NCBI RefSeq assembly: GCF_006716645.1
Contig: NZ_VFPL01000001.1
Coordinates: 2,728,001 to 2,792,000, forward strand
DNA: 64,000 nucleotides
From: Arcticibacter tournemirensis
GTDB lineage: Bacteria > Bacteroidota > Bacteroidia > Sphingobacteriales > Sphingobacteriaceae
Direction: 5' to 3'
Below are positions 1 through 64,000 of this stretch, one piece after another. The notes under the pieces are model-generated. The model was not told where the DNA came from, searched no databases, and saw nothing but the letters and a program-made list of their open reading frames with translations. The translations under genes and the position numbers were made by a program. Within the stretch, counting starts at the first letter, position 1. Each line of letters opens with the position of its first letter.

Positions 1-795
1 GAGCAGTTACGAGCGCTGGTGTACAAGATAAACAGTGTGCTGTCACGCTTAATAAAATCATTTGAGCAGGGCAACGTGCTGAAGAACGGTGTGCCCGTAG
101 TGATCGCCGGGAAGCCAAACGTAGGAAAATCCACCCTGCTGAACGCCCTGTTAAATGAAGAGCGCGCCATCGTATCCGACATTGCCGGAACCACGCGCGA
201 CACCATCGAAGACGAGATCTCCATCCATGGAATCCTCTTTCGCTTTATCGACACAGCAGGCATCCGCCATACAGAAGACATTATTGAAGCAAAAGGAGTG
301 GAGCGCACCCGGGAGAAGATGAAACAGGCGAAGCTGATCATCTACCTGTTCGACCCCTCGCAGAGCTCCGGCGAAATACAGCATCAGCTGGACGAAGCCG
401 CAAGCCTCGGCATGCGCGCCGTAGCCGTAATGAATAAAACCGACCTGGTGAGTAACCAGCAAAAGCAGGAGTTAAGCAGCCTGCCCTTAAACTATATATC
501 TGCACGAGACAAGCAGGGCATCGAAGAGCTGAAGGACGAAATCCTGGAAAAAGTAAACCTGCATCACATCAATACCGACGACGTGATGGTAACCAATATC
601 CGCCACGTAGAAGCCCTCAGGCACACCGAAGAAGCGCTGAACCGCGTCCTCGCCGGTATTGAGGATCCGGTGACATCCGATTTCCTTGCCATGGATATAA
701 AGCAGGCCCTATACTATCTCGGAGAGATCACCGGCACCGTAACAACAGATGACTTGCTGGAGAATATATTTTCGAAGTTCTGTATCGGAAAATAA
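1..795 (+). CDS. mnmE: tRNA modification GTPase MnmE (TrmE), C-terminal part
   Basis: The reading frame is open from the window edge, so the N-terminal tetrahydrofolate-binding domain lies outside. What is visible is the G domain and the C-terminal helical domain of MnmE, which with MnmG modifies the wobble uridine of certain tRNAs. Motifs seen are G1 (GKPNVGKS), G2/G3 (AGTTRDT, DTAGIR) and G4 (NKTD), and the family's invariant FCIGK tail with the essential cysteine. The product ends exactly at FCIGK-stop, and this 3' end is the attachment site of the island that follows. Family identity is close to certain. Confidence 0.97.
   Translation, partial: EQLRALVYKINSVLSRLIKSFEQGNVLKNGVPVVIAGKPNVGKSTLLNALLNEERAIVSDIAGTTRDTIEDEISIHGILFRFIDTAGIRHTEDIIEAKGVERTREKMKQAKLIIYLFDPSQSSGEIQHQLDEAASLGMRAVAVMNKTDLVSNQQKQELSSLPLNYISARDKQGIEELKDEILEKVNLHHINTDDVMVTNIRHVEALRHTEEALNRVLAGIEDPVTSDFLAMDIKQALYYLGEITGTVTTDDLLENIFSKFCIGK
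771..795 (+). repeat. Left attachment repeat of the mnmE island
   Basis: The last 25 bp of mnmE, including its stop codon, recur in the same orientation at 15363-15387 with three differences (22/25 identical). A direct repeat spanning the gene end that preserves the coding sequence is the signature of tyrosine-integrase insertion. The mnmE/trmE 3' end is the known target of SGI1-type islands. Confidence 0.85.
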
Positions 796-830
796 CCACC
801 CGTAATATATAGAAATATACCTATACTTTA

Positions 831-878
831 TTTACGCAAAAGGGCTGTAATCAATGATTTACAGCCCTTTTGCGTAAA
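831..878 (+). terminator. Strong hairpin downstream of mnmE
   Basis: Two perfect 20-bp complementary arms (831-850 and 859-878) enclose an 8-nt loop. The arms start TTTACGCAAAAGGGC. The stem itself contains the T-run, so it could end transcription in either direction. It lies inside the island, just past the attachment repeat, and probably insulates island genes from mnmE transcription. Confidence 0.7.
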
Positions 879-914
879 CTCGCCCTGCGTTTTTTTACGA
901 TCATTTCGTTTAGA

Positions 915-964
915 TTTGTCCCTCATTTGTCCCCCAAATTGATTTTTTTTAAACGAGGGACAAA
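915..964. repeat. Putative integrase arm-type sites, left end
   Basis: TTTGTCCCTC (915-924) and TTTGTCCCCC (926-935) lie in tandem, and an inverted copy GAGGGACAAA follows at 955-964. The same two words occur in opposite order near the right end (15291-15311). Repeated short sites near both ends of an island are typical of integrase arm-binding sites. This role is inferred. Confidence 0.5.
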
Positions 965-1050
965 CGGGTGAGTTTATTGGTCTTAGAAAGCCTTAAAAAG
1001 CCTAAGAGATCCTTAAAGAGCCATATTGGTTAACTTAGAATCATCGTGAA

Positions 1051-1860
1051 ATGTCGTCAAATATCCGTGTCAATAAGGTATGTGAATATTGTGGTAAAGA
1101 CTATGAGGCAAGGACAACTACAACAAGATATTGCTCTTCGAAATGTAATTCAAGGGCCTATAAGGCACTAAAACGGGGGGCGAAAATAGAGGAGGTAAAA
1201 AAACAGGTTCAAAATATCAGGAGCTTTCCGTTAGCTGAAATAAATGCAAGACAACTGCTGACGGTAAAACAGGCTTGTGTTTTTACCGGCATGGGAAAGA
1301 ATACTATAAACTATTGGATTAATAGCGGAAAGCTTCCCTCCTGTAATTTGGGAATCCGGCAAACCAGAATATTGAGAGAAGATCTGGAAAGGTTTTTCAA
1401 AAGCTCTGTTCATATGGTGCCGCAAAAAGAAAAGCAGAAAACAGCCATGGTCATACTGGACCGAGACAACGCCTATACAATCTCAGAGATCTGTGTGAAA
1501 TTTGGGGTTTCAATGTCTTTTCTCCGAAATTTTTGTAAGGTGAATAACATCGAAAAACAAGCAGTAGGCCGCGAAACATTGATAGCGAAAACGGTTATAG
1601 ACGAACTGCTGAAAAATCATATTGATAATAAACCATTGATTAATGAGGAGATTCAACACGAAAGAATCTTCGATCCGGATGAATGCTATTCAATAAAAGA
1701 GGTTGAAGCGATTTTTGGATTGTCTCCGTCGAATGTATACGGAATACTATTGAAGAATCGAATCGAAAAGCAGCGTTACGGAAAATCGGTATTAGTACGA
1801 AAAAGAGATATTGACGATTTGTATAAAGCCTACAGGAGCAGGACAAGCAGGGAAAAATAA
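1051..1860 (+). CDS. Zinc-ribbon and triple helix-turn-helix DNA-binding protein (excisionase/regulator-like)
   Basis: The 269-residue protein starts with a small zinc-binding knuckle (C11, C14, C28, C32). Three helix-turn-helix domains of the MerR/excisionase type follow, at about residues 69-112, 144-190 and 210-260. Each has the pattern of a recognition helix followed by an aromatic/basic wing and a 'DLERFF' or 'DIDDLY'-like end. Such proteins commonly sit just upstream of tyrosine integrases in Bacteroidota elements and may steer excision or regulate the integrase. The integrase follows 120 bp downstream on the same strand. The exact role is inferred. A decayed copy of this gene's start occurs near 4852-4932. 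Confidence 0.7.
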   Translation: MSSNIRVNKVCEYCGKDYEARTTTTRYCSSKCNSRAYKALKRGAKIEEVKKQVQNIRSFPLAEINARQLLTVKQACVFTGMGKNTINYWINSGKLPSCNLGIRQTRILREDLERFFKSSVHMVPQKEKQKTAMVILDRDNAYTISEICVKFGVSMSFLRNFCKVNNIEKQAVGRETLIAKTVIDELLKNHIDNKPLINEEIQHERIFDPDECYSIKEVEAIFGLSPSNVYGILLKNRIEKQRYGKSVLVRKRDIDDLYKAYRSRTSREK

Positions 1861-1980
1861 TCAGTTTGTAAGATATGTTACCTCTTACTTCTCCGATGGA
1901 AAAAATACACAGGATAGCACCAGGGATATATTTTTTTTACCATTGCAACAGGTGTAGGGAATTCGTGTAAAGCAAGATAT

Positions 1981-2817
1981 ATGTCAAAAGTTACGTTAAG
2001 AAAGAAACCGATAGCTAAAGGGAAACTGTCTTTGTTTTTAGACATCTACCCGCCCGTTCCACATCCGGAAACGGGTAAAGTTGTCAGAAAGCACTATCTA
2101 AAGCTCTTTGTGTACAGTAAACCCAAAACAGAGACAGAGCGTTTCCATAATAAAGAAACATATGAACTGGCGAACAGTTGGAGTGCTTCTATACAAATTG
2201 AAGTACAGAACAAGCGCTTTGGGTTTATCTCTTCATCCAAAAGGGAGGGAAACTTTATAGATTTCTTTGAGGAAGAAAAGAATAAAAGAATCGGCTCCAA
2301 TTTGGCTAATTGGAAGAGTGCGGTGAAGTATTTTAAACTATTCGCAGGCGACTTTATTTCGTTCAGACAGTTGAACGAGACGTTGTGCGAGGAGTATGCC
2401 GATTTCCTGAAAAGTAAACCTGCCCTGACTAAAGAAGACGGCAAAAAAGGCAGGGCGATCAATACGAATGCAGCCGTGAGTTACTTTTCCAAATTTAAGT
2501 TTACATTGAAGCGAGCCTTTAAAAAAAAATTACTGGCAGAAAATATCGGTGAGATCATTGATTCTATTTCGCCGGCAGAGACTCACCGGGAGTTTCTGTT
2601 CCAGGATGAGTTGCAACGACTTGCAGATACACCATGTGAGGATGACATTAAGCGGGCGTCTTTAGTATCTGCCTTAACCGGTTTACGCTTTTCCGATATT
2701 GAGACTCTTTACTGGTCAGAAATACGCGGAAACCAGGGGAACTATCATATCCAATTTACTCAGCAAAAAACACGTGGGGCCGAGGTGCTGCCAGTGTCAG
2801 ATATTGTCTTGTCCTGA
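1981..2817 (+). pseudogene. Tyrosine site-specific integrase, C-terminus lost to IS insertion
   Basis: The frame encodes an N-terminal arm-binding domain (about residues 1-85), a SAM-like core-binding domain (about 90-200) and the start of the catalytic domain with the first catalytic Arg (TGLRFSDIE). It stops after 278 residues, where the IS3-family element begins at 2805; the last residues and stop are IS-derived. The conserved Lys, His-x-x-Arg, His and nucleophile Tyr are all missing, so it should be inactive. No remainder of the gene is found beyond the IS, which points to a deletion rather than a simple insertion. It was presumably the integrase of the mnmE island. Confidence 0.88.
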
Positions 2818-2844
2818 AATAGCTTTACATTAAATGTAAAGTAA

Positions 2845-3249
2845 ATGGAAAAAAAACAGAGAAAGCGAACGGTAAAACCGCTCAAAAAGATCGGCAGATC
2901 TTATCCCGAAGAAGTCAAAAGAAAAGTTGTTGGAGAAATACAATCCGGTTTCCACAGCCATCGTACGGCAGCTAAGCTTTACGGTATGAGTCGGAATACT
3001 GTAAACGATTGGGTTGTTCAGTATTCTTTACTTAACTTGGATTCACTGAACTCACAAGAGGAATTTATGACAAAATCTACTGAAAGTTCAACCATTCGTC
3101 ATCTTCACAGACAAGTTATCGAGTTACAGAAGGCTTTGGAAAAGTCTCAGTTAAAGGTGGATTCTTTGGAAACAATGATTAAGGTAAGCGAAGAGGAGCT
3201 GAAGATCAAGATCCGAAAAAAGCCTGGTGCCAAACAGTCAAGAGAATGA
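2845..3249 (+). CDS. IS3-family transposase subunit OrfA
   Basis: This 134-residue protein has the helix-turn-helix of IS3-family OrfA (about residues 18-65, with SYPEEVKRKVVGEI and AAKLYGMSRNTVNDW). A leucine-rich coiled-coil follows at about 88-120 (HLHRQVIELQKALEKS), as expected for multimerisation. It binds the terminal repeats. Its stop overlaps the OrfB start in ATGA and OrfB is in the -1 frame, so OrfB can be made by coupling or by frameshifting. The palindrome CTTTACATT-A-AATGTAAAG ends four bases upstream of the start codon. Confidence 0.9.
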   Translation: MEKKQRKRTVKPLKKIGRSYPEEVKRKVVGEIQSGFHSHRTAAKLYGMSRNTVNDWVVQYSLLNLDSLNSQEEFMTKSTESSTIRHLHRQVIELQKALEKSQLKVDSLETMIKVSEEELKIKIRKKPGAKQSRE

Positions 3250-4175
3250 GGCAGAAACATCCCCATGTAGGCCTTGGGGAGCTCTGTGTACTGTTTGGCG
3301 TTACAAGACAAGCTTATTATGACGCATTCCACCATGCTGAGAAAACGTCGATTGCTAACATGATTGTTCTGACGTTGGTAAAGGAAATTCGGAGCGTGAT
3401 GCCATTGCTGGGTACACGAAAGCTCCTGTACTTGCTGGAACCACAATTGAAGGAACATGGAATCAAAATTGGCCGCGATCAATTATTCGACCTGCTTCGA
3501 TTTCACGGGCTAATGATCCGGCGTCGTAAGCGTATAGTTCGTACTACTGATTCTAATCATATCTTCAAGCGATATCCAAACCTGATAAAGGAACTTGTTA
3601 TCACCGGACGAGAGCAGCTTTGGGTAAGCGATATCACCTATATCAGGACGATTCAAGGCTTCAGTTATCTAAGTCTGATTACCGATGCATATTCCCATAA
3701 GATCGTAGGTTATGCATTGCACCCGACGTTAGAAGCGACAGGTTGCTTGAAAGCTTTGGAAATGGCCATATCGACCTGGAAACATGAATCGCCATTTTAT
3801 CTTATCCATCATTCCGACCGCGGAATTCAGTATTGCTGTGCAGAATACACCGAAACGCTTCAACGTTTCGGTGTAGCTATAAGCATGACACAAAGCGGTA
3901 GTCCTTACGATAATGCTTTGGCCGAGCGGGTAAACGGAATCTTAAAGAATGAATTCTTTCCAAAACGGATTTATCAAAATCATAAGGATGCACAGAAGCA
4001 TGTATCCAGGATTATTGCTATCTATAACGAAAGCCGCCCCCACGGGAGTATAGATTATTTAAGCCCAGCGAAGGTTCATGAGAGTTTATCGGGTCCGATT
4101 CGCAAGCGTTGGAAACAATATAGAAGATATAGGAAGACAATTCCGGACGAAAATGAATTTGAACATTCAGAATAA
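3246..4175 (+). CDS. IS3-family transposase OrfB (DDE integrase)
   Basis: The 309-residue protein has an N-terminal HTH_21-like region and an rve-type catalytic core. The three acidic residues are visible in VSDITYI, HHSDRGIQY and NALAERVNG, in the order and spacing of the IS3 DDE triad. The start codon overlaps the OrfA stop. It looks intact, so the element may still be able to move. Confidence 0.93.
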   Translation: MRQKHPHVGLGELCVLFGVTRQAYYDAFHHAEKTSIANMIVLTLVKEIRSVMPLLGTRKLLYLLEPQLKEHGIKIGRDQLFDLLRFHGLMIRRRKRIVRTTDSNHIFKRYPNLIKELVITGREQLWVSDITYIRTIQGFSYLSLITDAYSHKIVGYALHPTLEATGCLKALEMAISTWKHESPFYLIHHSDRGIQYCCAEYTETLQRFGVAISMTQSGSPYDNALAERVNGILKNEFFPKRIYQNHKDAQKHVSRIIAIYNESRPHGSIDYLSPAKVHESLSGPIRKRWKQYRRYRKTIPDENEFEHSE

Positions 4176-4271
4176 AAATGAAACTCCGTATCCTTGTAAG
4201 GATATCTTAGGACTACCAGGAAATACCTGCAAAGTTTTTATAGGATTAATGGTCAAAACTGTAAAGTTTTT

Positions 4272-4760
4272 TTAGGACGAGACAGTTTTCTCAATATAAA
4301 GATTGGCTCGGTCAGGATCATATTCATCTGCCGGATGTTCCATGTTGTTTTCAGGATCAAATTTTATCGTATTGGATTGGTCAGGCGTGATCGGTTTGTC
4401 AGTATAAACGTGTAATAGAAAATCAACATGATATTCTTTACAGGACTTGCATTCTCCAATAAAATGGTGTTCAAAATCAAGCCTTCCATCCGATGCAAAT
4501 AATTCGCGTGGAATCTGATCACCCGGCATTGATCCAAAATAATTTAAACTGGCTTTAGTTAAATGCAATTCAAAAGTTCGTATCTCGTTCTCTTTTTCGC
4601 AATGGAAAGAAAAAGTTTCACCTGCAATTTCGCAAGGACTAGTATAAGCGTAGCACTGCCTAATATAATTTTCAACGGCTTTAAAAGGTGTAAATAAAGG
4701 AGTCTTCGCTAAAAATTCACTAATGGAGTGCTTTTTATATGTATAGTCTTTTTCAGTCAT
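4272..4760 (-). pseudogene. Hypothetical protein, 3' end replaced by IS sequence
   Basis: This 162-residue product matches no family I recognise. It has a mid-protein Cys-x2-Cys followed by Glu-Tyr-His (GECKSCKEYHVDF), which may bind metal. Its last five codons and stop (KTVSS) are the right end of the IS3-family element, so the original C-terminus was deleted when the IS arrived. This explains why the lost integrase 3' part is also missing. The start at 4760 is an ATG with open sequence upstream. Confidence 0.55.
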
Positions 4761-4832
4761 GAAATAAAGATACTAAACATGGGGTACCGGTTAAAGGAAT
4801 ATTTGCCCATCCTTTTCGAAGAGCGTATTCTT

Positions 4833-4932
4833 TGAAAGGCCAAGGAGATCTTAAAGGAATCATGGGTTAATCAGAATCTAAGTGAAATGTAGTCAAATAT
4901 CCGTGTCAATAAAGGATGTGAATTATTCTCAG
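4833..4932 (+). repeat. Decayed second copy of the island's leader and first codons
   Basis: This stretch resembles 985-1096, the leader and first codons of the zinc-ribbon/HTH gene. The shared core is TCAAATATCCGTGTCAATAA, preceded by GTGAAATGT. In this copy the second codon is TAG (ATG at 4887), and the match fades after about 15 codons. It looks like a scar of a second, related element or of a tandem insertion. Confidence 0.7.
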
Positions 4933-4934
4933 AT

Positions 4935-5810
4935 TTACACAAACCTAAAAATGTGCTCTTTTATAAAATGTGTCTGTCTTTCCTTTTGCAAGGCTTGATA
5001 AGCATTGATAATTGAAACAAGGTGATCTTTGTCACGGCATACAACATATTTTTTCGCTTGGTGAAACATTGCCAGATCCTTATTGACGTAAAAGGCTATG
5101 TTATTGACTCTTTTTCCCTTAGAATTGCTACAGATAAAAGTATCACTGTTTCCGAGTGGCAAAATAAAATTGTCCAGATCTTCTATGTCCGAAGCATCAC
5201 TTTCAATAAGCGGTGAGTCTCCTAGTATAGAAGTTATATTATCTCTTTTATTTATATAGCTGTTTTTGTGAAAGCTGAGCAATTTATCGGGAGTTAATTT
5301 AAGGTTGTCGTAGAATGGAAGAAATGCAAAAATAATACGTTTTGTCTGCCGGAAAGCTTCTGAGTTCATTAAATGGCTTAATGCTTCTCTGTTCTCGGTG
5401 CCATCATCATTTGTAACCTTGATTGAAATTGGCAATTTATCGAAAGTATAATGGTTATCTTTGGTTGTGAACAGCTCATCATTAACAGGTAGCCGCCATT
5501 TTAAAGAAGACGCCATTATTAATAAGGACATCAGTCCTTCTTCTGTGATTTTTTCTGATTCGGAGATTTTAGCAAGGTCTCGTGAAAACTTTTCGTCAAG
5601 CGTGGCGTACAGTTTTTCTATACTATCGTTGGGTATGCCGTTAAAATCAAGCGTATTCCTGTTCATATCAAAAAACACTGATTTAGGGCTTCGCTTCTCT
5701 TTGGCAAACGCGTTTTTCTCTTTGTCGTACAGGTACAACATGTTGTTATCGTCTGCAAATCTCTTGATAAGGAACTGGGGGATATAATGATGACGTTTGG
5801 ATAAAGCCAT
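4935..5810 (-). CDS. DUF4238 domain protein
   Basis: The 291-residue protein opens with the family hallmark RHHYIPQFLIKRFAD, followed by an LYLYDKEKN strand, as in DUF4238. The function of that family is not established, but members are common cargo of genomic islands. The gene starts four bases after the stop of the upstream gene (now IS-split), so the two were an operon. No membrane segment or signal peptide is seen. A two-gene defence-like unit is an inference from context only. Confidence 0.75.
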   Translation of the reverse strand: MALSKRHHYIPQFLIKRFADDNNMLYLYDKEKNAFAKEKRSPKSVFFDMNRNTLDFNGIPNDSIEKLYATLDEKFSRDLAKISESEKITEEGLMSLLIMASSLKWRLPVNDELFTTKDNHYTFDKLPISIKVTNDDGTENREALSHLMNSEAFRQTKRIIFAFLPFYDNLKLTPDKLLSFHKNSYINKRDNITSILGDSPLIESDASDIEDLDNFILPLGNSDTFICSNSKGKRVNNIAFYVNKDLAMFHQAKKYVVCRDKDHLVSIINAYQALQKERQTHFIKEHIFRFV

Positions 5811-5814
5811 TGTA

Positions 5815-6656
5815 CTATTCTTTTATTTTGAATAGGTTCTTCATATATGATTTGGTAAACTGCAATACCTCTTCTTTTGAGTATTTAATGAGATTGTTTC
5901 GATCTCCCTTTATCAAGTTCTCTATATATCTTTGTTTTTGGTGCGCAGGTGCATCTACTCCGAACAGCTTACGCCAAAACAAATCAAACATTTCTTGGTA
6001 ATACTGGATGTTTTTTTGAACCTTTTCGCCAATAACAACATTGTTTAAAAAGTTTTTTCTTTTAGCATTTTCAAAAATTCGGAAGGTGAAACCCTCTTCG
6101 AGGTGGTTTATGTAGGATTTATAATTACCTTCTTCATTCAGCCCATAGAAGTGATTGAGGTGAATTTTATCAGAATCTTCGTAAACTTGGATAATGAAGT
6201 CGTTCATGAAAATAATGTAAGGATTTTTATCACTGGTAAACCCAACGAAATTTTCCGTATAACTGGCAGTCTCTCCAGCGGTTTGAAGATATGTTACATT
6301 GAGAGGAATAGATTTGTCGCCTGTTTTTCCTAATATGGATACCCGCATTTGCTCTAAGAAAGGATCAGGGAAATCCAGTATATCCTCGCATACAGCGCTC
6401 CTATAAATCTGGATATAAAAGAAATTTCTGACAGCGATCGGATCGGGCTCGGTGATGTTTTCAATACCGGATAGGTTATTTCGTCGGAAGCTAGGTAGTA
6501 TGTCATTTATGAACTTGTTTTCAATTTGAGAAAAGAGGTCTTCACATGTAGTGCAGAAAATATAGTCGACCGAAAACGGAATTGATTTGGCTCTTTCGAT
6601 TTCGCCGTCTGTGGGTTTTCTTCCAATGGTGGCCTCAAGGGTCAGTTCATCCAGTT
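5815..6656 (-). pseudogene. C-terminal part of an IS21-split zinc-finger-type hypothetical gene
   Basis: In frame from the IS boundary, this part encodes LDELTLEATIG, then CTTCEDLF (a second Cys-x2-Cys), and runs to KNLFKIKE. The N-terminal part lies at 9267-9447. Removing the IS21-family element plus one copy of the 9-bp repeat CATCCAGTT gives a continuous 337-residue frame. The intact protein would carry two Cys pairs, like small HNH/zinc-knuckle proteins often paired with DUF4238-type genes. Function unknown. Confidence 0.75.
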
Positions 6657-6742
6657 GGAGATTCCGGAGATGCTGACCCCGTACCGGGCATACTGACCCC
6701 CTAATTTGGTTTTGGCCCATAGATTCTGAAGGCCTGACAATT

Positions 6743-7459
6743 TTACCTTTTTTTTCTTAGACTTTCACCTTTAAGTTCAATTCTGTAAGCGGTATGTACC
6801 AGCCGGTCGAGTATGGCATCAGCAATCGTTTCTTCACCGATCACATCATACCAGCTTGCCACCGGCAGCTGGCTGGCGATGATAGTAGATTTGCGGCCAT
6901 GACGGTCTTCTATGATTTCCATCAGATCCATGCGTTGCTGCTGTTCCAGGTGAGTGAGTCCGAAGTCGTCCAGAATGAGCAGTTCCGTGCGCGAAAGCTT
7001 TTCCATAAACTTATAGATGCTCCCATCAATCCGGCTCATCTTCGTGCGCAGCAGTAACTTCTGCAGGTTATAATAAGCCACTTTATATCCCTGTGCACAA
7101 GCCTGGTGCCCCAGGGCAGAAGCCAGAAAGCTTTTACCGGCACCTGAGGCCCCGCTGATCAGAACGGCATCTCCACTGGAGAGATAAGTTCCCATGGCAA
7201 GGTCCGTAATGAGTGAACGGTCAATCCCCCTGGAGGCATCCATGTTCAGTTCTTCCACAGAAGCCCGGTAGCGGAAGCCGGCATTTTTAAGCAGACGGTC
7301 AAAGCGTTTTCCGCTGCGCTGTTCCTGTTCGGCCTGCAGCAGCAATTGTAGGCCCTCTGAGAGGTTCAGTTCGTGATGGCGGCGGGTCTCCAGCAGTACC
7401 TGCCAACTGCGGCACATTCCATGCAGGCGCAGCTCTTTGAGTTGTGTTTCGATTTGCAT
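6743..7459 (-). CDS. istB: IS21-family transposition helper ATPase IstB
   Basis: The 238-residue protein has an AAA+ core with Walker A GASGAGKS and Walker B LLILDDFG, and a DnaC-like N-terminal region rich in Arg. IstB proteins help the IstA transposase select and remodel target DNA. The chosen start (MQIETQLKEL) lies one base after the istA stop; an upstream in-frame extension is possible but overlaps istA. Confidence 0.93.
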   Translation of the reverse strand: MQIETQLKELRLHGMCRSWQVLLETRRHHELNLSEGLQLLLQAEQEQRSGKRFDRLLKNAGFRYRASVEELNMDASRGIDRSLITDLAMGTYLSSGDAVLISGASGAGKSFLASALGHQACAQGYKVAYYNLQKLLLRTKMSRIDGSIYKFMEKLSRTELLILDDFGLTHLEQQQRMDLMEIIEDRHGRKSTIIASQLPVASWYDVIGEETIADAILDRLVHTAYRIELKGESLRKKR

Positions 7460-7460
7460 A

Positions 7461-9017
7461 TTAAAAGTGAATAGTGGATTGTATATAGTATTCTTTTCCT
7501 CTGATATTGTTATGGGCAGGAAGCGGATGTTCAATGCTCTCCTCCTGCAGATAGAGCGTCATGTTGTTCTCCAGTATTTTCTGGATGGCCTTATAGGAGC
7601 AGATCCGGTGCTGCACAGCGATCCGGCAAACACGGGTGAACTTTTCTGCCTCGGTATTCCGGTGTAAACGGAACAGGCCGTCGCAGGTGCGGTACAACTG
7701 CTCTGGATAACGGTCCTGCTGAAAGATGATCTCAAGGAGGCGGTAGAGATCTTCCGACTTATAACGGGCCCGCTCCAGGTAATATTCCGGACTGCGGTTC
7801 AGCCAGGCCTGATTAGCAGAACTCAGATGTTCCTTTACCGAAGTATATCCCCCGCTGTAGCTTCTGATATGGACAGCCACCTGTTTCCCTTCAGCATAGA
7901 TAGAGACCATACTGCGGGTATAGATCACCTTTACTTTGGAACCAATCAGCGTGTAGGGAACACTGTAAAAGTGTTTCTGAACACTGACATGCCCGTTACT
8001 GGCTACCTTGGGTTCACAATAGTGTTTTAGTTCAAAGTCCTGCTGGGGCAGCTCAGAGAGTAACGGCTTTTCAGCGGCCAGGAAGCGTTCTTCCCTGCAG
8101 TAGTCCTTACGCTGCATGCGGGTCTGGTTATGCTCGCGTACTTTTTCGCTGATGGCCTGATTTAGAGAAGCCAGATCGAAGAACTGCCGGTTGCGCAGCC
8201 GGGCATACACTCTGGTATAGAGCAGCTTTACCTGGTTCTCAACCAGACTTTTATCGCGGGGACGGCCCGGTCTTGCAGGCACGACCGACATCTGATAATG
8301 ATTGGCAAAGTCTTCCAGGCTCCGGTTGACCTCCGGCTCATACCGGTCTGCCTTGACGATAGCAGACTTAAGGTTATCGGGTACCAGTACCCGGGGTACC
8401 CCGCCCAATTCTTTCAGGCAGCAGGAAAGGGCATACAGAAAGTCACCGATTCGCTGAGAGGGTACAGCCATAGCAAAAGCATAATCAGAAAAAGGAAGAC
8501 AGGCTACAAACAACTGGCAACTGATAATTTCCCCGGTCTGGCGGTCTGTATAACTGATCTGTTTGCCGGCGAAGTCGACGAACAGCTTATCGGCAGGCTC
8601 ATGGCTTAATACAGAGGTCGGCTTACGGGCAACAAGCTGCTGATGCAGATGAAAGCAGAACTGGGAGTAGGCATACCCCTGGGGAAAACCCAGAATGTAT
8701 TCATCCCACAGCAGTTTTTTAGTCATCCCTATTTTTTTAAGCTCTTTGGAGAGATATTCCAGTTTTCCTTTGAAATGAATATAACGTGGATCCTTATAAG
8801 CAGGATTACCGGAATGGAACCGGGTTTCCAGGACAGGATCCTCCAACTGAAGCAGTTCCTGTGGGTCCAGGGCAGCAGACTGAAGCTTGGCAAGATAAGA
8901 CTTCACCGTGTTCTTGCTGATGTTCAGCGTTCGTGCGATGGCCTTAATAGAATAGCCCTGGGTGTGTAAGCGTAATAGTTGTTTTATCTGACTCATGGGT
9001 CTTGGTTTTCCGGCCAT
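7461..9017 (-). CDS. istA: IS21-family transposase IstA
   Basis: The 518-residue protein begins with a helix-turn-helix (YSIKAIARTLNISKNTVKSY). A DDE/rve core follows, with acidic residues seen in VDFAGKQ, VPDNLKSA and SLVENQVK, then the C-terminal domain of IstA. It acts with IstB to cut and join the IS ends. It looks complete. Confidence 0.93.
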   Translation of the reverse strand: MAGKPRPMSQIKQLLRLHTQGYSIKAIARTLNISKNTVKSYLAKLQSAALDPQELLQLEDPVLETRFHSGNPAYKDPRYIHFKGKLEYLSKELKKIGMTKKLLWDEYILGFPQGYAYSQFCFHLHQQLVARKPTSVLSHEPADKLFVDFAGKQISYTDRQTGEIISCQLFVACLPFSDYAFAMAVPSQRIGDFLYALSCCLKELGGVPRVLVPDNLKSAIVKADRYEPEVNRSLEDFANHYQMSVVPARPGRPRDKSLVENQVKLLYTRVYARLRNRQFFDLASLNQAISEKVREHNQTRMQRKDYCREERFLAAEKPLLSELPQQDFELKHYCEPKVASNGHVSVQKHFYSVPYTLIGSKVKVIYTRSMVSIYAEGKQVAVHIRSYSGGYTSVKEHLSSANQAWLNRSPEYYLERARYKSEDLYRLLEIIFQQDRYPEQLYRTCDGLFRLHRNTEAEKFTRVCRIAVQHRICSYKAIQKILENNMTLYLQEESIEHPLPAHNNIRGKEYYIQSTIHF

Positions 9018-9266
9018 CAGTGATCTTCTTTTGTAATAAATTGATCACTAAGTATAACCAAAACCAGAATTAGAGGGGTCAGTATGCTCCGGTACGGTAT
9101 CCCCTTTAAGTCAATATCAGGGGGGCAACATGCTCCGGTACGCATTGCGCCTATCTCTCAGAGGGGGTCAGTATCCGCCGGAATGGCAGGCGTTTCTGTT
9201 GATTTAAGCAGCATCGCTATCCGCTATCCTAACCGCTTTGGAGGGGTCAACATGCTCCGGAATATC

Positions 9267-9447
9267 CATCCAGTTTTTGAAAATTGAAATCTATAAATGG
9301 ATTGGTATTATCCAGTGCGAAATATAAACCCTTTTCTCGTTCATTGACACCATTTAGATTAAGACATGAACGGATAATCGCGTCTGTTAAATAGTGTGTG
9401 TTCTTTTTGTTAGCCTCATTCTGACGACATAGTTTACAAACTGCCAT
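9267..9447 (-). pseudogene. N-terminal part of the IS21-split zinc-finger-type gene
   Basis: Starting at the ATG of MAVCKLCRQNEANKKNTHYL, this part carries the first Cys-x2-Cys and runs to FNFQKLD, where the IS21-family element begins. The matching C-terminal part is at 5815-6656. The start was chosen at the Met just before the Cys pair; an upstream extension reads as low-complexity hydrophobic residues. Confidence 0.75.
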
Positions 9448-9954
9448 GTTGTTTTTGTTCCTGACTGTGTGAATGTTAACCTGAGCGGATATTTTATTAA
9501 AGCTTGTTATTATTATGCTTATGGTAAAGTTAAGAAAATAAAGAGTAGAATATTTACAGGTTGAACACTTGGGCACAACTATTGCGAAAGTCAAAGGGAT
9601 ATTCTCATTGATCCTTTTGAAATTTGGAGGTATTTCATGGAGATCCCGTTCACTATATATTTCTGTTTTTTTTACAGGTAAAAAGTTTCAAAAATTTCTG
9701 AGGTTTCGGATCTGCCATATTTACTGGCTTCGCGCGTTTTTGAAATAATCAAGCCTTTCCTGGGAATCAGTTGATCAGTTTGAAGCTCTATGAAATATAT
9801 CTTCGGAGACGGAAGTTATATGCTTTCTGAGTAAGTCCCAAATCTTAGTAGTTATCGGTGATCATTGATCAATTTTATCAGGAGTGCATAGCTGGTAAAT
9901 TGAGGGGCGAAGTGCAGGTTTTCTACCGCAGCTGAAAGAATGTACGCTTTGCTT
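9448..9954. other. Intergenic stretch without a recognised gene
   Basis: AT-rich sequence between the radical SAM gene and the IS21-split gene. The only frames here are short and lack family features. It presumably holds the promoter of the split gene/DUF4238 operon, but I see no convincing -33/-7 pair. Confidence 0.4.
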
Positions 9955-11028
9955 TTAGAATACAAGCCCCAACCGTTGGTCTTTCCAACCACACTGAGAT
10001 AATTCTTCAATAAAAGGACACCCGCCCATACAAGTGGACTGATGTTGACATCCTGAACAGCCATTATTCAGGATATTGTTGCGGTATTTTACAAAATATT
10101 CATTATTCTGCCAAATGTGCAGCATAGTGTTTTCACGTAACGACCCGAACCAATTATTGTTCGTCATGAATGAGCACGGCATCATCCTCAAGTTTTCGTC
10201 GATAAAAGCAGAAAACCTGCCGGCATCGCATCCCTCGTAGAAATTAGAATTCGCATTTGAATACTTTACGACCCCGGAAATACTACAACTGTCGAAGCCT
10301 ATCTTAAACGCTTGTTTGCGGTTGTTTACCAGATCGTAGAACCGACTTATCTTCAACGGATCTTTTAGCAGCATACCAAGGTCGGGATTTCTTCCGATCG
10401 GTTTATAATTGAGAAAAATTATCGAATTTATCCCCTCTATGAACGATGGAGGGTGCTCCATCCATGAAATTGCCGTATCTATGGTCTTGCTGTCCGTAAC
10501 AAAGTGAACGTTCGCCTTTATCCCATAGGCATACAGAAGTTCCAGGTGTTGCCTGAACTCTGTATATGGCTCATAGGCACTTATTGCAACTGAGCCGCAG
10601 AGTTTCTTGGTTGCCTCCAGTATTTCACGGGTGAGGCCTCTTCCATTTGTAGTATAGCACGGAACTATTCCGTGTTCCACAGTGGTTTCCAAGATCTTTA
10701 CGAAGTCGGGATGCTGGTTCGGATTCCCCCCGCCGAGGGCAACCTGAAGGACATCCATTGCCTTGGCCTGCTCCATTATCATTCGGTAATCAGTCAGATT
10801 CATATGACCGCCCCTTATAGTGGATTTACGGTAGCAAAAACTACAGCCCTTATCGCACCAGTTAGTAATACTGATATCGAGGAGTTCTGGCCCGTGTTTA
10901 GACCAAAGGGGTTCGGGAAAGCCTTTGTCTTCGGCTCTTATGAAGTAACCGGTTTTCTTGTTAAACCTTATACTGTAGTGCTCATCTGGATAGTGCCGCA
11001 CCACTAGATTTTCCAAGTTACCAGCCAT
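9955..11028 (-). CDS. Radical SAM/SPASM domain protein
   Basis: The 357-residue enzyme has the radical SAM [4Fe-4S] motif CDKGCSFC (Cys-x3-Cys-x2-Cys) near residue 58 and a GGGNP loop. Its C-terminal SPASM-like cluster has Cys in PCSFM and in GCSGCQHQSTCMGGC. SPASM proteins bind extra iron-sulfur clusters and often modify peptides. The start at 11028 (MAGNLENL) overlaps the upstream small gene by 11 nt, so the two are translationally coupled. A longer frame upstream would cover most of that gene and is rejected. Its neighbour with the DFVTNSSSTSF N-terminus is an attractive substrate, but this is inference. Confidence 0.85.
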   Translation of the reverse strand: MAGNLENLVVRHYPDEHYSIRFNKKTGYFIRAEDKGFPEPLWSKHGPELLDISITNWCDKGCSFCYRKSTIRGGHMNLTDYRMIMEQAKAMDVLQVALGGGNPNQHPDFVKILETTVEHGIVPCYTTNGRGLTREILEATKKLCGSVAISAYEPYTEFRQHLELLYAYGIKANVHFVTDSKTIDTAISWMEHPPSFIEGINSIIFLNYKPIGRNPDLGMLLKDPLKISRFYDLVNNRKQAFKIGFDSCSISGVVKYSNANSNFYEGCDAGRFSAFIDENLRMMPCSFMTNNNWFGSLRENTMLHIWQNNEYFVKYRNNILNNGCSGCQHQSTCMGGCPFIEELSQCGWKDQRLGLVF

Positions 11029-11431
11029 TCTGTGTAGCATCAATGTAAAGATTTTCGGATTCGATAATAAAGGAGTCAGTACAGAAAAAACCCTCAACCG
11101 GGCCTCTGTCACTGCTGAGGCGTCCATAGTAGACCTTTTTTCCGGATTTTTCGGCATCACCAACACGCCGGGCAAGCTCTGGACCAAACTGTCCCGTGAT
11201 CCACTGCTCGAAGTCTTTTGACCGATATCGTTCGTCATCTGCATATGCGGTACGTGCCAGCTCCATGCTGTTTTTGAAGGATTGAAAGAGCTCCTTGTAG
11301 ATATCTTGAAATTGCGACGACCCATCAATTCCAACCGCATCAAGGAACATTTTTAGGCTGAATTCTCCATCGTTGATGATGATGAACGATGTAGAAGAGC
11401 TGTTCGTGACAAAATCATATCTGATTTTCAT
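11018..11431 (-). CDS. Small protein with N-terminal FVTNSSSTSF motif
   Basis: The 137-residue product starts MKIRYDFVTNSSSTSFIII. I recall this Ser-rich N-terminus from many bacterial proteins of unknown function, though I cannot name a family. The rest is mixed alpha/beta without a clear domain, ending in a short tail with Trp. It lies between a 130-residue unknown and a radical SAM/SPASM gene, overlapping the latter. The arrangement resembles a modified-peptide system in which the Ser/Thr-rich start is the target, or an adaptor protein. No direct evidence decides. Confidence 0.7.
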   Translation of the reverse strand: MKIRYDFVTNSSSTSFIIINDGEFSLKMFLDAVGIDGSSQFQDIYKELFQSFKNSMELARTAYADDERYRSKDFEQWITGQFGPELARRVGDAEKSGKKVYYGRLSSDRGPVEGFFCTDSFIIESENLYIDATQNGW

Positions 11432-11432
11432 G

Positions 11433-11825
11433 TTATTTCATTAAAAGGATTTTTTCAATACGGTCAACCATCGGCTCCTCAGACATGAATTTTCTCAGTT
11501 CGCTGCCGTAATAGCTGTACTCGATACGACGCATGAGCCGAGCCTCTGGGTTTTTTTCCAGTTTTTTCAATATATCTTCCACATTTTTGTAGGAAAAGTT
11601 CCACTTGCGATATAGGAATCCGCCTAAGGCTTCATACTCTGGTTTATAGAATCTGTTAAATTCTTCTATCACATCGAGAGACTCGATCATCAAGGCGTCA
11701 TACATTCTTCCAAACATGTCTGCGGCATAGCCATGATTTGCACCAGCGGAGAAAAGGAACGCTGCCTTGTCCAAGTTACGGTGCACCAGGAACATGAACT
11801 CAAAATCATCATAATAGTATATCAT
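11433..11825 (-). CDS. Hypothetical protein of the STAND/radical SAM operon
   Basis: This 130-residue protein has no family I recognise. It is rich in aromatic residues near the start (MIYYYDDFEFMFLVHR) and looks alpha-helical. It overlaps the end of the STAND gene by 17 nt and is followed, with a one-base gap, by the FVTNSSS gene. The tight spacing indicates one operon and suggests a shared function. Confidence 0.65.
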   Translation of the reverse strand: MIYYYDDFEFMFLVHRNLDKAAFLFSAGANHGYAADMFGRMYDALMIESLDVIEEFNRFYKPEYEALGGFLYRKWNFSYKNVEDILKKLEKNPEARLMRRIEYSYYGSELRKFMSEEPMVDRIEKILLMK

Positions 11826-14805
11826 AGCGTCGGCAAATTTTTTTAATACTGGATTCTAAATTTCTTGATCCACGTGCAATCTTCAACTGTGCTTTTGCCT
11901 GGACTGGGAATCTATGGTAGTAACGCTCGTAAAGTTGTGAAATCTCCAAACTCGATCTATACGGAAACAAATAGATGAGGATTTCAAACAATGAATGCGG
12001 AAAATCCTTTTCACTGTCTATAACAATCGCATCGTCGCTATCTTCCGAATCTCCATCGTCGTAGTGGTCTAAAAAGCTCTCAGTATCGGCTAGAAAACTG
12101 TCAATATTTATTTGATCATTGAGAAATTCGCGATTAGTGAATAGTTCAAGAAATTTGCTGTAGAACTCTTCGGGCGAAAGTCCTCTCAGGTGCTCAAGAT
12201 AATGTTGTAAATTTAGGTTTGGGGCTTCCGTAGGCCGATACCGATATCGGAACGCAAAAAAGATAAATATTGCACTTTGTCGGTTGGTACCGATGATGGC
12301 AAAGATTTTATCCCGATCAGTCGGTGTTATATATTTATCCTCAAGGTTAAATATGCACCTTAAGTAGATGGAGTCGAACCAGACTTGCCCCTCCACGATT
12401 TTAAGTAAATCGGCATTCCCGCTCTTTTTTGTGATATAATATAGGAATGTCCCACATCCTTCAAGTATTCTGGACGACGGATTGATTTCTTCTTTTAGGA
12501 AGAGCAAAAACGTCTTTTTGTCCTTTGGGTAGACCAGCGAAATAAGGTATTCAGACAGCAGATAATCCCTGAATTCATCGAAAGTGAAATTCACAACTTC
12601 CTGATCGCCGAATATTCCCTTGGACCCGGTTGGGTCTCTCCTGACCAGAATATTTTCATCCAAAAATCTAATGTAGACTTTTCTATTGTCATCTTTCTCC
12701 AGCAAGCCATCGAGTGGGATGTTTTCGTATTTTCGGTTTTCGACCATATAGGCGATCAGCCGTCCGATAAAATTTCTAATGTTAATAGGGCCGCTGACTT
12801 TCAACTCGTCGTCCCCCTCCATTCGTTTTGTAATTTCGGTGACCTTGGTATCGAAGTATTGCCTGAACAGCGACTCCTTATGTATATGTCCTAAATATGG
12901 GATTGATTCGCCTCTGTGCGCATCACAAAATATTCTCAACAACAGATAGTTCTGTGTAAGCTGTTCGAAGACCTTTGTCGAATATGTTCGCAAGTTGATG
13001 TTGAAAAACGCCAGGTACCCGTTAAATATTTTGTGGGAGGCCACCTTATCACGGCCTATTGTTAGGCGATCAGTTTCACACATCTGAGGAGAAAACGACG
13101 ACTTGTCAAAATTGGAAAAGTGCTTCTGATAATATTCGGAACGGCAGGTGATGATTACTTTTATGTACGTCCTTTCCGTGATTTCGGCAATGAACTTTTC
13201 GAGATTCTCACTTAATTTCTGTGCAGCCGCATTTTCGTTAAGTCCGTCGATAATAATTACAAACGGTCTGTTTACGGATCTACAATACTGCTCGAGTTCA
13301 GAAAGAAAGGTTTCGAAGTTAAGATCAGACCGGTCGGGATAGACCCTGTTTAATAAACTTTTACGGATGTCTGAGGGGTCGATGTCTGTACCCAAAAGAA
13401 ATACTGAGGGAACTTTTCTTTTGATAAGAAAGTTTTCGGCCAAGTCACATACGAAGTTTGTTTTTCCCTGTCCGGCATCCTCTTTTATAAGGCACACTTT
13501 TTTCGCTAGCCACTGAAAAGTTTCCTCAAGGTGGGATAGTTTATATGAAAAATCGCGTAAGGAGTTGCTTGCAACTGGGGGATGCTCCAGTTCCGATATT
13601 TTTACCTTCAAATAGTTATCTAGCCGAGCGCAGAAGTGGGGGATAGACTCGATTTGAACAAGTTGTGCGTCTTTTTCAAAGCCCTGCAGATCAAAATCAA
13701 ATGCAGCGGCGCCCTTCTTCGCAAGCAATTTATTTAGTGGTACAAAATTGAGCACCGAATACTCCCACATTACCTTTGGTATAAAGGCAAATGGATCGCA
13801 GAAATAGCGCAAACTTTCTTTGTTCTTATTCACCTCAATAAAGGTTTCTGGTATGTATTTCTGTGATGTCTTCTGTTTGGCTAGTTGGCGTTTTACCTGC
13901 TCTTCCAGGGCGTCGTTAATTTTTTTTTTTGAATCTTCTGATTCTTCTTTCGGATATGGAAATGCACCTGAATAAAGACCGATTTCCTCAAACGCATAAG
14001 GCGAACTAAAAACATGTTCAGCTAAATTCACCGAAGACCGAACCGCAATTTCCTGAAAAAGGTCTTTATTTGGATTTTTGCCTTTGTCCCCATCGCCATA
14101 ATCGCAAACGCCCTTGACGAGTATCCAACCGCTGACGGAGTTACCATCGCAGGCGGTGTAGATCCCAGCTCCCTCCATCTCGCCGCCGATCGCATCTGGC
14201 CATTCTGTCATTAATTCTTTCTTTCTATCCTTATTATCAACAAGTTCCTCGCCTGACAGGATTAAGCCATGGACGTGTTTAGCTTCATAGTCTTGATCGT
14301 CGAATTTTACGTTGAATCTCCAGTCGTCTGCCGACACAAAGCGGTTAAGCAGTAAGGAACTCGCGGGACCTTCCTGCCCCCTATAGGTATGTGATCCGTC
14401 TTCATTTACCCTTATCAATTGATAGTTTACCACACATTCGGAAATGAGTACATCTCCGATCCGCACTTTCTCCGGTTTCCCGCCGAATGCAATTCCAACC
14501 ATAAGGACAACTTTGGGTTTCCAGAATTCAATAGCTTTCATAGTTGTCTTTATCGCAGCGTTTCGGCTGATCGACCCCATATTCCCGGTAGCCACATGGA
14601 CTGCATTATAATAACCGAATTTTCCAAGATAGTAGGTGTATGAATTCTTCTGAATCTTTAAAATCTTATCCTGACCATCAATCGGAAAAAGATATTCATG
14701 TACTACGTCCTTTTCGATTTTCGTTGCCGTGACTATTAATATGCTACAATATCGCCCGTATTCATCGATTAGAGAAGGGGCAATTTCTTTGTATTTTGCG
14801 CTCAA
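11809..14805 (-). CDS. PNP-domain NACHT-type STAND NTPase
   Basis: The 998-residue protein joins two known modules. Residues about 15-270 form a purine nucleoside phosphorylase/nucleosidase-like (PNP_UDP) domain with VGIAFGG, the substrate-binding GGEMEGAG and the catalytic-region GVCDYGDGDKG. Residues about 400-750 form a STAND ATPase with a P-loop near residue 443 (GQGKTN) and Walker B near 518 (VIIIDGLNE). The rest is helical and may be the sensor region. PNP-NACHT fusions are known in fungal NLR-like proteins, and PNP effectors in bacterial antiviral systems such as Detocs cleave ATP. The likely role is an infection-triggered nucleotide-destroying effector. It is the first gene of a four-gene operon. 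Confidence 0.85.
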   Translation of the reverse strand: MSAKYKEIAPSLIDEYGRYCSILIVTATKIEKDVVHEYLFPIDGQDKILKIQKNSYTYYLGKFGYYNAVHVATGNMGSISRNAAIKTTMKAIEFWKPKVVLMVGIAFGGKPEKVRIGDVLISECVVNYQLIRVNEDGSHTYRGQEGPASSLLLNRFVSADDWRFNVKFDDQDYEAKHVHGLILSGEELVDNKDRKKELMTEWPDAIGGEMEGAGIYTACDGNSVSGWILVKGVCDYGDGDKGKNPNKDLFQEIAVRSSVNLAEHVFSSPYAFEEIGLYSGAFPYPKEESEDSKKKINDALEEQVKRQLAKQKTSQKYIPETFIEVNKNKESLRYFCDPFAFIPKVMWEYSVLNFVPLNKLLAKKGAAAFDFDLQGFEKDAQLVQIESIPHFCARLDNYLKVKISELEHPPVASNSLRDFSYKLSHLEETFQWLAKKVCLIKEDAGQGKTNFVCDLAENFLIKRKVPSVFLLGTDIDPSDIRKSLLNRVYPDRSDLNFETFLSELEQYCRSVNRPFVIIIDGLNENAAAQKLSENLEKFIAEITERTYIKVIITCRSEYYQKHFSNFDKSSFSPQMCETDRLTIGRDKVASHKIFNGYLAFFNINLRTYSTKVFEQLTQNYLLLRIFCDAHRGESIPYLGHIHKESLFRQYFDTKVTEITKRMEGDDELKVSGPINIRNFIGRLIAYMVENRKYENIPLDGLLEKDDNRKVYIRFLDENILVRRDPTGSKGIFGDQEVVNFTFDEFRDYLLSEYLISLVYPKDKKTFLLFLKEEINPSSRILEGCGTFLYYITKKSGNADLLKIVEGQVWFDSIYLRCIFNLEDKYITPTDRDKIFAIIGTNRQSAIFIFFAFRYRYRPTEAPNLNLQHYLEHLRGLSPEEFYSKFLELFTNREFLNDQINIDSFLADTESFLDHYDDGDSEDSDDAIVIDSEKDFPHSLFEILIYLFPYRSSLEISQLYERYYHRFPVQAKAQLKIARGSRNLESSIKKICRRYDILL

Positions 14806-15290
14806 TTTTAGAATGGTTTATGTTGTTCACTTGACCCTTAACCAAGCGTTTATCTGATAGAAGATCAAGCGTAGAAAGTTACAAAAAAATGCAATGTCAT
14901 CAACGAAAATATACTGGGTTTTCCGTATCTATTTTAGAGGACGATAATTTAATCCAATATGCACCTGTAGCTTTTTCAAGACACATTGGAATGAGAGGAA
15001 AAAGACAAACGAATTTATGCTGTTGTCATTCGCCCTATTCTTCATGGATACACCCTAAGTTTAATGCTATTTCATGCAAACATTATTGTCCAAGACGGAT
15101 CGCGCATCAAACTTGAGCTTTTTGTGTGGGCTGTTGTATTTATAGTTATTCTGTTTTTAGCTATTATAGCAATGGGAGGGAACCGAGGAACGCTTTTTAA
15201 TTTCAATATAGATTGTCATGAAAATGTAATATTTAAGAAGAGACGAGACATTTGTTTGCTACAGTATGTAGACGTTTTGTTTACTAGATT
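14806..15290. other. Intergenic stretch at the right end of the island
   Basis: No convincing gene. Two overlapping frames (14889-15116 and 15064-15333) have no recognisable domain; the second has one hydrophobic stretch and could be a remnant. The promoter of the minus-strand STAND operon should lie in the left part. Confidence 0.4.
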
Positions 15291-15311
15291 TATGTCCCCC
15301 ATTTGTCCCTC
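15291..15311. repeat. Putative integrase arm-type sites, right end
   Basis: TATGTCCCCC (15291-15300) and TTTGTCCCTC (15302-15311) match the two words found at 915-935 near the left end, in swapped order and with the same one-base spacing. This is about 50 bp inside the right attachment repeat. Confidence 0.5.
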
Positions 15312-15362
15312 AAAGATAATGGTTTGTTTGTAAGTTATTGATAAACAATTAAATAGTTATAT

Positions 15363-15387
15363 TTCGAAGTTTTGTATCGGGAAGTAA
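15363..15387 (+). repeat. Right attachment repeat of the mnmE island
   Basis: Second copy of the mnmE 3' end, TTCGAAGTTTTGTATCGGGA plus AGTAA. Compared with 771-795 there are three substitutions. It marks the island's far boundary; the chromosomal DUF3185 gene follows directly. Confidence 0.85.
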
Positions 15388-15394
15388 ATTGGCT

Positions 15395-15607
15395 TTAGTT
15401 CTTTTTAGCCGTTACTACTATAACAATACCTCCTACGAGCAGGAGGCCGCCCAGGTAAGGAGGCCAGTTTACGCTTTCCTTTTTATCGGCGGATACCTGT
15501 AATGGTCCTGCATCTATTATTTTTTCCTTTTTGGTATATGTAAATCCTGTCCAGATAAGCATTACCACTCCAAGTACTATTAATACTAATCCAATTGTTC
15601 TGTTCAT
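15395..15607 (-). CDS. DUF3185-like small membrane protein
   Basis: A 70-residue protein with two hydrophobic helices (residues 4-22 and 50-66) separated by a polar loop with VSADKKESVNWPPY. This matches the DUF3185 family of small inner-membrane proteins of unknown role. It was the direct downstream neighbour of mnmE before the island inserted. Confidence 0.75.
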   Translation of the reverse strand: MNRTIGLVLIVLGVVMLIWTGFTYTKKEKIIDAGPLQVSADKKESVNWPPYLGGLLLVGGIVIVVTAKKN

Positions 15608-15708
15608 AATTATAAAGTTTGATTATACGTATAATAACAAAACGAACCGTATTGTTTTGACCTTAACTAGCCGCTTGGAATGAGAGTAATGCTTGCCGAT
15701 TGTTCTCG

Positions 15709-16731
15709 CTACCGCCAGCCCAAACCGGGGGCTACATGCTCCAGAATAGATGACAAGACATGCACATTATAATCAACGCCCAGTGTATTCGGTATCGTCA
15801 AAAGGAGCGTATCTGCTTCCTGGATAGCTTCGTCGTTAGCCAGCTCCTTTATGAGCTGATCGGGTTCCGCGGCGTAGCTTCGTCCGAAAATAGCACGCTT
15901 GTCGCTTTCAATGAATCCAATTTTATCAGATCCGCTTGCTTCCTGCCCGAAGTAATACCTGTCCTGGTCGTTCACCAGTGCAAAAATAGATCTGCTCACC
16001 GAAACCCTGGGTTCGCGCTGGTGTCCTGCGTTTTTCCAGGCTTCTTTGTACAGCCTGATTTGCTCGGCCTGCTGCACATGGAAGGGCTTGCCGCTTTCAT
16101 CGTATTTAAGGGTTGAGCTTTGCAGGTGCATGCCGTTTTCGGCCGCCCAAACAGCCGTGGCGTTGGAAGCAGCGCCCCACCAGATGCGTTCTCTCAGGCC
16201 TTCGGAATGCGGTTCCAGGCGTAACAGACCGGGCGGATTGGGAAACATCGGGTACGGATTGGGCTCTGCAAACCCGATACCGTTTAGCTTATCCAGAAAC
16301 TCCAGCGCTTTACGCCGTCCCATGTCGGCGTCGCTTTCGCCATCAGCCGGCTCATAACCAAAATGGCGCCACCCATCAATTACCTGCTCGGGCGAGCCTC
16401 TGCTGATCCCCAGCTGTAATCGCCCTCCGGATATCAAATCAGCGGCTCCGGCATCCTCCACCATATACAGCGGGTTCTCGTAACGCATATCAATCACGCC
16501 GGTGCCGATCTCTATACTGCTTGTTCTGGCTCCGATAGCGGATAGTAAAGGAAATGGCGACGCTAACTGGGCCGCAAAATGGTGCACGCGGAAGTACGCG
16601 CCGTCTAGTCCAATTTCTTCGGCGGCAACAGCCAGATCAATAGATTGAAGCAGCGTATCACTTGCTGTACGGGTTTTATAGGCTGGATGCCTGGACCAGT
16701 GTCCGAATGATAAAAATCCTATTTTCTTCAT
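15709..16731 (-). CDS. LLM-class flavin-dependent oxidoreductase
   Basis: A 340-residue luciferase-like monooxygenase: the TIM-barrel pattern includes GFLSFGHW at the start, AEEIGLDGAYFRVHHF, IEIGTGVIDMRYENPLYMVEDAG and GISRGSPEQV. Such enzymes use FMN or F420 to oxidise small substrates; the substrate cannot be told. It is probably transcribed alone or with the following 4-fold-repeat protein gene located upstream on this strand. Confidence 0.9.
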   Translation of the reverse strand: MKKIGFLSFGHWSRHPAYKTRTASDTLLQSIDLAVAAEEIGLDGAYFRVHHFAAQLASPFPLLSAIGARTSSIEIGTGVIDMRYENPLYMVEDAGAADLISGGRLQLGISRGSPEQVIDGWRHFGYEPADGESDADMGRRKALEFLDKLNGIGFAEPNPYPMFPNPPGLLRLEPHSEGLRERIWWGAASNATAVWAAENGMHLQSSTLKYDESGKPFHVQQAEQIRLYKEAWKNAGHQREPRVSVSRSIFALVNDQDRYYFGQEASGSDKIGFIESDKRAIFGRSYAAEPDQLIKELANDEAIQEADTLLLTIPNTLGVDYNVHVLSSILEHVAPGLGWR

Positions 16732-16741
16732 AGTTTACCTT

Positions 16742-17176
16742 CTATTTTTTGCCAGAGTATAGAAATTCAGCCAATGGGGTGTCGCTCCATGAACTCTTCA
16801 ATATTGGTTGAATGGGGGTTATTGGTGTAATGGGGCGGATGGGCGTCATTTTCTGAATACCTTTCATTCTCTCCATTCTTGTAATACGGATAGTTGCATC
16901 TTTTCTTGCTCCAACGATTTGACCTTCTTTGTCGTATATGGTGCCATCTTCATACCACCCTAAAAAACTGCCATCAAAGCCGAATATGGCTAAATCGCTC
17001 CCGTCCTTTTCGAGGAAGGCAACGGGGGTACCATCCCACATAAATATTGTCCGTTCCTGATCATAGTCAATGTAGGCTCTTGCTTCGCCTTCGCGGTCAT
17101 AAAGGGACACCTGCTGTGCGCCGGCTGAAAATGTCAGGCTTATCGAAGCTAACAAAGTAAAAATAAATGTTTTCAT
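16742..17176 (-). CDS. Exported 4-fold beta flower-like protein
   Basis: The 144-residue protein has a signal peptide (MKTFIFTLLASISLTFSAGA-QQ). Four short strand repeats follow, with motifs VSLYDREGEARAY, FMWDGTPVAFL, IFGFDGSFLGWY and TIYDKEGQIVGA. This fits the 4-fold beta flower family of Bacteroidota. The C-terminal tail has a Pro-Ile/Thr repeat (PIRPITPITPIQPI). Role unknown. Confidence 0.7.
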   Translation of the reverse strand: MKTFIFTLLASISLTFSAGAQQVSLYDREGEARAYIDYDQERTIFMWDGTPVAFLEKDGSDLAIFGFDGSFLGWYEDGTIYDKEGQIVGARKDATIRITRMERMKGIQKMTPIRPITPITPIQPILKSSWSDTPLAEFLYSGKK

Positions 17177-17325
17177 GTGTGTTTAGTGGTTTAGTTTGTG
17201 TGCTCTGAATTTTACTGGTTCTTGCAAAATCTAAATTTACAAAAGCTAAACAGGTTCTGCAAGAGATTTCATCATCCTCGTCCATAGATGAAGCAGCGTT
17301 GTAAAGATAGTCGATGTAACATTCG

Positions 17326-17357
17326 TTTGGCTTATTACCCGGGGAGGTCTATATTTG
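17326..17357 (+). promoter_or_regulatory. Bacteroidota-type promoter
   Basis: TTTG (17326-17329), a 20-bp spacer and TATATTTG (17350-17357) match the TTTG/TAnnTTTG consensus of the Bacteroidota primary sigma factor. The start codon of the exported repeat protein lies 20 bp further on. Confidence 0.7.
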
Positions 17358-17376
17358 TCTAAATAAAAACCTGCAA

Positions 17377-17952
17377 ATGAACCGGTTCACCATCGTTTTT
17401 TTATTAAGCCTTATTTTTATTGCTGTTTTTGCAAAAGCACAAACAATCACTCAGGCGCGCTTCAGAATTTCGAACAAAACAAAAGGATTCACCTCTATCG
17501 ACCTGGTGATCAATAACACTATTTATGTGGGCATTGAAGACGACGGGAGTATTGCGTATATAGAATCGGAGAATGACGATATCAACACGCCGTTAGACCT
17601 TGAAAGACTGGGTTTACCTATTACTTTTTATGGTACTTCCGATATTCATGATATTCCTGGTAAGATAAAATCTATCGGCAATATTAAATTCACTTACTAC
17701 AATGTTTTTGATATTCACGACGAGCGCGGCAACCTTAAATCGATAGGCGACATTCAAATAAAATATTGCAATACTTTCGATATTCACGATTCTAAGGGTA
17801 AAGTAAAGTCGGTTGGGCCTGTTACCATTAAGTACTATAACGTTTTTGATCAAAGCTTTCCGTTCGGATATGTTAAATCAATCGAAGGCAATACGGCGAG
17901 AATAAAAGTGAGTGTGAGAAACCCAATAATAGAACGCGGACGAAAATCCTGA
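17377..17952 (+). CDS. Exported protein with 23-residue repeats
   Basis: The 191-residue protein has a signal peptide ending near FAKAQ. Its middle holds about four tandem repeats of roughly 23 residues with the pattern FDIHDxxGKxKSIGxIxIKYYN, which suggests a beta-repeat structure. I know no function. A clear promoter lies upstream and a GC-rich hairpin (17961-17979) downstream. Confidence 0.75.
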   Translation: MNRFTIVFLLSLIFIAVFAKAQTITQARFRISNKTKGFTSIDLVINNTIYVGIEDDGSIAYIESENDDINTPLDLERLGLPITFYGTSDIHDIPGKIKSIGNIKFTYYNVFDIHDERGNLKSIGDIQIKYCNTFDIHDSKGKVKSVGPVTIKYYNVFDQSFPFGYVKSIEGNTARIKVSVRNPIIERGRKS

Positions 17953-17994
17953 AGTTGATTAAGCCGCCGCGCGCGGCTTCTCCGTCCTAAAAAC

Positions 17995-18030
17995 AAAAAC
18001 GGCTCAAATCCTTCGATTTGTGCCGTTTTC
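17995..18030 (-). terminator. Terminator of tRNA-Ser(CGA)
   Basis: Arms AACGGCTCAAATC and GATTTGTGCCGTT pair with one mismatch around a CTTC loop. Read on the minus strand the stem is followed by a T-run (GTTTTTGTTTTT), right after the tRNA. Confidence 0.8.
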
Positions 18031-18051
18031 CAAATTTTGACCTTTTGGTTG

Positions 18052-18138
18052 CGGAGAGGGAGGGATTCAAACCCCCGGTACCTTTTACAGTACACCTGAT
18101 TTCGAATCAGGCACATTCGATCACTCTGACACCTCTCC
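18052..18138 (-). tRNA. tRNA-Ser(CGA)
   Basis: The 87-nt sequence folds as a class II tRNA. The acceptor arms GGAGAGG/CCTCTCC pair, with discriminator G. The anticodon stem is CCTGA/TCAGG with loop TTCGAAA (anticodon CGA), there is a long variable arm and the T-loop is GTTTGAATC-like. Reads UCG. Confidence 0.95.
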
Positions 18139-18164
18139 GGTTTTAAATTAGCTCTAACAAAAAA

Positions 18165-18180
18165 TCCCGCACTTGCGGGA
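18165..18180 (-). terminator. Terminator between the two tRNA-Ser genes
   Basis: TCCCGCA-CT-TGCGGGA hairpin followed on the minus strand by a T-run, directly after tRNA-Ser(UGA). Confidence 0.75.
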
Positions 18181-18188
18181 CTTTGGAG

Positions 18189-18275
18189 CGGAGAGTTAGG
18201 GATTCGAACCCCAGGAACCTTTCACAGTTCAACAGTTTTCAAGACTGCCGCAATCGACCACTCTGCCAACTCTCC
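18189..18275 (-). tRNA. tRNA-Ser(UGA)
   Basis: The 87-nt class II tRNA has acceptor arms GGAGAGT/ACTCTCC and discriminator G. Its anticodon loop CTTGAAA gives anticodon TGA, and it has a long variable arm. It lies in tandem with tRNA-Ser(CGA). Confidence 0.95.
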
Positions 18276-18371
18276 GGGGACAAAAGTACAAACTCCGCTC
18301 AATTCTGCAAAAAACGGAACGAAAAAAAATGCTTAATTGGTTTACTGCCCTGTAATACAGTTTTATAATTT

Positions 18372-19361
18372 TTATTTGGGGAGGTTTTTTTGAAACGTTT
18401 CCTGTACAGGTTCGTCTTTGAAGGTATTAAAACGCGGCCTGATAATCTTAATACTCCTTTTAGAAAGGTCGATACTCGCGTTGAGCTCAAAGCCGATCAG
18501 TATGATCAGGGAGTTCAGAAAGAGCCAGATCATGATCACAATGAGCGTACCGATAGATCCATACAGCTTATTGTAATTGCTGAAATTATTAATGTAATAG
18601 GTGAAGCCCCACGACGTGAGGATGGCAAGTATTGTGGCAAGCCACGATCCGGGACTGAAAAGCTTCCATTTTTTCTGGTAGGAGGGACCGTACCGGTATA
18701 AAATAGAGATCGTGGTAAAATATACCACAGCCAGGATCACCCACCTTACCAGCGCGATAACATACAGCCAGAACCATTCCTTAAACTGGATCTCTGTTTT
18801 AATCTTCGCAATGATGAACTCGCCGGCAGTGATTACCGCCAGCCCGAAGATGAGGGCAAACACCGTAACGACAGTCAGAACGATGGCCACAAATCGCTGC
18901 TTAAACCAGCCGCGGGTTTCGGGCTGCAGCGAAGCTTTATTGAAGGCCTGCATCAGGTTAGTCACTCCGTTGGTAGAGAAGAACAGTGCAGCAAGGAACC
19001 CGAACGATAAAAGTCCCCCGTTTTGTTTTTTGATGATATCCTCAAGCGTTGATTGTACGGCTCCATAGGCATTAGAAGGGAGCAGCATGGAGATAAGCGA
19101 CATCAGCTGGTCCTGGAATCCATCGATGGGAATATAGGGAATGAGCGTAAATAAAAAGATCAGACCCGGAAAAATTGCCAGCATAAAGCTGTATGCGAGT
19201 GAAGAAGCCTTGGTGATCAGCGAATCTCTCGTTACCTCCTGGAAGAAAAATGAACCTACCGTGTAAATGGGCAGAGGACTGAAAACAGGGAATACTGCCT
19301 TCTTGGTCCAGTCCATAAACCGCTTGTATATTTTAACTTTCAAAAGGAATCTCTGGATCAT
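18372..19361 (-). CDS. YihY/BrkB family inner-membrane protein
   Basis: The 329-residue protein has about six hydrophobic segments and the YihY hallmarks SLAYSFMLAIFPGLIFLFTL, TNGVTNLMQAFNKA and a C-terminal GSIGTLIVIMIWLF followed by ELNASID. Its transport or other role is not settled; the old RNase BN assignment of this family is wrong. It lies at the end of a minus-strand run with the thioesterase, mltG and PASTA genes. Confidence 0.9.
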   Translation of the reverse strand: MIQRFLLKVKIYKRFMDWTKKAVFPVFSPLPIYTVGSFFFQEVTRDSLITKASSLAYSFMLAIFPGLIFLFTLIPYIPIDGFQDQLMSLISMLLPSNAYGAVQSTLEDIIKKQNGGLLSFGFLAALFFSTNGVTNLMQAFNKASLQPETRGWFKQRFVAIVLTVVTVFALIFGLAVITAGEFIIAKIKTEIQFKEWFWLYVIALVRWVILAVVYFTTISILYRYGPSYQKKWKLFSPGSWLATILAILTSWGFTYYINNFSNYNKLYGSIGTLIVIMIWLFLNSLIILIGFELNASIDLSKRSIKIIRPRFNTFKDEPVQETFQKNLPK

Positions 19362-19376
19362 TGGCGTAATCTTTTT

Positions 19377-19784
19377 CTAATCAAAAAAAGGTTTGAGCCG
19401 CTCCTGGAAATATTCAGGGGGCATACAAGGCCTGTTCCTCTTCATGTCGATGAAGGCAAGTGTGGTTTCGCCCTCATGAATGAACTCGTTCTCCTCGTTA
19501 TACAGTTCATACCGAAAGTGGATACGCACGCCCGGCATCTTATCAAGTATTACTTTAATGGTGATTTCCTCGTCGTAACGTGCTGGTTTGAGATACTTGC
19601 ATCGCATCTCCAGAACAGGCATCATCACTCCGGCATCCTCCATAGAGCGGTAGGTCATGTCGAGGCTGCGCAGCATCTCTACCCGTGCTACTTCATAAAA
19701 CTCAGCATAGTTGCCATAGTACATATAGCCCATCTGGTCGGTCTCTCCATAACGTACCCTGATCTTTGTTTCGTGTACAAACAT
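19377..19784 (-). CDS. Acyl-CoA thioesterase, 4HBT hotdog family
   Basis: A 135-residue hotdog-fold protein of the YbgC/4HBT type, with the active-site pattern RYGETDQMGYMYYGNYAEF. It hydrolyses acyl-CoA thioesters. The start codon overlaps the mltG stop (TAATG), which fixes the start at 19784 and shows translational coupling. Confidence 0.9.
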   Translation of the reverse strand: MFVHETKIRVRYGETDQMGYMYYGNYAEFYEVARVEMLRSLDMTYRSMEDAGVMMPVLEMRCKYLKPARYDEEITIKVILDKMPGVRIHFRYELYNEENEFIHEGETTLAFIDMKRNRPCMPPEYFQERLKPFFD

Positions 19785-20839
19785 TATTTTTTGATGTTTC
19801 TTTCGTTGAGTGCCTGCTGAAACCGCCTGGCATTTGCCTGATGTTCGGCCACGGTAACGGCGAAGTTGTGATATCCCGAAAAATCCTCTTTGGCGCACAT
19901 GTACAGATAATTGTGTTTCTGGTAGTTTAAAACCGCATCGATGGCCTTAATACTGGGCATCATAATAGGGCCCGGAGGCAGTCCCGCATACACATACGTA
20001 TTGTACGGCGAATCCTTTATAAGGTGCCTGTTCAGTACCCTGCGGATGCTGAAGTCCTTATTTGCATAGATCACCGTGGGGTCGGCCTGAAGCTTCATGC
20101 CTCTTTTATGCCGGTTAAGATAAAGCCCCGCCACGGCGGGCATTTCGCTGTCGTGAAGCGCTTCGGCATCCACAATAGCGGCCAGCGTACTTACCTGTAT
20201 TGGAGTAAGTCCGAGCGCCTTTGCCTTTTCGTTTCTCTTCTCCGTCCAGAACTTCTGATATTCGTCGTACATCCGTTTAAAGAACTTATCGGTAGAAATA
20301 TTCCAGTACATCTCGTACGAGTTAGGAATAAACATGGCATACACATTATCCCGGTTGAAGCCATATTTGCTGATAAATGCGGTTGAATCAAGTAACCGTA
20401 CCAGCGAAACGGAATCGGGCTCCAGCTGTTTGGATACATACCCCGCAAAATCTTCTTTTAAACGGTATCCTCTGAAGCTCAGTTTAACAGGCTCCTGGTT
20501 GCCGGCTTTAAGCATGTTAATGAAACGGCGGTTCCCCATGCCCGCGGTTAGCTTGTACTTGCCCGGCTTTACCGCCTTTGGATAGTTCATGTTTAATGCC
20601 ACCCATTGAAAAACAACAGAATCTTTAACGATCTCCTTATCCCTGATAGTTTTGTATACATCGTCAAAATCAGAACCGGTGTGGATATAAAGATATTGCT
20701 CGTTATCGGTAACGCTAGGCCCGAAGTAACGCAGGTAATAGTTGAAGGCAGTGATGGCTAGAGAAATTACTAAAATCAGCCCTAAAGCAATAAAGATTTT
20801 GGCTTTTAGAGAAAGTCTTCCGGATTGTTTATCAGTCAT
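19784..20839 (-). CDS. mltG: Endolytic murein transglycosylase MltG
   Basis: A 351-residue YceG-like protein: a short cytoplasmic start, one membrane helix (about residues 14-32) and a periplasmic catalytic domain. MltG cuts nascent glycan strands and sets their length. Visible motifs include FIPNSYEMYW, AAIVDAEALHDSEMP with the conserved acidic residue, LQADPTVIYA, YAGLPPGPI and the end motif HNFAVTVAEHQANAR. It is coupled to the thioesterase gene. Confidence 0.93.
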   Translation of the reverse strand: MTDKQSGRLSLKAKIFIALGLILVISLAITAFNYYLRYFGPSVTDNEQYLYIHTGSDFDDVYKTIRDKEIVKDSVVFQWVALNMNYPKAVKPGKYKLTAGMGNRRFINMLKAGNQEPVKLSFRGYRLKEDFAGYVSKQLEPDSVSLVRLLDSTAFISKYGFNRDNVYAMFIPNSYEMYWNISTDKFFKRMYDEYQKFWTEKRNEKAKALGLTPIQVSTLAAIVDAEALHDSEMPAVAGLYLNRHKRGMKLQADPTVIYANKDFSIRRVLNRHLIKDSPYNTYVYAGLPPGPIMMPSIKAIDAVLNYQKHNYLYMCAKEDFSGYHNFAVTVAEHQANARRFQQALNERNIKK

Positions 20840-20986
20840 TCTTTTATAAAAGTTAATTAATCGATTTAATATGCGGCAGATATTCAGTACAACTGTATTA
20901 AAGGCAAATCAGTCAACCGTCATTCTGCATCTGTATATCAACAGTAAGCTCATTAACAAGTTTTCGAGTTTACGAACAGTTCAATG

Positions 20987-21763
20987 TTAAGGTGCAGGCG
21001 GACCATTCGACAGGATAAGATCTACGTGTGTTCCGATAGGTACTTTCGATAAAGTATCGCTAACTGCCGGATACTGTTTGATAACGCGGGCGGTAGTGCT
21101 GTCGGTAACCGTACCTTCGTAAAACACAGAACCTGCTTCGAGCGACGAACCCTTCAGTGAAAAGATAGCTTCGGGTAAAGAAAGGCCTACTACGTTCGGA
21201 AGGTCTACCTCACTGGCTCCTTTGCCATCGCCCAGTAAAAGGGCTACTACCGTACCTTTAGGTATCTGATCGCCTTTTTTTATCTGCCGGCCTTTATATG
21301 TAGCTTCCAGTACACGATCACGAACAATGTCGGAAGTATAGGTGGTATCGCCGATCTTTATTCCGTAATTGCTTAACACAGCACGGGCTTCCAGGAAAGT
21401 CATTTCAAAGATGTCGGGGAAGCCTACATCCGGAGCGTTGCGGGTAATGATGGTGAGGTATATCGTCCTGTTCATCTTTACATTGGTATTGGCGTCGGGG
21501 TCCTGCTCAATAACAAGTCCAGGCGCGCGGTCTACCTGGTATACCGAATCGATCTGGTACCTGAACCCCTGAGATTCAAGTAATTCAACTGCCTCTTCAA
21601 CCGACAGGCCCTTTAACTTAGGAACAGGCACTCCCTCTCCATGCCGGGTGTAAAACCTCAGGCTGAAAAAGATGATGAGTAAAAATCCGGCTATAGAAGC
21701 AATAGCGATGATCAGATTCTTCCGGAATGTATTGGTCTTGAGATATTCTAAAAATTTACTCAT
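20987..21763 (-). CDS. PASTA domain membrane protein
   Basis: The 258-residue protein (start MSKFLEYLKT) has one membrane helix at about residues 20-38 and three PASTA repeats (VPKLKGLSVEEA, FPDIFEMTFLEARAVL, LPNVVGLSLPEAI). PASTA domains bind peptidoglycan fragments or beta-lactam-like ligands. Kinase and penicillin-binding domains are absent. In Bacteroidota this gene is commonly next to ddl, as here, so a cell-wall role is likely. Confidence 0.88.
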   Translation of the reverse strand: MSKFLEYLKTNTFRKNLIIAIASIAGFLLIIFFSLRFYTRHGEGVPVPKLKGLSVEEAVELLESQGFRYQIDSVYQVDRAPGLVIEQDPDANTNVKMNRTIYLTIITRNAPDVGFPDIFEMTFLEARAVLSNYGIKIGDTTYTSDIVRDRVLEATYKGRQIKKGDQIPKGTVVALLLGDGKGASEVDLPNVVGLSLPEAIFSLKGSSLEAGSVFYEGTVTDSTTARVIKQYPAVSDTLSKVPIGTHVDLILSNGPPAP

Positions 21764-21935
21764 TGTTAAAAGCTGTTGGCACTTAGCGGTTGGCAATTAG
21801 CTCCCCGCGCTCGCAGGCCTCCTGTTTTGCCGCCCGCAAACTTAATCTAAAATTAACGATTTTTGAAGATATTATAAGAATTACGTTGCCAAAAGCCAAT
21901 AGCAAATTGCCAGCAGCTAATTGTATATTTGGCGC

Positions 21936-22925
21936 ATGAAGAAGACTATTGCCCTTGTAACCGGAGGTTTTACCGGCGAATCGGTTATTTCTCTTAAAAG
22001 CGCAGAAGTAATCGAAAGAAACATAGACAGCGAAAAATTTGAGGTCTATAAGATTATTATCACTCCAGAGAGCTGGTATTATATCGATAGAAATGCTATC
22101 AAACATACAATCGATAAGAACGATTTTTCCTTAAATATCCAGGATAAGGTGATCAGGTTTGATGGCGTTTTCATCGGACTTCATGGCTCGCCGGGCGAAG
22201 ATGGCAAGCTTCAGGGATATTTTGATATGGTGGGCCTGCCTTATACCAGTTGCGATGCCCTTACATCGGCCATCACGATGAATAAAGGCTACACCAAGGC
22301 GATTGTTGAGGGGATTAAAGACCTTCATACAGCGCGCTCCATTCAGTTGTTTGCCAACACGCCTTCGGCTGCGGAGGAGGTACTGGCGGGCTTAAATCTC
22401 CCCTTGTTTGTGAAACCTAACAACGGCGGAAGCAGCATTGGTATGAGCAAGGTAAAAACCGCTGAAGAGCTGCCACTGGCGCTTGAAAAGGCTTTCAAGG
22501 AAGACGACCAGGTACTGGTAGAAGAGTACATCGCGGGACGCGAGTTTACAATCGGCGTTTATAAAGGAAAAGAAGGCATTAAGGTGTTACCCTCCACGGA
22601 AATCGTTAGCTCGAAAGAGTTTTTTGATTACGAGGCGAAATATACAGCGGGAATCACAGACGAGATTACACCCGGCCGCATGACAGGCGAGGAGCAGGCC
22701 CGCGTTGAGCGTGTGGTAACGGAAGCGTTCAGGCGGTTAAACTGCAGGGGAGTGGTTCGCATCGATTATATCCTCGAGGAGGAAACCGGCAAGTTCTTTT
22801 TTATAGAAGTAAACACTGTTCCGGGGCAAACAGAGGCAAGCCTCATTCCTCAACAGGTGAGAGAGACGGGAAGAACCATAACGGACTTTTACACCGAGCT
22901 GCTGGAAACTGCGTTAGGTAAGTAG
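21936..22925 (+). CDS. ddl: D-alanine--D-alanine ligase
   Basis: The 329-residue ATP-grasp enzyme joins two D-Ala for peptidoglycan precursors. Seen are an N-terminal substrate domain with ALVTGGFTGESVISLKSA and GLHGSPGEDGKLQG, the ATP-binding VKPNNGGSSIGMSKV, EEYIAGREFTIGVY, and the C-terminal FIEVNTVPGQTEASLIPQQ. The start MKKTIALV lies 5 bp after a TATATTTG box, so the transcript may have almost no leader. Confidence 0.96.
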   Translation: MKKTIALVTGGFTGESVISLKSAEVIERNIDSEKFEVYKIIITPESWYYIDRNAIKHTIDKNDFSLNIQDKVIRFDGVFIGLHGSPGEDGKLQGYFDMVGLPYTSCDALTSAITMNKGYTKAIVEGIKDLHTARSIQLFANTPSAAEEVLAGLNLPLFVKPNNGGSSIGMSKVKTAEELPLALEKAFKEDDQVLVEEYIAGREFTIGVYKGKEGIKVLPSTEIVSSKEFFDYEAKYTAGITDEITPGRMTGEEQARVERVVTEAFRRLNCRGVVRIDYILEEETGKFFFIEVNTVPGQTEASLIPQQVRETGRTITDFYTELLETALGK

Positions 22926-22950
22926 CACCGCTGAGTATTATCTTTGCTTC

Positions 22951-23178
22951 ATGGCTATCGATTTTATCAAAGAAAGACAGTTCGAGATGAAGCTTATGGA
23001 AATATACAGGCAGCATTCATGGCTCAGCGACGAGATTGCGGAAGCAGACTTTATAAATCTTTTTCCGGTGACCTATAAAAAGGGGAAGATTGTAAGGCTT
23101 GAAAAGCCGGCGGGCTATGATCTCAATCGTGATATATACCTGGAAGTGCTGGTTGCTTTCAGAAATACGTTTACATAG
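22951..23178 (+). CDS. Small hypothetical protein
   Basis: A 75-residue protein without a recognised domain (MAIDFIKERQFEMKLMEIYR start). A TATCTTTG box lies directly upstream, and the DAC-like gene starts 17 bp after its stop, so both are probably cotranscribed. No signal peptide. Confidence 0.6.
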   Translation: MAIDFIKERQFEMKLMEIYRQHSWLSDEIAEADFINLFPVTYKKGKIVRLEKPAGYDLNRDIYLEVLVAFRNTFT

Positions 23179-23195
23179 GCGATTAATCTATTTAT

Positions 23196-24335
23196 ATGAC
23201 TTATGAACCCACATATCAGGCAGCACGTTCGGTAGCGGCAACGATCGAGGCTCATTTTGTTGAGCATGCGGCATTGGCTTGTAAGGCTGGTTCTGACAGC
23301 ACAGCTTCTATTCCTCCGGCCAACGTTATCGAAGCTATTGTTGATGCTGCATTTTGGGCAAGTCTGCGAAAAGAAGAAGGCAATCCGCCAAAGATCTCCA
23401 TAGCCTTTCTCAGGCCGGATCAGGCTGAGGATCCTCTTCTCTTTGAAAAGCGGCTGCCCCTTAGTCCCGCTATCCTCACCAAACTGGCGCCGGGACTTGA
23501 ACGTGCGGGCATACACCTTGGCGTATGGCTGGAAGGCGATGACCTGTTTTTATGGGGAACAACGCTTATAATACCGAACCTGTGCTTTGTGCTGGACGTT
23601 TCCGAACCTGGCCTGCTGGTGATCAAGCACAGGCGCATGTGCGGCTTTGGTAAATTTACCAACGTCGCTGTATTGAAGGGCGACCAGGTAAAGGTCGTGA
23701 ACGATGAGAGCGCCCGAATACCCGACTGCCCTCCGGTAGTTAAGGCCTTACTTGATTTAGGCAGTCCGCCTGCATGGAACGATCCGGTAAACGTACTTAT
23801 TCAGCTTGCGGTATCTATGCGTGGCCATCAGCATGGAGGATGCCTTCTGGTCGTACCCAGAGGCACACACCAATGGCGTGAATCAATCATTCACCCCATG
23901 CAGTATTCGGTTTCACCGGCTTTTTCCGGACTCTCCAATATCGCCAATGTAGAAGACGGGTTACGGGAGAGCCCCTGGCAGAGCGGTTTAAGCCGCGAAG
24001 TGGAGCATATCGCCGGTCTTACTGCCGTAGACGGAGCCACCTTAGTGAGCGATCAGCACGAGCTCCTCGCATTTGGAGTGAAAATAGGCAGGCGCGAAGG
24101 CAGCGACCCTGTGGACCGGGTTGCCGTTGTGGAGCCCGTGGCGGGAAGTGAAATTACAGTGGTACATCCCGGGCAGATAGGCGGCACCAGGCATCTTTCG
24201 GCAGCGCAGTTTGTATACGATCAGCGCAATGCATTTGCTTTCGTGGCTTCACAGGACGGCCACTTTACGGTGTTTTCGTGGTCGGAAGCCGCTGATATGC
24301 TTATGGCTTACCGGATTGATACGCTTCTGCTTTAA
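23196..24335 (+). CDS. DACNV/DisA-N-like sensor-cyclase protein
   Basis: The 379-residue protein ends in a domain that resembles diadenylate cyclase (DisA_N) domains. It has DGATLVSDQHELLAFGVKI, GGTRHLSAAQFV and NAFAFVASQDGHFTVFSW. The N-terminal half fits the DACNV putative sensor domain annotated in Bacteroidota. DAC enzymes make cyclic di-AMP with DGA and RHR motifs; here DGA is kept but RHR reads RHL, so activity is uncertain. It is soluble by appearance. Confidence 0.75.
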   Translation: MTYEPTYQAARSVAATIEAHFVEHAALACKAGSDSTASIPPANVIEAIVDAAFWASLRKEEGNPPKISIAFLRPDQAEDPLLFEKRLPLSPAILTKLAPGLERAGIHLGVWLEGDDLFLWGTTLIIPNLCFVLDVSEPGLLVIKHRRMCGFGKFTNVAVLKGDQVKVVNDESARIPDCPPVVKALLDLGSPPAWNDPVNVLIQLAVSMRGHQHGGCLLVVPRGTHQWRESIIHPMQYSVSPAFSGLSNIANVEDGLRESPWQSGLSREVEHIAGLTAVDGATLVSDQHELLAFGVKIGRREGSDPVDRVAVVEPVAGSEITVVHPGQIGGTRHLSAAQFVYDQRNAFAFVASQDGHFTVFSWSEAADMLMAYRIDTLLL

Positions 24336-24411
24336 GTGTTAAATAATGTAAAAGAATCGTTGCTGTTAAATTTCTCTAACCTGAAATGAATATATTTACC
24401 ATTCTTTTTTG

Positions 24412-27144
24412 ATGAAAGCTCCTCAGATGAATTCCTTAAAATATTTATTGTCACTGTTTGTACTTACGTTTTTCATACACCTTTCGGCTTTTTCACAGCG
24501 GGATACAATCAGCATCAATACCATCGTCCAGAAAGTACAGAAGCTAACCGATGAACATCCCTTCGAAAAGGTCTATCTTCACTTCGATAAACCTTACTAT
24601 GCGGTGGGAGATACCATCTGGTATAAAGCGTATTTAACAAGTCATCTTCATGCGCCCTCACCGTTGAGTAAAGTGGTGTATGTAGATGTTATAAACAGCC
24701 GCGACTCGCTGATGGAAACCCTCAAACTTCCTGTTTCAAACGGCGTGGCGGCAGGCAGCCTTACGCTTTCTCCCATGTCGTATAAGCAGGGGAATTATCA
24801 TTTCAGGGCCTATACACGCTGGATGCTCAACTTTGGGGATGCCTATTTCTTTAATAAAACCATCAGTATCGGTAATACTTTAAATAAAGATCTGATCACC
24901 CATATCACGGTGAAGGGAGAAGTTGCAAACAAAGTCCCTAAAGTGAACGCCCGCGTGCTTTTTAAGGATGAGAATGGAAAACCCTATGCCGGGAAGAAAG
25001 TGACCTGGCGGATCGTATCAAAGTTTGAAACCGTCAATAAAGGCAGGGGCGTTACCGACCAGAACGGCTATCTGGCTTTAAACAGCGATCTGAAGGACCA
25101 GGAGAATGCCGGAGAGCTCGAGACTGCAATCTCAGTATCCGACGATAAAACCATCACCAGCACATTCCCCCTGCGGTCGGCCTTCCACAATGCCGATGTT
25201 CAGTTTTTCCCTGAGGGCGGCAGACTTATATCGGGCGTATCGTCGGTTGTCGCTTTTAAAGCGATTAAAACCGACGGGCTTGGTGTGGAGGTGAAGGGCA
25301 CGGTAACAGATGGTGCGGGCGCTACGGTCTGTTCTTTTAACTCCCAGCATTTGGGAATGGGCATGTTCACCTTTACGCCCGAAAGCGACAAAACATATAA
25401 GGCGAACGTAACGTTTGCCGACGGGTCGACTGCCAGCTACGACCTGCCAAAACCCCGTACCTCGGGTATAGGCCTGGCCGTTAACAATATGTCTCCCGAA
25501 AATATCATTATCCGTATTTCAGCTACTCCGGCGTATCTGGAAAGGCATATGGATGAAACCTTCTATATTGTGGCGAGGAGCGCGGGAGTTACCTGTTATG
25601 CTGCCCAGGCGAAACTAAACAACCAGGCTTTTTCTGCCTCGGTACCGAAAGATAAATTTCCTTCGGGCATCGTCCAGATCACTTTGTTCACTTCCACCGG
25701 TTCGCCCGTGAGCGAGCGTATTGCTTTTATCACGCACTCCAAGGCTCCTTCGGTCAGCCTGACCAGCGATAAGCCTGCCTATACCACACGGCAGAGGGTG
25801 AAGCTCAACATCGCAGCCCAGTATCCCGATAAGCCAGTTGAAGGTTCTTACTCCATAGCGGTGATTGACGAAAGTAAGGTGCCTTTTAATGAAGATTCGG
25901 AAACTACTATTTTAAGCAGCCTGCTTCTTAGTTCTGATTTACAGGGATATATAGAGAAGCCTAATTACTACTTTAATGCTATCACAGATAAGAAAATAGC
26001 CGACCTTGACCTGCTGATGCTTACACAGGGATACCGAGCTTTTTCATACAGGGATATTTTAGACGATAAGTTCCCTGCGGTGAAATATTTTCCGGAGCAG
26101 GGGATCCAGATATCCGGAACCTTGCGGATGCGTTCAGGCATGCCTGTAAATAGGGGTACGGTTCAGTTTATCATTCCAGAAAAGAGCTTCTCTGTAAGTA
26201 CACAAACGGATGCCGAAGGAAAGTTCAGCTTTAATAACCTGGTTTTTCCCGACTCGGTGAAAGCAATTGTGAGCGCCCGCAGCAACGCAAATTCAAGGAA
26301 CATGATGATCATGCTGGACGGCGAAATACTGCCTGGCGCAACCTCGAATATAAATGCTCCCGACGAGATCGTGAATATTGACAGTACACTTAATCCTTAT
26401 CTTGTAAATAGTAAGAAGCTTTACAGAACGGCTATTGTGCTGAGTGAGGTTGTTATTAAAGCGAAGTCCACGCCTAAGCCGAGCCATGCTGATTATCCCG
26501 CCCTGAGCGGTTTAAGTATGATGCCGGATCATCTTATTCCGGGCGACCGCTTCAAGGGCTGTCCGATGTTGCTCGATTGCTTAAAAGGAGGTACCATGGG
26601 AATGACCTTTTCGGAGGAGAACTTTTATATAAGCAGAGATTATAATTCTGGCAGCAGGGTTCCGGTTCAGGTTTTCCTTAATGGCATGCCGGTGGATGCA
26701 ATCAACCTAAGTTCTGTAAATTCGGCCGAAGTAGAATCGGTGGAGATCTTCCTCCGGGATGACCTTGGCACTGTGAACCGCTTGTACAACACGAACGGCG
26801 TTTTAGTAGTAAACACCAAGAAGGCTCCCAAAGGCACTCCTATAAAATTATCAGAGTTGCAGGAGATGCTTCCTCAGAGCAATCTGGTAAACTTCAATCC
26901 AATGGGGTATCAGAAAGCACGGCAGTTCTACTCGCCCAAATACGCAGTGGCCAAAAGCGGCGTTGTTACAAATGACCTTCGCAGCACCATATACTGGAAT
27001 CCGTTTGTAAATACTGATGCAACAGGAAAAGCTTCGGTTGAGTACTACAATGCCGACGGTAAAGGCCCGTACAAGGCCGTTATTGAGGGGATAGACAAGG
27101 ATGGCAATCTGTTCAGGAACGTGTATCGTTATACAGTTAAATAA
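24412..27144 (+). CDS. Large exported protein with MG2-like domain and TonB plug-like domain
   Basis: The product of about 910 residues has a signal peptide (LFVLTFFIHLSAFSQ). Near the start it carries the macroglobulin-type motif FEKVYLHFDKPYYAVGDTIWYKAY. Strand-rich repeats follow, then a carboxypeptidase-regulatory-like domain (about 565-630) and a plug-like region with RVPVQVFLNGMPVD near residue 755. Such proteins are common in Bacteroidota outer membranes but no transport substrate is known. No beta-barrel follows, so it is not a full TonB receptor. The ATG at 24427 is an alternative start. Confidence 0.78.
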   Translation: MKAPQMNSLKYLLSLFVLTFFIHLSAFSQRDTISINTIVQKVQKLTDEHPFEKVYLHFDKPYYAVGDTIWYKAYLTSHLHAPSPLSKVVYVDVINSRDSLMETLKLPVSNGVAAGSLTLSPMSYKQGNYHFRAYTRWMLNFGDAYFFNKTISIGNTLNKDLITHITVKGEVANKVPKVNARVLFKDENGKPYAGKKVTWRIVSKFETVNKGRGVTDQNGYLALNSDLKDQENAGELETAISVSDDKTITSTFPLRSAFHNADVQFFPEGGRLISGVSSVVAFKAIKTDGLGVEVKGTVTDGAGATVCSFNSQHLGMGMFTFTPESDKTYKANVTFADGSTASYDLPKPRTSGIGLAVNNMSPENIIIRISATPAYLERHMDETFYIVARSAGVTCYAAQAKLNNQAFSASVPKDKFPSGIVQITLFTSTGSPVSERIAFITHSKAPSVSLTSDKPAYTTRQRVKLNIAAQYPDKPVEGSYSIAVIDESKVPFNEDSETTILSSLLLSSDLQGYIEKPNYYFNAITDKKIADLDLLMLTQGYRAFSYRDILDDKFPAVKYFPEQGIQISGTLRMRSGMPVNRGTVQFIIPEKSFSVSTQTDAEGKFSFNNLVFPDSVKAIVSARSNANSRNMMIMLDGEILPGATSNINAPDEIVNIDSTLNPYLVNSKKLYRTAIVLSEVVIKAKSTPKPSHADYPALSGLSMMPDHLIPGDRFKGCPMLLDCLKGGTMGMTFSEENFYISRDYNSGSRVPVQVFLNGMPVDAINLSSVNSAEVESVEIFLRDDLGTVNRLYNTNGVLVVNTKKAPKGTPIKLSELQEMLPQSNLVNFNPMGYQKARQFYSPKYAVAKSGVVTNDLRSTIYWNPFVNTDATGKASVEYYNADGKGPYKAVIEGIDKDGNLFRNVYRYTVK

Positions 27145-27165
27145 CATTAAACATTAAAAAATAGG

Positions 27166-27195
27166 TTGCAGGCTTAGATGTATATTGTTACTTTG
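27166..27195 (+). promoter_or_regulatory. Probable promoter of the amidase gene
   Basis: TTG (27166-27168), a 19-bp spacer and TTACTTTG (27188-27195) resemble the Bacteroidota consensus with one deviation in the -7 box. The amidase start codon lies 23 bp downstream. Confidence 0.5.
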
Positions 27196-27218
27196 CGCCA
27201 AAAGTACAGAGATTAGTG

Positions 27219-27974
27219 ATGAAACATCTTTTTTATGCCGCGCTTTTACTTCTTTTACCTTATGGTCTCGTAGCCGAAAATGCCGAGCCAGGTACGTTTA
27301 CTGTAGTGATAGATGCGGGACACGGAGGTAAAGACAGCGGCACCAGGAGCACAACGTCTTTAGAGAAAAATATCGCCTTGAAAATTGCCCTTAAACTGAG
27401 GGATGCCCTAAAGGCAAAAGGTATCAGGGTTGTTTTAACCAGGAGCACAGACGTTTTTGTTCCACTATACGAACGCATTGAAAAAGCAAACGATGTAAAG
27501 GCCAGTCTTTTTATTTCCCTGCATTGCAACTCACTCCCCTATAATAAGAAAAACCGTTCGTCTATCCGGGGTGTCGAAACCTATGTTTCGGGTTTCGGTC
27601 GTCTCGACGAACAGGATATCGCTATCCGTGAAAACGCATCCATCCTGCTTGAAAAGGACTACAAGAAGAATTACAACGGATACGACCCTAAGGATCCCGA
27701 AACGATCATTCTTCTGTCGTTAATGAAAAATGCGTACCGCACAAAAAGTATTCAGCTTGCCACTTTGATCCAGAAAGAATACCGTAAGGCGGGAAGGATA
27801 GACAGGGGAGTACACGAGAAGAGCCTTGCGGTACTCGCCAGGGCTTCGATGCCCGCAGTGCTTACGGAAATCGGCTATCTGAGCAGTCCTGCGGAAGAAA
27901 GGTATATGAATTCAGAGGCGGGCCAGGAAGAGATTTCAAACGGCATCCTAAATGCAATCCTGGCGTTTAGATAG
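27219..27974 (+). CDS. N-acetylmuramoyl-L-alanine amidase (Amidase_3)
   Basis: A 251-residue exported zinc amidase that cleaves the bond between MurNAc and the stem peptide. It has a signal peptide (LFYAALLLLLPYGLVAE). The zinc and catalytic residues appear in VIDAGHGGKDSG, SLEKNIALKI, FISLHCNS and VLTEIGYLSS. No cell-wall binding domain is fused. Confidence 0.94.
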   Translation: MKHLFYAALLLLLPYGLVAENAEPGTFTVVIDAGHGGKDSGTRSTTSLEKNIALKIALKLRDALKAKGIRVVLTRSTDVFVPLYERIEKANDVKASLFISLHCNSLPYNKKNRSSIRGVETYVSGFGRLDEQDIAIRENASILLEKDYKKNYNGYDPKDPETIILLSLMKNAYRTKSIQLATLIQKEYRKAGRIDRGVHEKSLAVLARASMPAVLTEIGYLSSPAEERYMNSEAGQEEISNGILNAILAFR

Positions 27975-27978
27975 CATT

Positions 27979-28383
27979 CTATTTCGTAATCTCTTCTTTA
28001 ATGTCACTGATAACCAGCTTAAGCGCTGCAGACGACAAGCTTATTTCTTTAAACGACAAATAAAGCGCTATCATCAGCAGTACCATGCTTACCCAGAATG
28101 TGTACCATGCCATTTGGTCGAGTTCGCTAAACATGAGGAAAATGCTCGCGATGCATAAAAAGAAGCTGCCGGTGCCGAAAGCCTGCATCCTGCGGATAAG
28201 ATACACCCTTCGTCTGAGGTTTATGATCTGCTCGGCAAGGTGAGGTACGTTTTGACTGGCGCTTTGCTTTTTCAGGTTTCTGATAAGCCGCGCCAGGTGG
28301 ACAAACTTTTCGGTATAAGCCAGCAGGATGAGCGAAATAGCAGGGAACAAAATGATCGGTGTACTGATCGCGAAATTCATCAT
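27979..28383 (-). CDS. DUF2721 membrane protein, copy 1
   Basis: A 134-residue protein with three hydrophobic segments and the family pattern FPAISLILLAYTEKFVHLARLIRNL, then LRRRVYLIRRMQAFGTGSFF. Its start follows the stop of the paralogue directly, so the two are cotranscribed, and its stop meets the convergent amidase gene. Function unknown. Confidence 0.85.
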   Translation of the reverse strand: MMNFAISTPIILFPAISLILLAYTEKFVHLARLIRNLKKQSASQNVPHLAEQIINLRRRVYLIRRMQAFGTGSFFLCIASIFLMFSELDQMAWYTFWVSMVLLMIALYLSFKEISLSSAALKLVISDIKEEITK

Positions 28384-28800
28384 CTACTTCTCCTTTTTGT
28401 TTTCCAGGATTGACTCTTCGAGATCGCTCAGTTCTATTTCGAGCGCTTCAACAGAGATCTGCGTTTCTCTGAAAGAAATAAGCAGGGAGATCATAAGCAG
28501 CATCAGACTTAAACCAAAGGCATACTCGGCTATACGCTGCTGGTTGTTATACAACAACCACATCGAAAGAACACAAATCAGGAAGCCCATAATGCCGCAT
28601 GCCTGCATATTCCTTACCTGGAGGATCCTTTTTCTGATGTTGCTGATCTGTCCTAAAAGGTTGGGATTCTGGTTCTCGGAGTATTGATTCTTTAAGTTCC
28701 GGATTAAGCTGGCCAGAGCCAGGAAGCGGTTGGTGTAAGCCAGGAGTAACAGTGAAATCGCCGGAAATAATAAGGCCGGCGTAGTAAGGGTTAATTCCAT
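28384..28800 (-). CDS. DUF2721 membrane protein, copy 2
   Basis: A 138-residue paralogue of the adjacent gene, sharing FPAISLLLLAYTNRFLALASLIRNL and IRKRILQVRNMQACGIMGF. The start MELTLTTPALL was chosen because the residues upstream of it do not match the paralogue. Tandem duplication; role unknown. Confidence 0.85.
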   Translation of the reverse strand: MELTLTTPALLFPAISLLLLAYTNRFLALASLIRNLKNQYSENQNPNLLGQISNIRKRILQVRNMQACGIMGFLICVLSMWLLYNNQQRIAEYAFGLSLMLLMISLLISFRETQISVEALEIELSDLEESILENKKEK

Positions 28801-28834
28801 CGTGATGGTATTATTAAAGTACAATTATACTCAT

Positions 28835-29368
28835 TTAAGCAAGTAATGACAGAATCTTTTTTCCCCTGCTTTGAATGGCGGCTCCGCCGGTTTTCATAAG
28901 GAATTCTATCTCCGCTTTCAATTCGCCGGCAATCCAGTCGTCCTTTTCTTTCAGCAGATATAAAATGCTCATGCAGTTAGCCTTTACAGCCACCGGAGTT
29001 TGCTCCATTGCGAGCCACTCGAATGTCGGCTCAATAATCTTCTCATAATCAAAGTCAGGAGCAATCTTGTTTCTTTCGAGCAGGCTGAACAGGATCTTGG
29101 TGTAGTGCCTCTGACTGCTGAAGTTTTTCTGGAGGGGGTACTTGTTAAGAAAGTCGGTCAGCAGCGGATCGAAGCGTTCAGGAAAGCGCTCCTGCACGTT
29201 CTCCAAAACCCACGCAGCCCTGAAGGCGATAGCTGTTTCGTGATGAAATGTAAGATCAAGAAGGTCTGTAAGCGAATAACCCTTGAGTTCAGAAAGATCA
29301 GATATTTTAACAGCCTTGGTTTTAATAAGCGTTTGCTGTAAAGCTTTTAGAAGATCGTCTTTTGTCAT
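28835..29368 (-). CDS. Helical-repeat hypothetical protein
   Basis: The 177-residue protein appears all-helical and HEAT-like (AIAFRAAWVLENVQERFPERF, TPVAVKANCMSILYLLKEK). I know no function. It is divergent from the ABC-F gene across a short shared promoter region. Confidence 0.7.
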   Translation of the reverse strand: MTKDDLLKALQQTLIKTKAVKISDLSELKGYSLTDLLDLTFHHETAIAFRAAWVLENVQERFPERFDPLLTDFLNKYPLQKNFSSQRHYTKILFSLLERNKIAPDFDYEKIIEPTFEWLAMEQTPVAVKANCMSILYLLKEKDDWIAGELKAEIEFLMKTGGAAIQSRGKKILSLLA

Positions 29369-29424
29369 GATAAAAACATCCTAAAAATAAATCTTTTTTG
29401 CGAACTGGTATATGAAATTGATAA

Positions 29425-31083
<1,659 letters not shown>

Positions 31084-31106
31084 ATGAAGAATAAATGATT
31101 TTGGGG

Positions 31107-31137
31107 TTGTGAAAAAAGAAAGAAATTCTTTTCTTTG
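31107..31137 (+). promoter_or_regulatory. Probable promoter of tRNA-Lys
   Basis: TTG (31107-31109), a 20-bp A-rich spacer and TTTCTTTG (31130-31137), followed after 12 bp by the tRNA. This is close to the Bacteroidota consensus. Confidence 0.55.
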
Positions 31138-31149
31138 CACCACCAAAAC

Positions 31150-31222
31150 GACTCCGTAGCTCAGTTGGTAGAGCAACAGACTCTTAATCTGTGGGTCCTG
31201 AGTTCGAGCCTCAGCGGGGTCA
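31150..31222 (+). tRNA. tRNA-Lys(CUU)
   Basis: A 73-nt cloverleaf. The acceptor GACTCCG pairs with CGGGGTC (one G-T pair). The anticodon stem is ACAGA/TCTGT with loop CTCTTAA (anticodon CTT), and the T-loop is GTTCGAGCC. It lies at the edge of the conjugative element, whose integrase starts 225 bp downstream. No CCA is encoded. Confidence 0.95.
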
Positions 31223-31226
31223 CAAA

Positions 31227-31252
31227 ATAGCCTTCTTCGGAAGGCTATTTTC
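31227..31252 (+). terminator. Terminator of tRNA-Lys
   Basis: AATAGCCTTC-TTCG-GAAGGCTATT hairpin with a short T-run, five bases after the tRNA. Confidence 0.85.
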
Positions 31253-31321
31253 ATTTAAACCCTTCAAAATAGCCAAATTTTCAAGTTTTTCAATACAGGT
31301 AAGTACAGGAAAATACAACCC

Positions 31322-31374
31322 ATTCGGTTTCCTATTCGGTTTCCTACTGGTTTTGCCGAAATTAGGAAACCGAT
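31322..31374. repeat. Putative integrase-binding repeats beside tRNA-Lys
   Basis: ATTCGGTTTCCT occurs twice in tandem (31322-31333 and 31334-31345). An inverted copy, TTAGGAAACCGAT, lies at 31362-31374. Between the tRNA and the integrase gene such repeats are most likely attachment arm sites or integrase operators; this is inferred. Confidence 0.5.
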
Positions 31375-31446
31375 CTTTAGCAATTTTTAGTAATTACTTT
31401 TGGATAGTGCTAAGAACTCATGGTTAAATATTTAATTATCAACAAC

Positions 31447-32697
31447 ATGAGACTTAATGAAAATTTGTCTGTACTTTTTTGGCTGTACAAGTCAAAAGGG
31501 TCAAAAAATGGCTTGGTTCCACTGTATGTTAGGATCACTGTAGGTGGCCTGAGATTCGGTTTTTCAACCGGTAAAAAAATTAACCCCGTTTATTGGGATG
31601 AAGAGCACGGTATTCCCAAAAAAGAATGTCCGGATTACAAGGTCATTTCCACCTATCTTAAGAGAACCGAGATCGAAATAGAAAGACAGTATAATATACT
31701 GACTTCAGTTCAAGACGTGGTTACAGTAGAAATGCTTAAGGACGCCCTGTTTCCTAAACCAACTGAAGAAAAGGGGCTAACTGCTGCAATAAAAATCTTT
31801 ATCGGCGACTTCGAAGAACTTGTCAATGCAGGAAAGAAATCGCCCGGGACACTGAGGCGTTACCGACGCACGGAGCGGAATGTGGCCGCCTTTCTCAGAA
31901 GCAAGTATAAGCAGAAAGACGTAAACCTTGAGAAGGTGGATTTTTATTTTGCAGAGCAGTTCTACCGGTTCCTGCTCACCAGATCAATGAATGATAATAC
32001 TGCGAAGCAACATGTGAAAACCATCAAGCAGGTAGTGAAAAAGGCGGTTAATCTTGGATGGTCTCCTTCTTCAAGGTTAGCTGAGTATAAATGCGCATAC
32101 AAACATCCGCAAAGAGAGTTTCTGAGTATGGAGGAAATCTATGCGCTTTACAATAAACGTATAGCTGTTGAACGCTTATCTGAAGTGCGTGACGTTTTTA
32201 TATTTTGCTGTTTTACCGGATATGCCTATGAAACGGTCTACAAGCTTCAAAAAGCTAATCTATTTAAAGGCGTTGATGGGAAACTGTGGATCCGTAAAAA
32301 CAGGGCAAAAACAGGTACAGAAGAGACCGTCCCTCTGCTTCCTGTTCCGTTGGCGATTATAGAGAAGTATAAGGACCATCCTTATTGTGTGGTAAATGAT
32401 CGGTTATTACCTGTTAACAGCAATCAGCGATTTAATGCCTATCTAAAAGAAATTGCAGAGATCTGCGGCATTAACAAGAGATTGACAACTCATATGGCCC
32501 GCCATACCTTTGCCACTACTGTAACCCTGGAACAGGACGTTCCCATTGAAACAGTGAGTAATATGCTAGGGCATAAGGATATTCGGACTACTCAGATCTA
32601 TGCGAAAATTACCAAGCGTAAAGTGAGTAATAATATGAAGGAGCTTCAAGAAAAGCTCTTTCTTAAGAACGGCAGTTTGAAAGATCAGAATTTCTAG
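31447..32697 (+). CDS. Tyrosine integrase of the conjugative element
   Basis: The 416-residue protein has a Bacteroidota arm-binding domain (NLSVLFWLYKSKGSKNGLVPLY), a SAM-like core-binding domain (about 110-205) and a catalytic domain. HMARHTFATTVTL (His-x-x-Arg), MLGHKDIRTTQIYAKI (His and nucleophile Tyr) are present. The first Arg position reads FTGYAYETVYK, a variant seen in this group. It probably integrates the element at tRNA-Lys. An ATG nine codons upstream is an alternative start. Confidence 0.9.
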   Translation: MRLNENLSVLFWLYKSKGSKNGLVPLYVRITVGGLRFGFSTGKKINPVYWDEEHGIPKKECPDYKVISTYLKRTEIEIERQYNILTSVQDVVTVEMLKDALFPKPTEEKGLTAAIKIFIGDFEELVNAGKKSPGTLRRYRRTERNVAAFLRSKYKQKDVNLEKVDFYFAEQFYRFLLTRSMNDNTAKQHVKTIKQVVKKAVNLGWSPSSRLAEYKCAYKHPQREFLSMEEIYALYNKRIAVERLSEVRDVFIFCCFTGYAYETVYKLQKANLFKGVDGKLWIRKNRAKTGTEETVPLLPVPLAIIEKYKDHPYCVVNDRLLPVNSNQRFNAYLKEIAEICGINKRLTTHMARHTFATTVTLEQDVPIETVSNMLGHKDIRTTQIYAKITKRKVSNNMKELQEKLFLKNGSLKDQNF

Positions 32698-32713
32698 ATA
32701 CGGGGACAACCAA

Positions 32714-32748
32714 ACTACATTGTGCAACCGCTGATTGCGCAATGTAGT
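32714..32748 (+). terminator. Hairpin after the integrase gene
   Basis: ACTACATTGTGCAA and TTGCGCAATGTAGT form a 14-bp stem with a single G-T pair around a 7-nt loop, 16 bp after the integrase stop. No T-run follows, so it may also be a protein-binding site or protect the transcript end. Confidence 0.6.
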
Positions 32749-32849
32749 TACTGAATGCGACTTGTTCCAATACTAAATATTTGGCCATCTTTTGACAAGG
32801 TGTCGAATCGATCATCAAACCCTTTCCATCTTTGAGTAAAATCACGGCC

Positions 32850-33188
32850 ATGGAAAAGCATCAGTATTTAAGGAAACCAGATAATTGCACAGGTCCGGCT
32901 GAATGGGACAGGCTTCTAACGGTTAGAGACCTAATTGAGTTTAGGGAGCAATTACTTATGGACATTCAGCAGGCGCTAAACGGTAGGGGAGTTAGTCCTG
33001 AAAAGCAGTGGCTTAAAGCTAAAGAAATAAGAGAAATGCTGAGGCTTTCAGCGGGGAAGCTACACTATCTCCGGGCTAAAGGACTGATTCCGTTTAAGAA
33101 ATTAGGGAATATTACCTATTACGATCGGCAAAAGATCAATGAACTGATGCAATCCGGAGACTTTCGCAATAAATTCCGATCGGTATGA
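32850..33188 (+). CDS. Excisionase-like helix-turn-helix protein
   Basis: The 112-residue protein ends with a MerR/excisionase-type helix-turn-helix (WLKAKEIREMLRLSAGKLHYLRAKGLIPFKKLGNI read in parts). Proteins of this kind next to Bacteroidota integrases act as directionality factors or regulators. Its stop overlaps the start of the next gene (ATGA). Confidence 0.78.
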   Translation: MEKHQYLRKPDNCTGPAEWDRLLTVRDLIEFREQLLMDIQQALNGRGVSPEKQWLKAKEIREMLRLSAGKLHYLRAKGLIPFKKLGNITYYDRQKINELMQSGDFRNKFRSV

Positions 33189-33430
33189 AGTCAAACGTTA
33201 TCCGGCACCGAATGGCAGTATATGAAAGAGTAACTTACCAAAACGGGTTTGGGAGAGAAATCCCACCAGACCTTGAATTTGTAAAGATTTATTTCGATCA
33301 GAAAGGCTGCGGACACTTGACTGAAAAGTTCTATAACGAACAAAGCAGGAGTGGGTGGAAAAATGCTAGGGGAGGGAAGGTGCGGAACTGGAAGGAGGCT
33401 GCGTCTGAATGGATTTTTTACAATAGATAA
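33185..33430 (+). CDS. Small hypothetical protein of the element
   Basis: 81 residues, translationally coupled to the excisionase-like gene. It has no recognised domain; the end is rich in Trp and basic residues (SGWKNARGGKVRNWKEAA). Confidence 0.6.
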   Translation: MKSNVIRHRMAVYERVTYQNGFGREIPPDLEFVKIYFDQKGCGHLTEKFYNEQSRSGWKNARGGKVRNWKEAASEWIFYNR

Positions 33431-33558
33431 GAGTCGGGGTGTGAGGCTTGTCTGAACGTCCGTTGATACTATGAATTGCGAAATCCTTATACGGATCGAT
33501 ATTATCCCGCTGGAATGTGAACTTTGTTCAATTTTTAGCGTTTAAAGACTATACATTT

Positions 33559-34464
33559 TTAAATATAGAAATCGAAGGTGTTGACCAACTTGGGCAGCTT
33601 GGTGATCTTGAATTTGGCACTATCGGCGTCTGCGACTTCAAGGAAATCAAAACCACCTTTTTCGGATTCCTCGACAAAGGATGTCCGGAAGGATTTATAG
33701 TCTTTGGTTGACATCAGTCGCTTGGCCTTGTCGAGCAGGGCGTCGAGTGAAACCTCTTTTCCGATCAGCTCCTTGCGGACCGATCGTTTGATCACGTTGA
33801 TAAAATCATCATAGTTATCCAATGGGATATCCAGTTTTCCTTTGATCAGCTTGTCGCTGATGAACAGGTTGCTCAGCAAATGGTTGACAATGGCCAACAG
33901 GATCACCAGCTGTTCTGCCTTTGGCGTCTGGATCTCATGCAATGCGCTATTGCCCAAAAACCTGATGGAATGTAGCCTGCGGGATTCAGCCTTACTCAGG
34001 TATCCATTGCTGTGCAATTGATCGATTCTTTCTGCAAGATTAGCCTGTTTGATCTTTAGGTGGTTACAGGTGGCCTCGATCACTGCCCTGAAGCCTGCTG
34101 CCGTGAGCAGCAGCGAATCTACCTTGAGCGCATTGACGGTTTCCCTATAGATGCTCTTGATATTTTCCGGTAGCTGATGGAGTCCGCTGAGCTCCTCGCC
34201 CTGCTTCAGATAGGGCGGATAGACATCGGAATCCTCATAGTATTCCATTTCACCATCTTGGCCCTCCCGCATCATGAAATTGTCCCCGTACATTTTCAGA
34301 AAGGAAATGTTCTCGCAGCCCGCACATTCGATGATACGGAACCGGTTTATCCACTGGAAATTATATTCGTCCTCGGCGCCGCTGGTCTTTTTTTCAAAGA
34401 GTACCACATGCTTCCGTTCGCCTCCACAAGCCTGGCAGAAATATTTATCGAGAGTCTGATCCAT
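33559..34464 (-). CDS. DUF4145 domain protein
   Basis: The 301-residue protein starts with a zinc ribbon (FCQACGG ... IECAGCENI) and has the DUF4145 pattern in the middle (LLTAAGFRAVIEATCNHLKI, FLGNSALHE). The family often occurs with restriction or other defence genes and has HEPN-like character; its exact role is open. It marks the left edge of the defence cargo. Confidence 0.8.
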   Translation of the reverse strand: MDQTLDKYFCQACGGERKHVVLFEKKTSGAEDEYNFQWINRFRIIECAGCENISFLKMYGDNFMMREGQDGEMEYYEDSDVYPPYLKQGEELSGLHQLPENIKSIYRETVNALKVDSLLLTAAGFRAVIEATCNHLKIKQANLAERIDQLHSNGYLSKAESRRLHSIRFLGNSALHEIQTPKAEQLVILLAIVNHLLSNLFISDKLIKGKLDIPLDNYDDFINVIKRSVRKELIGKEVSLDALLDKAKRLMSTKDYKSFRTSFVEESEKGGFDFLEVADADSAKFKITKLPKLVNTFDFYI

Positions 34465-34617
34465 TGCGAAAATTAACCAAAATATCCGGTTTTTTTAAAT
34501 CTGCAGGAAGCCATTTTTCTTTTGGGTTATCCTCGCCCCTGCAGCTCGATACCAGTGCATTCACATCGGGGAAGTGAGGGAGGTCACTGCTAAGGTCAGA
34601 GTTTACACAAGCGACCG

Positions 34618-34640
34618 TTTTCGGCGATATTCGCCGAAAA
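34618..34640. promoter_or_regulatory. AbiE operator 1
   Basis: Perfect inverted repeat TTTTCGGCGA-TAT-TCGCCGAAAA, just upstream of the -33 region of the abiE promoter. AbiEi antitoxins repress their own operon by binding such repeats. Confidence 0.75.
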
Positions 34641-34648
34641 TTATGATT

Positions 34649-34678
34649 TTTGTAAACAATATAGTTTGTGTATATTTG
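34649..34678 (+). promoter_or_regulatory. abiE promoter
   Basis: TTTG (34649-34652), an 18-bp spacer and TATATTTG (34671-34678). The two operator palindromes sit immediately on both sides. Confidence 0.7.
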
Positions 34679-34705
34679 ACTTATCGGCGAATTTCGCCGA
34701 TAAGT
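34679..34705. promoter_or_regulatory. AbiE operator 2
   Basis: Perfect inverted repeat ACTTATCGGCGA-ATT-TCGCCGATAAGT, overlapping the expected transcription start. It shares the core TCGGCGA with operator 1. Binding at both would close the promoter. Confidence 0.78.
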
Positions 34706-34720
34706 TCAATTTTAGTAAAC

Positions 34721-35515
34721 ATGAGCACATATTCGCAAAGAAGAAAGCAGATAACAAAGTTGGTCCCAGAAGGATCATTAGTTACGAGGTCTTGGCTACA
34801 AGCTCATGAGTTCACGAATCACGCTATAGATAATCTATTGAAGAGCCAGCAATTAGAGACCGTGAAGAACGGGGTGTATAAACGTGCGGGATCGAAAATA
34901 GAATGGGGAGATGTTGTTTATTTTCTACAAAGACAATTATCCACAGACCTAACTATAGGCGGCATATCAGCATTAGAACTTCAAAAACTTGCCCATTATC
35001 TTCCCATATCAGAACAGCGTTTGGTTCACTTATACGGAAGGGACAATCTTCCAGTGTGGGTAAATGGTTTGGAAACTGGAGCTAGGTTCCAGAAACATAG
35101 CTCCAGAGATTTGTTCGGTAATAGTATTGAGGACGAAAAGGTATCACAACTGGTTGAGTTTACCAAGGTTCTGAATTGGAAAAACACGAACGAGGGTTTA
35201 CGTATTGCCACTCCCGAAATAGCCATTTTAGAAGTAATGAACCAAGTTCCGGGAAACATATCATTTGAACACGCCGATGAACTTATGCAGGGATTGAATA
35301 CACTTTCTCCACGAACGCTCCAAAAGCTATTGGAACTATGTACTAGTGTCAAGGTACGCAGGATGTTTTTTTATCTGGCCGAACGCCAGAATCATAATTG
35401 GTTTACAAAGCTTCAAACGGAAAATATCGACTTCGGATCTGGCAACCGCGTTATTGTAAAGGGCGGAAAATTAAATAAAAAATATAAAATAACTGTTCCC
35501 GATTTTTATGAGTAA
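34721..35515 (+). CDS. abiEi: Type IV antitoxin AbiEi
   Basis: A 264-residue AbiEi-type protein: an N-terminal winged helix (QRRKQITKLVPEGSLVTRSWL) and the C-terminal antitoxin domain. It represses the operon and counteracts the AbiEii nucleotidyltransferase. The start follows operator 2, and the stop overlaps the abiEii start by eight bases. It looks intact, unlike its partner. Confidence 0.85.
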   Translation: MSTYSQRRKQITKLVPEGSLVTRSWLQAHEFTNHAIDNLLKSQQLETVKNGVYKRAGSKIEWGDVVYFLQRQLSTDLTIGGISALELQKLAHYLPISEQRLVHLYGRDNLPVWVNGLETGARFQKHSSRDLFGNSIEDEKVSQLVEFTKVLNWKNTNEGLRIATPEIAILEVMNQVPGNISFEHADELMQGLNTLSPRTLQKLLELCTSVKVRRMFFYLAERQNHNWFTKLQTENIDFGSGNRVIVKGGKLNKKYKITVPDFYE

Positions 35516-36457
35516 GAATGAAGAATATGCAGATCAGGTACGGTTGCTTATCCGATTGCTGCCTATCATAGATAAAGAGGATTGTTTTGCGCTTAAAGGA
35601 GGGACAGCCATCAATCTATTTTACCGCAATATGCCTAGGCTTTCTGTTGACATTGATTTACTTACCTGCCAATGGAAGACCGGGAAACCTCGCTTGAAAA
35701 TATCAGGGCTGCATTAGCGAGGATAACTGATTCCGTAAAGACAACGATCATCGGTGCACAGGTACAAAATACTACACTTCAGCAGGACAATTCTTTACGG
35801 CTCATTGTTTCACTGAATGATGTTCGGGTTAAAATAGAACTATCACCGGTAATTAGGGGGAGTCTTTTCCCTGCCGTAAGGATGGAAGTAAAGCCGGAAG
35901 TAGAAAAAGAATTCGGATATGCCGAAATGCTGGTCGCATCACATCCCGACCTATACGCCGGAAAACTTTGTGCTGCACTGGACCGCCAACATCCACGCGA
36001 CCTTTTCGATGTTAAACAATTATACGAAAATGAAGGATTGACAGAAGAACTGCGGAAGACGTTTTTGGTCTTCCTGATAAGCCACTTCCGGCCAATGGCG
36101 GAATTGCTTAACCCCAACCGAAAGGATATTTCGGGAATCTACGAAACAGAGTTCCTACAGATGGCAGAAATCGACGTGACTTTGGAAGAGTTGCTTTCTG
36201 TTCGGGAAAGGCTGATTAGCGATATTAACAAGGACATGACGGATAGTGAGCGTAAATTCTTGCTTTCTATAAAAAACAAAACACCTGATTGGACACTTTC
36301 CGGCTTGGATGCGAATTTAGTATCAGAACTTCCGTCGGTCAAATGGCGTCTTTTAAATTTGGAGAAAATGACTAAGGATAAGCATTTGGCAGCATATAAA
36401 ATCCTTGAAGCAGTGCTTTATCCCATTGACGGTGCAGAAAAAGTAGATTATAATTAA
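35508..36457 (+). pseudogene. abiEii: AbiEii nucleotidyltransferase toxin, frameshifted
   Basis: Two frames give one AbiEii/AbiGii toxin. The first (35508-35717) holds the nucleotidyltransferase motif ALKGGTAINLF and SVDIDL. The second (from 35672) holds the rest, from MEDRETSLENIRAAL, including DLYAGKLCAALDRQHPRDLFD. They are joined by restoring one base near 35660: GATTTA-CTTACC would read DLTYLP with one more A, as in the family. The second part alone lacks the catalytic DxD. So the toxin is inactive, or the base call is wrong. Confidence 0.82.
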
Positions 36458-36468
36458 TAAAGAAAAAA

Positions 36469-38207
36469 ATGGATAAGCTTGAAGCCATAGCGCGTGAACT
36501 GAAAGAACGAGTGGCTCAATTTGACCCGGATATTTTTGCAAGGCAAATGACTTCATACATAAACGGGATAACATTACCTTGGAATATATCTATTATGAAA
36601 GGGCTTGTTTCACCATTCCGGCAATTGTTTTATCTGTTAAACCTGAATATCACTTCGCCTACCCGATCTTATAAAAAATATTTCGATCAGAACCAGGATT
36701 GGCCAGCCCTGAAAAAAAAGTTGGATGAAATGGAAACCATCCATAAATACGAATATGGTGAACTTAAGCCGTTTGCTGAACATTTGTTAGAGGAAATGGG
36801 TGCCGAAGAGGTGGTCAGACGGCGACAGATCGGGTCGTCAACTTATACAGCTTTTTTTCATGTAGGCCCGCTGCATTATGAAGAACAGGCTATAGAAAAG
36901 ATAACAGAGCTTTATAAGAATTTTGATGCAGAATTGACTGACAAATTTGGATGGAATTCATCCGATATACTAGCGATATATGATAAGCTAGATGCACTGC
37001 TTCAGGAAAGGCAGGACAAAGCATTTTTAAAACAGCCTAAAAAACAACTTAGCCAGGACGAATTCAAGGCTGAAATCCTAACTGCAATGGCGAATGGGAG
37101 CACTTTTCAGGATGCAATGTTGGCAACTTCCGATGCACCAACAGGAATGTTCGAGTACGTTACAGATCCCTCCAGCACCAACATGTTTACTTTGGATGAT
37201 CTAGATGGAATTCCAAAGCCGTTGGTCGATCTGGTATTACAAGAATTGACGGTTTCAAGATATACTGATGATACTTATCTATATTTCAGCCAGCCCAATC
37301 AATTGTATAAGAAGCCGATCTATTGTTTTGCGAACGGTAGTTATCTTTTACTAGATCACCGGGTATTATTAAGTGCCATGTCTGGACTGCTCCAGCAAAA
37401 ATGCGCTGAAATCATTAAAAATCAGAACCGTATCACGGTCGCAAGGGATAAATATCTGGAACGAAAGCTGGAGAGCATATTTGAAGTTTTTTATCAGTCG
37501 AACCCCAATGTCAAAATTATTCCATCCTATTACCTTGAACAAGGCGGAAATGAACGTGACCTATTGGTTCTGGACGGAAAAACAGCTTTGATTATAGAGG
37601 CCAAAGCAGGAAAAATACGCGAACCAATCTATGATCCGGATAAGGCCTACAATCGAATCTGGCAGGATTTTAAAGACACCATCGACTATGGATATGAGCA
37701 GGCCTTCAGTGTCAAAGAGAAATTTCTGGCAAAATTGCCGTTTGATATTTACGATAAGAAGAAGAATGTGCTTATGACAATAGATCCAAGTATTTTAGGC
37801 ACATATATACGATAATAGTTACCTATAATAAATTTGGCCATGTGCAATGCGATCTCCAAATGATGCTGGCCTTGTTTGATGAGGATGACCAATTTCCATG
37901 GGCAACTTGCATCGACGACTTGGAGATATTCCTACTAGGACTACGTAAACAAAAACTTACGGAGAAAGACTTTTACCGCTTCCTACATCAACGGGCCGAC
38001 CTACATGGTCGTTTGATAGTAAATGATGAAGGCCAGGTCACCGGTCAGTTTCTAAAGCATAAACGAATTCTTCATCAAAAAGACATCTATCGCTTTTCGC
38101 CAGAAGATGACTATATCTATGATAAGTTATATAGTACCGGGCTGGGTTTCGCAAACGAAAGACGCATGGAAAGAAAAACGAACCCACGGTTTTTGAAAGT
38201 CGTTTGA
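36469..38207 (+). pseudogene. PD-(D/E)xK nuclease-like gene, frameshifted
   Basis: The first 448 residues have a helical N-terminus and a nuclease-like motif near residue 365 (ERDLLVLDGKTALIIEAKAG: Asp then Glu-x-Lys). After about 37760 the homologous frame switches. Reading the other frame gives YTIIVTYNKFGHVQCDLQ and runs on to 38207, so one base appears deleted near the AAGAAGAAGAATG stretch. The whole product would have about 580 residues. I do not recognise the family; a restriction-like defence nuclease is a guess from fold motif and neighbours. Confidence 0.65.
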
Positions 38208-38281
38208 CATGATTTTCTAAAAAAATAACTCTACGCAATTAGGGTGCGCAGATGGGCAATTAATTTGTCAAAAGTTTATCA

Positions 38282-39151
38282 ATGGAATGGTATAACATAG
38301 AAGACGGAAAGCTGCCTGAAATGGAGGAGCCGGTACTGTTGGCTAAACAGCCAACCGATGATCTGTTAAGTAAGTGCCGCCTGGGCAGGATGGTCATTGA
38401 GGATAATACGCACGAAAAAGGATGGTTTGTTGGGAACGACACTGAGGTTATCAATTTGGCATCCAGACCCTACTGGATAAAACTCATTGATGTGCCAATC
38501 GGTATACCTGAAAATGAAAATGAGGCAATCCTTAAGGGGTTTCTGGAAAACTATATGCAGTCACTCCGACTGTTCGAGAAGAAATTTCAGGTCCTTGCCG
38601 TGGGTATGATTAGTAGTGGAAAGGGACTCTACCCGCTGGATTATTTCATTTCGGGCATACTCAACAGGGGCTTATCACTTATTTACGGGTTTGAAACCTT
38701 AATTGGCACTGCGAACTTTTTGTCAGCGGCTCATTTGGTACGTCCACATTTAGATAATTACCTCCGACTATCAGCGGCGTGGCTGGTTACGGAGCCTCAT
38801 ACATTTGCAAATAATGTCTGGAAAGGGGAAATAATCAGAAAAATGAAAGACCGAAACGGTAAGCTGATGACTGACAGGTATCTTAAAGATCAGGCGGCTA
38901 TCGATTATCCTTGGATAACCAGTGTGTATGAAGCCACTTCAGGATTTATCCACTTCTCTGATAAACATATTGCTAATGCCATAAAATTGACAAAAGATAA
39001 AGAGCAAAGCCTTACCACATTCATCGGTAAAGTCGATAATGAAGTATCAATGGAAGCGAAGATAGAGGCAACAATAGGTATGATAGAGATTTCAAATTGT
39101 ATAGCTAAACAGGTTTATGGCTGGATTGAAACTAAACGCATCAAAGGATAA
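38282..39151 (+). CDS. Hypothetical protein with DUF551-like start
   Basis: An intact 289-residue frame. The first 80 residues resemble DUF551 (WYNIEDGKLPE ... VLLA ... YWIKLIDVP). The rest is helical with TSGFIHFSDKHI, reminiscent of DUF5677-type cargo proteins. No catalytic motif stands out. It is flanked by broken defence genes. Confidence 0.6.
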   Translation: MEWYNIEDGKLPEMEEPVLLAKQPTDDLLSKCRLGRMVIEDNTHEKGWFVGNDTEVINLASRPYWIKLIDVPIGIPENENEAILKGFLENYMQSLRLFEKKFQVLAVGMISSGKGLYPLDYFISGILNRGLSLIYGFETLIGTANFLSAAHLVRPHLDNYLRLSAAWLVTEPHTFANNVWKGEIIRKMKDRNGKLMTDRYLKDQAAIDYPWITSVYEATSGFIHFSDKHIANAIKLTKDKEQSLTTFIGKVDNEVSMEAKIEATIGMIEISNCIAKQVYGWIETKRIKG

Positions 39152-39171
39152 GAGCATCGCTTCACCAATTA

Positions 39172-40554
39172 TTGATCAGTTTAGTTCCAAAGGTTCTCCC
39201 TTTAATAGAACCTGCAATTAAAGACGCATTTCTACCAAGATCTATTGCCAATTATCCGGTTTTATCATACAAGGAGAATGGGTTTCCTTCGATTTCATAT
39301 TATCCTTCACGGATAGAAGTATCACAATTTTTTAAGAGGGCGTATGCTGGCGCTAAACCCAAAATCGATCTGAACGAATTTCAAGAAATGGATAGTATCC
39401 TTAAAAATATCAAAGAGATGCCCGAAGTTCAGAGTTATTACATACATCCAAACAAATCTATTGAATCAGACCGCTTATTTGAAGTATCCTGTTTACCGCT
39501 GGCAGAGTCTTTTATTGAGCGTTATTACTATCTACATGGGTGTATTTTGATATAGGTAAGTTTGATGAGATCTATCAACCGATTGAGAACTATCTCTATT
39601 CTGAAATGATATATTTCGATATTACAGTCCCGATCTGTTTGTGAAATTTGATCTGGATTATCTCGAAATTTATCCCGGAATAGCGATTAAAAGAATTACT
39701 GATGGATATCAGAGAGCCAGGGCACGAATTAAGTCTTACTCACCTGCAATTATGAAAATATTATTATGTCAGCAACGCATGAGTTGGTTCTAGATGATTT
39801 TCACTACAAAAAGCCTACTCATTTTTATTATGAGCCATTTTCCAATGCAAATATATATCCTCGAGATTTGATTGAACGGTTTTTTACGTCTCTTAAGATT
39901 GCTACCGACTTTACCTCTGGATATGCCCAGCTATTGATGGTACCTAAAGACCGGTCAATTAATGTATCCGGCGATCTACCATTAATGATGGGCATATCGA
40001 CAAGAAGTTACCCAAGTTATTTCGATGATTTTTATTGGAATTTAGAAGACTATCCTAAAATTACAAAACTACAGCAAGATGAACTGAAAAAGGTGTTTAC
40101 AGCAGTGCGGGATTCAAGTAATAACCAGATCATCTTTGCTTTGAGGAGGTTCTATAAATCGAATCTTCGTTCGGAGGAGGAAGATATTATTAACGATTTA
40201 ATTATTGCGTTAGAGATGCTTTTAAGTGATAGTGAAAAAGGTGAAATAACTCATAAGCTTGCGCTTAGGCTGGTTGCATTGCTTTCTAAATCAAAGCCAG
40301 ATAGATACGAGCCTCTTACCGTATTCGCCAATGTAAAGAAAATTTATGCTTATCGATCTCATATAGTTCATGGAGCGTACAAGAAAAAAATCAATAAAGA
40401 AATTCAGTTAACCGACAATAATACAATACCTATTGTTACTCTAACTAACGAATATCTTCGTCAGTTATTAATTATATTGCTCCATGAGCACGCGTACTTG
40501 AAGCCCTCCGCCATTGACAATTTATTACTCACTGGCGTACCTAACCATTTCTAA
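39172..40554 (+). pseudogene. ApeA-like HEPN protein gene with three frameshifts
   Basis: Homologous frames follow each other: 39172-39542, then YFDIGKFDEIYQPIENYLYSE to about 39635, then VKFDLDYLEIYPGIAIKR to about 39750, then 39766-40554. The last part has the Apea-like HEPN pattern (IIALEMLLSDSEKGEITHKLALR) with the RNase motif RSHIVHG (Arg-x4-His). Each step is repaired by adding one base. ApeA is a HEPN anti-phage protein. The start is uncertain (TTG at 39172, open frame upstream). Confidence 0.7.
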
Positions 40555-40720
40555 TTAGATGTGGTTGGCATGATATGTATTGAACTCCATTCTTTCGCAG
40601 AAAACGAATTATCTAGCAAAGAAAGACAGTCGTTTTATAGGTGTGCTGACGGTAGATGATGATTTCTATTTTCGTATATTGTGTCAAATATGATTTCTCT
40701 AATTTGCGAATATAAAAAAC

Positions 40721-41995
40721 ATGGAGTTTAAGATCAATATCGATGAAGTGGAGCTGGAGATCATATCCAAACGATTGAAAAATCTAGTTTCTCCGGTTAC
40801 TATTTTGAAGTGGTTATCAAATTTTGAGGAAGATGAAGTCTATTTAGCCGTTAGGTTGATCAGAAATCTCAAGATGTACACCTCCTTTGAAATCGAAGAG
40901 GCATATCATGCGGGATTGACAGCAGTGCTGAAAAAATTGATGGAGGGGTCCAAACTTGCGGTTCATCCTATTGGCAAATTTGGCAAGAGTGGAAGCATGA
41001 TGGCCTACCTATTACGAAAAACCCAAGCCTATACCGTTAACCAAGCTAATATTCAATTGGCATCGTCTGTTGAATCCTTGAAAAGTTTGCCTCAGGAATT
41101 TGATACTTTACTGCTTCTAGATGATTTTTTGGGGACGGGCAAATCAGTGGAAACGTATTATAATTCTGAGATTCTTCCGATAAAACAGCAGTTCAAGCAA
41201 ATATTTTTCCTGGGTGTGGCCGCGATGGAAGATGCGGTACGAACCGTCGGCCCGCTCTTTGACTATATCTTCATTGAGAAGAGCCAGATTTATCGAAAAG
41301 CATTTTCCTCTTTTTCGAGCTATTTTGGATACCGAAAGCATGGACCTTATAAAAAGTTGTCATATAGATATGGGATGAAATTGACCCGTCCAGAGATTTT
41401 GCAAGGTGGCGGCCTTAAATATCATCATGCCCTGGGCTTTGAGAACTCGCAGTCGTTGGTCACTTTTTTTTATGGGTCACCAAATAACACTCTGCCCATA
41501 TTTTGGCAACAAGATAAAAAACTTCCATTCCACCCGCTGGTGCCTAGACTCTCGCCCCATAAAATATCACAGGCCAGGGAATTTAGGAAACAGTTGTCCT
41601 ATGAGCTCAGCCTGCTCCAGGAATTTGGAACAGATATGCTGAAAACAACGTTTGCAACCGCCAGAGTGATTAAAGGTAAAAAGATCTTCAGTTCAGTAAG
41701 CCATATCGATTTCTCTATATACGCAATCTTAAAATTGAAAAGAGATGGGTTCAATGAATTTTCGATTTGTCAGCGTTTGGGAATTACCGGAGATGATTAT
41801 CTGGCCTATATGAACAAGGGCAAATCCCAAGGCATTTTTGATCGCCACCATGATCTTACTTTGAGAGGTTTGAGTCTATTCCAGCAGGCTAAGAAATGCA
41901 TATCCCAATTGAAAAAAATCGCGTTAGATAAAAAAACTGATTTTGAAATAAAAAAAAATGCCTATTTTCCCAAGTCGTTCAATGGTAGGAGATAA
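40721..41995 (+). CDS. Retron effector: PRTase-like and winged-helix protein
   Basis: The 424-residue protein has a phosphoribosyltransferase-type domain with the PRPP-loop variant LLLLDDFLGTGKSVETYY near residue 130. A C-terminal winged helix follows (about 325-400: ILKLKRDGFNEFSICQRLG ... TLRGLSLFQQAKK). A PRTase-like plus HTH protein is the known effector of one retron class (Ec73-type). The reverse transcriptase follows after a structured spacer, which supports that role. The frame is intact. Confidence 0.75.
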   Translation: MEFKINIDEVELEIISKRLKNLVSPVTILKWLSNFEEDEVYLAVRLIRNLKMYTSFEIEEAYHAGLTAVLKKLMEGSKLAVHPIGKFGKSGSMMAYLLRKTQAYTVNQANIQLASSVESLKSLPQEFDTLLLLDDFLGTGKSVETYYNSEILPIKQQFKQIFFLGVAAMEDAVRTVGPLFDYIFIEKSQIYRKAFSSFSSYFGYRKHGPYKKLSYRYGMKLTRPEILQGGGLKYHHALGFENSQSLVTFFYGSPNNTLPIFWQQDKKLPFHPLVPRLSPHKISQAREFRKQLSYELSLLQEFGTDMLKTTFATARVIKGKKIFSSVSHIDFSIYAILKLKRDGFNEFSICQRLGITGDDYLAYMNKGKSQGIFDRHHDLTLRGLSLFQQAKKCISQLKKIALDKKTDFEIKKNAYFPKSFNGRR

Positions 41996-41997
41996 TC

Positions 41998-42191
41998 TGC
42001 AAGCAACATCCGGCCTAACTTGGCACTTACTGCCTTTGTTTTCTGAAAGGAAAATGCAAAGGTCGGATATCCCATCAGTAGATGGGGAAATGGTTGAAGA
42101 TACTTTTCAACCCTTGATACACAACATCACTGCAGGTATTCGCGAGTTGTGTACCAAAGCTTCGCTTTTCAATTTAAAATAGGGTTGCAGC
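41998..42191 (+). ncRNA. Putative retron msr-msd RNA
   Basis: Between effector and reverse transcriptase lie four hairpins in 121 nt. A: CCTTTG/CAAAGG plus TTTTC/GAAAA (42034-42063). B: CCCATC-AGTA-GATGGG (42072-42087). C: GGTTGAA/TTCAACC with a 7-nt loop (42093-42113). D: TACACAAC/GTTGTGTA with a 20-nt loop (42119-42154). CTGCAA (41998-42003) and TTGCAG (42186-42191) could pair as a short outer stem. Retron RNAs lie just upstream of the RT gene. The exact ends and the msr/msd border are not known. Confidence 0.6.
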
Positions 42192-42193
42192 GT

Positions 42194-43288
42194 ATGGACT
42201 ATCCATTGGACGATGTTTTAGAAGCTGCGCGAGATGAAGGCCATACAACACTGTTCGTCGCAGACATAGAGGCATATGTGAAGTACTTAACAGCAAGACA
42301 GCTGCCGGTAATTTATTCACTTGCACACCTGGCCATCTCGATGGGTATGAATATTGACATGATGGTCCGACTAGCAGAATCCAATCGTCGGGATTATTAT
42401 AAGCGTTTCAAACTTCAAAAGCGAGCCGGGGGATTCCGTACTATTCAAAGTCCCGACAACCCCTTGCGATACATCCAGCGCTGGATCTTGGCTAATATTC
42501 TAAATAAAATTCCCTCCCATCCGGCCTGCCTTGGATTTGATCCCACTACTTCAATATTAAAAAATGCCACTGTACATGTAAATCAGAAAGCTATTCTGAA
42601 AATTGATTTGTTGCGCTTTTTTGATTCCATAAATGAGAAACGTGTTTATGGGATATTCAAAAGTATTGGATTTCATCCCAACCTTTCGGTCTCGCTAGCC
42701 AAATTGTGTACAATTGTTCACGGTAAGAATTTCTTTTCCGAGTTTAGAGAGCATGAGGTGGAGATAAGAGATAGGATAATATCCGATTCCACCGGCATAT
42801 TACCCCAAGGAGGGCCGACGAGCCCGAAGTTGGCGAATTTGGTGGCCCGTCGGCTCGACAGCCGCTTGCAGGGTCTTTGTGAGAAAAACGGCTTGAAGTA
42901 TAGTCGTTATGCTGATGATCTTACTCTATCTGGTGATAAAGATATCCTTGAAAGAGTGAGGAAAACAGTATATAAAATTATCAGGGACGAAGGTTTCTTT
43001 CCGAACTTATCCAAGACAAGACTTCTGCTCCGGGGTCAAAAGTTTATGGTTACTGGACTTGATATATCTAATGAAAAACCCCGTGTCAGCAGAAAAAAGA
43101 AGAAGGAAATTGAACATCATCTTTATCATTGCCAGAAAGGTGTGCAACGACACATTCAAAAGGCCAAGATAACGCAAAGAAACTACAAAGATTGGCTTTT
43201 AGGTTCAATATGCTTTGTGCATGGAATCGAGCCGAGTGTTGGAAAACTCTATTTTTCTGAATTTGCCAAAATCGAATGGCCTCTTTAA
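42194..43288 (+). CDS. Retron-type reverse transcriptase
   Basis: A 364-residue RT: motifs KAILKIDLLRFFDSI, LPQGGPTSPKLANLVARRLD and SRYADDLTLSG (catalytic YADD). The retron-type C-terminal region has KFMVTGLDIS (VTG motif), which recognises the RNA stem-loop. There is no maturase or endonuclease domain. The start MDYPLDDVLEAA was chosen after the structured spacer; a longer frame from 42149 would cut into hairpin D. It would make msDNA from the upstream RNA and guard the effector. Confidence 0.88.
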   Translation: MDYPLDDVLEAARDEGHTTLFVADIEAYVKYLTARQLPVIYSLAHLAISMGMNIDMMVRLAESNRRDYYKRFKLQKRAGGFRTIQSPDNPLRYIQRWILANILNKIPSHPACLGFDPTTSILKNATVHVNQKAILKIDLLRFFDSINEKRVYGIFKSIGFHPNLSVSLAKLCTIVHGKNFFSEFREHEVEIRDRIISDSTGILPQGGPTSPKLANLVARRLDSRLQGLCEKNGLKYSRYADDLTLSGDKDILERVRKTVYKIIRDEGFFPNLSKTRLLLRGQKFMVTGLDISNEKPRVSRKKKKEIEHHLYHCQKGVQRHIQKAKITQRNYKDWLLGSICFVHGIEPSVGKLYFSEFAKIEWPL

Positions 43289-43359
43289 CGTGCGCATCTG
43301 CTCTTTTAATATTTAATCCTTTTCAAGAAATCTCAAACGAACTATTTTTTACATTAAGA

Positions 43360-43727
43360 ATATTTCCATAAAAGAGCTGGATGAAACGTTGGGGCAAATA
43401 GATTTTATTTTCGAAGCAGCCGGTGTACCTCAGCTCGGTTTTGATCTTATTTATTCTCTGGGAATAAACGGTATATATGTAATGACCGGCATACTAGGAG
43501 AAGGAAAGCCTGCTTGTATACCGGGATCTGAAACGATGAGCCAGATGGTGGTTTTGAAAAACCAGGTCATTGTAGGGAGTATCAATGCGAGCCGCCAACA
43601 TTTTGAGATGGAAATAAGAGATCTTGAAAGCGCAAAAACAGATGGGGCAATTGAATCAATGAACTTATTACCACCCGTATACAGCTTCTTTAAGTTCGGC
43701 GGACCAACGCTTGGCGGCAGCAAATGA
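43360..43727 (+). pseudogene. Remnant of a glucose dehydrogenase-like alcohol dehydrogenase
   Basis: Only the C-terminal part is left: DFIFEAAGVPQLGFDLIYSLG, VMTGILGEG and VVLKNQVIVGSINASRQHFE match the C-terminal domain of glucose 1-dehydrogenase-type MDR enzymes. The zinc- and NAD-binding N-terminal part is missing, and after about 43650 the sequence no longer fits. Likely a scar of an insertion or recombination. Confidence 0.7.
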
Positions 43728-43903
43728 TATTCTATTTTGTGATGATTTACTTGGACAAGTTTCTTCTTACCATCTGGCGGACCCCATTTTATATCAACTT
43801 TTTCGGTTTCATCATCAGGCTCTATCGTGACGCTTTCCCAAACGAATTGATTAGATAAGCTATCTAATACCGTAATAATTAATTGAAGAAGATATCCCCT
43901 CAC
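43670..43903 (-). pseudogene. Remnant of a nuclease-domain (STAND-type?) gene
   Basis: The frame starts VRGYLLQLIITVLDSL and has WESVTIEPDDETEKVDIKWGPP and a QVK motif. It resembles N-terminal PD-(D/E)xK-like domains of defence ATPases. With one base added near 43757 it continues KSSQNRISFAAAKRWSAELKE and then stops at the dehydrogenase remnant. Thus it is truncated and frameshifted. Confidence 0.5.
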
Positions 43904-44334
43904 AACCAGTTGTCCGCTTATAGTCGTTATTGGTTAAGTTAAATTGTCACGAAGGTTAACAAATTATTCTCGGATGCAATAATGTTTGGAAACCGGTAGC
44001 TAAGTACTGCTATTTTACATTTCAGCAGAAAACCGATTAGATGTTCACTGCCTTGATCTGCTGGTGGTTTGATCGCATAAAGTGGTTAACCCGACCTTAG
44101 ATATTGGCTGCGCCGTTACCACTCGTTTTGGTAAATAAGAGGGATTAAAGCAAGGATACATGCTCGTTACAAATGGTGTGGCTCTCACCATCCGTTGATG
44201 GCCTTTATTCCGGAACTGAAAATGGTACCCTGCAACTGGATGCGCATTGCTAATTCTATCAGCAGCAGTGTTTTTAAGTTCTTCTGGAGCAGACACTTGA
44301 GTTGGTAAGTTAGGATGGTTATGATAAAGGAAGG
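43904..44334. other. Gene-free stretch
   Basis: No frame with family features. It lies between gene remnants and probably consists of decayed sequence. Confidence 0.4.
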
Positions 44335-45483
44335 CTACTCTTCTGACCGCAAGTTATCAAGCCATTGGCTATCAATATTGATCAAGGTAAATGGCAGTCC
44401 GTAATTGCTCGACGCTCGTTGTGAGAATATGAAAATTCTGGAGAAGAATTCGCTTTTCAGATTATAGCCGGCAACCTTATCGAAGTTAAAAGCCTTCCAT
44501 TGAGAGACAAGTGCAACCGGGACTTTAAATTCGAGACGATAAGGGACTTCACCCGAATTGTACCTATAATCGTGAATCTCCAAAGTCCATTTGGTAGGAT
44601 CATCGGAAAAATAGCGTAGTCTTGCTTCCAGGTTATTTCTACCTGATTGTTGGGTAAAGAAATCGGTAATATTTCCTTGTCTTGTGAACATAAACAACAG
44701 ATCACCGGTTTCAAGGAGGCCCACGACAAAGCTGTTTATTACCCTTTCAAATTCCGTCAAAATTTCCCCCACGATTTCATCCATTTGCAAAAAATCGTGT
44801 AAGCCACTGTATGTAGAATCATCCCGGGCATCAGGTCGCTTATCTTTTAGAAACTCATATAAGGCATTTAAAATATCTCTTGGCATTGACCGTATGTAAC
44901 TATTATCAATAGCATGAAATAGATCACAAGTTGAATCGTCAAGAAACCAACGCATCGAAAGCAGGGGGATTTTATTGTTCGCTGCAAACTCAAAAGCCGG
45001 TTTGCTAAATTCCTCTACAGATGCAACCCCCACTTGATAGAAGTATCGTTTGCGGTTAGCAATGGCATAACTTGCCCTGCGGTTTTTCTGCCTTTGTGCT
45101 ATCGTTAAATCTGTAACGATTTCAAACTCATTAATGTCGTAACGTAGCCCCAATACATTTCTGACAACATTCAGACCGATAGTTTTATCGTAGCTTTTGC
45201 ACTCAAATAATAGTCTGGATGGATAGGAAAAAGGCATCTGTATGGGCGGTTCCATAAGAACATCTGCGTCATGAGCCGCACCTTTGCCATTAATAAAGAA
45301 AAGCCCAGTCCCTCGTTGAGCAAATACATAATGACCATCCGCTTTAACTGATGTGAATCCGCAATTGATCATTAAGCTCCTAACTATATATTCTAGTAAT
45401 GTACCCTTAAGTTGCCCAGCTGTCATATAGTCCAAGTTATTCTTTGAAGGTACCAAATTTTGAATTGATGTTATAAATATCAA
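44335..45483 (-). CDS. Restriction endonuclease-like protein
   Basis: The intact 382-residue protein has an N-terminal PD-(D/E)xK-type domain: GTLLEYIVRSLMINCGF, then HDADVLMEP and RLLFECKSYDKTIGL (Asp ... Glu-x-Lys). This resembles Mrr-like nucleases. The C-terminal half has no recognised domain. No methylase is nearby, so it may be a modification-dependent or stand-alone defence nuclease; this is a guess. MTAGQLKGTLLEY (45426) is an alternative start. Confidence 0.65.
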   Translation of the reverse strand: MIFITSIQNLVPSKNNLDYMTAGQLKGTLLEYIVRSLMINCGFTSVKADGHYVFAQRGTGLFFINGKGAAHDADVLMEPPIQMPFSYPSRLLFECKSYDKTIGLNVVRNVLGLRYDINEFEIVTDLTIAQRQKNRRASYAIANRKRYFYQVGVASVEEFSKPAFEFAANNKIPLLSMRWFLDDSTCDLFHAIDNSYIRSMPRDILNALYEFLKDKRPDARDDSTYSGLHDFLQMDEIVGEILTEFERVINSFVVGLLETGDLLFMFTRQGNITDFFTQQSGRNNLEARLRYFSDDPTKWTLEIHDYRYNSGEVPYRLEFKVPVALVSQWKAFNFDKVAGYNLKSEFFSRIFIFSQRASSNYGLPFTLINIDSQWLDNLRSEE

Positions 45484-45571
45484 ATCATTCCTTGCTTTGT
45501 TGATCTGAGCGTAAGTGTTCTTTCAGCTTTACAAGGACTTTTAAAAACTTTTCAGGCACTTTCGGCATCAC

Positions 45572-45605
45572 AAAAAACCGACTCACGTTGAATCGGCCTT
45601 TTTTA
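45572..45605 (-). terminator. Terminator after the zinc-finger accessory gene
   Basis: CCGA/TCGG-based stem between an A-run and a T-run (AAAAAACCGACT ... AATCGGCCTTTTTT), usable in both directions, located just after the stop of the 45613-45909 gene. Confidence 0.6.
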
Positions 45606-45612
45606 AATAATG

Positions 45613-45909
45613 CTATACGTGCTTGTTGAAATTTTCAATCCTTCCAATAATCGTTCGGCTGTTCACTTCTATAACTCTGCCGCACCTTTCGCAGCGGCCG
45701 TACTTGTTTAACTCAACATGAACCGATATAGGAATAAGATTGCCGTACCGGTCACAACGGTTGAAGCCGTCGTCCTTCTCGAAATTCCCGCATACGCAGT
45801 AAGGATAATCCGAATATTCATGATACACCATAGGCTCCGGCGGGTCGATTTTGATGAATTCTCCCGCGTTTGGGCTTTTAGCTTCAGGAGGTTTACGATT
45901 CCTTTTCAT
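45613..45909 (-). CDS. Zinc-finger hypothetical protein of the conjugative element
   Basis: 98 residues with several Cys (PYCVCGNF, NRCDRYG, RCERCGRVIE) that can bind one or two zinc ions. The start MKRNRKPPEAKS overlaps the upstream gene by 17 nt. Role unknown. Confidence 0.6.
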   Translation of the reverse strand: MKRNRKPPEAKSPNAGEFIKIDPPEPMVYHEYSDYPYCVCGNFEKDDGFNRCDRYGNLIPISVHVELNKYGRCERCGRVIEVNSRTIIGRIENFNKHV

Positions 45910-46297
45910 GACGAGTTTCGTTTTCTGGTTTAAACAATAGTGCAACCGCCAGTTTAAATTTAGGGCTGTTACTTTCCCAATCAGCGTATTTTATAATGCA
46001 GTCGATAACGTATAGAGTCGTATAAGTGAAGAACAACTGGTCGGAAAATACGCGGCTGCTGCGTATCATATTTGAACGGTGTCGTTTCAGCAGATCAGCC
46101 GTTTCACGAGATAAGCGGAACCACTGATTGAACGACATTAAACCAAAATTCCACTCTTTACGGATGGTGTCTTGATCAATTTCGAGCTTGTGATTCCAGG
46201 CATCTATAAAGTCTAATAGGGGAGGTACTTCCTGAGGGAACAGATCGTGCAGCAATTTTGCTTTTTCTGAATTTATGAGGTTCTTTAGATCTTTCAT
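45893..46297 (-). CDS. Hypothetical helical protein of the conjugative element
   Basis: 134 residues, mostly helical (SEKAKLLHDLFPQEVPPLLDFI at the start). No domain recognised. It overlaps the zinc-finger gene and follows the DUF932 gene, so it belongs to an accessory operon. Confidence 0.6.
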   Translation of the reverse strand: MKDLKNLINSEKAKLLHDLFPQEVPPLLDFIDAWNHKLEIDQDTIRKEWNFGLMSFNQWFRLSRETADLLKRHRSNMIRSSRVFSDQLFFTYTTLYVIDCIIKYADWESNSPKFKLAVALLFKPENETRHEKES

Positions 46298-46315
46298 CTT
46301 GTTACTGATTTATGT

Positions 46316-46339
46316 GCGGGCAGCGCGAAGACCGCCCGC
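46316..46339. terminator. GC-rich hairpin between DUF932 and the next gene
   Basis: GCGGGC and GCCCGC pair around a 12-nt loop in a short intergenic gap. There is no T-run, so it may be an attenuating or processing site. Confidence 0.45.
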
Positions 46340-46345
46340 GGTTAA

Positions 46346-47014
46346 TTAATTAAGGGCTGTTACTCCGTGCCTGGCGAACTCTTCACACAGATTAAAGGCT
46401 GTCTGGCTGCGCTGTAGGCCTGAGCCGAACATGATGGATTTCAATTTGCTTTCTTCGTCCCTGAAAGCCTTGACATTTTGAAAATACCCGGTTATCGAAT
46501 TATAAGCGCCGAACAACGTTCCTTTCGTGGTGGCCTCCTGCTGGCTCTCACTAGTAAAGGAATAATCCAGAATGGAGCTAACCACATTGTTAAAGACCGT
46601 TGATAGCTGATCTTCTTTCCCAGTCTGCAGGTTTTGCAGGACTTCTTTTGAAGGTGCCATAGCTAACTGGATCAGGCGTTTCACAGCACTATCAGTAATG
46701 CGGATTCTTGACCAGTGATTAAATAGTTCTTCCAGCTCTCCGGCTAACTGCTTGCTGATTCCTAATAATTTATGCGCCTGTTTTAATTTGTCATGCGCAC
46801 TGGCAGTATGGCGTATTTTAATGGTGTTAGCTGCGCCCTGTAGGGCAGCATTTAAAGTATTGTTGCAAACAATTCTGATAGGGGTAAATGCTGCCGTGAT
46901 GCTGCCGAACCCGTCATGGGACGTAGTTAAAAATAGATACTGCTCGATCAGATCATTCCTGCCGACCCGAATATAATCCGGTAGCTTCGCAGTAATAAAG
47001 ATGCGCTCTCCTTT
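46346..47014 (-). pseudogene. DUF932 protein gene, C-terminal part
   Basis: This part starts in frame at KGERIFITAKLPDYIRVGRND and runs to the gene end. It joins exactly to the N-terminal part (50527-50913) when the RIT element 47015-50526 is removed: GALG + KGERIF, no base lost or doubled. DUF932 proteins are phage/plasmid-like proteins of unknown role, common on conjugative elements. Confidence 0.85.
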
Positions 47015-47041
47015 GTTATGTAAAGCTTTACATAACAAAGG
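47010..47041. repeat. Perfect 32-bp palindrome at the end of RIT element 1
   Basis: CCTTTGTTATGTAAAG followed by its exact reverse complement. Its outer five bases on the left belong to the DUF932 gene and on the right to the inverted repeat. The inner 22 bp (47015-47036) are the added palindrome, with ends GTTATGT and ACATAAC. Confidence 0.9.
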
Positions 47042-47067
47042 TTATGGAAAGTAATAGATTATGTAAA
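47037..47067 (+). repeat. RIT 1 left inverted repeat (partner at 50496-50526)
   Basis: The repeat starts AAAGGTTATGGAAAG and ends GATTATGTAAA. It holds two direct ATGnAAA half-sites 17 bp apart, a likely recombinase-binding pair. All 31 bases match the complement at 50496-50526. Confidence 0.9.
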
Positions 47068-47129
47068 TTGGATTGCATTGTTGTGCTGATAACGGCATTT
47101 TTCAGCAATCCTACTTTACATTATTTAGC

Positions 47130-48158
47130 CTAAAAGTTCTTTAACCAGTCCAATAGGCTCTCGTTGTTTACCCATATTGGGACTTCCTTGTCAACGACAT
47201 TAACATAGGCCTTTTCTATCGCCTCCCGTTTCTGTTTGGAATCCACTCTCGCATACACTTCGGTTGTGGTAACCGATATATGCCCAAGAATATCACGTAT
47301 GTAGACAAGGTTGACACCAGCCTGTAAAAGGTGCATTGCTTTTGAATGGCGAAGCGAGTGGCAACTGATTTTTTCGGGGATTAGCAACTTATTGCTATCT
47401 CTGGCCATCGTTGCATACTTGTGCAAGATATGGGTAATGCCCGCCCGTGTTAGTTTTTCCCTTCGGGTATTGTAGAACAGTGGATAAGTCCCTGCATGGG
47501 TTTCCAATAATCGGTTTTTTGCCATGTAGTTTCTTAAGTGGACTACCTCTGCATCCATGAGCGGAACAATACGGGCTTTATTGCCCTTTCCTATAAGCTT
47601 GATGGTACAGGGCTTGTCCAACCTTATATCTTCAGGGGTCAGGTCTATGATTTCCTGTACACGTGCGCCCGTATCATACATCAATGCAAGCAAGGCCAGA
47701 TCCCGTATTCCCTGCCTTGTAGTCAGGTCGGGCTGGCTCAATAAAAGCCGAATTCCCTCAACGCTCAGATAGTTGATGGTGCCACGCTGGGCTTTTTTTA
47801 CTTTTATCGAAAGTATGTTGCGGCATTCTTCCAGTTGCTCTGGCCACTCATATTGCACAAACTTGAAAAAGGTATGCAACGCCGCCAACCTAACGTTACG
47901 GGTGGAAACACTACATTTCCGTACCTGCTCCAGATGGTTGAGGAAGTCAACGATACAAGCCTTGGTCAGATCACTGAACGCCAACTTTTGCGGCTTTATG
48001 CCCTTATATTCTTCCATAAAGGTAATAAGCAGGATGAATGTTATCCTGTATGATGCTATCGTATTGTTGCTCATCCCTCGTTCGGCAGGGAGATATTTGG
48101 TCAGAAAGTCCGCAAGGCTCTTGGGAAAGTCTACTGATTTAATGGCTTGCTTCATCAT
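47130..48158 (-). CDS. RIT 1 tyrosine recombinase C
   Basis: The 342-residue XerD-like protein is third in the trio. It has an N-terminal SAM-like domain (FLTKYLPAERGMSNNTIASY) and a catalytic domain with Arg in TGARVQEI, HSLRHSKAMH (His-x-x-Arg), ILGHISVTT and EVYARV (Tyr). The start MMKQAIKSV overlaps the second gene by 20 nt, so translation is coupled. All catalytic residues are present. Confidence 0.9.
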   Translation of the reverse strand: MMKQAIKSVDFPKSLADFLTKYLPAERGMSNNTIASYRITFILLITFMEEYKGIKPQKLAFSDLTKACIVDFLNHLEQVRKCSVSTRNVRLAALHTFFKFVQYEWPEQLEECRNILSIKVKKAQRGTINYLSVEGIRLLLSQPDLTTRQGIRDLALLALMYDTGARVQEIIDLTPEDIRLDKPCTIKLIGKGNKARIVPLMDAEVVHLRNYMAKNRLLETHAGTYPLFYNTRREKLTRAGITHILHKYATMARDSNKLLIPEKISCHSLRHSKAMHLLQAGVNLVYIRDILGHISVTTTEVYARVDSKQKREAIEKAYVNVVDKEVPIWVNNESLLDWLKNF

Positions 48159-49125
48159 GGATATCGGGGAACAGAAAAGGACAAACATTATTGACTTTGG
48201 TTATGATGGATGGGTACATGTCGGCGGTAAGTCGCACATATCCGTCCGTGCTGGCGATGGATTTATGGCCAAGATAAGTTGAAAGTACAGGTAGTGAATA
48301 ATAAAGATCGATACCATCCTCCGCCATTTTTGCCAACGAATGCACACTAAAGGTATGCCTCAAATCATGCACATGTGGGCCTTGACGTCTACCACGGTGT
48401 GGGATGCCAGCCTTATACAACACTTTTTTGAACCAAGAATAGGCACGTCCATTATCGCAGCAGTCTCCGTTCGGCTGTACGAAAAGCAGGTCTGTTTTTC
48501 GTGCCATGGGAAAGTTATCCCTGCAATCCATATATTGCCTAACCACATTGGCTACGGTATCGGAGATGGGAACCATCCTGTCCGTTCCGTTCTTTGTGTC
48601 CCGAAGTACAAAGTACCGTTCTTCAAGATGTACATCCCCACAGGATAGGGACAAAGCTTCGCCTATGCGCAGCCCAGTGCCATATAATACCCTGAACAAT
48701 GCGGGAAGCACCAAGACCATTGAGTTATAACAGGTGCTATGGGCGCTCAACTGGTCTGTTGCCTCAAATATGGCAGCCATTTCCTCTTTGGTGTAGATAT
48801 AAGGTGTATGGGTTGATGGCTTGATTTTCGGCAGGACTGGCAAATAAGATGGGTAGTTCAGTTTGTTCAGGTAATCACCGAACTGGCGCATGGCATGGAT
48901 ACGGTTGTACCATGTTTTGTCCGATTCGTTTGGCCGTCTGATGCACCACTCCTCACAAAGTTCCCTACTGATACCGATAGCTGTTTCTTCCCGTTCATAG
49001 ACCAATTGGTCGAATTGCATAAAAGCATATTCGACGGTCATATATTTATAACCCAGATGCCTTTTCAACGCTACAAACTCCTCGATTAAGGGCTTGTATA
49101 TACTATAGTAATTGATTGCACTCAT
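48139..49125 (-). CDS. RIT 1 tyrosine recombinase B
   Basis: The 328-residue second recombinase has GTGLRIGEAL (Arg), HDLRHTFSVH (His-x-x-Arg), YLGHKSIAS and GYVRLT (Tyr). Its start overlaps the first gene's stop by four bases (ATGA). It resembles the B gene of RIT 2 in length and in the LDLYYSLPVLSTYLGH-like stretch before the active site. Confidence 0.9.
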   Translation of the reverse strand: MSAINYYSIYKPLIEEFVALKRHLGYKYMTVEYAFMQFDQLVYEREETAIGISRELCEEWCIRRPNESDKTWYNRIHAMRQFGDYLNKLNYPSYLPVLPKIKPSTHTPYIYTKEEMAAIFEATDQLSAHSTCYNSMVLVLPALFRVLYGTGLRIGEALSLSCGDVHLEERYFVLRDTKNGTDRMVPISDTVANVVRQYMDCRDNFPMARKTDLLFVQPNGDCCDNGRAYSWFKKVLYKAGIPHRGRRQGPHVHDLRHTFSVHSLAKMAEDGIDLYYSLPVLSTYLGHKSIASTDGYVRLTADMYPSIITKVNNVCPFLFPDIHDEASH

Positions 49126-50393
49126 GATACAAACACTCCTTTCTGCTGATAGAAGGCCGGAGCAACCATTGGCACATCAAGGGCGCACTGTTTAAGCTGT
49201 TGCGTATCGACACGTAGGTAAAGCATGGTCGAAGCGGTACGGCTATGCCCCAATGCTTCTGATATTACGGGGAGCGGTGTTTTATTTTCAAGCAATCGGG
49301 CGGCAAAGCTGTGCCGCAGGGCGTGCGCTCCCTTATGCCTGTTCTTAAGAACGATGCCCGAACGGCGTATATGGACACCGATTTTTCCAGTAACATCATC
49401 AGGCGTTATCGGCTTGAACGGATAGATGTGCTGGACAAAGCAATATGGTTCATTGGATACTGGACGGGCATATTTTAGGTAATCGATAATGGCATTTCCT
49501 ACCTCGGGCAAGAGTGGAAGAACGATTTCTTTTTGGGTTTTGAACTGTACGATCTCAATGATGCCCTTGTCCCAGTTGATGTTCTCGAACTTTAGCCGTG
49601 CAATGTCAGATACCCGCAGACCAAGTTTTGCCGCCAGCAACACCAGGGCATAATCCCTTTTCCCTGATGGGTTGCCTCGGTCTATCTTTTCAATGATGCA
49701 GGCAATATCTTCGGCAGAAAAAAACGAGGGCAGCTTTGGCTGTGATTTGTAATTCGTCCGCTGTATCACATCAGAATAATCTTTATTGTGGATTTTTTCC
49801 GTGTAGAGATAGGTTAAGAAACTTTTGAGAACGCCCAATTTGGAATGGTTCGTGGCAAGAGTTGTCGGGTCAAGGCTTTTCATGAACGATACCAGATATA
49901 CCTCATTTATATCGACTATGCTTTTTACTTCTTTGCTACTCAAAAAAGTAAGAAAGCCATGCAGTGCGTTCAGATGATGATTTTGGGTAGATTTTGACAA
50001 CGCAAAAGTTGCCGCTTTGTAGCTGATAAAATCCTGCATGGCAACACCTATTTCACCTGTCAACAGTTTTGGTGGGGTTCGTCTTAATGGCGCAGTCCCG
50101 AAAAACACTTGCCCAGTAGACTGGAAAACATAAAGTGCATCCACCTTGTTAACCAAATGCCGTTGCATGCGGTCTAGGGAAGCATAATCATACTCGCCCA
50201 GCTTTGACTTAATAAACTGGTCGCCAACGGACTTATCGTAATACATTATCCCTTCCGCTGCCATAAACCGCTTTAGGGGCTTCCATATCTGCCAATATCC
50301 TCGGAGAGTATACCTGCCCCGTTGTATGGTACGGAGATGTTTTTCAAACTCATTTAAAAGTTCGTCGATGGTTTGGTTTTCTTTCATAATCAC
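49122..50393 (-). CDS. RIT 1 tyrosine recombinase A
   Basis: The 423-residue first recombinase of the trio has two core-binding-like regions in its long N-terminal part. Its catalytic domain has LGLRVSDIARL, HALRHSFAARL, ALGHSRTAS and LYLRVD. It resembles the A gene of RIT 2 (both have GNAIIDYLK before the active site). The MKENQT start two codons on is also possible. Confidence 0.9.
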   Translation of the reverse strand: MIMKENQTIDELLNEFEKHLRTIQRGRYTLRGYWQIWKPLKRFMAAEGIMYYDKSVGDQFIKSKLGEYDYASLDRMQRHLVNKVDALYVFQSTGQVFFGTAPLRRTPPKLLTGEIGVAMQDFISYKAATFALSKSTQNHHLNALHGFLTFLSSKEVKSIVDINEVYLVSFMKSLDPTTLATNHSKLGVLKSFLTYLYTEKIHNKDYSDVIQRTNYKSQPKLPSFFSAEDIACIIEKIDRGNPSGKRDYALVLLAAKLGLRVSDIARLKFENINWDKGIIEIVQFKTQKEIVLPLLPEVGNAIIDYLKYARPVSNEPYCFVQHIYPFKPITPDDVTGKIGVHIRRSGIVLKNRHKGAHALRHSFAARLLENKTPLPVISEALGHSRTASTMLYLRVDTQQLKQCALDVPMVAPAFYQQKGVFVS

Positions 50394-50526
50394 ATTATTT
50401 ATCGTTAGGCATTATTGCCGCCAACAAAATAATGTAAAGTAGAAATGAAGTTAAACCGCTGAATTTTAGAAGTTCATAGGCTTTTATAGTATGACTTTAC
50501 ATAATCTATTACTTTCCATAACCTTT

Positions 50527-50913
50527 ACCTAAAGCGCCTGCTGTCTCGTATAGAATTCCCTCTTTACCGCCTACAATGGAATCAAAAAAATCGAAAGCGT
50601 TTACATTCTGAACGACCTCGTAATCATTGCCCACTACGCCTAATACCTCGTCGTTGTCGGCTCTCACGGTTGCAAAATAGTTAGGCACTTCAATATCCGG
50701 GATCGCCTCCCAGTTGTTTGAAGCAAGGTTGTTGCCGTCGATCGTGAATAACGGCCGCTTTTCGACCATATAATCAAGCCCGGCGAATTTTATTGCTTCG
50801 GCGCTGGTAGGGTAATTCTCTATGACGGTTCCTAAACCGTGCCAAGCTTTTTCTTTCACGCTGAAAAAACTGTGTATTCCAGTGCGCTGATTGTAATTAA
50901 TATTGTGTGCCAT
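50527..50913 (-). pseudogene. DUF932 protein gene, N-terminal part
   Basis: The start MAHNINYNQRTGIHSFFSV and the motif KAWHGLGTVIENYPTSAEA are typical of DUF932. After GALG the frame enters the RIT 1 inverted repeat and stops five codons later. The remaining gene is at 46346-47014. Confidence 0.87.
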
Positions 50914-50948
50914 GTTTAAATATTTTTAAATTCATTACTGCTTTAAGA

Positions 50949-50976
50949 GAAAAAGCGCCCGCATTTGTGCGGGTGC
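50949..50976 (-). terminator. Terminator of the 50986-51543 gene
   Basis: GCACCCGCA-CAAA-TGCGGGCGC on the minus strand followed by TTTTT, ten bases after the gene's stop. Confidence 0.85.
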
Positions 50977-50985
50977 TGTAACCAT

Positions 50986-51543
50986 TCACGGTATGACTAT
51001 GCCTGCTTCGATTTCGGCAAGGCGGTTTACACACATGTGATTAACGAACTGCGCTACCGCCTGAATGATGACTGGATTTTTCGTGCTGAATTTATTCCGG
51101 TTATCGTCCTCAATCGTGAGCTGACAACCCTGATAGTAATTGCTGTCGGTCTCTTCGGCATCCTCCTTTTGGGCAATCTCGAAGCTTTCAAGGCTGTTTA
51201 TAGTGGCTAGCAGCCGGTCGCGCTGTACCTTTCTGCGGTGCAGCTCCTCCACGAGTTTGAGAGTGTTTTCAAGATTGGGGACTGCTTTCATCTCTTCTTT
51301 CAGCTCCTTTTTTGTCGGTTCTTGCTTCGTCTCCGGAGTAGCCAGTTCTGCCGGAGTGCTTGCGGGAATGGCGGCATCTGCAATTGTTTCCGGTGCTTCA
51401 GGTTCTGCCTCCTTCTTATCGAAGCCTGTATTTACAGGCAATCCGTTTACTGTTGCCTCTGCGATCTTCCCCGGTGTATCGTTTCCTATAGTGGTGTTGA
51501 TTTTTCCGTTTCCCTTGCTGCTGTTGATGACCGTCGTTTTCAT
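50986..51543 (-). CDS. Hypothetical protein of the conjugative element
   Basis: 185 residues from MKTTVINSSKGNGKINTT. The middle is low-complexity and acidic/Pro-Ala rich (EAEPEAPETIADAAIPAS). The C-terminal half is helical and polar (LKLVEELHRRKVQRDRLLATI), ending in a small conserved-looking domain. Similar genes occur in Bacteroidota conjugative elements without known role. Confidence 0.6.
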   Translation of the reverse strand: MKTTVINSSKGNGKINTTIGNDTPGKIAEATVNGLPVNTGFDKKEAEPEAPETIADAAIPASTPAELATPETKQEPTKKELKEEMKAVPNLENTLKLVEELHRRKVQRDRLLATINSLESFEIAQKEDAEETDSNYYQGCQLTIEDDNRNKFSTKNPVIIQAVAQFVNHMCVNRLAEIEAGIVIP

Positions 51544-51737
51544 GATTTTAAATTTTAATGTTATTGGATTATTGATTTTTTGCCCGTTGGGAGTATGCGG
51601 TGAACTGCGCTGTTCTACCGGTTGCGGTTTGGCGCTCAGTGGCGGGCTTCTGCCGTTCATTATTTTCATAGTGCTTGCTATTAGAAAGTCAGTCGGCAGG
51701 GCCTCCTGGCTTTTTGTTAAGCACCGCACTTTATACC

Positions 51738-51846
51738 ATCCCGGAGCAAGTCAAGGCTTTGCGAAAAAAAATACCTCGTGAGCGGAGCGAGCAGGGAAGA
51801 TTTTTTTTCAGCAAACCCGAAGGGCTGGCCTTGACTGCTCCGGGAT
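51738..51846. repeat. Long 109-nt hairpin sequence
   Basis: The outer arms ATCCCGGAGCAAGTCAAGGC and GCCTTGACTGCTCCGGGAT pair with a single bulged A. Inside, TTTGC/GCAAA and an A8/T8 pair continue the stem, and CTCG-TGAGCGGAG-CGAG caps it. It lies in a 498-bp stretch (51544-52041) with no convincing gene, so it may be an RNA, a replication or transfer signal, or a small mobile repeat. Confidence 0.7.
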
Positions 51847-52041
51847 TGTGTAGAGATTTGCTCAGCAAAAAAGCCTCCATGAAACTATTGATCGCGCGTG
51901 CTAAAACACTTTTCAAAGATTGCGAGTGGCAGATTGCGTTGCTGACGGCAAAGTCGGCCTAAACGTGGAGCTATGAAACTGTTATATGAAGAGCAAATGA
52001 ACTGCTGGAATGACGTTTTTTTTAATTTTACCAAAAAGATT

Positions 52042-52911
52042 ATGAAAGTACTGGTCACAGGTTCAGCGGGTAAACTCGGTTCAGCAGTCATGCAAAGGTT
52101 AAGGTCGGCTGGCTTGACAGCTATTGGAGCCGATCTTATCGAAAGTCCTTATACCGATGTCATTTTGGACATCAAAGACAAGGCCGGGGTACTCAACGTA
52201 TGTAGGCAGATCAACGCCGTTATCCATACTGCTGCTATCCACGGCAAACATTATGATCTTGATTATCCAAGAGAGGCATTTGTCGATACCAATATCTGTG
52301 GAACGCTGAACTTATTGAATGCCTCCGTTCAGCACCGAATCCAGCATTTTCTTTACATCAGTACTACGTCAGTCTATGGTACTGCCATGGTTGATCCCCT
52401 GCAAGCGGTTTGGGTAGATGAGTCACTTACTGAACAGCCCCGCGACATTTATGACATTACTAAACAAGCGGCGGAACAACTGTGCAAAGACTTTTTTTAT
52501 AAGGAGGGTTTGCATACATCGGTTTATCGGGTAGGCCGGTTTCTGCCGGAAGATCCCAATGTGGAAGCCAACCATCGTCTCTACAGAGGACTTGATGAAC
52601 GAGACGGGGCCGAAGCGTTGTATCTGGGGTTAAGCCACCATTTTGAAAGGTTTGAAATTTTCAATATTTCCAGCAGCAGTCCGTTTACAAAGGATGATTT
52701 AATCGGGCTTAAGAAAAATCCATCAGAAGCAATTATCAAACTTTATCCGCAAGCTGCCGAAATTTACAAGATTAACGGATGGTCATTTCCTGAAAGCATT
52801 GACCGCCTTTACGTCACTGATAAAGCCCGAGAATTATTAGGATACTCACCAAAGTATACGTTTGATTATTTATTAAAGAAGTCGGCGTCTTCTGATATCC
52901 TTCGCGTTTAG
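52042..52911 (+). CDS. NAD-dependent epimerase/dehydratase (extended SDR)
   Basis: The 289-residue enzyme has an N-terminal Rossmann motif TGSAGKLGS and the active-site pair YDITKQ (Tyr-x3-Lys), with ISTTSVYG. It acts on a nucleotide sugar or related substrate that cannot be named. The start MKVLVTGSAGK is fixed by the Rossmann motif. It is one of few plus-strand metabolic genes in the element and looks like cargo. Confidence 0.87.
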   Translation: MKVLVTGSAGKLGSAVMQRLRSAGLTAIGADLIESPYTDVILDIKDKAGVLNVCRQINAVIHTAAIHGKHYDLDYPREAFVDTNICGTLNLLNASVQHRIQHFLYISTTSVYGTAMVDPLQAVWVDESLTEQPRDIYDITKQAAEQLCKDFFYKEGLHTSVYRVGRFLPEDPNVEANHRLYRGLDERDGAEALYLGLSHHFERFEIFNISSSSPFTKDDLIGLKKNPSEAIIKLYPQAAEIYKINGWSFPESIDRLYVTDKARELLGYSPKYTFDYLLKKSASSDILRV

Positions 52912-53018
52912 TTTACTTACGCAATGACAGGTAATTTAGCTTAAGTTTAAAATCAGAGGCATATAGTTTAAGATCGCACACCGCAGTTATGATTATAGTG
53001 GTTGATGTCAACTTATCC

Positions 53019-53465
53019 TTACTTCACCTTCGGGTATACTGACTCTCCTCCATCCTGAGCCGGCCAGCTTAAAGTCCCTTTATCTATATCCAAATGAAGT
53101 ATGGTCACAGCTCCACTTATTGGCTCTGTAATGCGGAGGGTAGTATCCTGAGCCTGCAGTTCTGCAACGAAGGTTTTACCCGGGCCATAATGGTTCCATA
53201 CGCCCGCAACTTTATTAGAAGGGCGTTGAGGGTCACTTTTTTTGGCAGATGACCAGACCGCAATCTTAGCTACATCAAATTTTCCATCTTCCAGAGCCCG
53301 CACTTCTAAGGTATCCTTGAAGTAGTCAAATTCATTCTCGCCTTGTTGGGCATATTTTCCGATAATCCGTTCCGAGATTTCTTCTTTGTCCGGACCCGAA
53401 GAACAAGCGGATGTTATTAAGGATAGAGCGATAGAGGCCGTGCTCATTAATTTAATTGTTTTCAT
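53019..53465 (-). CDS. Lipoprotein, hypothetical
   Basis: 148 residues with a lipoprotein signal (SIALSLITSAC-SS). The rest is strand-rich (TLRITEPISGAVTILHLD). No family recognised. It is likely membrane-anchored in the periplasm or outer membrane. Confidence 0.7.
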   Translation of the reverse strand: MKTIKLMSTASIALSLITSACSSGPDKEEISERIIGKYAQQGENEFDYFKDTLEVRALEDGKFDVAKIAVWSSAKKSDPQRPSNKVAGVWNHYGPGKTFVAELQAQDTTLRITEPISGAVTILHLDIDKGTLSWPAQDGGESVYPKVK

Positions 53466-53599
53466 AGTTCAAGTGATTAATGATACCGGGTAAAAATACG
53501 TAATTTCTAAATTACGTACCATAGGAAAAGCTACTTGTTTGTTCTATGTCAACTTGTTAGCTTTTTGTTTCCGCCCTGGTTAGGAAGCTCTATAAACAT

Positions 53600-53628
53600 G
53601 TAAAGCACGGGTGTGTCCCGTGCTTTAC
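53600..53628. terminator. Perfect hairpin near the histone H1-like gene end
   Basis: GTAAAGCACGGG-TGTGT-CCCGTGCTTTAC, a 12-bp stem with no T-run. It lies 17 bp beyond the stop of the H1-like gene remnant and may end its transcript. Confidence 0.6.
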
Positions 53629-53645
53629 GAGAAAACAGCAGGGCT

Positions 53646-53750
53646 TTATTTCGCCTTGTTTTTAATCTCCGTTACATCTTTGCGAATCTCGGATGCAAGG
53701 GTTTTGATTGCCTGTAAGCCGTTGCGCAGGCGTGTTCCAGCGGTCTTATT
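53646..53750 (-). pseudogene. Histone H1-like gene, C-terminal part
   Basis: Encodes NKTAGTRLRNGLQAIK and continues to EIKNKAK-stop (34 residues). With the N-terminal part at 57302-57376 it forms a 59-residue histone H1-like protein typical of Bacteroidota mobile elements. The two parts join exactly in frame when RIT 2 is removed. Confidence 0.85.
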
Positions 53751-53772
53751 CTTATGTGAATATTAACATAAC

Positions 53773-53804
53773 AACAATAATGTAAACAATATGATTATGT
53801 AAAG
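53773..53804 (+). repeat. RIT 2 left inverted repeat (partner at 57270-57301)
   Basis: It starts AACAATAATGTAAAC and ends GATTATGTAAAG. Two ATGTAAA half-sites lie 17 bp apart, the same spacing as in RIT 1. Inner CTTTACATAA (53882-53891) and TTATGTAAAG (57183-57192) repeat the motif in inverted orientation. Confidence 0.9.
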
Positions 53805-53840
53805 AATCTGTTTTTTCAAGGTTCTATAAATATAAACAAG

Positions 53841-53870
53841 GGGTGCCTGGCTATGCTTGGCACCCTTTTT
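53841..53870 (+). terminator. Terminator at the left end of RIT 2
   Basis: GGGTGCC/GGCACCC stem followed by TTTTT, ahead of the recombinase genes. It would block transcription entering from outside. Confidence 0.8.
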
Positions 53871-53935
53871 CTATATGGGGCTTTACATAATTATTTGATT
53901 TAGCTTTAGGGTTTACCATTATAAATCAAGTTATT

Positions 53936-55213
53936 ATGAACAAAAAGATTAAAGAAATCTCAGAAGTCATAGAGGCATATCTTGCTGAATTGATTGACAG
54001 AGATTATTACAGGGGAACCATTAAAGACTATACAAGGGGTTGTCGAGCGATCCAGAAATGGTGGGATAAAAACGACCTCAAAGAGTTTAATGAGGAAAAT
54101 GCAGCAAGGTTTTGTGATGAAGTTATAGGTACAAGGTATCTGACTCCCACCTTAACATCGGAGCAAAAAAAGAGGCTCCGGGTTGTCAGAATGCTTCTAT
54201 CAGTATACCACAATGAAGATTTTGAGAATTATACTCCTCCGGTTGAAAAAAACCTTAAAACGGAACTCGGGGAAGTTTTCAGCAAATACATTGAATGGTG
54301 CACATTAAGTTTAAAATTAGCTCCAAACACATTGGATACCCATAAGCGGGTAGCTTTTAAGTACGATACATTTTTAAATGAAAAAGGTCTTCATTTCGAG
54401 AAAGTGTCTACCTCAAATTTTGAAGATTTTATTGCGTGCCAATCAAAATCCAATCGAATGAGGTTTAAGGCAGTTCTGCGCAATATTTATAGGTTCCTGC
54501 ACAATTCCGAAATCACAAAAGGTGATCTGTCAACACTAATCCTCAAAGAGCCACACATACACCAAGGTTCTAAACTACCAACAACTTATACCGAAGAGGA
54601 GATTAAAAAGCTGCTTCTATCAGTAGACAGAAGCACAGCTGGCGGGAAAAGAGATTATCTCATCCTACTCTTGGCCGCAGAATACGGAATGAGGGCTTCT
54701 GATATCAGGAGTCTGAGCCTTAAGCATATTGATTGGGAAACAAATACAATATCATTTAACCAGCAGAAAACTGATATACCAATATCATACCCCCTTATAC
54801 CATCTGTTGGCAATGCAATTATTGATTATCTAAAACACGGCAGGCCTCCAGAGGGTGATGCCGTGATCATCGTACGGCACGACAGCAAAAGAAAAGGTGC
54901 TCAGCTTACATCCAGTGGTATCTATTCAATTGTAGAGTCCGCTTTTAGAGCGACCAACATTGTTAATTGGAAAGAAAAAAAGCATGGCCCACATTCCTTG
55001 CGGCACAGCTTTGCTTCGAATCTTCTGAAACGTGGCACCGGTTACTACGTTATAAGTATGGCTATGGGCCATTCTTGTTCAGAAACGACCAAAGCTTACC
55101 TGCAAATTGATTTTGAACGCTTGCGAAAATGTAGCTTACCAATCCCGGATCTACATAGTTTATATTACAACAATATCGGAAAGGAGGTCAGAAATGAGCA
55201 GGCCTATCTTTAA
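53936..55213 (+). CDS. RIT 2 tyrosine recombinase A
   Basis: The 425-residue first recombinase has a catalytic domain with YGMRASDIRSL (Arg), HSLRHSFASNL (His-x-x-Arg), AMGHSCSET and AYLQID (Tyr). Similar in length and in the GNAIIDYLK stretch to recombinase A of RIT 1. The second gene starts 20 nt before its stop. Confidence 0.9.
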   Translation: MNKKIKEISEVIEAYLAELIDRDYYRGTIKDYTRGCRAIQKWWDKNDLKEFNEENAARFCDEVIGTRYLTPTLTSEQKKRLRVVRMLLSVYHNEDFENYTPPVEKNLKTELGEVFSKYIEWCTLSLKLAPNTLDTHKRVAFKYDTFLNEKGLHFEKVSTSNFEDFIACQSKSNRMRFKAVLRNIYRFLHNSEITKGDLSTLILKEPHIHQGSKLPTTYTEEEIKKLLLSVDRSTAGGKRDYLILLLAAEYGMRASDIRSLSLKHIDWETNTISFNQQKTDIPISYPLIPSVGNAIIDYLKHGRPPEGDAVIIVRHDSKRKGAQLTSSGIYSIVESAFRATNIVNWKEKKHGPHSLRHSFASNLLKRGTGYYVISMAMGHSCSETTKAYLQIDFERLRKCSLPIPDLHSLYYNNIGKEVRNEQAYL

Positions 55214-56153
55214 TTCAGTTTTTGCCAACCACATTTCTACCTTTTTGGATTTCAGAGAGAAGGGTGGTGTAAAATATATGTACCCGGACTTTTTTCATCT
55301 CAAACAACTTGATGCTTTTTTTCTCCAAGAAGAAATTACTGATATATCATTCTCTAAAGACCAGGCAATCAAATGGAAACAGCGATCAGAAGACGAATCC
55401 GTGAATGCACAGTATGATAGAATCAATTCTACAAAGAGATTCTTTGAATACCTTTTTATACAGGGGTTTCCGGTGGTTCAGCTAAAAGACATCAAGCACC
55501 CTAAGTCCAAATTCGCACCCCATATTTATACCGATGAAGAAATTGATAAATACTTCAGGGCATTGGATACTTACGAGTCGGGTAAAGATCGTAAGCATAA
55601 AATTCAGTTACCCGTCCTGTTCAGGATCATGTTATGCTGCGGCACCAGAATAACGGAAACTATCAAGATTATTAAGAAAGATGTCGACCTGGAACTGGGT
55701 ATTTTAAGGCTATCGGAAACGAAAAATGCCAAACAGCGGTACGTAGTCATGTCCGACAGCTTGTTGAGCCTTATGCAATCTTTTGCTGATAAAACATTCT
55801 ACGCCTTATCAGATAATGACTACATCTTTACATCTGTTCGGCAGAGATATCTATCAGCATCAGCAGTTAGCGGAATACACCATAAAATCTTACAGCATGC
55901 AGGTATACCGAACAGAGGAAGTGGGCGGTACGGTAAACGTGTACACGACTGGCGCCATACCTTTGCAGTGAGAGCCTTTAAGCAAATGATCGATTCAGGA
56001 GCAGATATGTATGTTGCTCTTCCGATTTTGTCGGTCTATTTGGGACACAATAACATCTATTCTACCGAACGCTATTTACGTTTGACGACTAGTATGTATC
56101 CCTATCTTAAAGAGAAGTTTGAAAAGAATCTTGACGAAATATTTGAAAGATAA
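55194..56153 (+). CDS. RIT 2 tyrosine recombinase B
   Basis: The 319-residue recombinase (start MSRPIFNSVF) has CCGTRITETI (Arg), HDWRHTFAVRA (His-x-x-Arg), YLGHNNIYS and RYLRLT (Tyr). Translation is coupled to gene A by a 20-nt overlap, and AGGAGGT-like GGAAAGGAGG lies just upstream. Confidence 0.9.
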   Translation: MSRPIFNSVFANHISTFLDFREKGGVKYMYPDFFHLKQLDAFFLQEEITDISFSKDQAIKWKQRSEDESVNAQYDRINSTKRFFEYLFIQGFPVVQLKDIKHPKSKFAPHIYTDEEIDKYFRALDTYESGKDRKHKIQLPVLFRIMLCCGTRITETIKIIKKDVDLELGILRLSETKNAKQRYVVMSDSLLSLMQSFADKTFYALSDNDYIFTSVRQRYLSASAVSGIHHKILQHAGIPNRGSGRYGKRVHDWRHTFAVRAFKQMIDSGADMYVALPILSVYLGHNNIYSTERYLRLTTSMYPYLKEKFEKNLDEIFER

Positions 56154-56158
56154 CCGCT

Positions 56159-57190
56159 ATGAAAAAAACCGATTTTGCCAGTGCTGTCCACCGTTATTTC
56201 CGCGATTATCTGATTAATGATCGTGGTTGTTCAGAACGAACGATAGAAACCTACAGATATGCATTTATCCAATTTATTGATTTTATGGAAAATACCTTTC
56301 GGATAAGTCCCGAAAGAATTGAACTTAGACATATTGACCATAAACATATTCAAGCCTTTCTTACCTGGCTGGAATGCGAGAGAAAAGTCTCAATTGCAAC
56401 ACGGAATCAACGGCTTGCTGCGTTTAAAGGCTTCGCTGCCTTTTTGAAATACGATTATCCCGAATGTATTGAGACGGCCATACAAATCCACAACATTAAA
56501 TTGAAAAAATCTCAGCCAAAAGAGATATCCTACCTTAAGCCCGAAGGCATAAAGCTGCTATTGTCGCAAATCAAAACAACTTCGCAAGCTGGCAGACGAG
56601 ACTTTACAATGTTTACATTACTTTATGCTACCGGGGTAAGAGTCAGTGAATTAATTGAAATAAAAGGACGGGATGTTTCAATAAGCGCACCAAAACACAT
56701 AGCTATATATGGAAAAGGCGGCAAGATAAGGCATGTACCGATAATAAAGCACCTATCATCTGTTCTTGAAAAGCATTTAGACGAAAATCATTCTATGCTA
56801 CCTCAAAACCTTGACAGATATGTTTTTGTGAACCATTCAAGCGAAAAGTTTACCAGACAAGGCATAAATCACCTCTTGTCCAAGTATGCAAATATGGCGC
56901 GGAAAATCGACCCCACACTTGTGCCAAAAGATTGTAGCCCGCATAAAATACGGCATTCCATGGCAATGGCCATGGTCGAAAACGAAACCGATCTAATTAT
57001 AATTAGGGACTTTTTGGGCCATTCCAGCGTACAAACAACTGAAATATACGCCAAGCTATCTGCTTCACGCCGAATGAAAGTGATTGAGGCGGCGAGTAAA
57101 GAAATAGTGCCGACAGAGGACGCACTTTGGGTGAGAAATACTTCGCTTAAAGACTGGTTAAAATATATGACGAACCCAAAAGTTATGTAA
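56159..57190 (+). CDS. RIT 2 tyrosine recombinase C
   Basis: The 343-residue XerD-like recombinase has TGVRVSELIE (Arg), HKIRHSMAMAM (His-x-x-Arg), FLGHSSVQT and EIYAKL (Tyr), and ends with a VRNTSLKDWLKY tail much like recombinase C of RIT 1 (NNESLLDWLKNF). It starts five bases after gene B. Confidence 0.9.
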   Translation: MKKTDFASAVHRYFRDYLINDRGCSERTIETYRYAFIQFIDFMENTFRISPERIELRHIDHKHIQAFLTWLECERKVSIATRNQRLAAFKGFAAFLKYDYPECIETAIQIHNIKLKKSQPKEISYLKPEGIKLLLSQIKTTSQAGRRDFTMFTLLYATGVRVSELIEIKGRDVSISAPKHIAIYGKGGKIRHVPIIKHLSSVLEKHLDENHSMLPQNLDRYVFVNHSSEKFTRQGINHLLSKYANMARKIDPTLVPKDCSPHKIRHSMAMAMVENETDLIIIRDFLGHSSVQTTEIYAKLSASRRMKVIEAASKEIVPTEDALWVRNTSLKDWLKYMTNPKVM

Positions 57191-57206
57191 AGAACTCGTT
57201 TTAGTA

Positions 57207-57235
57207 GAGGGTGTCCGAAATAGCCAGACACCCTC
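57207..57235 (+). terminator. Terminator of the RIT 2 operon
   Basis: GAGGGTGTC/GACACCCTC stem with an 11-nt loop and a short T-rich tail, 16 bp after the last recombinase gene. Confidence 0.8.
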
Positions 57236-57301
57236 TTATTATGTTTATGGTACCGCGAAAGAGCAGTTACTTTACATAATCATATTGTTTACATTATTGT
57301 T

Positions 57302-57376
57302 CCCTTTTTGATAAAAAGCCTCTGCGTCTTTCTCAATTGAACTGACGAGTTCTTTTACTTTTTGAAATTTTTCCAT
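57302..57376 (-). pseudogene. Histone H1-like gene, N-terminal part
   Basis: Encodes MEKFQKVKELVSSIEKDA followed by EAFYQKG (25 residues) up to the RIT 2 right repeat. The C-terminal part is at 53646-53750. Too short for many gene finders, but the N-terminus is typical of the family. Confidence 0.85.
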
Positions 57377-57463
57377 GATATTGTTTATTTAAATTATTTT
57401 TTCCCTGGATTAGCGTGTAATACTTCGATTACTTTTCAGCGCCAATTTATTAAAAAAGCTGTA

Positions 57464-58768
57464 TTAAAGTTTCATGCCCTGGTTTTCAGTGACTTCTTTG
57501 TCTTTTTCTTTATCCAGCTTCCGGTCAAAGACGTTTGTCTTTTCCAGCGATGGATCTTTAATAAACTGTTCCCTCTTCTCCGGTTTTCCGTTCTCCTGGT
57601 AAAAGTTTACCTGACTATACCGGGGAACGGCCTCAATAAAAAGTTTGGTTTCCTGACCTTCTTTCACCGTTGTAATCAACGGACGGTTCCCATTCCGCAG
57701 TGACTCTTCCAGTTTCTGACGCTTTGCAGGGTCTTCCAGTTCCTTGATATTGAATTTATCCAATGTTTTGGAAAGATCAAACCCATAGGAAGGATCATGA
57801 AACTGCCTGGTCTGGTAATTCTGAAAACGATCTTTAGGCTTATCAAAGTCCAATGCCACCCATGCTTTATAAGGAATTCCGCCAACATTGAGTAAGTCGT
57901 CCCGGTAAACAGCACGTCCCTGGATCAGGTTGGCCGCCTGATCTGCGGTAAATCCTTTGCCTTTCTCTACGTATACGGTCTGGGCCACAGCCGGAGTATA
58001 AAAGGCTTTCTGGAAATCTTTGGCCACGAAATTTACCTTGTCGTTTTCTATTGTTGCCAGTGTGGTCCTGTGAGCGGGGTCTTTGCCCGAAGCCAGTTCA
58101 GAGTTGCCCTTCTGACCTTTGAAATAATCAATTGCTTCATTCGGGTTGTCGAATTTCCGGAATACCGGCTTACCCTGGTCGCCCGGAGAAATAACCAGAT
58201 ACTTCTGTCCTTCTTCCAGCGGATTCTTATTCAGCTTTACGTCGTACTTGTTAAAGAAATAGTAGTCAGACTGGCCTGACTGCTTAAAATGCAAAGTGAA
58301 ATCTACCTGTTCCCCTTTGCTTCCGGGAAGCTGAGTCCGAAGCTGAAATTCGGAGAGGTTCTTTTCCATGTTCTTTTGCATTTCATCTGCAAGCTTCTTG
58401 TCGAAACGGAGCTCCCTGAGTTCGTCCCGAAGGTTTTCAAGATTGTTTTTGTTCATCACATTATCTGTTTTACTGGTGTACTTAGAAAATTCGAGCGGTG
58501 GCGGAGGAATTTTTGCTTCCTGCTCACGCTTAATACGGTCAATCATGACATCGATCGGCGTCCAGGAATATTCTTCGGGTGACAATACATAGAACTCGAG
58601 AATTTGAGCCACATCCTTCTCCTTACAACATTCCAGTTCCCCCACACATGAAATAGGGCGATCCAAATTGTAAATAACATTGGTGTAGCCTTCTTCCCGT
58701 TTACGGACCAGATACTCTATGAGTGTGTCGGCTATATGCGGACTTTCAAGATAATCTTCCATTGCCAT
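57464..58768 (-). CDS. DUF3945-like protein of the conjugative element
   Basis: The 434-residue protein contains the DUF3945-type pattern NKNNLENLRDELRELRFDKKL and repeated strand motifs around GIPYKAWVALDFDK and FDLSKTLDKFNIKEL. Such proteins are common, of unknown role, in Bacteroidota conjugative elements. It lies downstream of traM on the same strand. Confidence 0.75.
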   Translation of the reverse strand: MAMEDYLESPHIADTLIEYLVRKREEGYTNVIYNLDRPISCVGELECCKEKDVAQILEFYVLSPEEYSWTPIDVMIDRIKREQEAKIPPPPLEFSKYTSKTDNVMNKNNLENLRDELRELRFDKKLADEMQKNMEKNLSEFQLRTQLPGSKGEQVDFTLHFKQSGQSDYYFFNKYDVKLNKNPLEEGQKYLVISPGDQGKPVFRKFDNPNEAIDYFKGQKGNSELASGKDPAHRTTLATIENDKVNFVAKDFQKAFYTPAVAQTVYVEKGKGFTADQAANLIQGRAVYRDDLLNVGGIPYKAWVALDFDKPKDRFQNYQTRQFHDPSYGFDLSKTLDKFNIKELEDPAKRQKLEESLRNGNRPLITTVKEGQETKLFIEAVPRYSQVNFYQENGKPEKREQFIKDPSLEKTNVFDRKLDKEKDKEVTENQGMKL

Positions 58769-58795
58769 CGGTTGTTTTGTAAGTTGATTCCGGTT

Positions 58796-59866
58796 TTAGC
58801 GAAGTTTGTTGTTTCGCAGCAGAACTGGCTGGCCCGCTTTCAGTTTTACCTTTACTTTCCTCAGCTGCTTGCTGAACATGTTTTTTGCAGCATCAATTCC
58901 GGCACCGGCCACCTGTGTGGCAATGGATTGATCAATGCCATACATGCCCACACTCCGGATTGCGTCGTCCGCTCCGCTGCTGGCCGCATCTCCAAGCACG
59001 GCTTCGGGTGCATTGATCCCAGCCATACCATCTAAACTATATACAGAGAGGTCTACCGGAATGATGGACATACCAAGCCTGATGTTCCGGACGTCGAGCA
59101 AAAGACGCTGATTGGTAATCCGGCAAATGCCGAAAATCTCGTGGCCTGCCGGGATAATAACACCTTCAAGATGAATGCTGTCCTGTAACTGCAGCCGGAT
59201 GGTTGCTCCCTGGACCGCTTTCTGATCAGAAACGATCCTGGCCGGAACGGCACGAAACTGACTGTCCGCCGGAGCTTTCTTCTCTGCATCAGGACGTGCA
59301 TTTTCAGGGGCCGGGTTTTGGATGGTGATGATCTTATCCAGCATCTCCGAAAGCTGCCGCATCTCCGGGTCTTCCTCTTTTTCCTCCTGTATGCTTTGCA
59401 TCAACCTTTCCAGTCGGTCTACGTCGCCTTTCATGGACGGGGTTTGTGCCGCCGATGCAACTGTCACCGGATTCTGATCCTTTGACGGGACTACCTTGCG
59501 GTTCAGTTCCCTGTCTATCTGTGCCAGCTTTTCGTTTATTTCCTGTTCATTGGGATCTTCGGGTATTTTCCCGGCAATCGCCGGGACGCTAATCTTTTCC
59601 GCGTCTTCCATCTGTCCGAACTGCTTTTTCAATCCCGAGGAGTCCCGTTTTGTCAGTTCATACAGGCTAAGCTTATCGAGCGGATCTTCGTTTTTAAACT
59701 GAGCATCGGGCAGTGTCGTATTTATACCGCTGTCAGCATTACGATCTTCATCAGAGGTTGACTGCCTGCCACCTCCAAGTGCATAAAAGGCTAAAGCCAA
59801 AAAGGGTAAAACCAGTACCGGCAGCACCAGTAAAAGCTTTTGAGTATTCTTTTTTCTTGTATCCAT
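58796..59866 (-). CDS. traM: Conjugative transposon protein TraM
   Basis: The 356-residue TraM-type protein has one N-terminal membrane helix (LLLVLPVLVLPFLALAFYAL), a long disordered acidic region and a C-terminal VirB10-like domain (LEGVIIPAGHEIFGICRIT, RLGMSIIPVDLSVYS). It should be part of the type IV secretion channel. The gene is followed by the DUF3945 gene and preceded by the traL-like gene. Confidence 0.87.
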   Translation of the reverse strand: MDTRKKNTQKLLLVLPVLVLPFLALAFYALGGGRQSTSDEDRNADSGINTTLPDAQFKNEDPLDKLSLYELTKRDSSGLKKQFGQMEDAEKISVPAIAGKIPEDPNEQEINEKLAQIDRELNRKVVPSKDQNPVTVASAAQTPSMKGDVDRLERLMQSIQEEKEEDPEMRQLSEMLDKIITIQNPAPENARPDAEKKAPADSQFRAVPARIVSDQKAVQGATIRLQLQDSIHLEGVIIPAGHEIFGICRITNQRLLLDVRNIRLGMSIIPVDLSVYSLDGMAGINAPEAVLGDAASSGADDAIRSVGMYGIDQSIATQVAGAGIDAAKNMFSKQLRKVKVKLKAGQPVLLRNNKLR

Positions 59867-59877
59867 GTTTTTGAATA

Positions 59878-60102
59878 TTAATAAGTGATTGAACTGATCA
59901 ACAGGTATAAATTATAGGCTGCAAACAGGAGACTAAGCAGCCCGAGTATCGCGATCCTGACTTTCGGCGGCAAACGCGCAACAGTCTTGTTCAGGCAGGA
60001 AGCAATCTTTCGTTCTGCCGAAATAATCCGGCCTGCAATAACAGCTGCCAGTCTCTCATTGCTCTCGGAGAGCAGGAGGGGGGGCTTTCTGAACGCTTTC
60101 AT
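59878..60102 (-). CDS. Small TraL-like membrane protein
   Basis: 74 residues with one C-terminal membrane helix (IAILGLLSLLFAAYNLYLLI). Its position between traK and traM and its size fit TraL of CTnDOT-type elements; sequence alone does not prove it. Confidence 0.6.
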   Translation of the reverse strand: MKAFRKPPLLLSESNERLAAVIAGRIISAERKIASCLNKTVARLPPKVRIAILGLLSLLFAAYNLYLLISSITY

Positions 60103-60108
60103 AACCCT

Positions 60109-60708
60109 TTATTTATTCTCGATAATTTCCCAGTTCTGGATCAAAAAGCCGTGCGGATTATTGTCGGTCTGGCTTTTCAGATCCCTCACCAGTCCCTGGG
60201 TAATCAGTTTCCGAATAGCCGTACTACTTGATCGGATCAATTTCTGCGTCGAAAAACAGGTAAAGCGGTAAGGATAATTATCTACGTCGAGCCGGATGCT
60301 GTCGATATCAATCTCCTGGGAGATGTTGGCAGCAATCAGGTTATTGTAGTAGCCGGATTCCCTGAGGTTATCGTACTGTTTCTTTGCTGATTCGTCAGCG
60401 AGGTACAGTGCCCTGGAAACTGTTGCCTGTATCGCTTTTTCATCCGGGCTGAGTGAAAAGAAATATTGATGAAAAGTCCGGATGTGGTCCCGCAGTTCTA
60501 CCGGAAGGTTGCTTTTGCGGTCGGATGCCACAGCCTCGAGCACTTTGCCGTTATACAGGATAAAAACTTTATTCTGGGCCTGTTCAGTCAGCTGGTAACT
60601 CTTATACAAGCTGAAACAGACAATCAGCATATTAGCCAGAATGAGAAATAGACTGAACGTCCTGATGTGCCTGAAGGCCGTATCGATGTTTTTAAAATGG
60701 GTGAACAT
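60109..60708 (-). CDS. traK: Conjugative transposon protein TraK
   Basis: The 199-residue VirB8-like protein has one N-terminal membrane helix (TFSLFLILANMLIVCFSLY) and a periplasmic domain with PVELRDHIRTFHQYFFSLSPDEK. It is a core inner-membrane part of the mating channel. It is separated from traJ by 27 bp. Confidence 0.9.
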   Translation of the reverse strand: MFTHFKNIDTAFRHIRTFSLFLILANMLIVCFSLYKSYQLTEQAQNKVFILYNGKVLEAVASDRKSNLPVELRDHIRTFHQYFFSLSPDEKAIQATVSRALYLADESAKKQYDNLRESGYYNNLIAANISQEIDIDSIRLDVDNYPYRFTCFSTQKLIRSSSTAIRKLITQGLVRDLKSQTDNNPHGFLIQNWEIIENK

Positions 60709-60735
60709 ATTCTTACGCTTTTTATTGAGATTATA

Positions 60736-61950
60736 CTACTTGCCCGAAAGCTTATCATGCTGATGCCGGGACCCGCCGGATTTATCTCCGAAGTAGTCAG
60801 AGCCGGAGCCGGAGAAGCTTCCTTGTACCTGCCTGGCCATATCGCCAAGGGAATCGGCTACCATTCCACCGCCCTTACTGACCTGGTTCATAGCAGAAGT
60901 GCTGCCGCTGATCACCAGTGTATTTATCCGTTGAAGCATCGTGTTGCCACCTCCCGCATGCACGATATAGTTCGCCACATTAGGAACTGAGAAATAGCCG
61001 ACGATTCCTATGACCAGAAATATCATGTATGCCGTATCGGTGCTGCTGAAAAAGGTATCACCCTGCTCCTGGATCTGGCTCAGGTCTATGCGCAACATAT
61101 TTTCCTGGATCTTTCCAATGATACTTCCGAAAATGTTGGCCACGGGTAACCATAAGAAAATATTGACATATCTGGCCAGCCATACCGTGAGCGTATGCTG
61201 AAAACCGTCGAACACGGCCAGGCCGAAGACAAGCGGTCCGAGGATTGCCAGAACAATGAGAAAGAAAGTACGCAGGGTATTGATACAAAGCGAGCTTGCC
61301 GCATACAACACTTCGAGCACCTGGCTGAGCCATTGCTTGATTGAATTACGAAAGTTGTAGCTTTGTTTATCCATCCAGAATTTAATGTCGTTGCCTATTC
61401 CTGCAAACAGTCCCTCATTCCGGGGATTGGGATCTTCCGGGTGAGTATATTTATACCACTCACTGCGGTCACCGCTTCCCGTTTCCCCGACATACATTTT
61501 CCAGGCACCCGACTTCTTTATCGCAGCTTCTTTCTGTTTCAGCAGGACCTGGATACTTTTATTCGAGTCTTTTACCATTGCAGAAGTTGCAGAAACCGTG
61601 GGCTGCAATACGCCGTTCATCAAAGCAATGACTGCCGGGAAAATGGCTATTGCCAAACCAAGAGCAAAGGGCCGCAGCAAGGGATAAAAATCGACTGGCT
61701 CCGCTGCGGCAATCTGTCGCCATACCCGGCTGGCGACATACCAGAGTGCGGCAAATCCGGCAATACTGCGTCCTACACCGATCAGGCGCGAACAAAGGGG
61801 CAGCATCTGCCCGTACACTTTATCCAGTTCGGCCTGCATACTGTTTATTTCGCCGGGAAGCCCCTGCGCGCTGCCGGCCAAAGGGAGAACAGCCAGTAGA
61901 CCGATGCACAGGATGCTACCAATCCAAACGTTATTCTTACTCTTCTTCAT
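60736..61950 (-). CDS. traJ: Conjugative transposon protein TraJ
   Basis: The 404-residue VirB6-like protein has a signal-like start (ILCIGLLAVLPLAGSAQG) and several membrane helices (FALGLAIAIFPAVIALMNG, TFFLIVLAILGPLVFGLAVF). It forms part of the inner-membrane channel. Its start overlaps the upstream TraI-like stop by four bases. Confidence 0.9.
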   Translation of the reverse strand: MKKSKNNVWIGSILCIGLLAVLPLAGSAQGLPGEINSMQAELDKVYGQMLPLCSRLIGVGRSIAGFAALWYVASRVWRQIAAAEPVDFYPLLRPFALGLAIAIFPAVIALMNGVLQPTVSATSAMVKDSNKSIQVLLKQKEAAIKKSGAWKMYVGETGSGDRSEWYKYTHPEDPNPRNEGLFAGIGNDIKFWMDKQSYNFRNSIKQWLSQVLEVLYAASSLCINTLRTFFLIVLAILGPLVFGLAVFDGFQHTLTVWLARYVNIFLWLPVANIFGSIIGKIQENMLRIDLSQIQEQGDTFFSSTDTAYMIFLVIGIVGYFSVPNVANYIVHAGGGNTMLQRINTLVISGSTSAMNQVSKGGGMVADSLGDMARQVQGSFSGSGSDYFGDKSGGSRHQHDKLSGK

Positions 61951-62591
61951 GGCTGATAGATTTGTTTCAAACTTTGTACATCTGCCTTTTCCTTTTCCCG
62001 TTGCAGGTTCATCAGGCTGGCCTGCCGGTTAAAGTGCCTCAGGAAATTGAGCTTATCGCGCGTGTCTTCAAAGATCCGGTCGATGGCCTGAAGCCGCTCG
62101 TCATCACTCATGCGCAGCTGGGAAGAAGTTATGACTGTGGTCAGATCGTCCAGGTTCCGGAGGCTTTGGGTAGTCAACTGACTATAAACTTGATTCAGAT
62201 ACCGGATTTCATTTTCGTTGAAATTCCCCGAAGCGACGAATCTTTTATACGCGGTTTTGTATTCAGAAACAATATCCTTCTGATCTGTAATGATGTCCGC
62301 TATCCGGTGATACTTTTTAATTTCAGGGTTCACCAGGAGCAAGCCGTCGAGAAATACTTCGTGTAAAGAAAAATTTCCCTGAGCAATATTCTTTATTTTC
62401 GAGTACCCCTCGCTTACGATCTGGTAGCCCTTCTTCATGTCCTCCAGGATGTTTTTCAGCTGACTAAGCTTTTCGACGTTCAGCAGCAGTTGCTGGGCTT
62501 CGGTGGATTGGGCCTGACTACCGCTTGCTATCCCAAAAGCCAGGAGCAACAGCAAAAAGCAGCTTTTCATTCTTCCGCTAATCGTTTTCAT
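61947..62591 (-). CDS. TraI-like periplasmic conjugation protein 3
   Basis: 214 residues with a signal peptide (LLLLLAFGIASGSQAQ). It is the third of three tandem paralogues. All share GYxIxxEGxSxIKxIxxGxFSLHxxFxxxL and a late MSDDERLQAIDRIF segment. They are often labelled conjugal transfer TraI-like or TerB-like in this group. It probably acts in the periplasm beside TraJ. Confidence 0.7.
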   Translation of the reverse strand: MKTISGRMKSCFLLLLLAFGIASGSQAQSTEAQQLLLNVEKLSQLKNILEDMKKGYQIVSEGYSKIKNIAQGNFSLHEVFLDGLLLVNPEIKKYHRIADIITDQKDIVSEYKTAYKRFVASGNFNENEIRYLNQVYSQLTTQSLRNLDDLTTVITSSQLRMSDDERLQAIDRIFEDTRDKLNFLRHFNRQASLMNLQREKEKADVQSLKQIYQP

Positions 62592-63273
62592 AAAATCGTC
62601 CTAATTTTTTAAGTGATTCCTGTTCTGACCTTCTCTGATTGGTAAGCAGAAGTACTTCACCGGAAAAGTTCTGTACGAAGTCGGATTTATTCTTCATCGA
62701 ATGATAGATATTGTCCAACCGTTTCAGCCGCTCATCGTCCTTCATTTCGGTTTTCCCTGCTGTGATCACCAGCAGCAGTTCATCCAGGCCGGAGGCACAT
62801 TCTTTTAGTACAGTGCTGGACACATCGGTGATATATTCGATATTTTCCGGTGTCAGATTATCTTCTTTTTTGATCTCCTTCAGGGCGCCGCTCACCGCCA
62901 GTTGCATCTCAATGATTTCAGCGACCCTGGTGTTGTTGCGAATGACCGGGCTTACCGCTTTTAGAGAAGAAAAAAACGCGCTGTGCAGGCTAAACTCACC
63001 GTCCTGGATCGACTTTACGGTACTTATTCCCTCATCCGCTATTTCATAGCCTTTTTGGACATACCCGATATACATCTGCAATGCTGCAATCTGCTGAAGT
63101 AAGTATTTCTTCTGCGTCTTTTTCTGCTTAAAGAACTCATTCCAGATCTGCGCCTTGCCCGTTGTCAAAAAAGAGGTTAGGAGAGCAGTCAATATCGTGT
63201 AAGTGAGCAGGGCGCCAGCCCTTTTCCGCAGGCAGGCCGTCGCCCTGATAACAGGCTTATTGTTCGATTCCAT
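62578..63273 (-). CDS. TraI-like periplasmic conjugation protein 2
   Basis: The 231-residue second paralogue has a membrane/signal segment (YTILTALLTSFLTTGKAQ), GYEIADEGISTVKSIQDGEFSLH and MKDDERLKRLDNIY. It overlaps the next gene by 14 nt and the previous by 17 nt, so the three are coupled. Confidence 0.7.
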   Translation of the reverse strand: MESNNKPVIRATACLRKRAGALLTYTILTALLTSFLTTGKAQIWNEFFKQKKTQKKYLLQQIAALQMYIGYVQKGYEIADEGISTVKSIQDGEFSLHSAFFSSLKAVSPVIRNNTRVAEIIEMQLAVSGALKEIKKEDNLTPENIEYITDVSSTVLKECASGLDELLLVITAGKTEMKDDERLKRLDNIYHSMKNKSDFVQNFSGEVLLLTNQRRSEQESLKKLGRFYEND

Positions 63274-63958
63274 AGAGCTCTCGTAAAACGGTTACTTCAT
63301 CTGCCGACTGGGCCCTTTGAATGCTGAGCAGGCTATTCTCGGTATTGAACTTTTTGAGGTCCGTATAATTCTCATCGATCTGGGCTGCGGCTGTGTTGAT
63401 GATTTCCAGCCGTTTCGCGTCAGTCATCTGCGTTTTGAAGCTGTTTACCACCAGCAGGATCTGATCGACATTTTTGATACTCGCATCCAGGATGCCCTTG
63501 TACACCGACTCCATGAAACTCAGTTCTTCCGGTGTAAAGTGTTTATCACGGGTAAAGAGGTTCCATGCCCAGCGGTATTCGTCCACAATAGCCACCTGCT
63601 TTTCAGTCAGGTCTTTGATCCTCCGGTAATAGGTGATTGCCGTTTTAATCTCCCACAATTCATTAAAATACTTCGAATAAAGTTCCCTTTGCCGTTCAGA
63701 CCAATCCGCGATCTCGGCAAGTTTCAGCTTGGAGAGCTGGTTTTCCAGTACCTTTTGGGTGTTTTGAAGCCAGATCGTCTCATTTTGAAGGCGTTGAACT
63801 TTGAGGTCCACCGCCTTGATCACTTTCTTTACTCCGGCCTTAATGACTTCAGCTACCGCAATCTGTGCGCTTGCCTTGACTGGAAGTGCTACAAACAGCG
63901 TCATGGCGCTGACAGGTAGCATGACCATATACTTTTTCATACTGCTTATCAATTTCAT
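63257..63958 (-). CDS. TraI-like periplasmic conjugation protein 1
   Basis: The 233-residue first paralogue has a signal segment (YMVMLPVSAMTLFVALPVKASAQ) followed by a helical domain with KVQRLQNETIWLQNTQKVLEN (coiled-coil) and MTDAKRLEIINTAA. Genes further upstream, outside the window, should be traG and others. Confidence 0.72.
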   Translation of the reverse strand: MKLISSMKKYMVMLPVSAMTLFVALPVKASAQIAVAEVIKAGVKKVIKAVDLKVQRLQNETIWLQNTQKVLENQLSKLKLAEIADWSERQRELYSKYFNELWEIKTAITYYRRIKDLTEKQVAIVDEYRWAWNLFTRDKHFTPEELSFMESVYKGILDASIKNVDQILLVVNSFKTQMTDAKRLEIINTAAAQIDENYTDLKKFNTENSLLSIQRAQSADEVTVLRELYGIEQ

Positions 63959-64000
63959 AGTGAATTGTTTTTGTTAATTTTTCCTTAGTTCGGCTGCCAG

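Follow-up and report, generated by a model that had tools for sequence, protein, structure and literature searches.

RIT elements of Arcticibacter tournemirensis and their relatives carry a palindrome apparently belonging to a two-sided attachment site

The 64-kb window of Arcticibacter tournemirensis DNA analyzed here contains two RIT (recombinase in trio) elements, RIT1 and RIT2, which likely move via an attachment site with two cores, either of which could be used, with the palindrome held on a fixed side of the target. For RITs in general we favor, with rather less assurance, a reading in which movement occurs via a symmetric double attachment site, with two cores abutting at the palindrome and each loaded with 6 bp from a former target; insertion would then occur in both orientations, with the palindrome side fixed, at a site in codon phase within a conserved protein motif, frequently that of another mobile element, and the unused core would be a 6-bp record of an earlier insertion. 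The anatomy of the elements, the fixed side of the palindrome, the clean empty sites and the relations between the 6-mers are apparent directly from the sequences.

Results

Both elements are genuine RITs and, as originally predicted, share one plan, with a palindrome and inverted repeats around three recombinase genes, which proved to be general in the family. In RIT1 (3.48 kb), an outer 6-mer, O (CCTTTG, 47010-47015, + strand), lies between the host DNA and the palindrome. The latter (20 bp, 47016-47035, +) comprises the abutting half-sites TTATGTAAAG and CTTTACATAA; it is perfect over 32 bp counting the flanking 6-mers, and occurs once in the 64 kb at up to 3 mismatches (expectation from shuffles, 0). 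An inner 6-mer, I (CAAAGG, 47036-47041, +), separates the palindrome from the left terminal inverted repeat proper (47042-47068, +; outer half-site 47042-47051, inner 47059-47068). The right terminal inverted repeat proper (50495-50521, +; inner half-site 50495-50504, outer 50512-50521) is followed by a third 6-mer, T (CCTTTA, 50522-50527, +), at the host junction without a palindrome. The inverted repeat is perfect over 31 bp (47037-47067 and 50496-50526).

RIT2 (3.52 kb) has, on the + strand, O (TTATTC, 53746-53751), the palindrome TTATGTGAATATTAACATAA (53752-53771; imperfect, 9/10 pairs), I (CAACAA, 53772-53777), the left terminal repeat (53778-53804; outer half-site 53778-53787, inner 53795-53804), the right terminal repeat (57270-57296; inner half-site 57270-57279, outer 57287-57296) and T (TTGTTC, 57297-57302), again at the host junction without a palindrome; its inverted repeat is perfect over 32 bp (53773-53804 and 57270-57301). 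In both RIT1 and RIT2, each repeat holds a pair of TTATGnAAAG-like half-sites 17 bp apart, and the palindrome is 3' of the operon in RIT1 and 5' in RIT2, all of which had been correctly anticipated.

Each RIT has three adjacent tyrosine recombinase genes on the same strand, the names ritA, ritB and ritC being assigned from gene order and length, and a Pfam Phage_integrase domain is present in all six proteins. The genes of RIT1 are on the - strand, i.e. ritC (47130-48188; 7.9e-31), ritB (48139-49125; 1.5e-26) and ritA (49122-50393; 1e-29), and those of RIT2 are on the + strand, i.e. ritA (53936-55213; 1.5e-26), ritB (55194-56153; 1.8e-23) and ritC (56159-57190; 3.9e-31). The Pfam and NCBIfam results for the Rit proteins included no RitA, RitB or RitC model; the closest solved relatives include XerD, XerA and XerH, with XerD being closest by sequence to RitC of RIT1. 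The R box, HxxR box and GH...Y motif are visible in the translations of all six RIT1/RIT2 proteins; a regular expression found LGH...Y in five of them, the sixth, RitA of RIT2, having MGH...Y. The catalytic residues (R, H-x-x-R, H, Y) are invariant across 14 aligned RitB sequences. Overlaps of 4-8 bp are expected between rit genes; ritA and ritB of RIT1 overlap by 4 bp and a 5-bp gap separates ritB and ritC of RIT2; overlaps of the other rit pairs vary with the start codon chosen. Between the repeats of RIT1 and RIT2 no further conserved gene was found, and the SE gene set intA-tfp-intB-srap is absent.

RIT1 interrupts a DUF932 gene on the - strand, the 3' part of which lies at 46346-47009 (frame 46346-47038, Pfam DUF932 1.2e-53) and the 5' part at 50528-50913 (frame 50509-50913, Pfam DUF932 3.1e-09). 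RIT2 interrupts an Hc1-like (histone H1-like) gene, also on the - strand, with its 3' part at 53646-53745 and its 5' part at 57303-57376 (joined gene, Pfam Hc1 4.5e-24). Joining the flanks restores uninterrupted DUF932 (351 aa) and Hc1 (59 aa) frames, in agreement with the original prediction, and the Pfam matches of both joined genes span the junctions. Among ten joined targets, eight Pfam domain matches cross the junction, and those to IstA (rve) and portal proteins end short of it. A frame-shift control of joined flanks was only moderate owing to interference from long antisense frames; shift 0 gave the longest through-frame in 35/64 elements, compared with ~13 expected for five equal shifts. 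The target consensus across families is weak, with no position exceeding 0.25 bit.

For the survey of RITs, 132 loci (L numbers) were entered; after removal of 10 duplicates, 28 loci without an acceptable repeat pair, six with a misplaced or doubtful half-site, which were set aside (L079 and L098, with palindromes at both ends, and L101, L102, L157 and L158, which were unclear), and two later duplicates (L137, identical to L162, and one of L123/L125, which overlap at 99.6%), 86 remained. Eight of these lacked a readable flank, leaving 78 deduplicated RITs with both flanks. The viral loci were the best 31 of 80; L076, which was read by eye, and L077, which gave no repeat, stand outside the counts, and both members of the identical pair L137/L162 were counted in the random-position rate, the frame-shift control, the target consensus, the half-site matching and the spacer counts.

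In 69 of the 78 RITs, a palindrome of 19-20 bp lies exactly 6 bp beyond one terminal repeat; it is on the 5' side in 37 and on the 3' side in 32, with four RITs having palindromes at both ends and five having none by the criterion applied. This criterion was satisfied at 0.7% of random positions. With a palindrome-repeat spacer of 6 bp, 80/160 ends pass, compared with at most 8/160 for any other length from 0 to 13. Homologous RITs without a palindrome, envisaged by the original prediction as counter-evidence, do exist, but are a minority (5/78 by the criterion), and two of these five show a degenerate palindrome on sight. In the three that are clearly palindrome-free the end 6-mers mismatch, which would be expected if the copies were rearranged. 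Five plasmid RITs were also read by eye, of which that of pBPHY02 lacks a palindrome; a plasmid search with RIT1 and RIT2 DNA found no similar copies. Two of the four double-palindrome RITs are explained as recombinants, with the other two being unexplained.

By its sequence, the palindrome is two abutting recombinase half-sites, and it seems to contribute to a two-sided attachment site. One palindrome half, the adjacent 6 bp and the outer half-site of the terminal repeat make up a 10-6-10 core site; since each half completes such a core, a putative circular form would have a pair of them, placed back to back. The palindrome arms co-vary with the half-sites of their own element, matching the inner half-sites at 8.29/10 positions versus 7.34 when paired with other elements. 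They are closer to the inner than to the outer half-sites in 43 versus 18 cases, with 9 ties (32 versus 15 for distinct lineages), a preference which is suggestive, rather than strong, evidence for two binding types.

The palindrome stays on the same side of the target whichever way the genes point, as observed for 38/38 elements in the ten target families that include both orientations. The same is seen for near-identical copies in opposite orientations at homologous targets (L108/L114, L118 versus L120 and L121, L162/L184 and G692a/G692c), the joined targets of which align without a change of direction at the junction. In elements with an asymmetric palindrome, the latter has a single orientation relative to the genes of the element.

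The claim that there is no target duplication did not hold, as target-like 6-mers are present at both host junctions (O/T being CCTTTG/CCTTTA in RIT1 and TTATTC/TTGTTC in RIT2). In RIT3, a related copy in the same genome, inserted into another DUF932 gene at the equivalent codon, they are CCGTTA/CCGTTG; CCTTT, at the repeat end of RIT1 and taken as element DNA, is CCGTT in RIT3. The repeat proper is 26-27 bp and the frame stays intact whichever 6-mer copy is kept; on this layout, excision must lose one 6-mer. The reverse complement of O matches T at 4.84/6 bases (shuffle mean 1.63, maximum of 5000 shuffles 2.26; uncomplemented control 1.10) and is identical to it in 25/69 elements. The 6-mers vary between near-identical RIT copies, and in the pair L108/L114 the inner 6-mer of each is exactly the reverse-complemented outer 6-mer of the other. 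Intact alleles that read through the site comprise 29 for DUF932, in which CAAAGG (I of RIT1) is the commonest 6-mer (9/29), and 24 for Hc1, in which CAACAA (I of RIT2) is a natural allele (5/24).

Contig L296, with an intact site for the RIT at L175, is 100% identical over 1206 bp to its joined flanks, and contigs L360, L361 and L362, with intact sites for the RIT at L160, are 98.8-99.6% identical; all four carry T and none has the palindrome, contrary to the possibility, raised with the original prediction, that empty sites already contain it. Comparison of L175, L178 and L160 with empty sites indicates that one junction has the 6 bp of the donor and the opposite junction those of the target. 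On the basis of two independent targets with close empty sites, T would usually derive from the target and O from the element. L162 and L184 speak against this assignment or are ambiguous: the nearest empty sites for L184 (at most 98.6% identical) carry GGTACA, with T and the reverse complement of O both being GGTCCA; the nearest empty site for L162 (93%) matches O, not T; and L118/L121 also fits T, instead of O, as the element-carried 6-mer, unless an additional capture step is assumed. For L177, L174 and L181, exact-pattern searches for empty sites gave no match. A candidate empty site at G692:5632830 was rejected, being a fifth RIT copy.

Discussion

The proposed mechanism is as follows. 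Each terminal repeat provides an outer and an inner recombinase half-site, and the palindrome two more, back to back. The moving form is probably a circle with the order inner-outer-[6 bp]-half|half-[6 bp]-outer-inner, the joint of which would consist of a pair of adjacent, complete 10-6-10 core sites; we infer this circle, as we do the crossover position and any assignment of Rit proteins to half-sites. For insertion, a single core would recombine with the target through a 6-bp crossover, such that the used core is split across the two host junctions and the unused core remains whole at the end with the palindrome. Given the symmetry of the double site, either core would be usable; the choice of core would set the direction of the three genes, with the palindrome always landing on the same side of the target. 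The palindrome-free junction would then usually hold the target's own 6-mer (T) and the palindrome-side junction an element-brought one (O), with the inner 6-mer (I) being part of the unused core. No circular RIT junction was found in the A. tournemirensis genome, and a junction-pattern search of viral contigs gave three matches, all ordinary palindrome ends.

The reading with two cores bears on the question of how RITs move and why they need three recombinases; we found no experiment on RIT movement in the literature. It predicts exactly what the circle junction, the orientation and the scar should be, which makes the question testable by PCR, and it supplies exact RIT ends for annotators. 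If it is true, RITs have an attachment site that leaves element orientation free but site polarity fixed, and the history of targets is legible in 6-bp blocks.

RITs themselves are already known; the attachment-site plan described here was not found in the searchable literature. In the accessible parts of two papers (PMC2864759, PMC3414803), RITs are described as three adjacent tyrosine recombinase genes of ~3.5 kb with terminal inverted repeats, inserted in radC and transposase genes. Neither a function nor a fixed spacing is given there for the palindrome, nor is a rule for the target side, a coupling role of 6-bp blocks or a reading with two cores, the accessible text of PMC3414803 referring to a '28-9 bp inverted repeat and overlapping palindromic sequence flanking ritA and ritC, respectively' and demonstrating no mobility. 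A table in the available portion of PMC10214605 (2023) lists target specificity, empty site and movement of RITs as not tested.

SE elements (SE-6283, SE-6945) and GInts are similar to RITs in having tyrosine recombinases, inverted terminal motifs and a 6-bp spacer at the circle joint. According to the accessible text of PMC9345347, SE elements likewise have 6 bp from the donor at one of their junctions and 6 bp from the target at the opposite one, whereas their circle joint is a single C-6bp-C' site with no intervening palindrome. SE elements have four conserved genes, two of them for tyrosine recombinases, compared with three recombinase genes in RITs; RITs seem to work like SE elements in their 6-bp footprint, rather than being members of that group. 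Tn554, with two tyrosine recombinases plus TnpC, resembles RITs in carrying over 6 bp of donor flank, but differs in that no palindromic double core is described for it in the available part of PMC10214605. The 6-bp blocks of RITs behave as coupling sequences, in that they are element-carried and differ between insertions, and no membership of the Tn916 group is claimed. Tn916 is an integrative and conjugative element with one integrase plus Xis, with which a short crossover sequence of the previous site travels, whereas in RITs the palindrome is constant and the coupling-like blocks are the 6-mers that flank it on either side. A Xer-type core has two inverted half-sites around a 6-bp spacer, whereas in RITs two such cores abut back to back, each completed by a terminal repeat.

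The original prediction that the palindrome is a by-product of recombination, like the coupling sequences of Tn916, has in its favor that the palindrome is present at one end only and on a side that varies, and it does describe the neighboring 6-mers. For the palindrome itself it is contradicted, and very improbable, since near-identical copies at different sites keep the palindrome unchanged while the 6-mers change, and since it co-varies with its own half-sites and is missing from close empty sites. Its position between host and repeat might alternatively indicate that RITs seek palindromic sites, but none is present in L296, L360-L362, the 29 DUF932 and 24 Hc1 alleles or 44 viral contigs with an L162-type site, such that a target origin is scarcely credible. 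On these comparisons, the palindrome is element-borne: it persists in near-identical copies at different sites and is missing from viral contigs whose target sites are intact.

One-way insertion followed by an in-place flip, via recombination between the inverted ends with the palindrome staying put, would account for the occurrence of both orientations at homologous targets, and the inner core and the palindrome-free end are indeed inverted copies. Such a flip would, however, leave an asymmetric palindrome unchanged as read toward the adjacent repeat, whereas it is reverse-complemented on changing end in all three informative sets (L108/L114, L118 versus L120/L121, and L162/L184), which fits two cores on one circle and makes flipping improbable. 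The least unlikely of the alternatives, albeit one that we doubt, is an SE-like, strand-biased copy-out in which only one strand is exchanged and the donor copy stays, with the palindrome being a single-strand hairpin or replication feature rather than a second core. The 6-bp footprint shared with SE elements (in the accessible text of PMC9345347), the ability of a perfect palindrome to fold and the presence of several near-identical RIT copies in some genomes are consistent with copy-out, which by itself explains neither the 6 bp flanking the palindrome on either side, nor the half-site match, nor the insertion in either orientation with a fixed side. Copy-out and the double-core arrangement could both hold.

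Results

The window holds two RIT (recombinase in trio) elements, each with three tyrosine recombinase genes, which lie on the - strand in RIT1, splitting a DUF932 gene (47010-50527), and on the + strand in RIT2, splitting an Hc1-like gene (53746-57302). Their ends carry 6-bp blocks, here named O (on the host side of the palindrome), I (on its repeat side) and T (at the opposite end of the element). In RIT1 (+ coordinates) the O block CCTTTG adjoins the host at 47010 and is followed by the palindrome TTATGTAAAGCTTTACATAA (47016), the I block CAAAGG (47036) and the left repeat TTATGGAAAG...TTATGTAAAT; the right repeat CTTTACATAA...CTTTCCATAA precedes the T block CCTTTA (50522), after which the host resumes. 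RIT2 follows the same order, with O TTATTC, palindrome TTATGTGAATATTAACATAA, I CAACAA and T TTGTTC. A third element elsewhere in this genome, RIT3, is 84% identical to RIT1 and interrupts a different DUF932 gene at the homologous codon, the DUF932 flanks of the two loci being ~71% alike where alignable, which is lower than the element identity. The palindrome and inner 6-mer are identical in RIT3 and RIT1, and the outer blocks of RIT3 are CCGTTA and CCGTTG; therefore the CCTTT that stretched the RIT1 repeat to an apparent 31 bp is target-like sequence, contrary to the original statement that no target sequence is duplicated.

RitB relatives were sought in 399 genomes of the family (match in 15), in one scan of a species-level genome collection (at least 80 loci) and in viral contigs, from which the best 31 of 80 loci were taken; once duplicates and loci with no readable repeats had been discarded, 86 elements were left, 78 of them with both flanks. 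The palindrome lies at the 5' end of the operon only in 37 of these 78, at the 3' end only in 32, at both ends in four and at neither in five, two of which (L156, L163) have a degenerate palindrome visible on sight; the palindrome criterion is passed at 0.7% of random positions. Its distance from the repeat half-site is tightly set, with 80/160 ends passing at 6 bp and at most 8/160 at any other spacing from 0 to 13. Among 25 plasmid records with a relative, five were fetched and read by eye: four have the palindrome at one end (5' in pHG1, pTiS4 and a Rhodococcus plasmid, 3' in a Rhizobium plasmid), and none was seen in the pBPHY02 RIT. The architecture proposed to be shared by RIT1 and RIT2 is thus real, family-wide and tightly patterned across the 78 RITs with both flanks.

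The palindrome had been regarded as a possible by-product of recombination, like Tn916 coupling sequences. Near-identical RITs at different sites instead keep the same palindrome: four scored copies and a fifth in genome G692, L108 and L114 of Bacteroides salyersiae (99.97%), L118, L120 and L121 of Parabacteroides gordonii (99.6-100%) and viral contigs L162 and L184 (99.97%). Nor do the intact target sites identified contain it: contig L296 matches the joined flanks (host flanks spliced without the element) of RIT L175 at 100.000% over 1206 bp, and for RIT L160 the match of L360, L361 and L362 through the junction is 98.8-99.6%, all without a palindrome. The RIT1 site is spanned by 29/29 fetched DUF932 loci (161 genomes with a match) and the RIT2 site by 24 of the fetched Hc1 loci (86 genomes with a match), with small gaps at the 6-mer in two of the Hc1 alignments. 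Palindrome arms are closer to the half-sites of their own element than to those of other elements. These comparisons indicate that the palindrome is a property of the element.

Target families were grouped by eye from joined translations, the frame of L181, for which the automatic pick was antisense, being corrected from its translation. Nine families hold both 5'- and 3'-palindrome elements, 36 in total: IstB at ELKGES (six), IstB Walker A (five, in two registers that differ by one codon, both palindrome kinds occurring in either register), IS66 (two), IstA (three), DDE transposases around RWxIEVF (three), RadC (two), phage portal (eight), TopB (three) and amidoligase (four, one member of an identical pair dropped). 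The palindrome lies on one constant side of the target in 36/36 elements, and in 38/38 once L108 and L114 are added as a tenth mixed family, their joined targets being homologous through the junction without a change of direction (47% protein identity). Every palindrome in the DUF932 family and in the methylase family is 3', which makes these two uninformative on this rule. Gene orientation flips; the palindrome side stays. In 3/3 sets of near-identical copies, an asymmetric palindrome, read toward the adjacent repeat, is reverse-complemented on changing end; this is predicted by a circle with two alternative cores (half-site, 6 bp, half-site), whereas flipping of the element in place predicts the opposite.

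The 6-bp blocks resemble one another: of the 6 bases, rc(O), the reverse complement of O, shares on average 4.84 with T and 4.52 with I, and I shares 4.55 with T, compared with ~1.63 for shuffled pairings and 1.10 without complementing. Target strand and reading phase are the same in 39/58 readable RITs. In the codon-position test (39/58 elements; through-frame of at least 120 aa, frame from the T side, 6-mer base 1 at the third codon position), differences between T and rc(O) number 16 at position 1 and 14 at position 4, each of which is the third base of a codon, and 6, 4, 2 and 1 at positions 2, 3, 5 and 6. The 6-mer varies mostly in the same way among intact DUF932 and Hc1 alleles, which include all 6-mers of RIT1, RIT2 and RIT3. 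By the codon-position pattern and the allele matches, the 6-mers resemble allelic variants from the target gene family. L108 has inner block GCTACG and rc(outer) ATTACG, and L114 inner ATTACG and rc(outer) GCTACG; the inner block can differ between near-identical RITs (CCGTGA in G671, AAAAGA in G692e; 99.69%).

T is likely the native 6-mer of the target, not as a strict rule. T (AGCATT) is present at the L175 empty site, and L178, a different RIT inserted there, shares this T and differs in O; for L160, T (GCACTA) is in 3/3 empty sites, rc(O) being CCACTA. The rule is not strict because L184 and L162 go against it: empty sites closest to that of L184 (98.6%) have GGTACA, T and rc(O) both being GGTCCA, and in those closest to L162 (93%) the 6-mer agrees with O. 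An intact site of this type is present in 44 contigs, 18 times with GGTACA and three times with GGTCCA.

Some copies depart from the common plan. G614 and L084, which have a palindrome at each end, are flanked on either side by homologous copies of one and the same target side, as expected if two opposite-orientation copies recombined; a comparison of the L138 flanks gave no such homology, and an L142 flank is too short for comparison. L119, L130 and L133, lacking a palindrome, have mismatched 6-mers at their two ends, which fits rearranged copies. In L079 (a Ferruginibacter MAG contig) the flanks of a RIT1-like element are one DUF932 side in inverted copies, with a palindrome at each; it may reflect a mixed population in which the two orientations coexist, or a join made during assembly. 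L059 (G604, 3374-9481) is a RIT1-like element in DUF932 that is split by ~2 kb of additional DNA close to its palindrome end, and its repeats went undetected as a pair because of this split. In L075/L148 (Pedobacter sp. L105) ritB is split, the repeats lie inside longer inverted similar flanks, and no palindrome is visible at either end.

Discussion

A tyrosine recombinase core site usually consists of two inverted half-sites around a short spacer, and the nearest solved relatives include XerD, XerA and XerH. A palindrome arm, its 6-mer and the neighbouring outer half-site together form one core; with one core for each arm, two would be present on a circle, and which way the genes point would depend on whether the 5' or the 3' core is used. 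Neither seems to be strongly preferred, given the near-equal 37:32 split. Mismatched crossovers could be repaired either way, and a non-strict native-T rule would then be expected. These comparisons are best read as evidence of a symmetric double attachment site that carries 6-bp coupling blocks; a circle junction, sought in the element's own genome and in viral contigs, was not seen. Two core-binding domains are reported for RitA (PMC8138268); speculatively, these could link the half-sites that are paired at a 17-bp spacing.

Earlier papers describe RIT elements with their repeats and an 'overlapping palindromic sequence', as well as insertions into radC and into transposase genes (PMC3414803, PMC2864759), and a 2023 paper marks the movement, target specificity and empty site of RITs as untested (PMC10214605). 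The 6-bp rule of RITs, derived from sequence comparison, is as in SE elements, for which it was shown experimentally (PMC9345347). The open-access literature searched gave no account of a two-core or fixed-side rule; Ricker 2013 may describe more. The account proposed here, for a kind of element already known, is new and has strong support from comparative sequence.

In the joined targets of 64 RITs, read by eye (ten checked with Pfam), the insertion in many cases falls within the codons of a conserved motif, frequently an active-site one, of a mobile-element gene or a phage gene (IstB Walker A, IS66, IstA, RadC HNHPSG, TopB EKPSVA, DNA methylase, reverse transcriptase GCPQGS, phage portal and amidoligase), a pattern reminiscent of homing elements. 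In three relatives, DUF932 and Hc1 genes lie ~2-4 kb apart (G685:C2:34380 and 36959; G480:C1:2561147 and 2564861; G458:C5:82943 and 84804), and RIT1 and RIT2 may therefore have struck two adjacent genes of a single accessory module.

Directly inside both terminal repeats of RIT2 are similar hairpins with GGGTG...CACCC stems (53820-53876 and 57201-57240), with 94-bp inverted similarity (80%) and a T run after the left one; they may shield the operon from transcription that starts outside it. Another inverted pair lies subterminally in RIT1 (47106-47126 and 50427-50447) and contains CTTTACATTA-like half-sites, possibly an additional arm-type site, and similar pairs are present in several other RITs.
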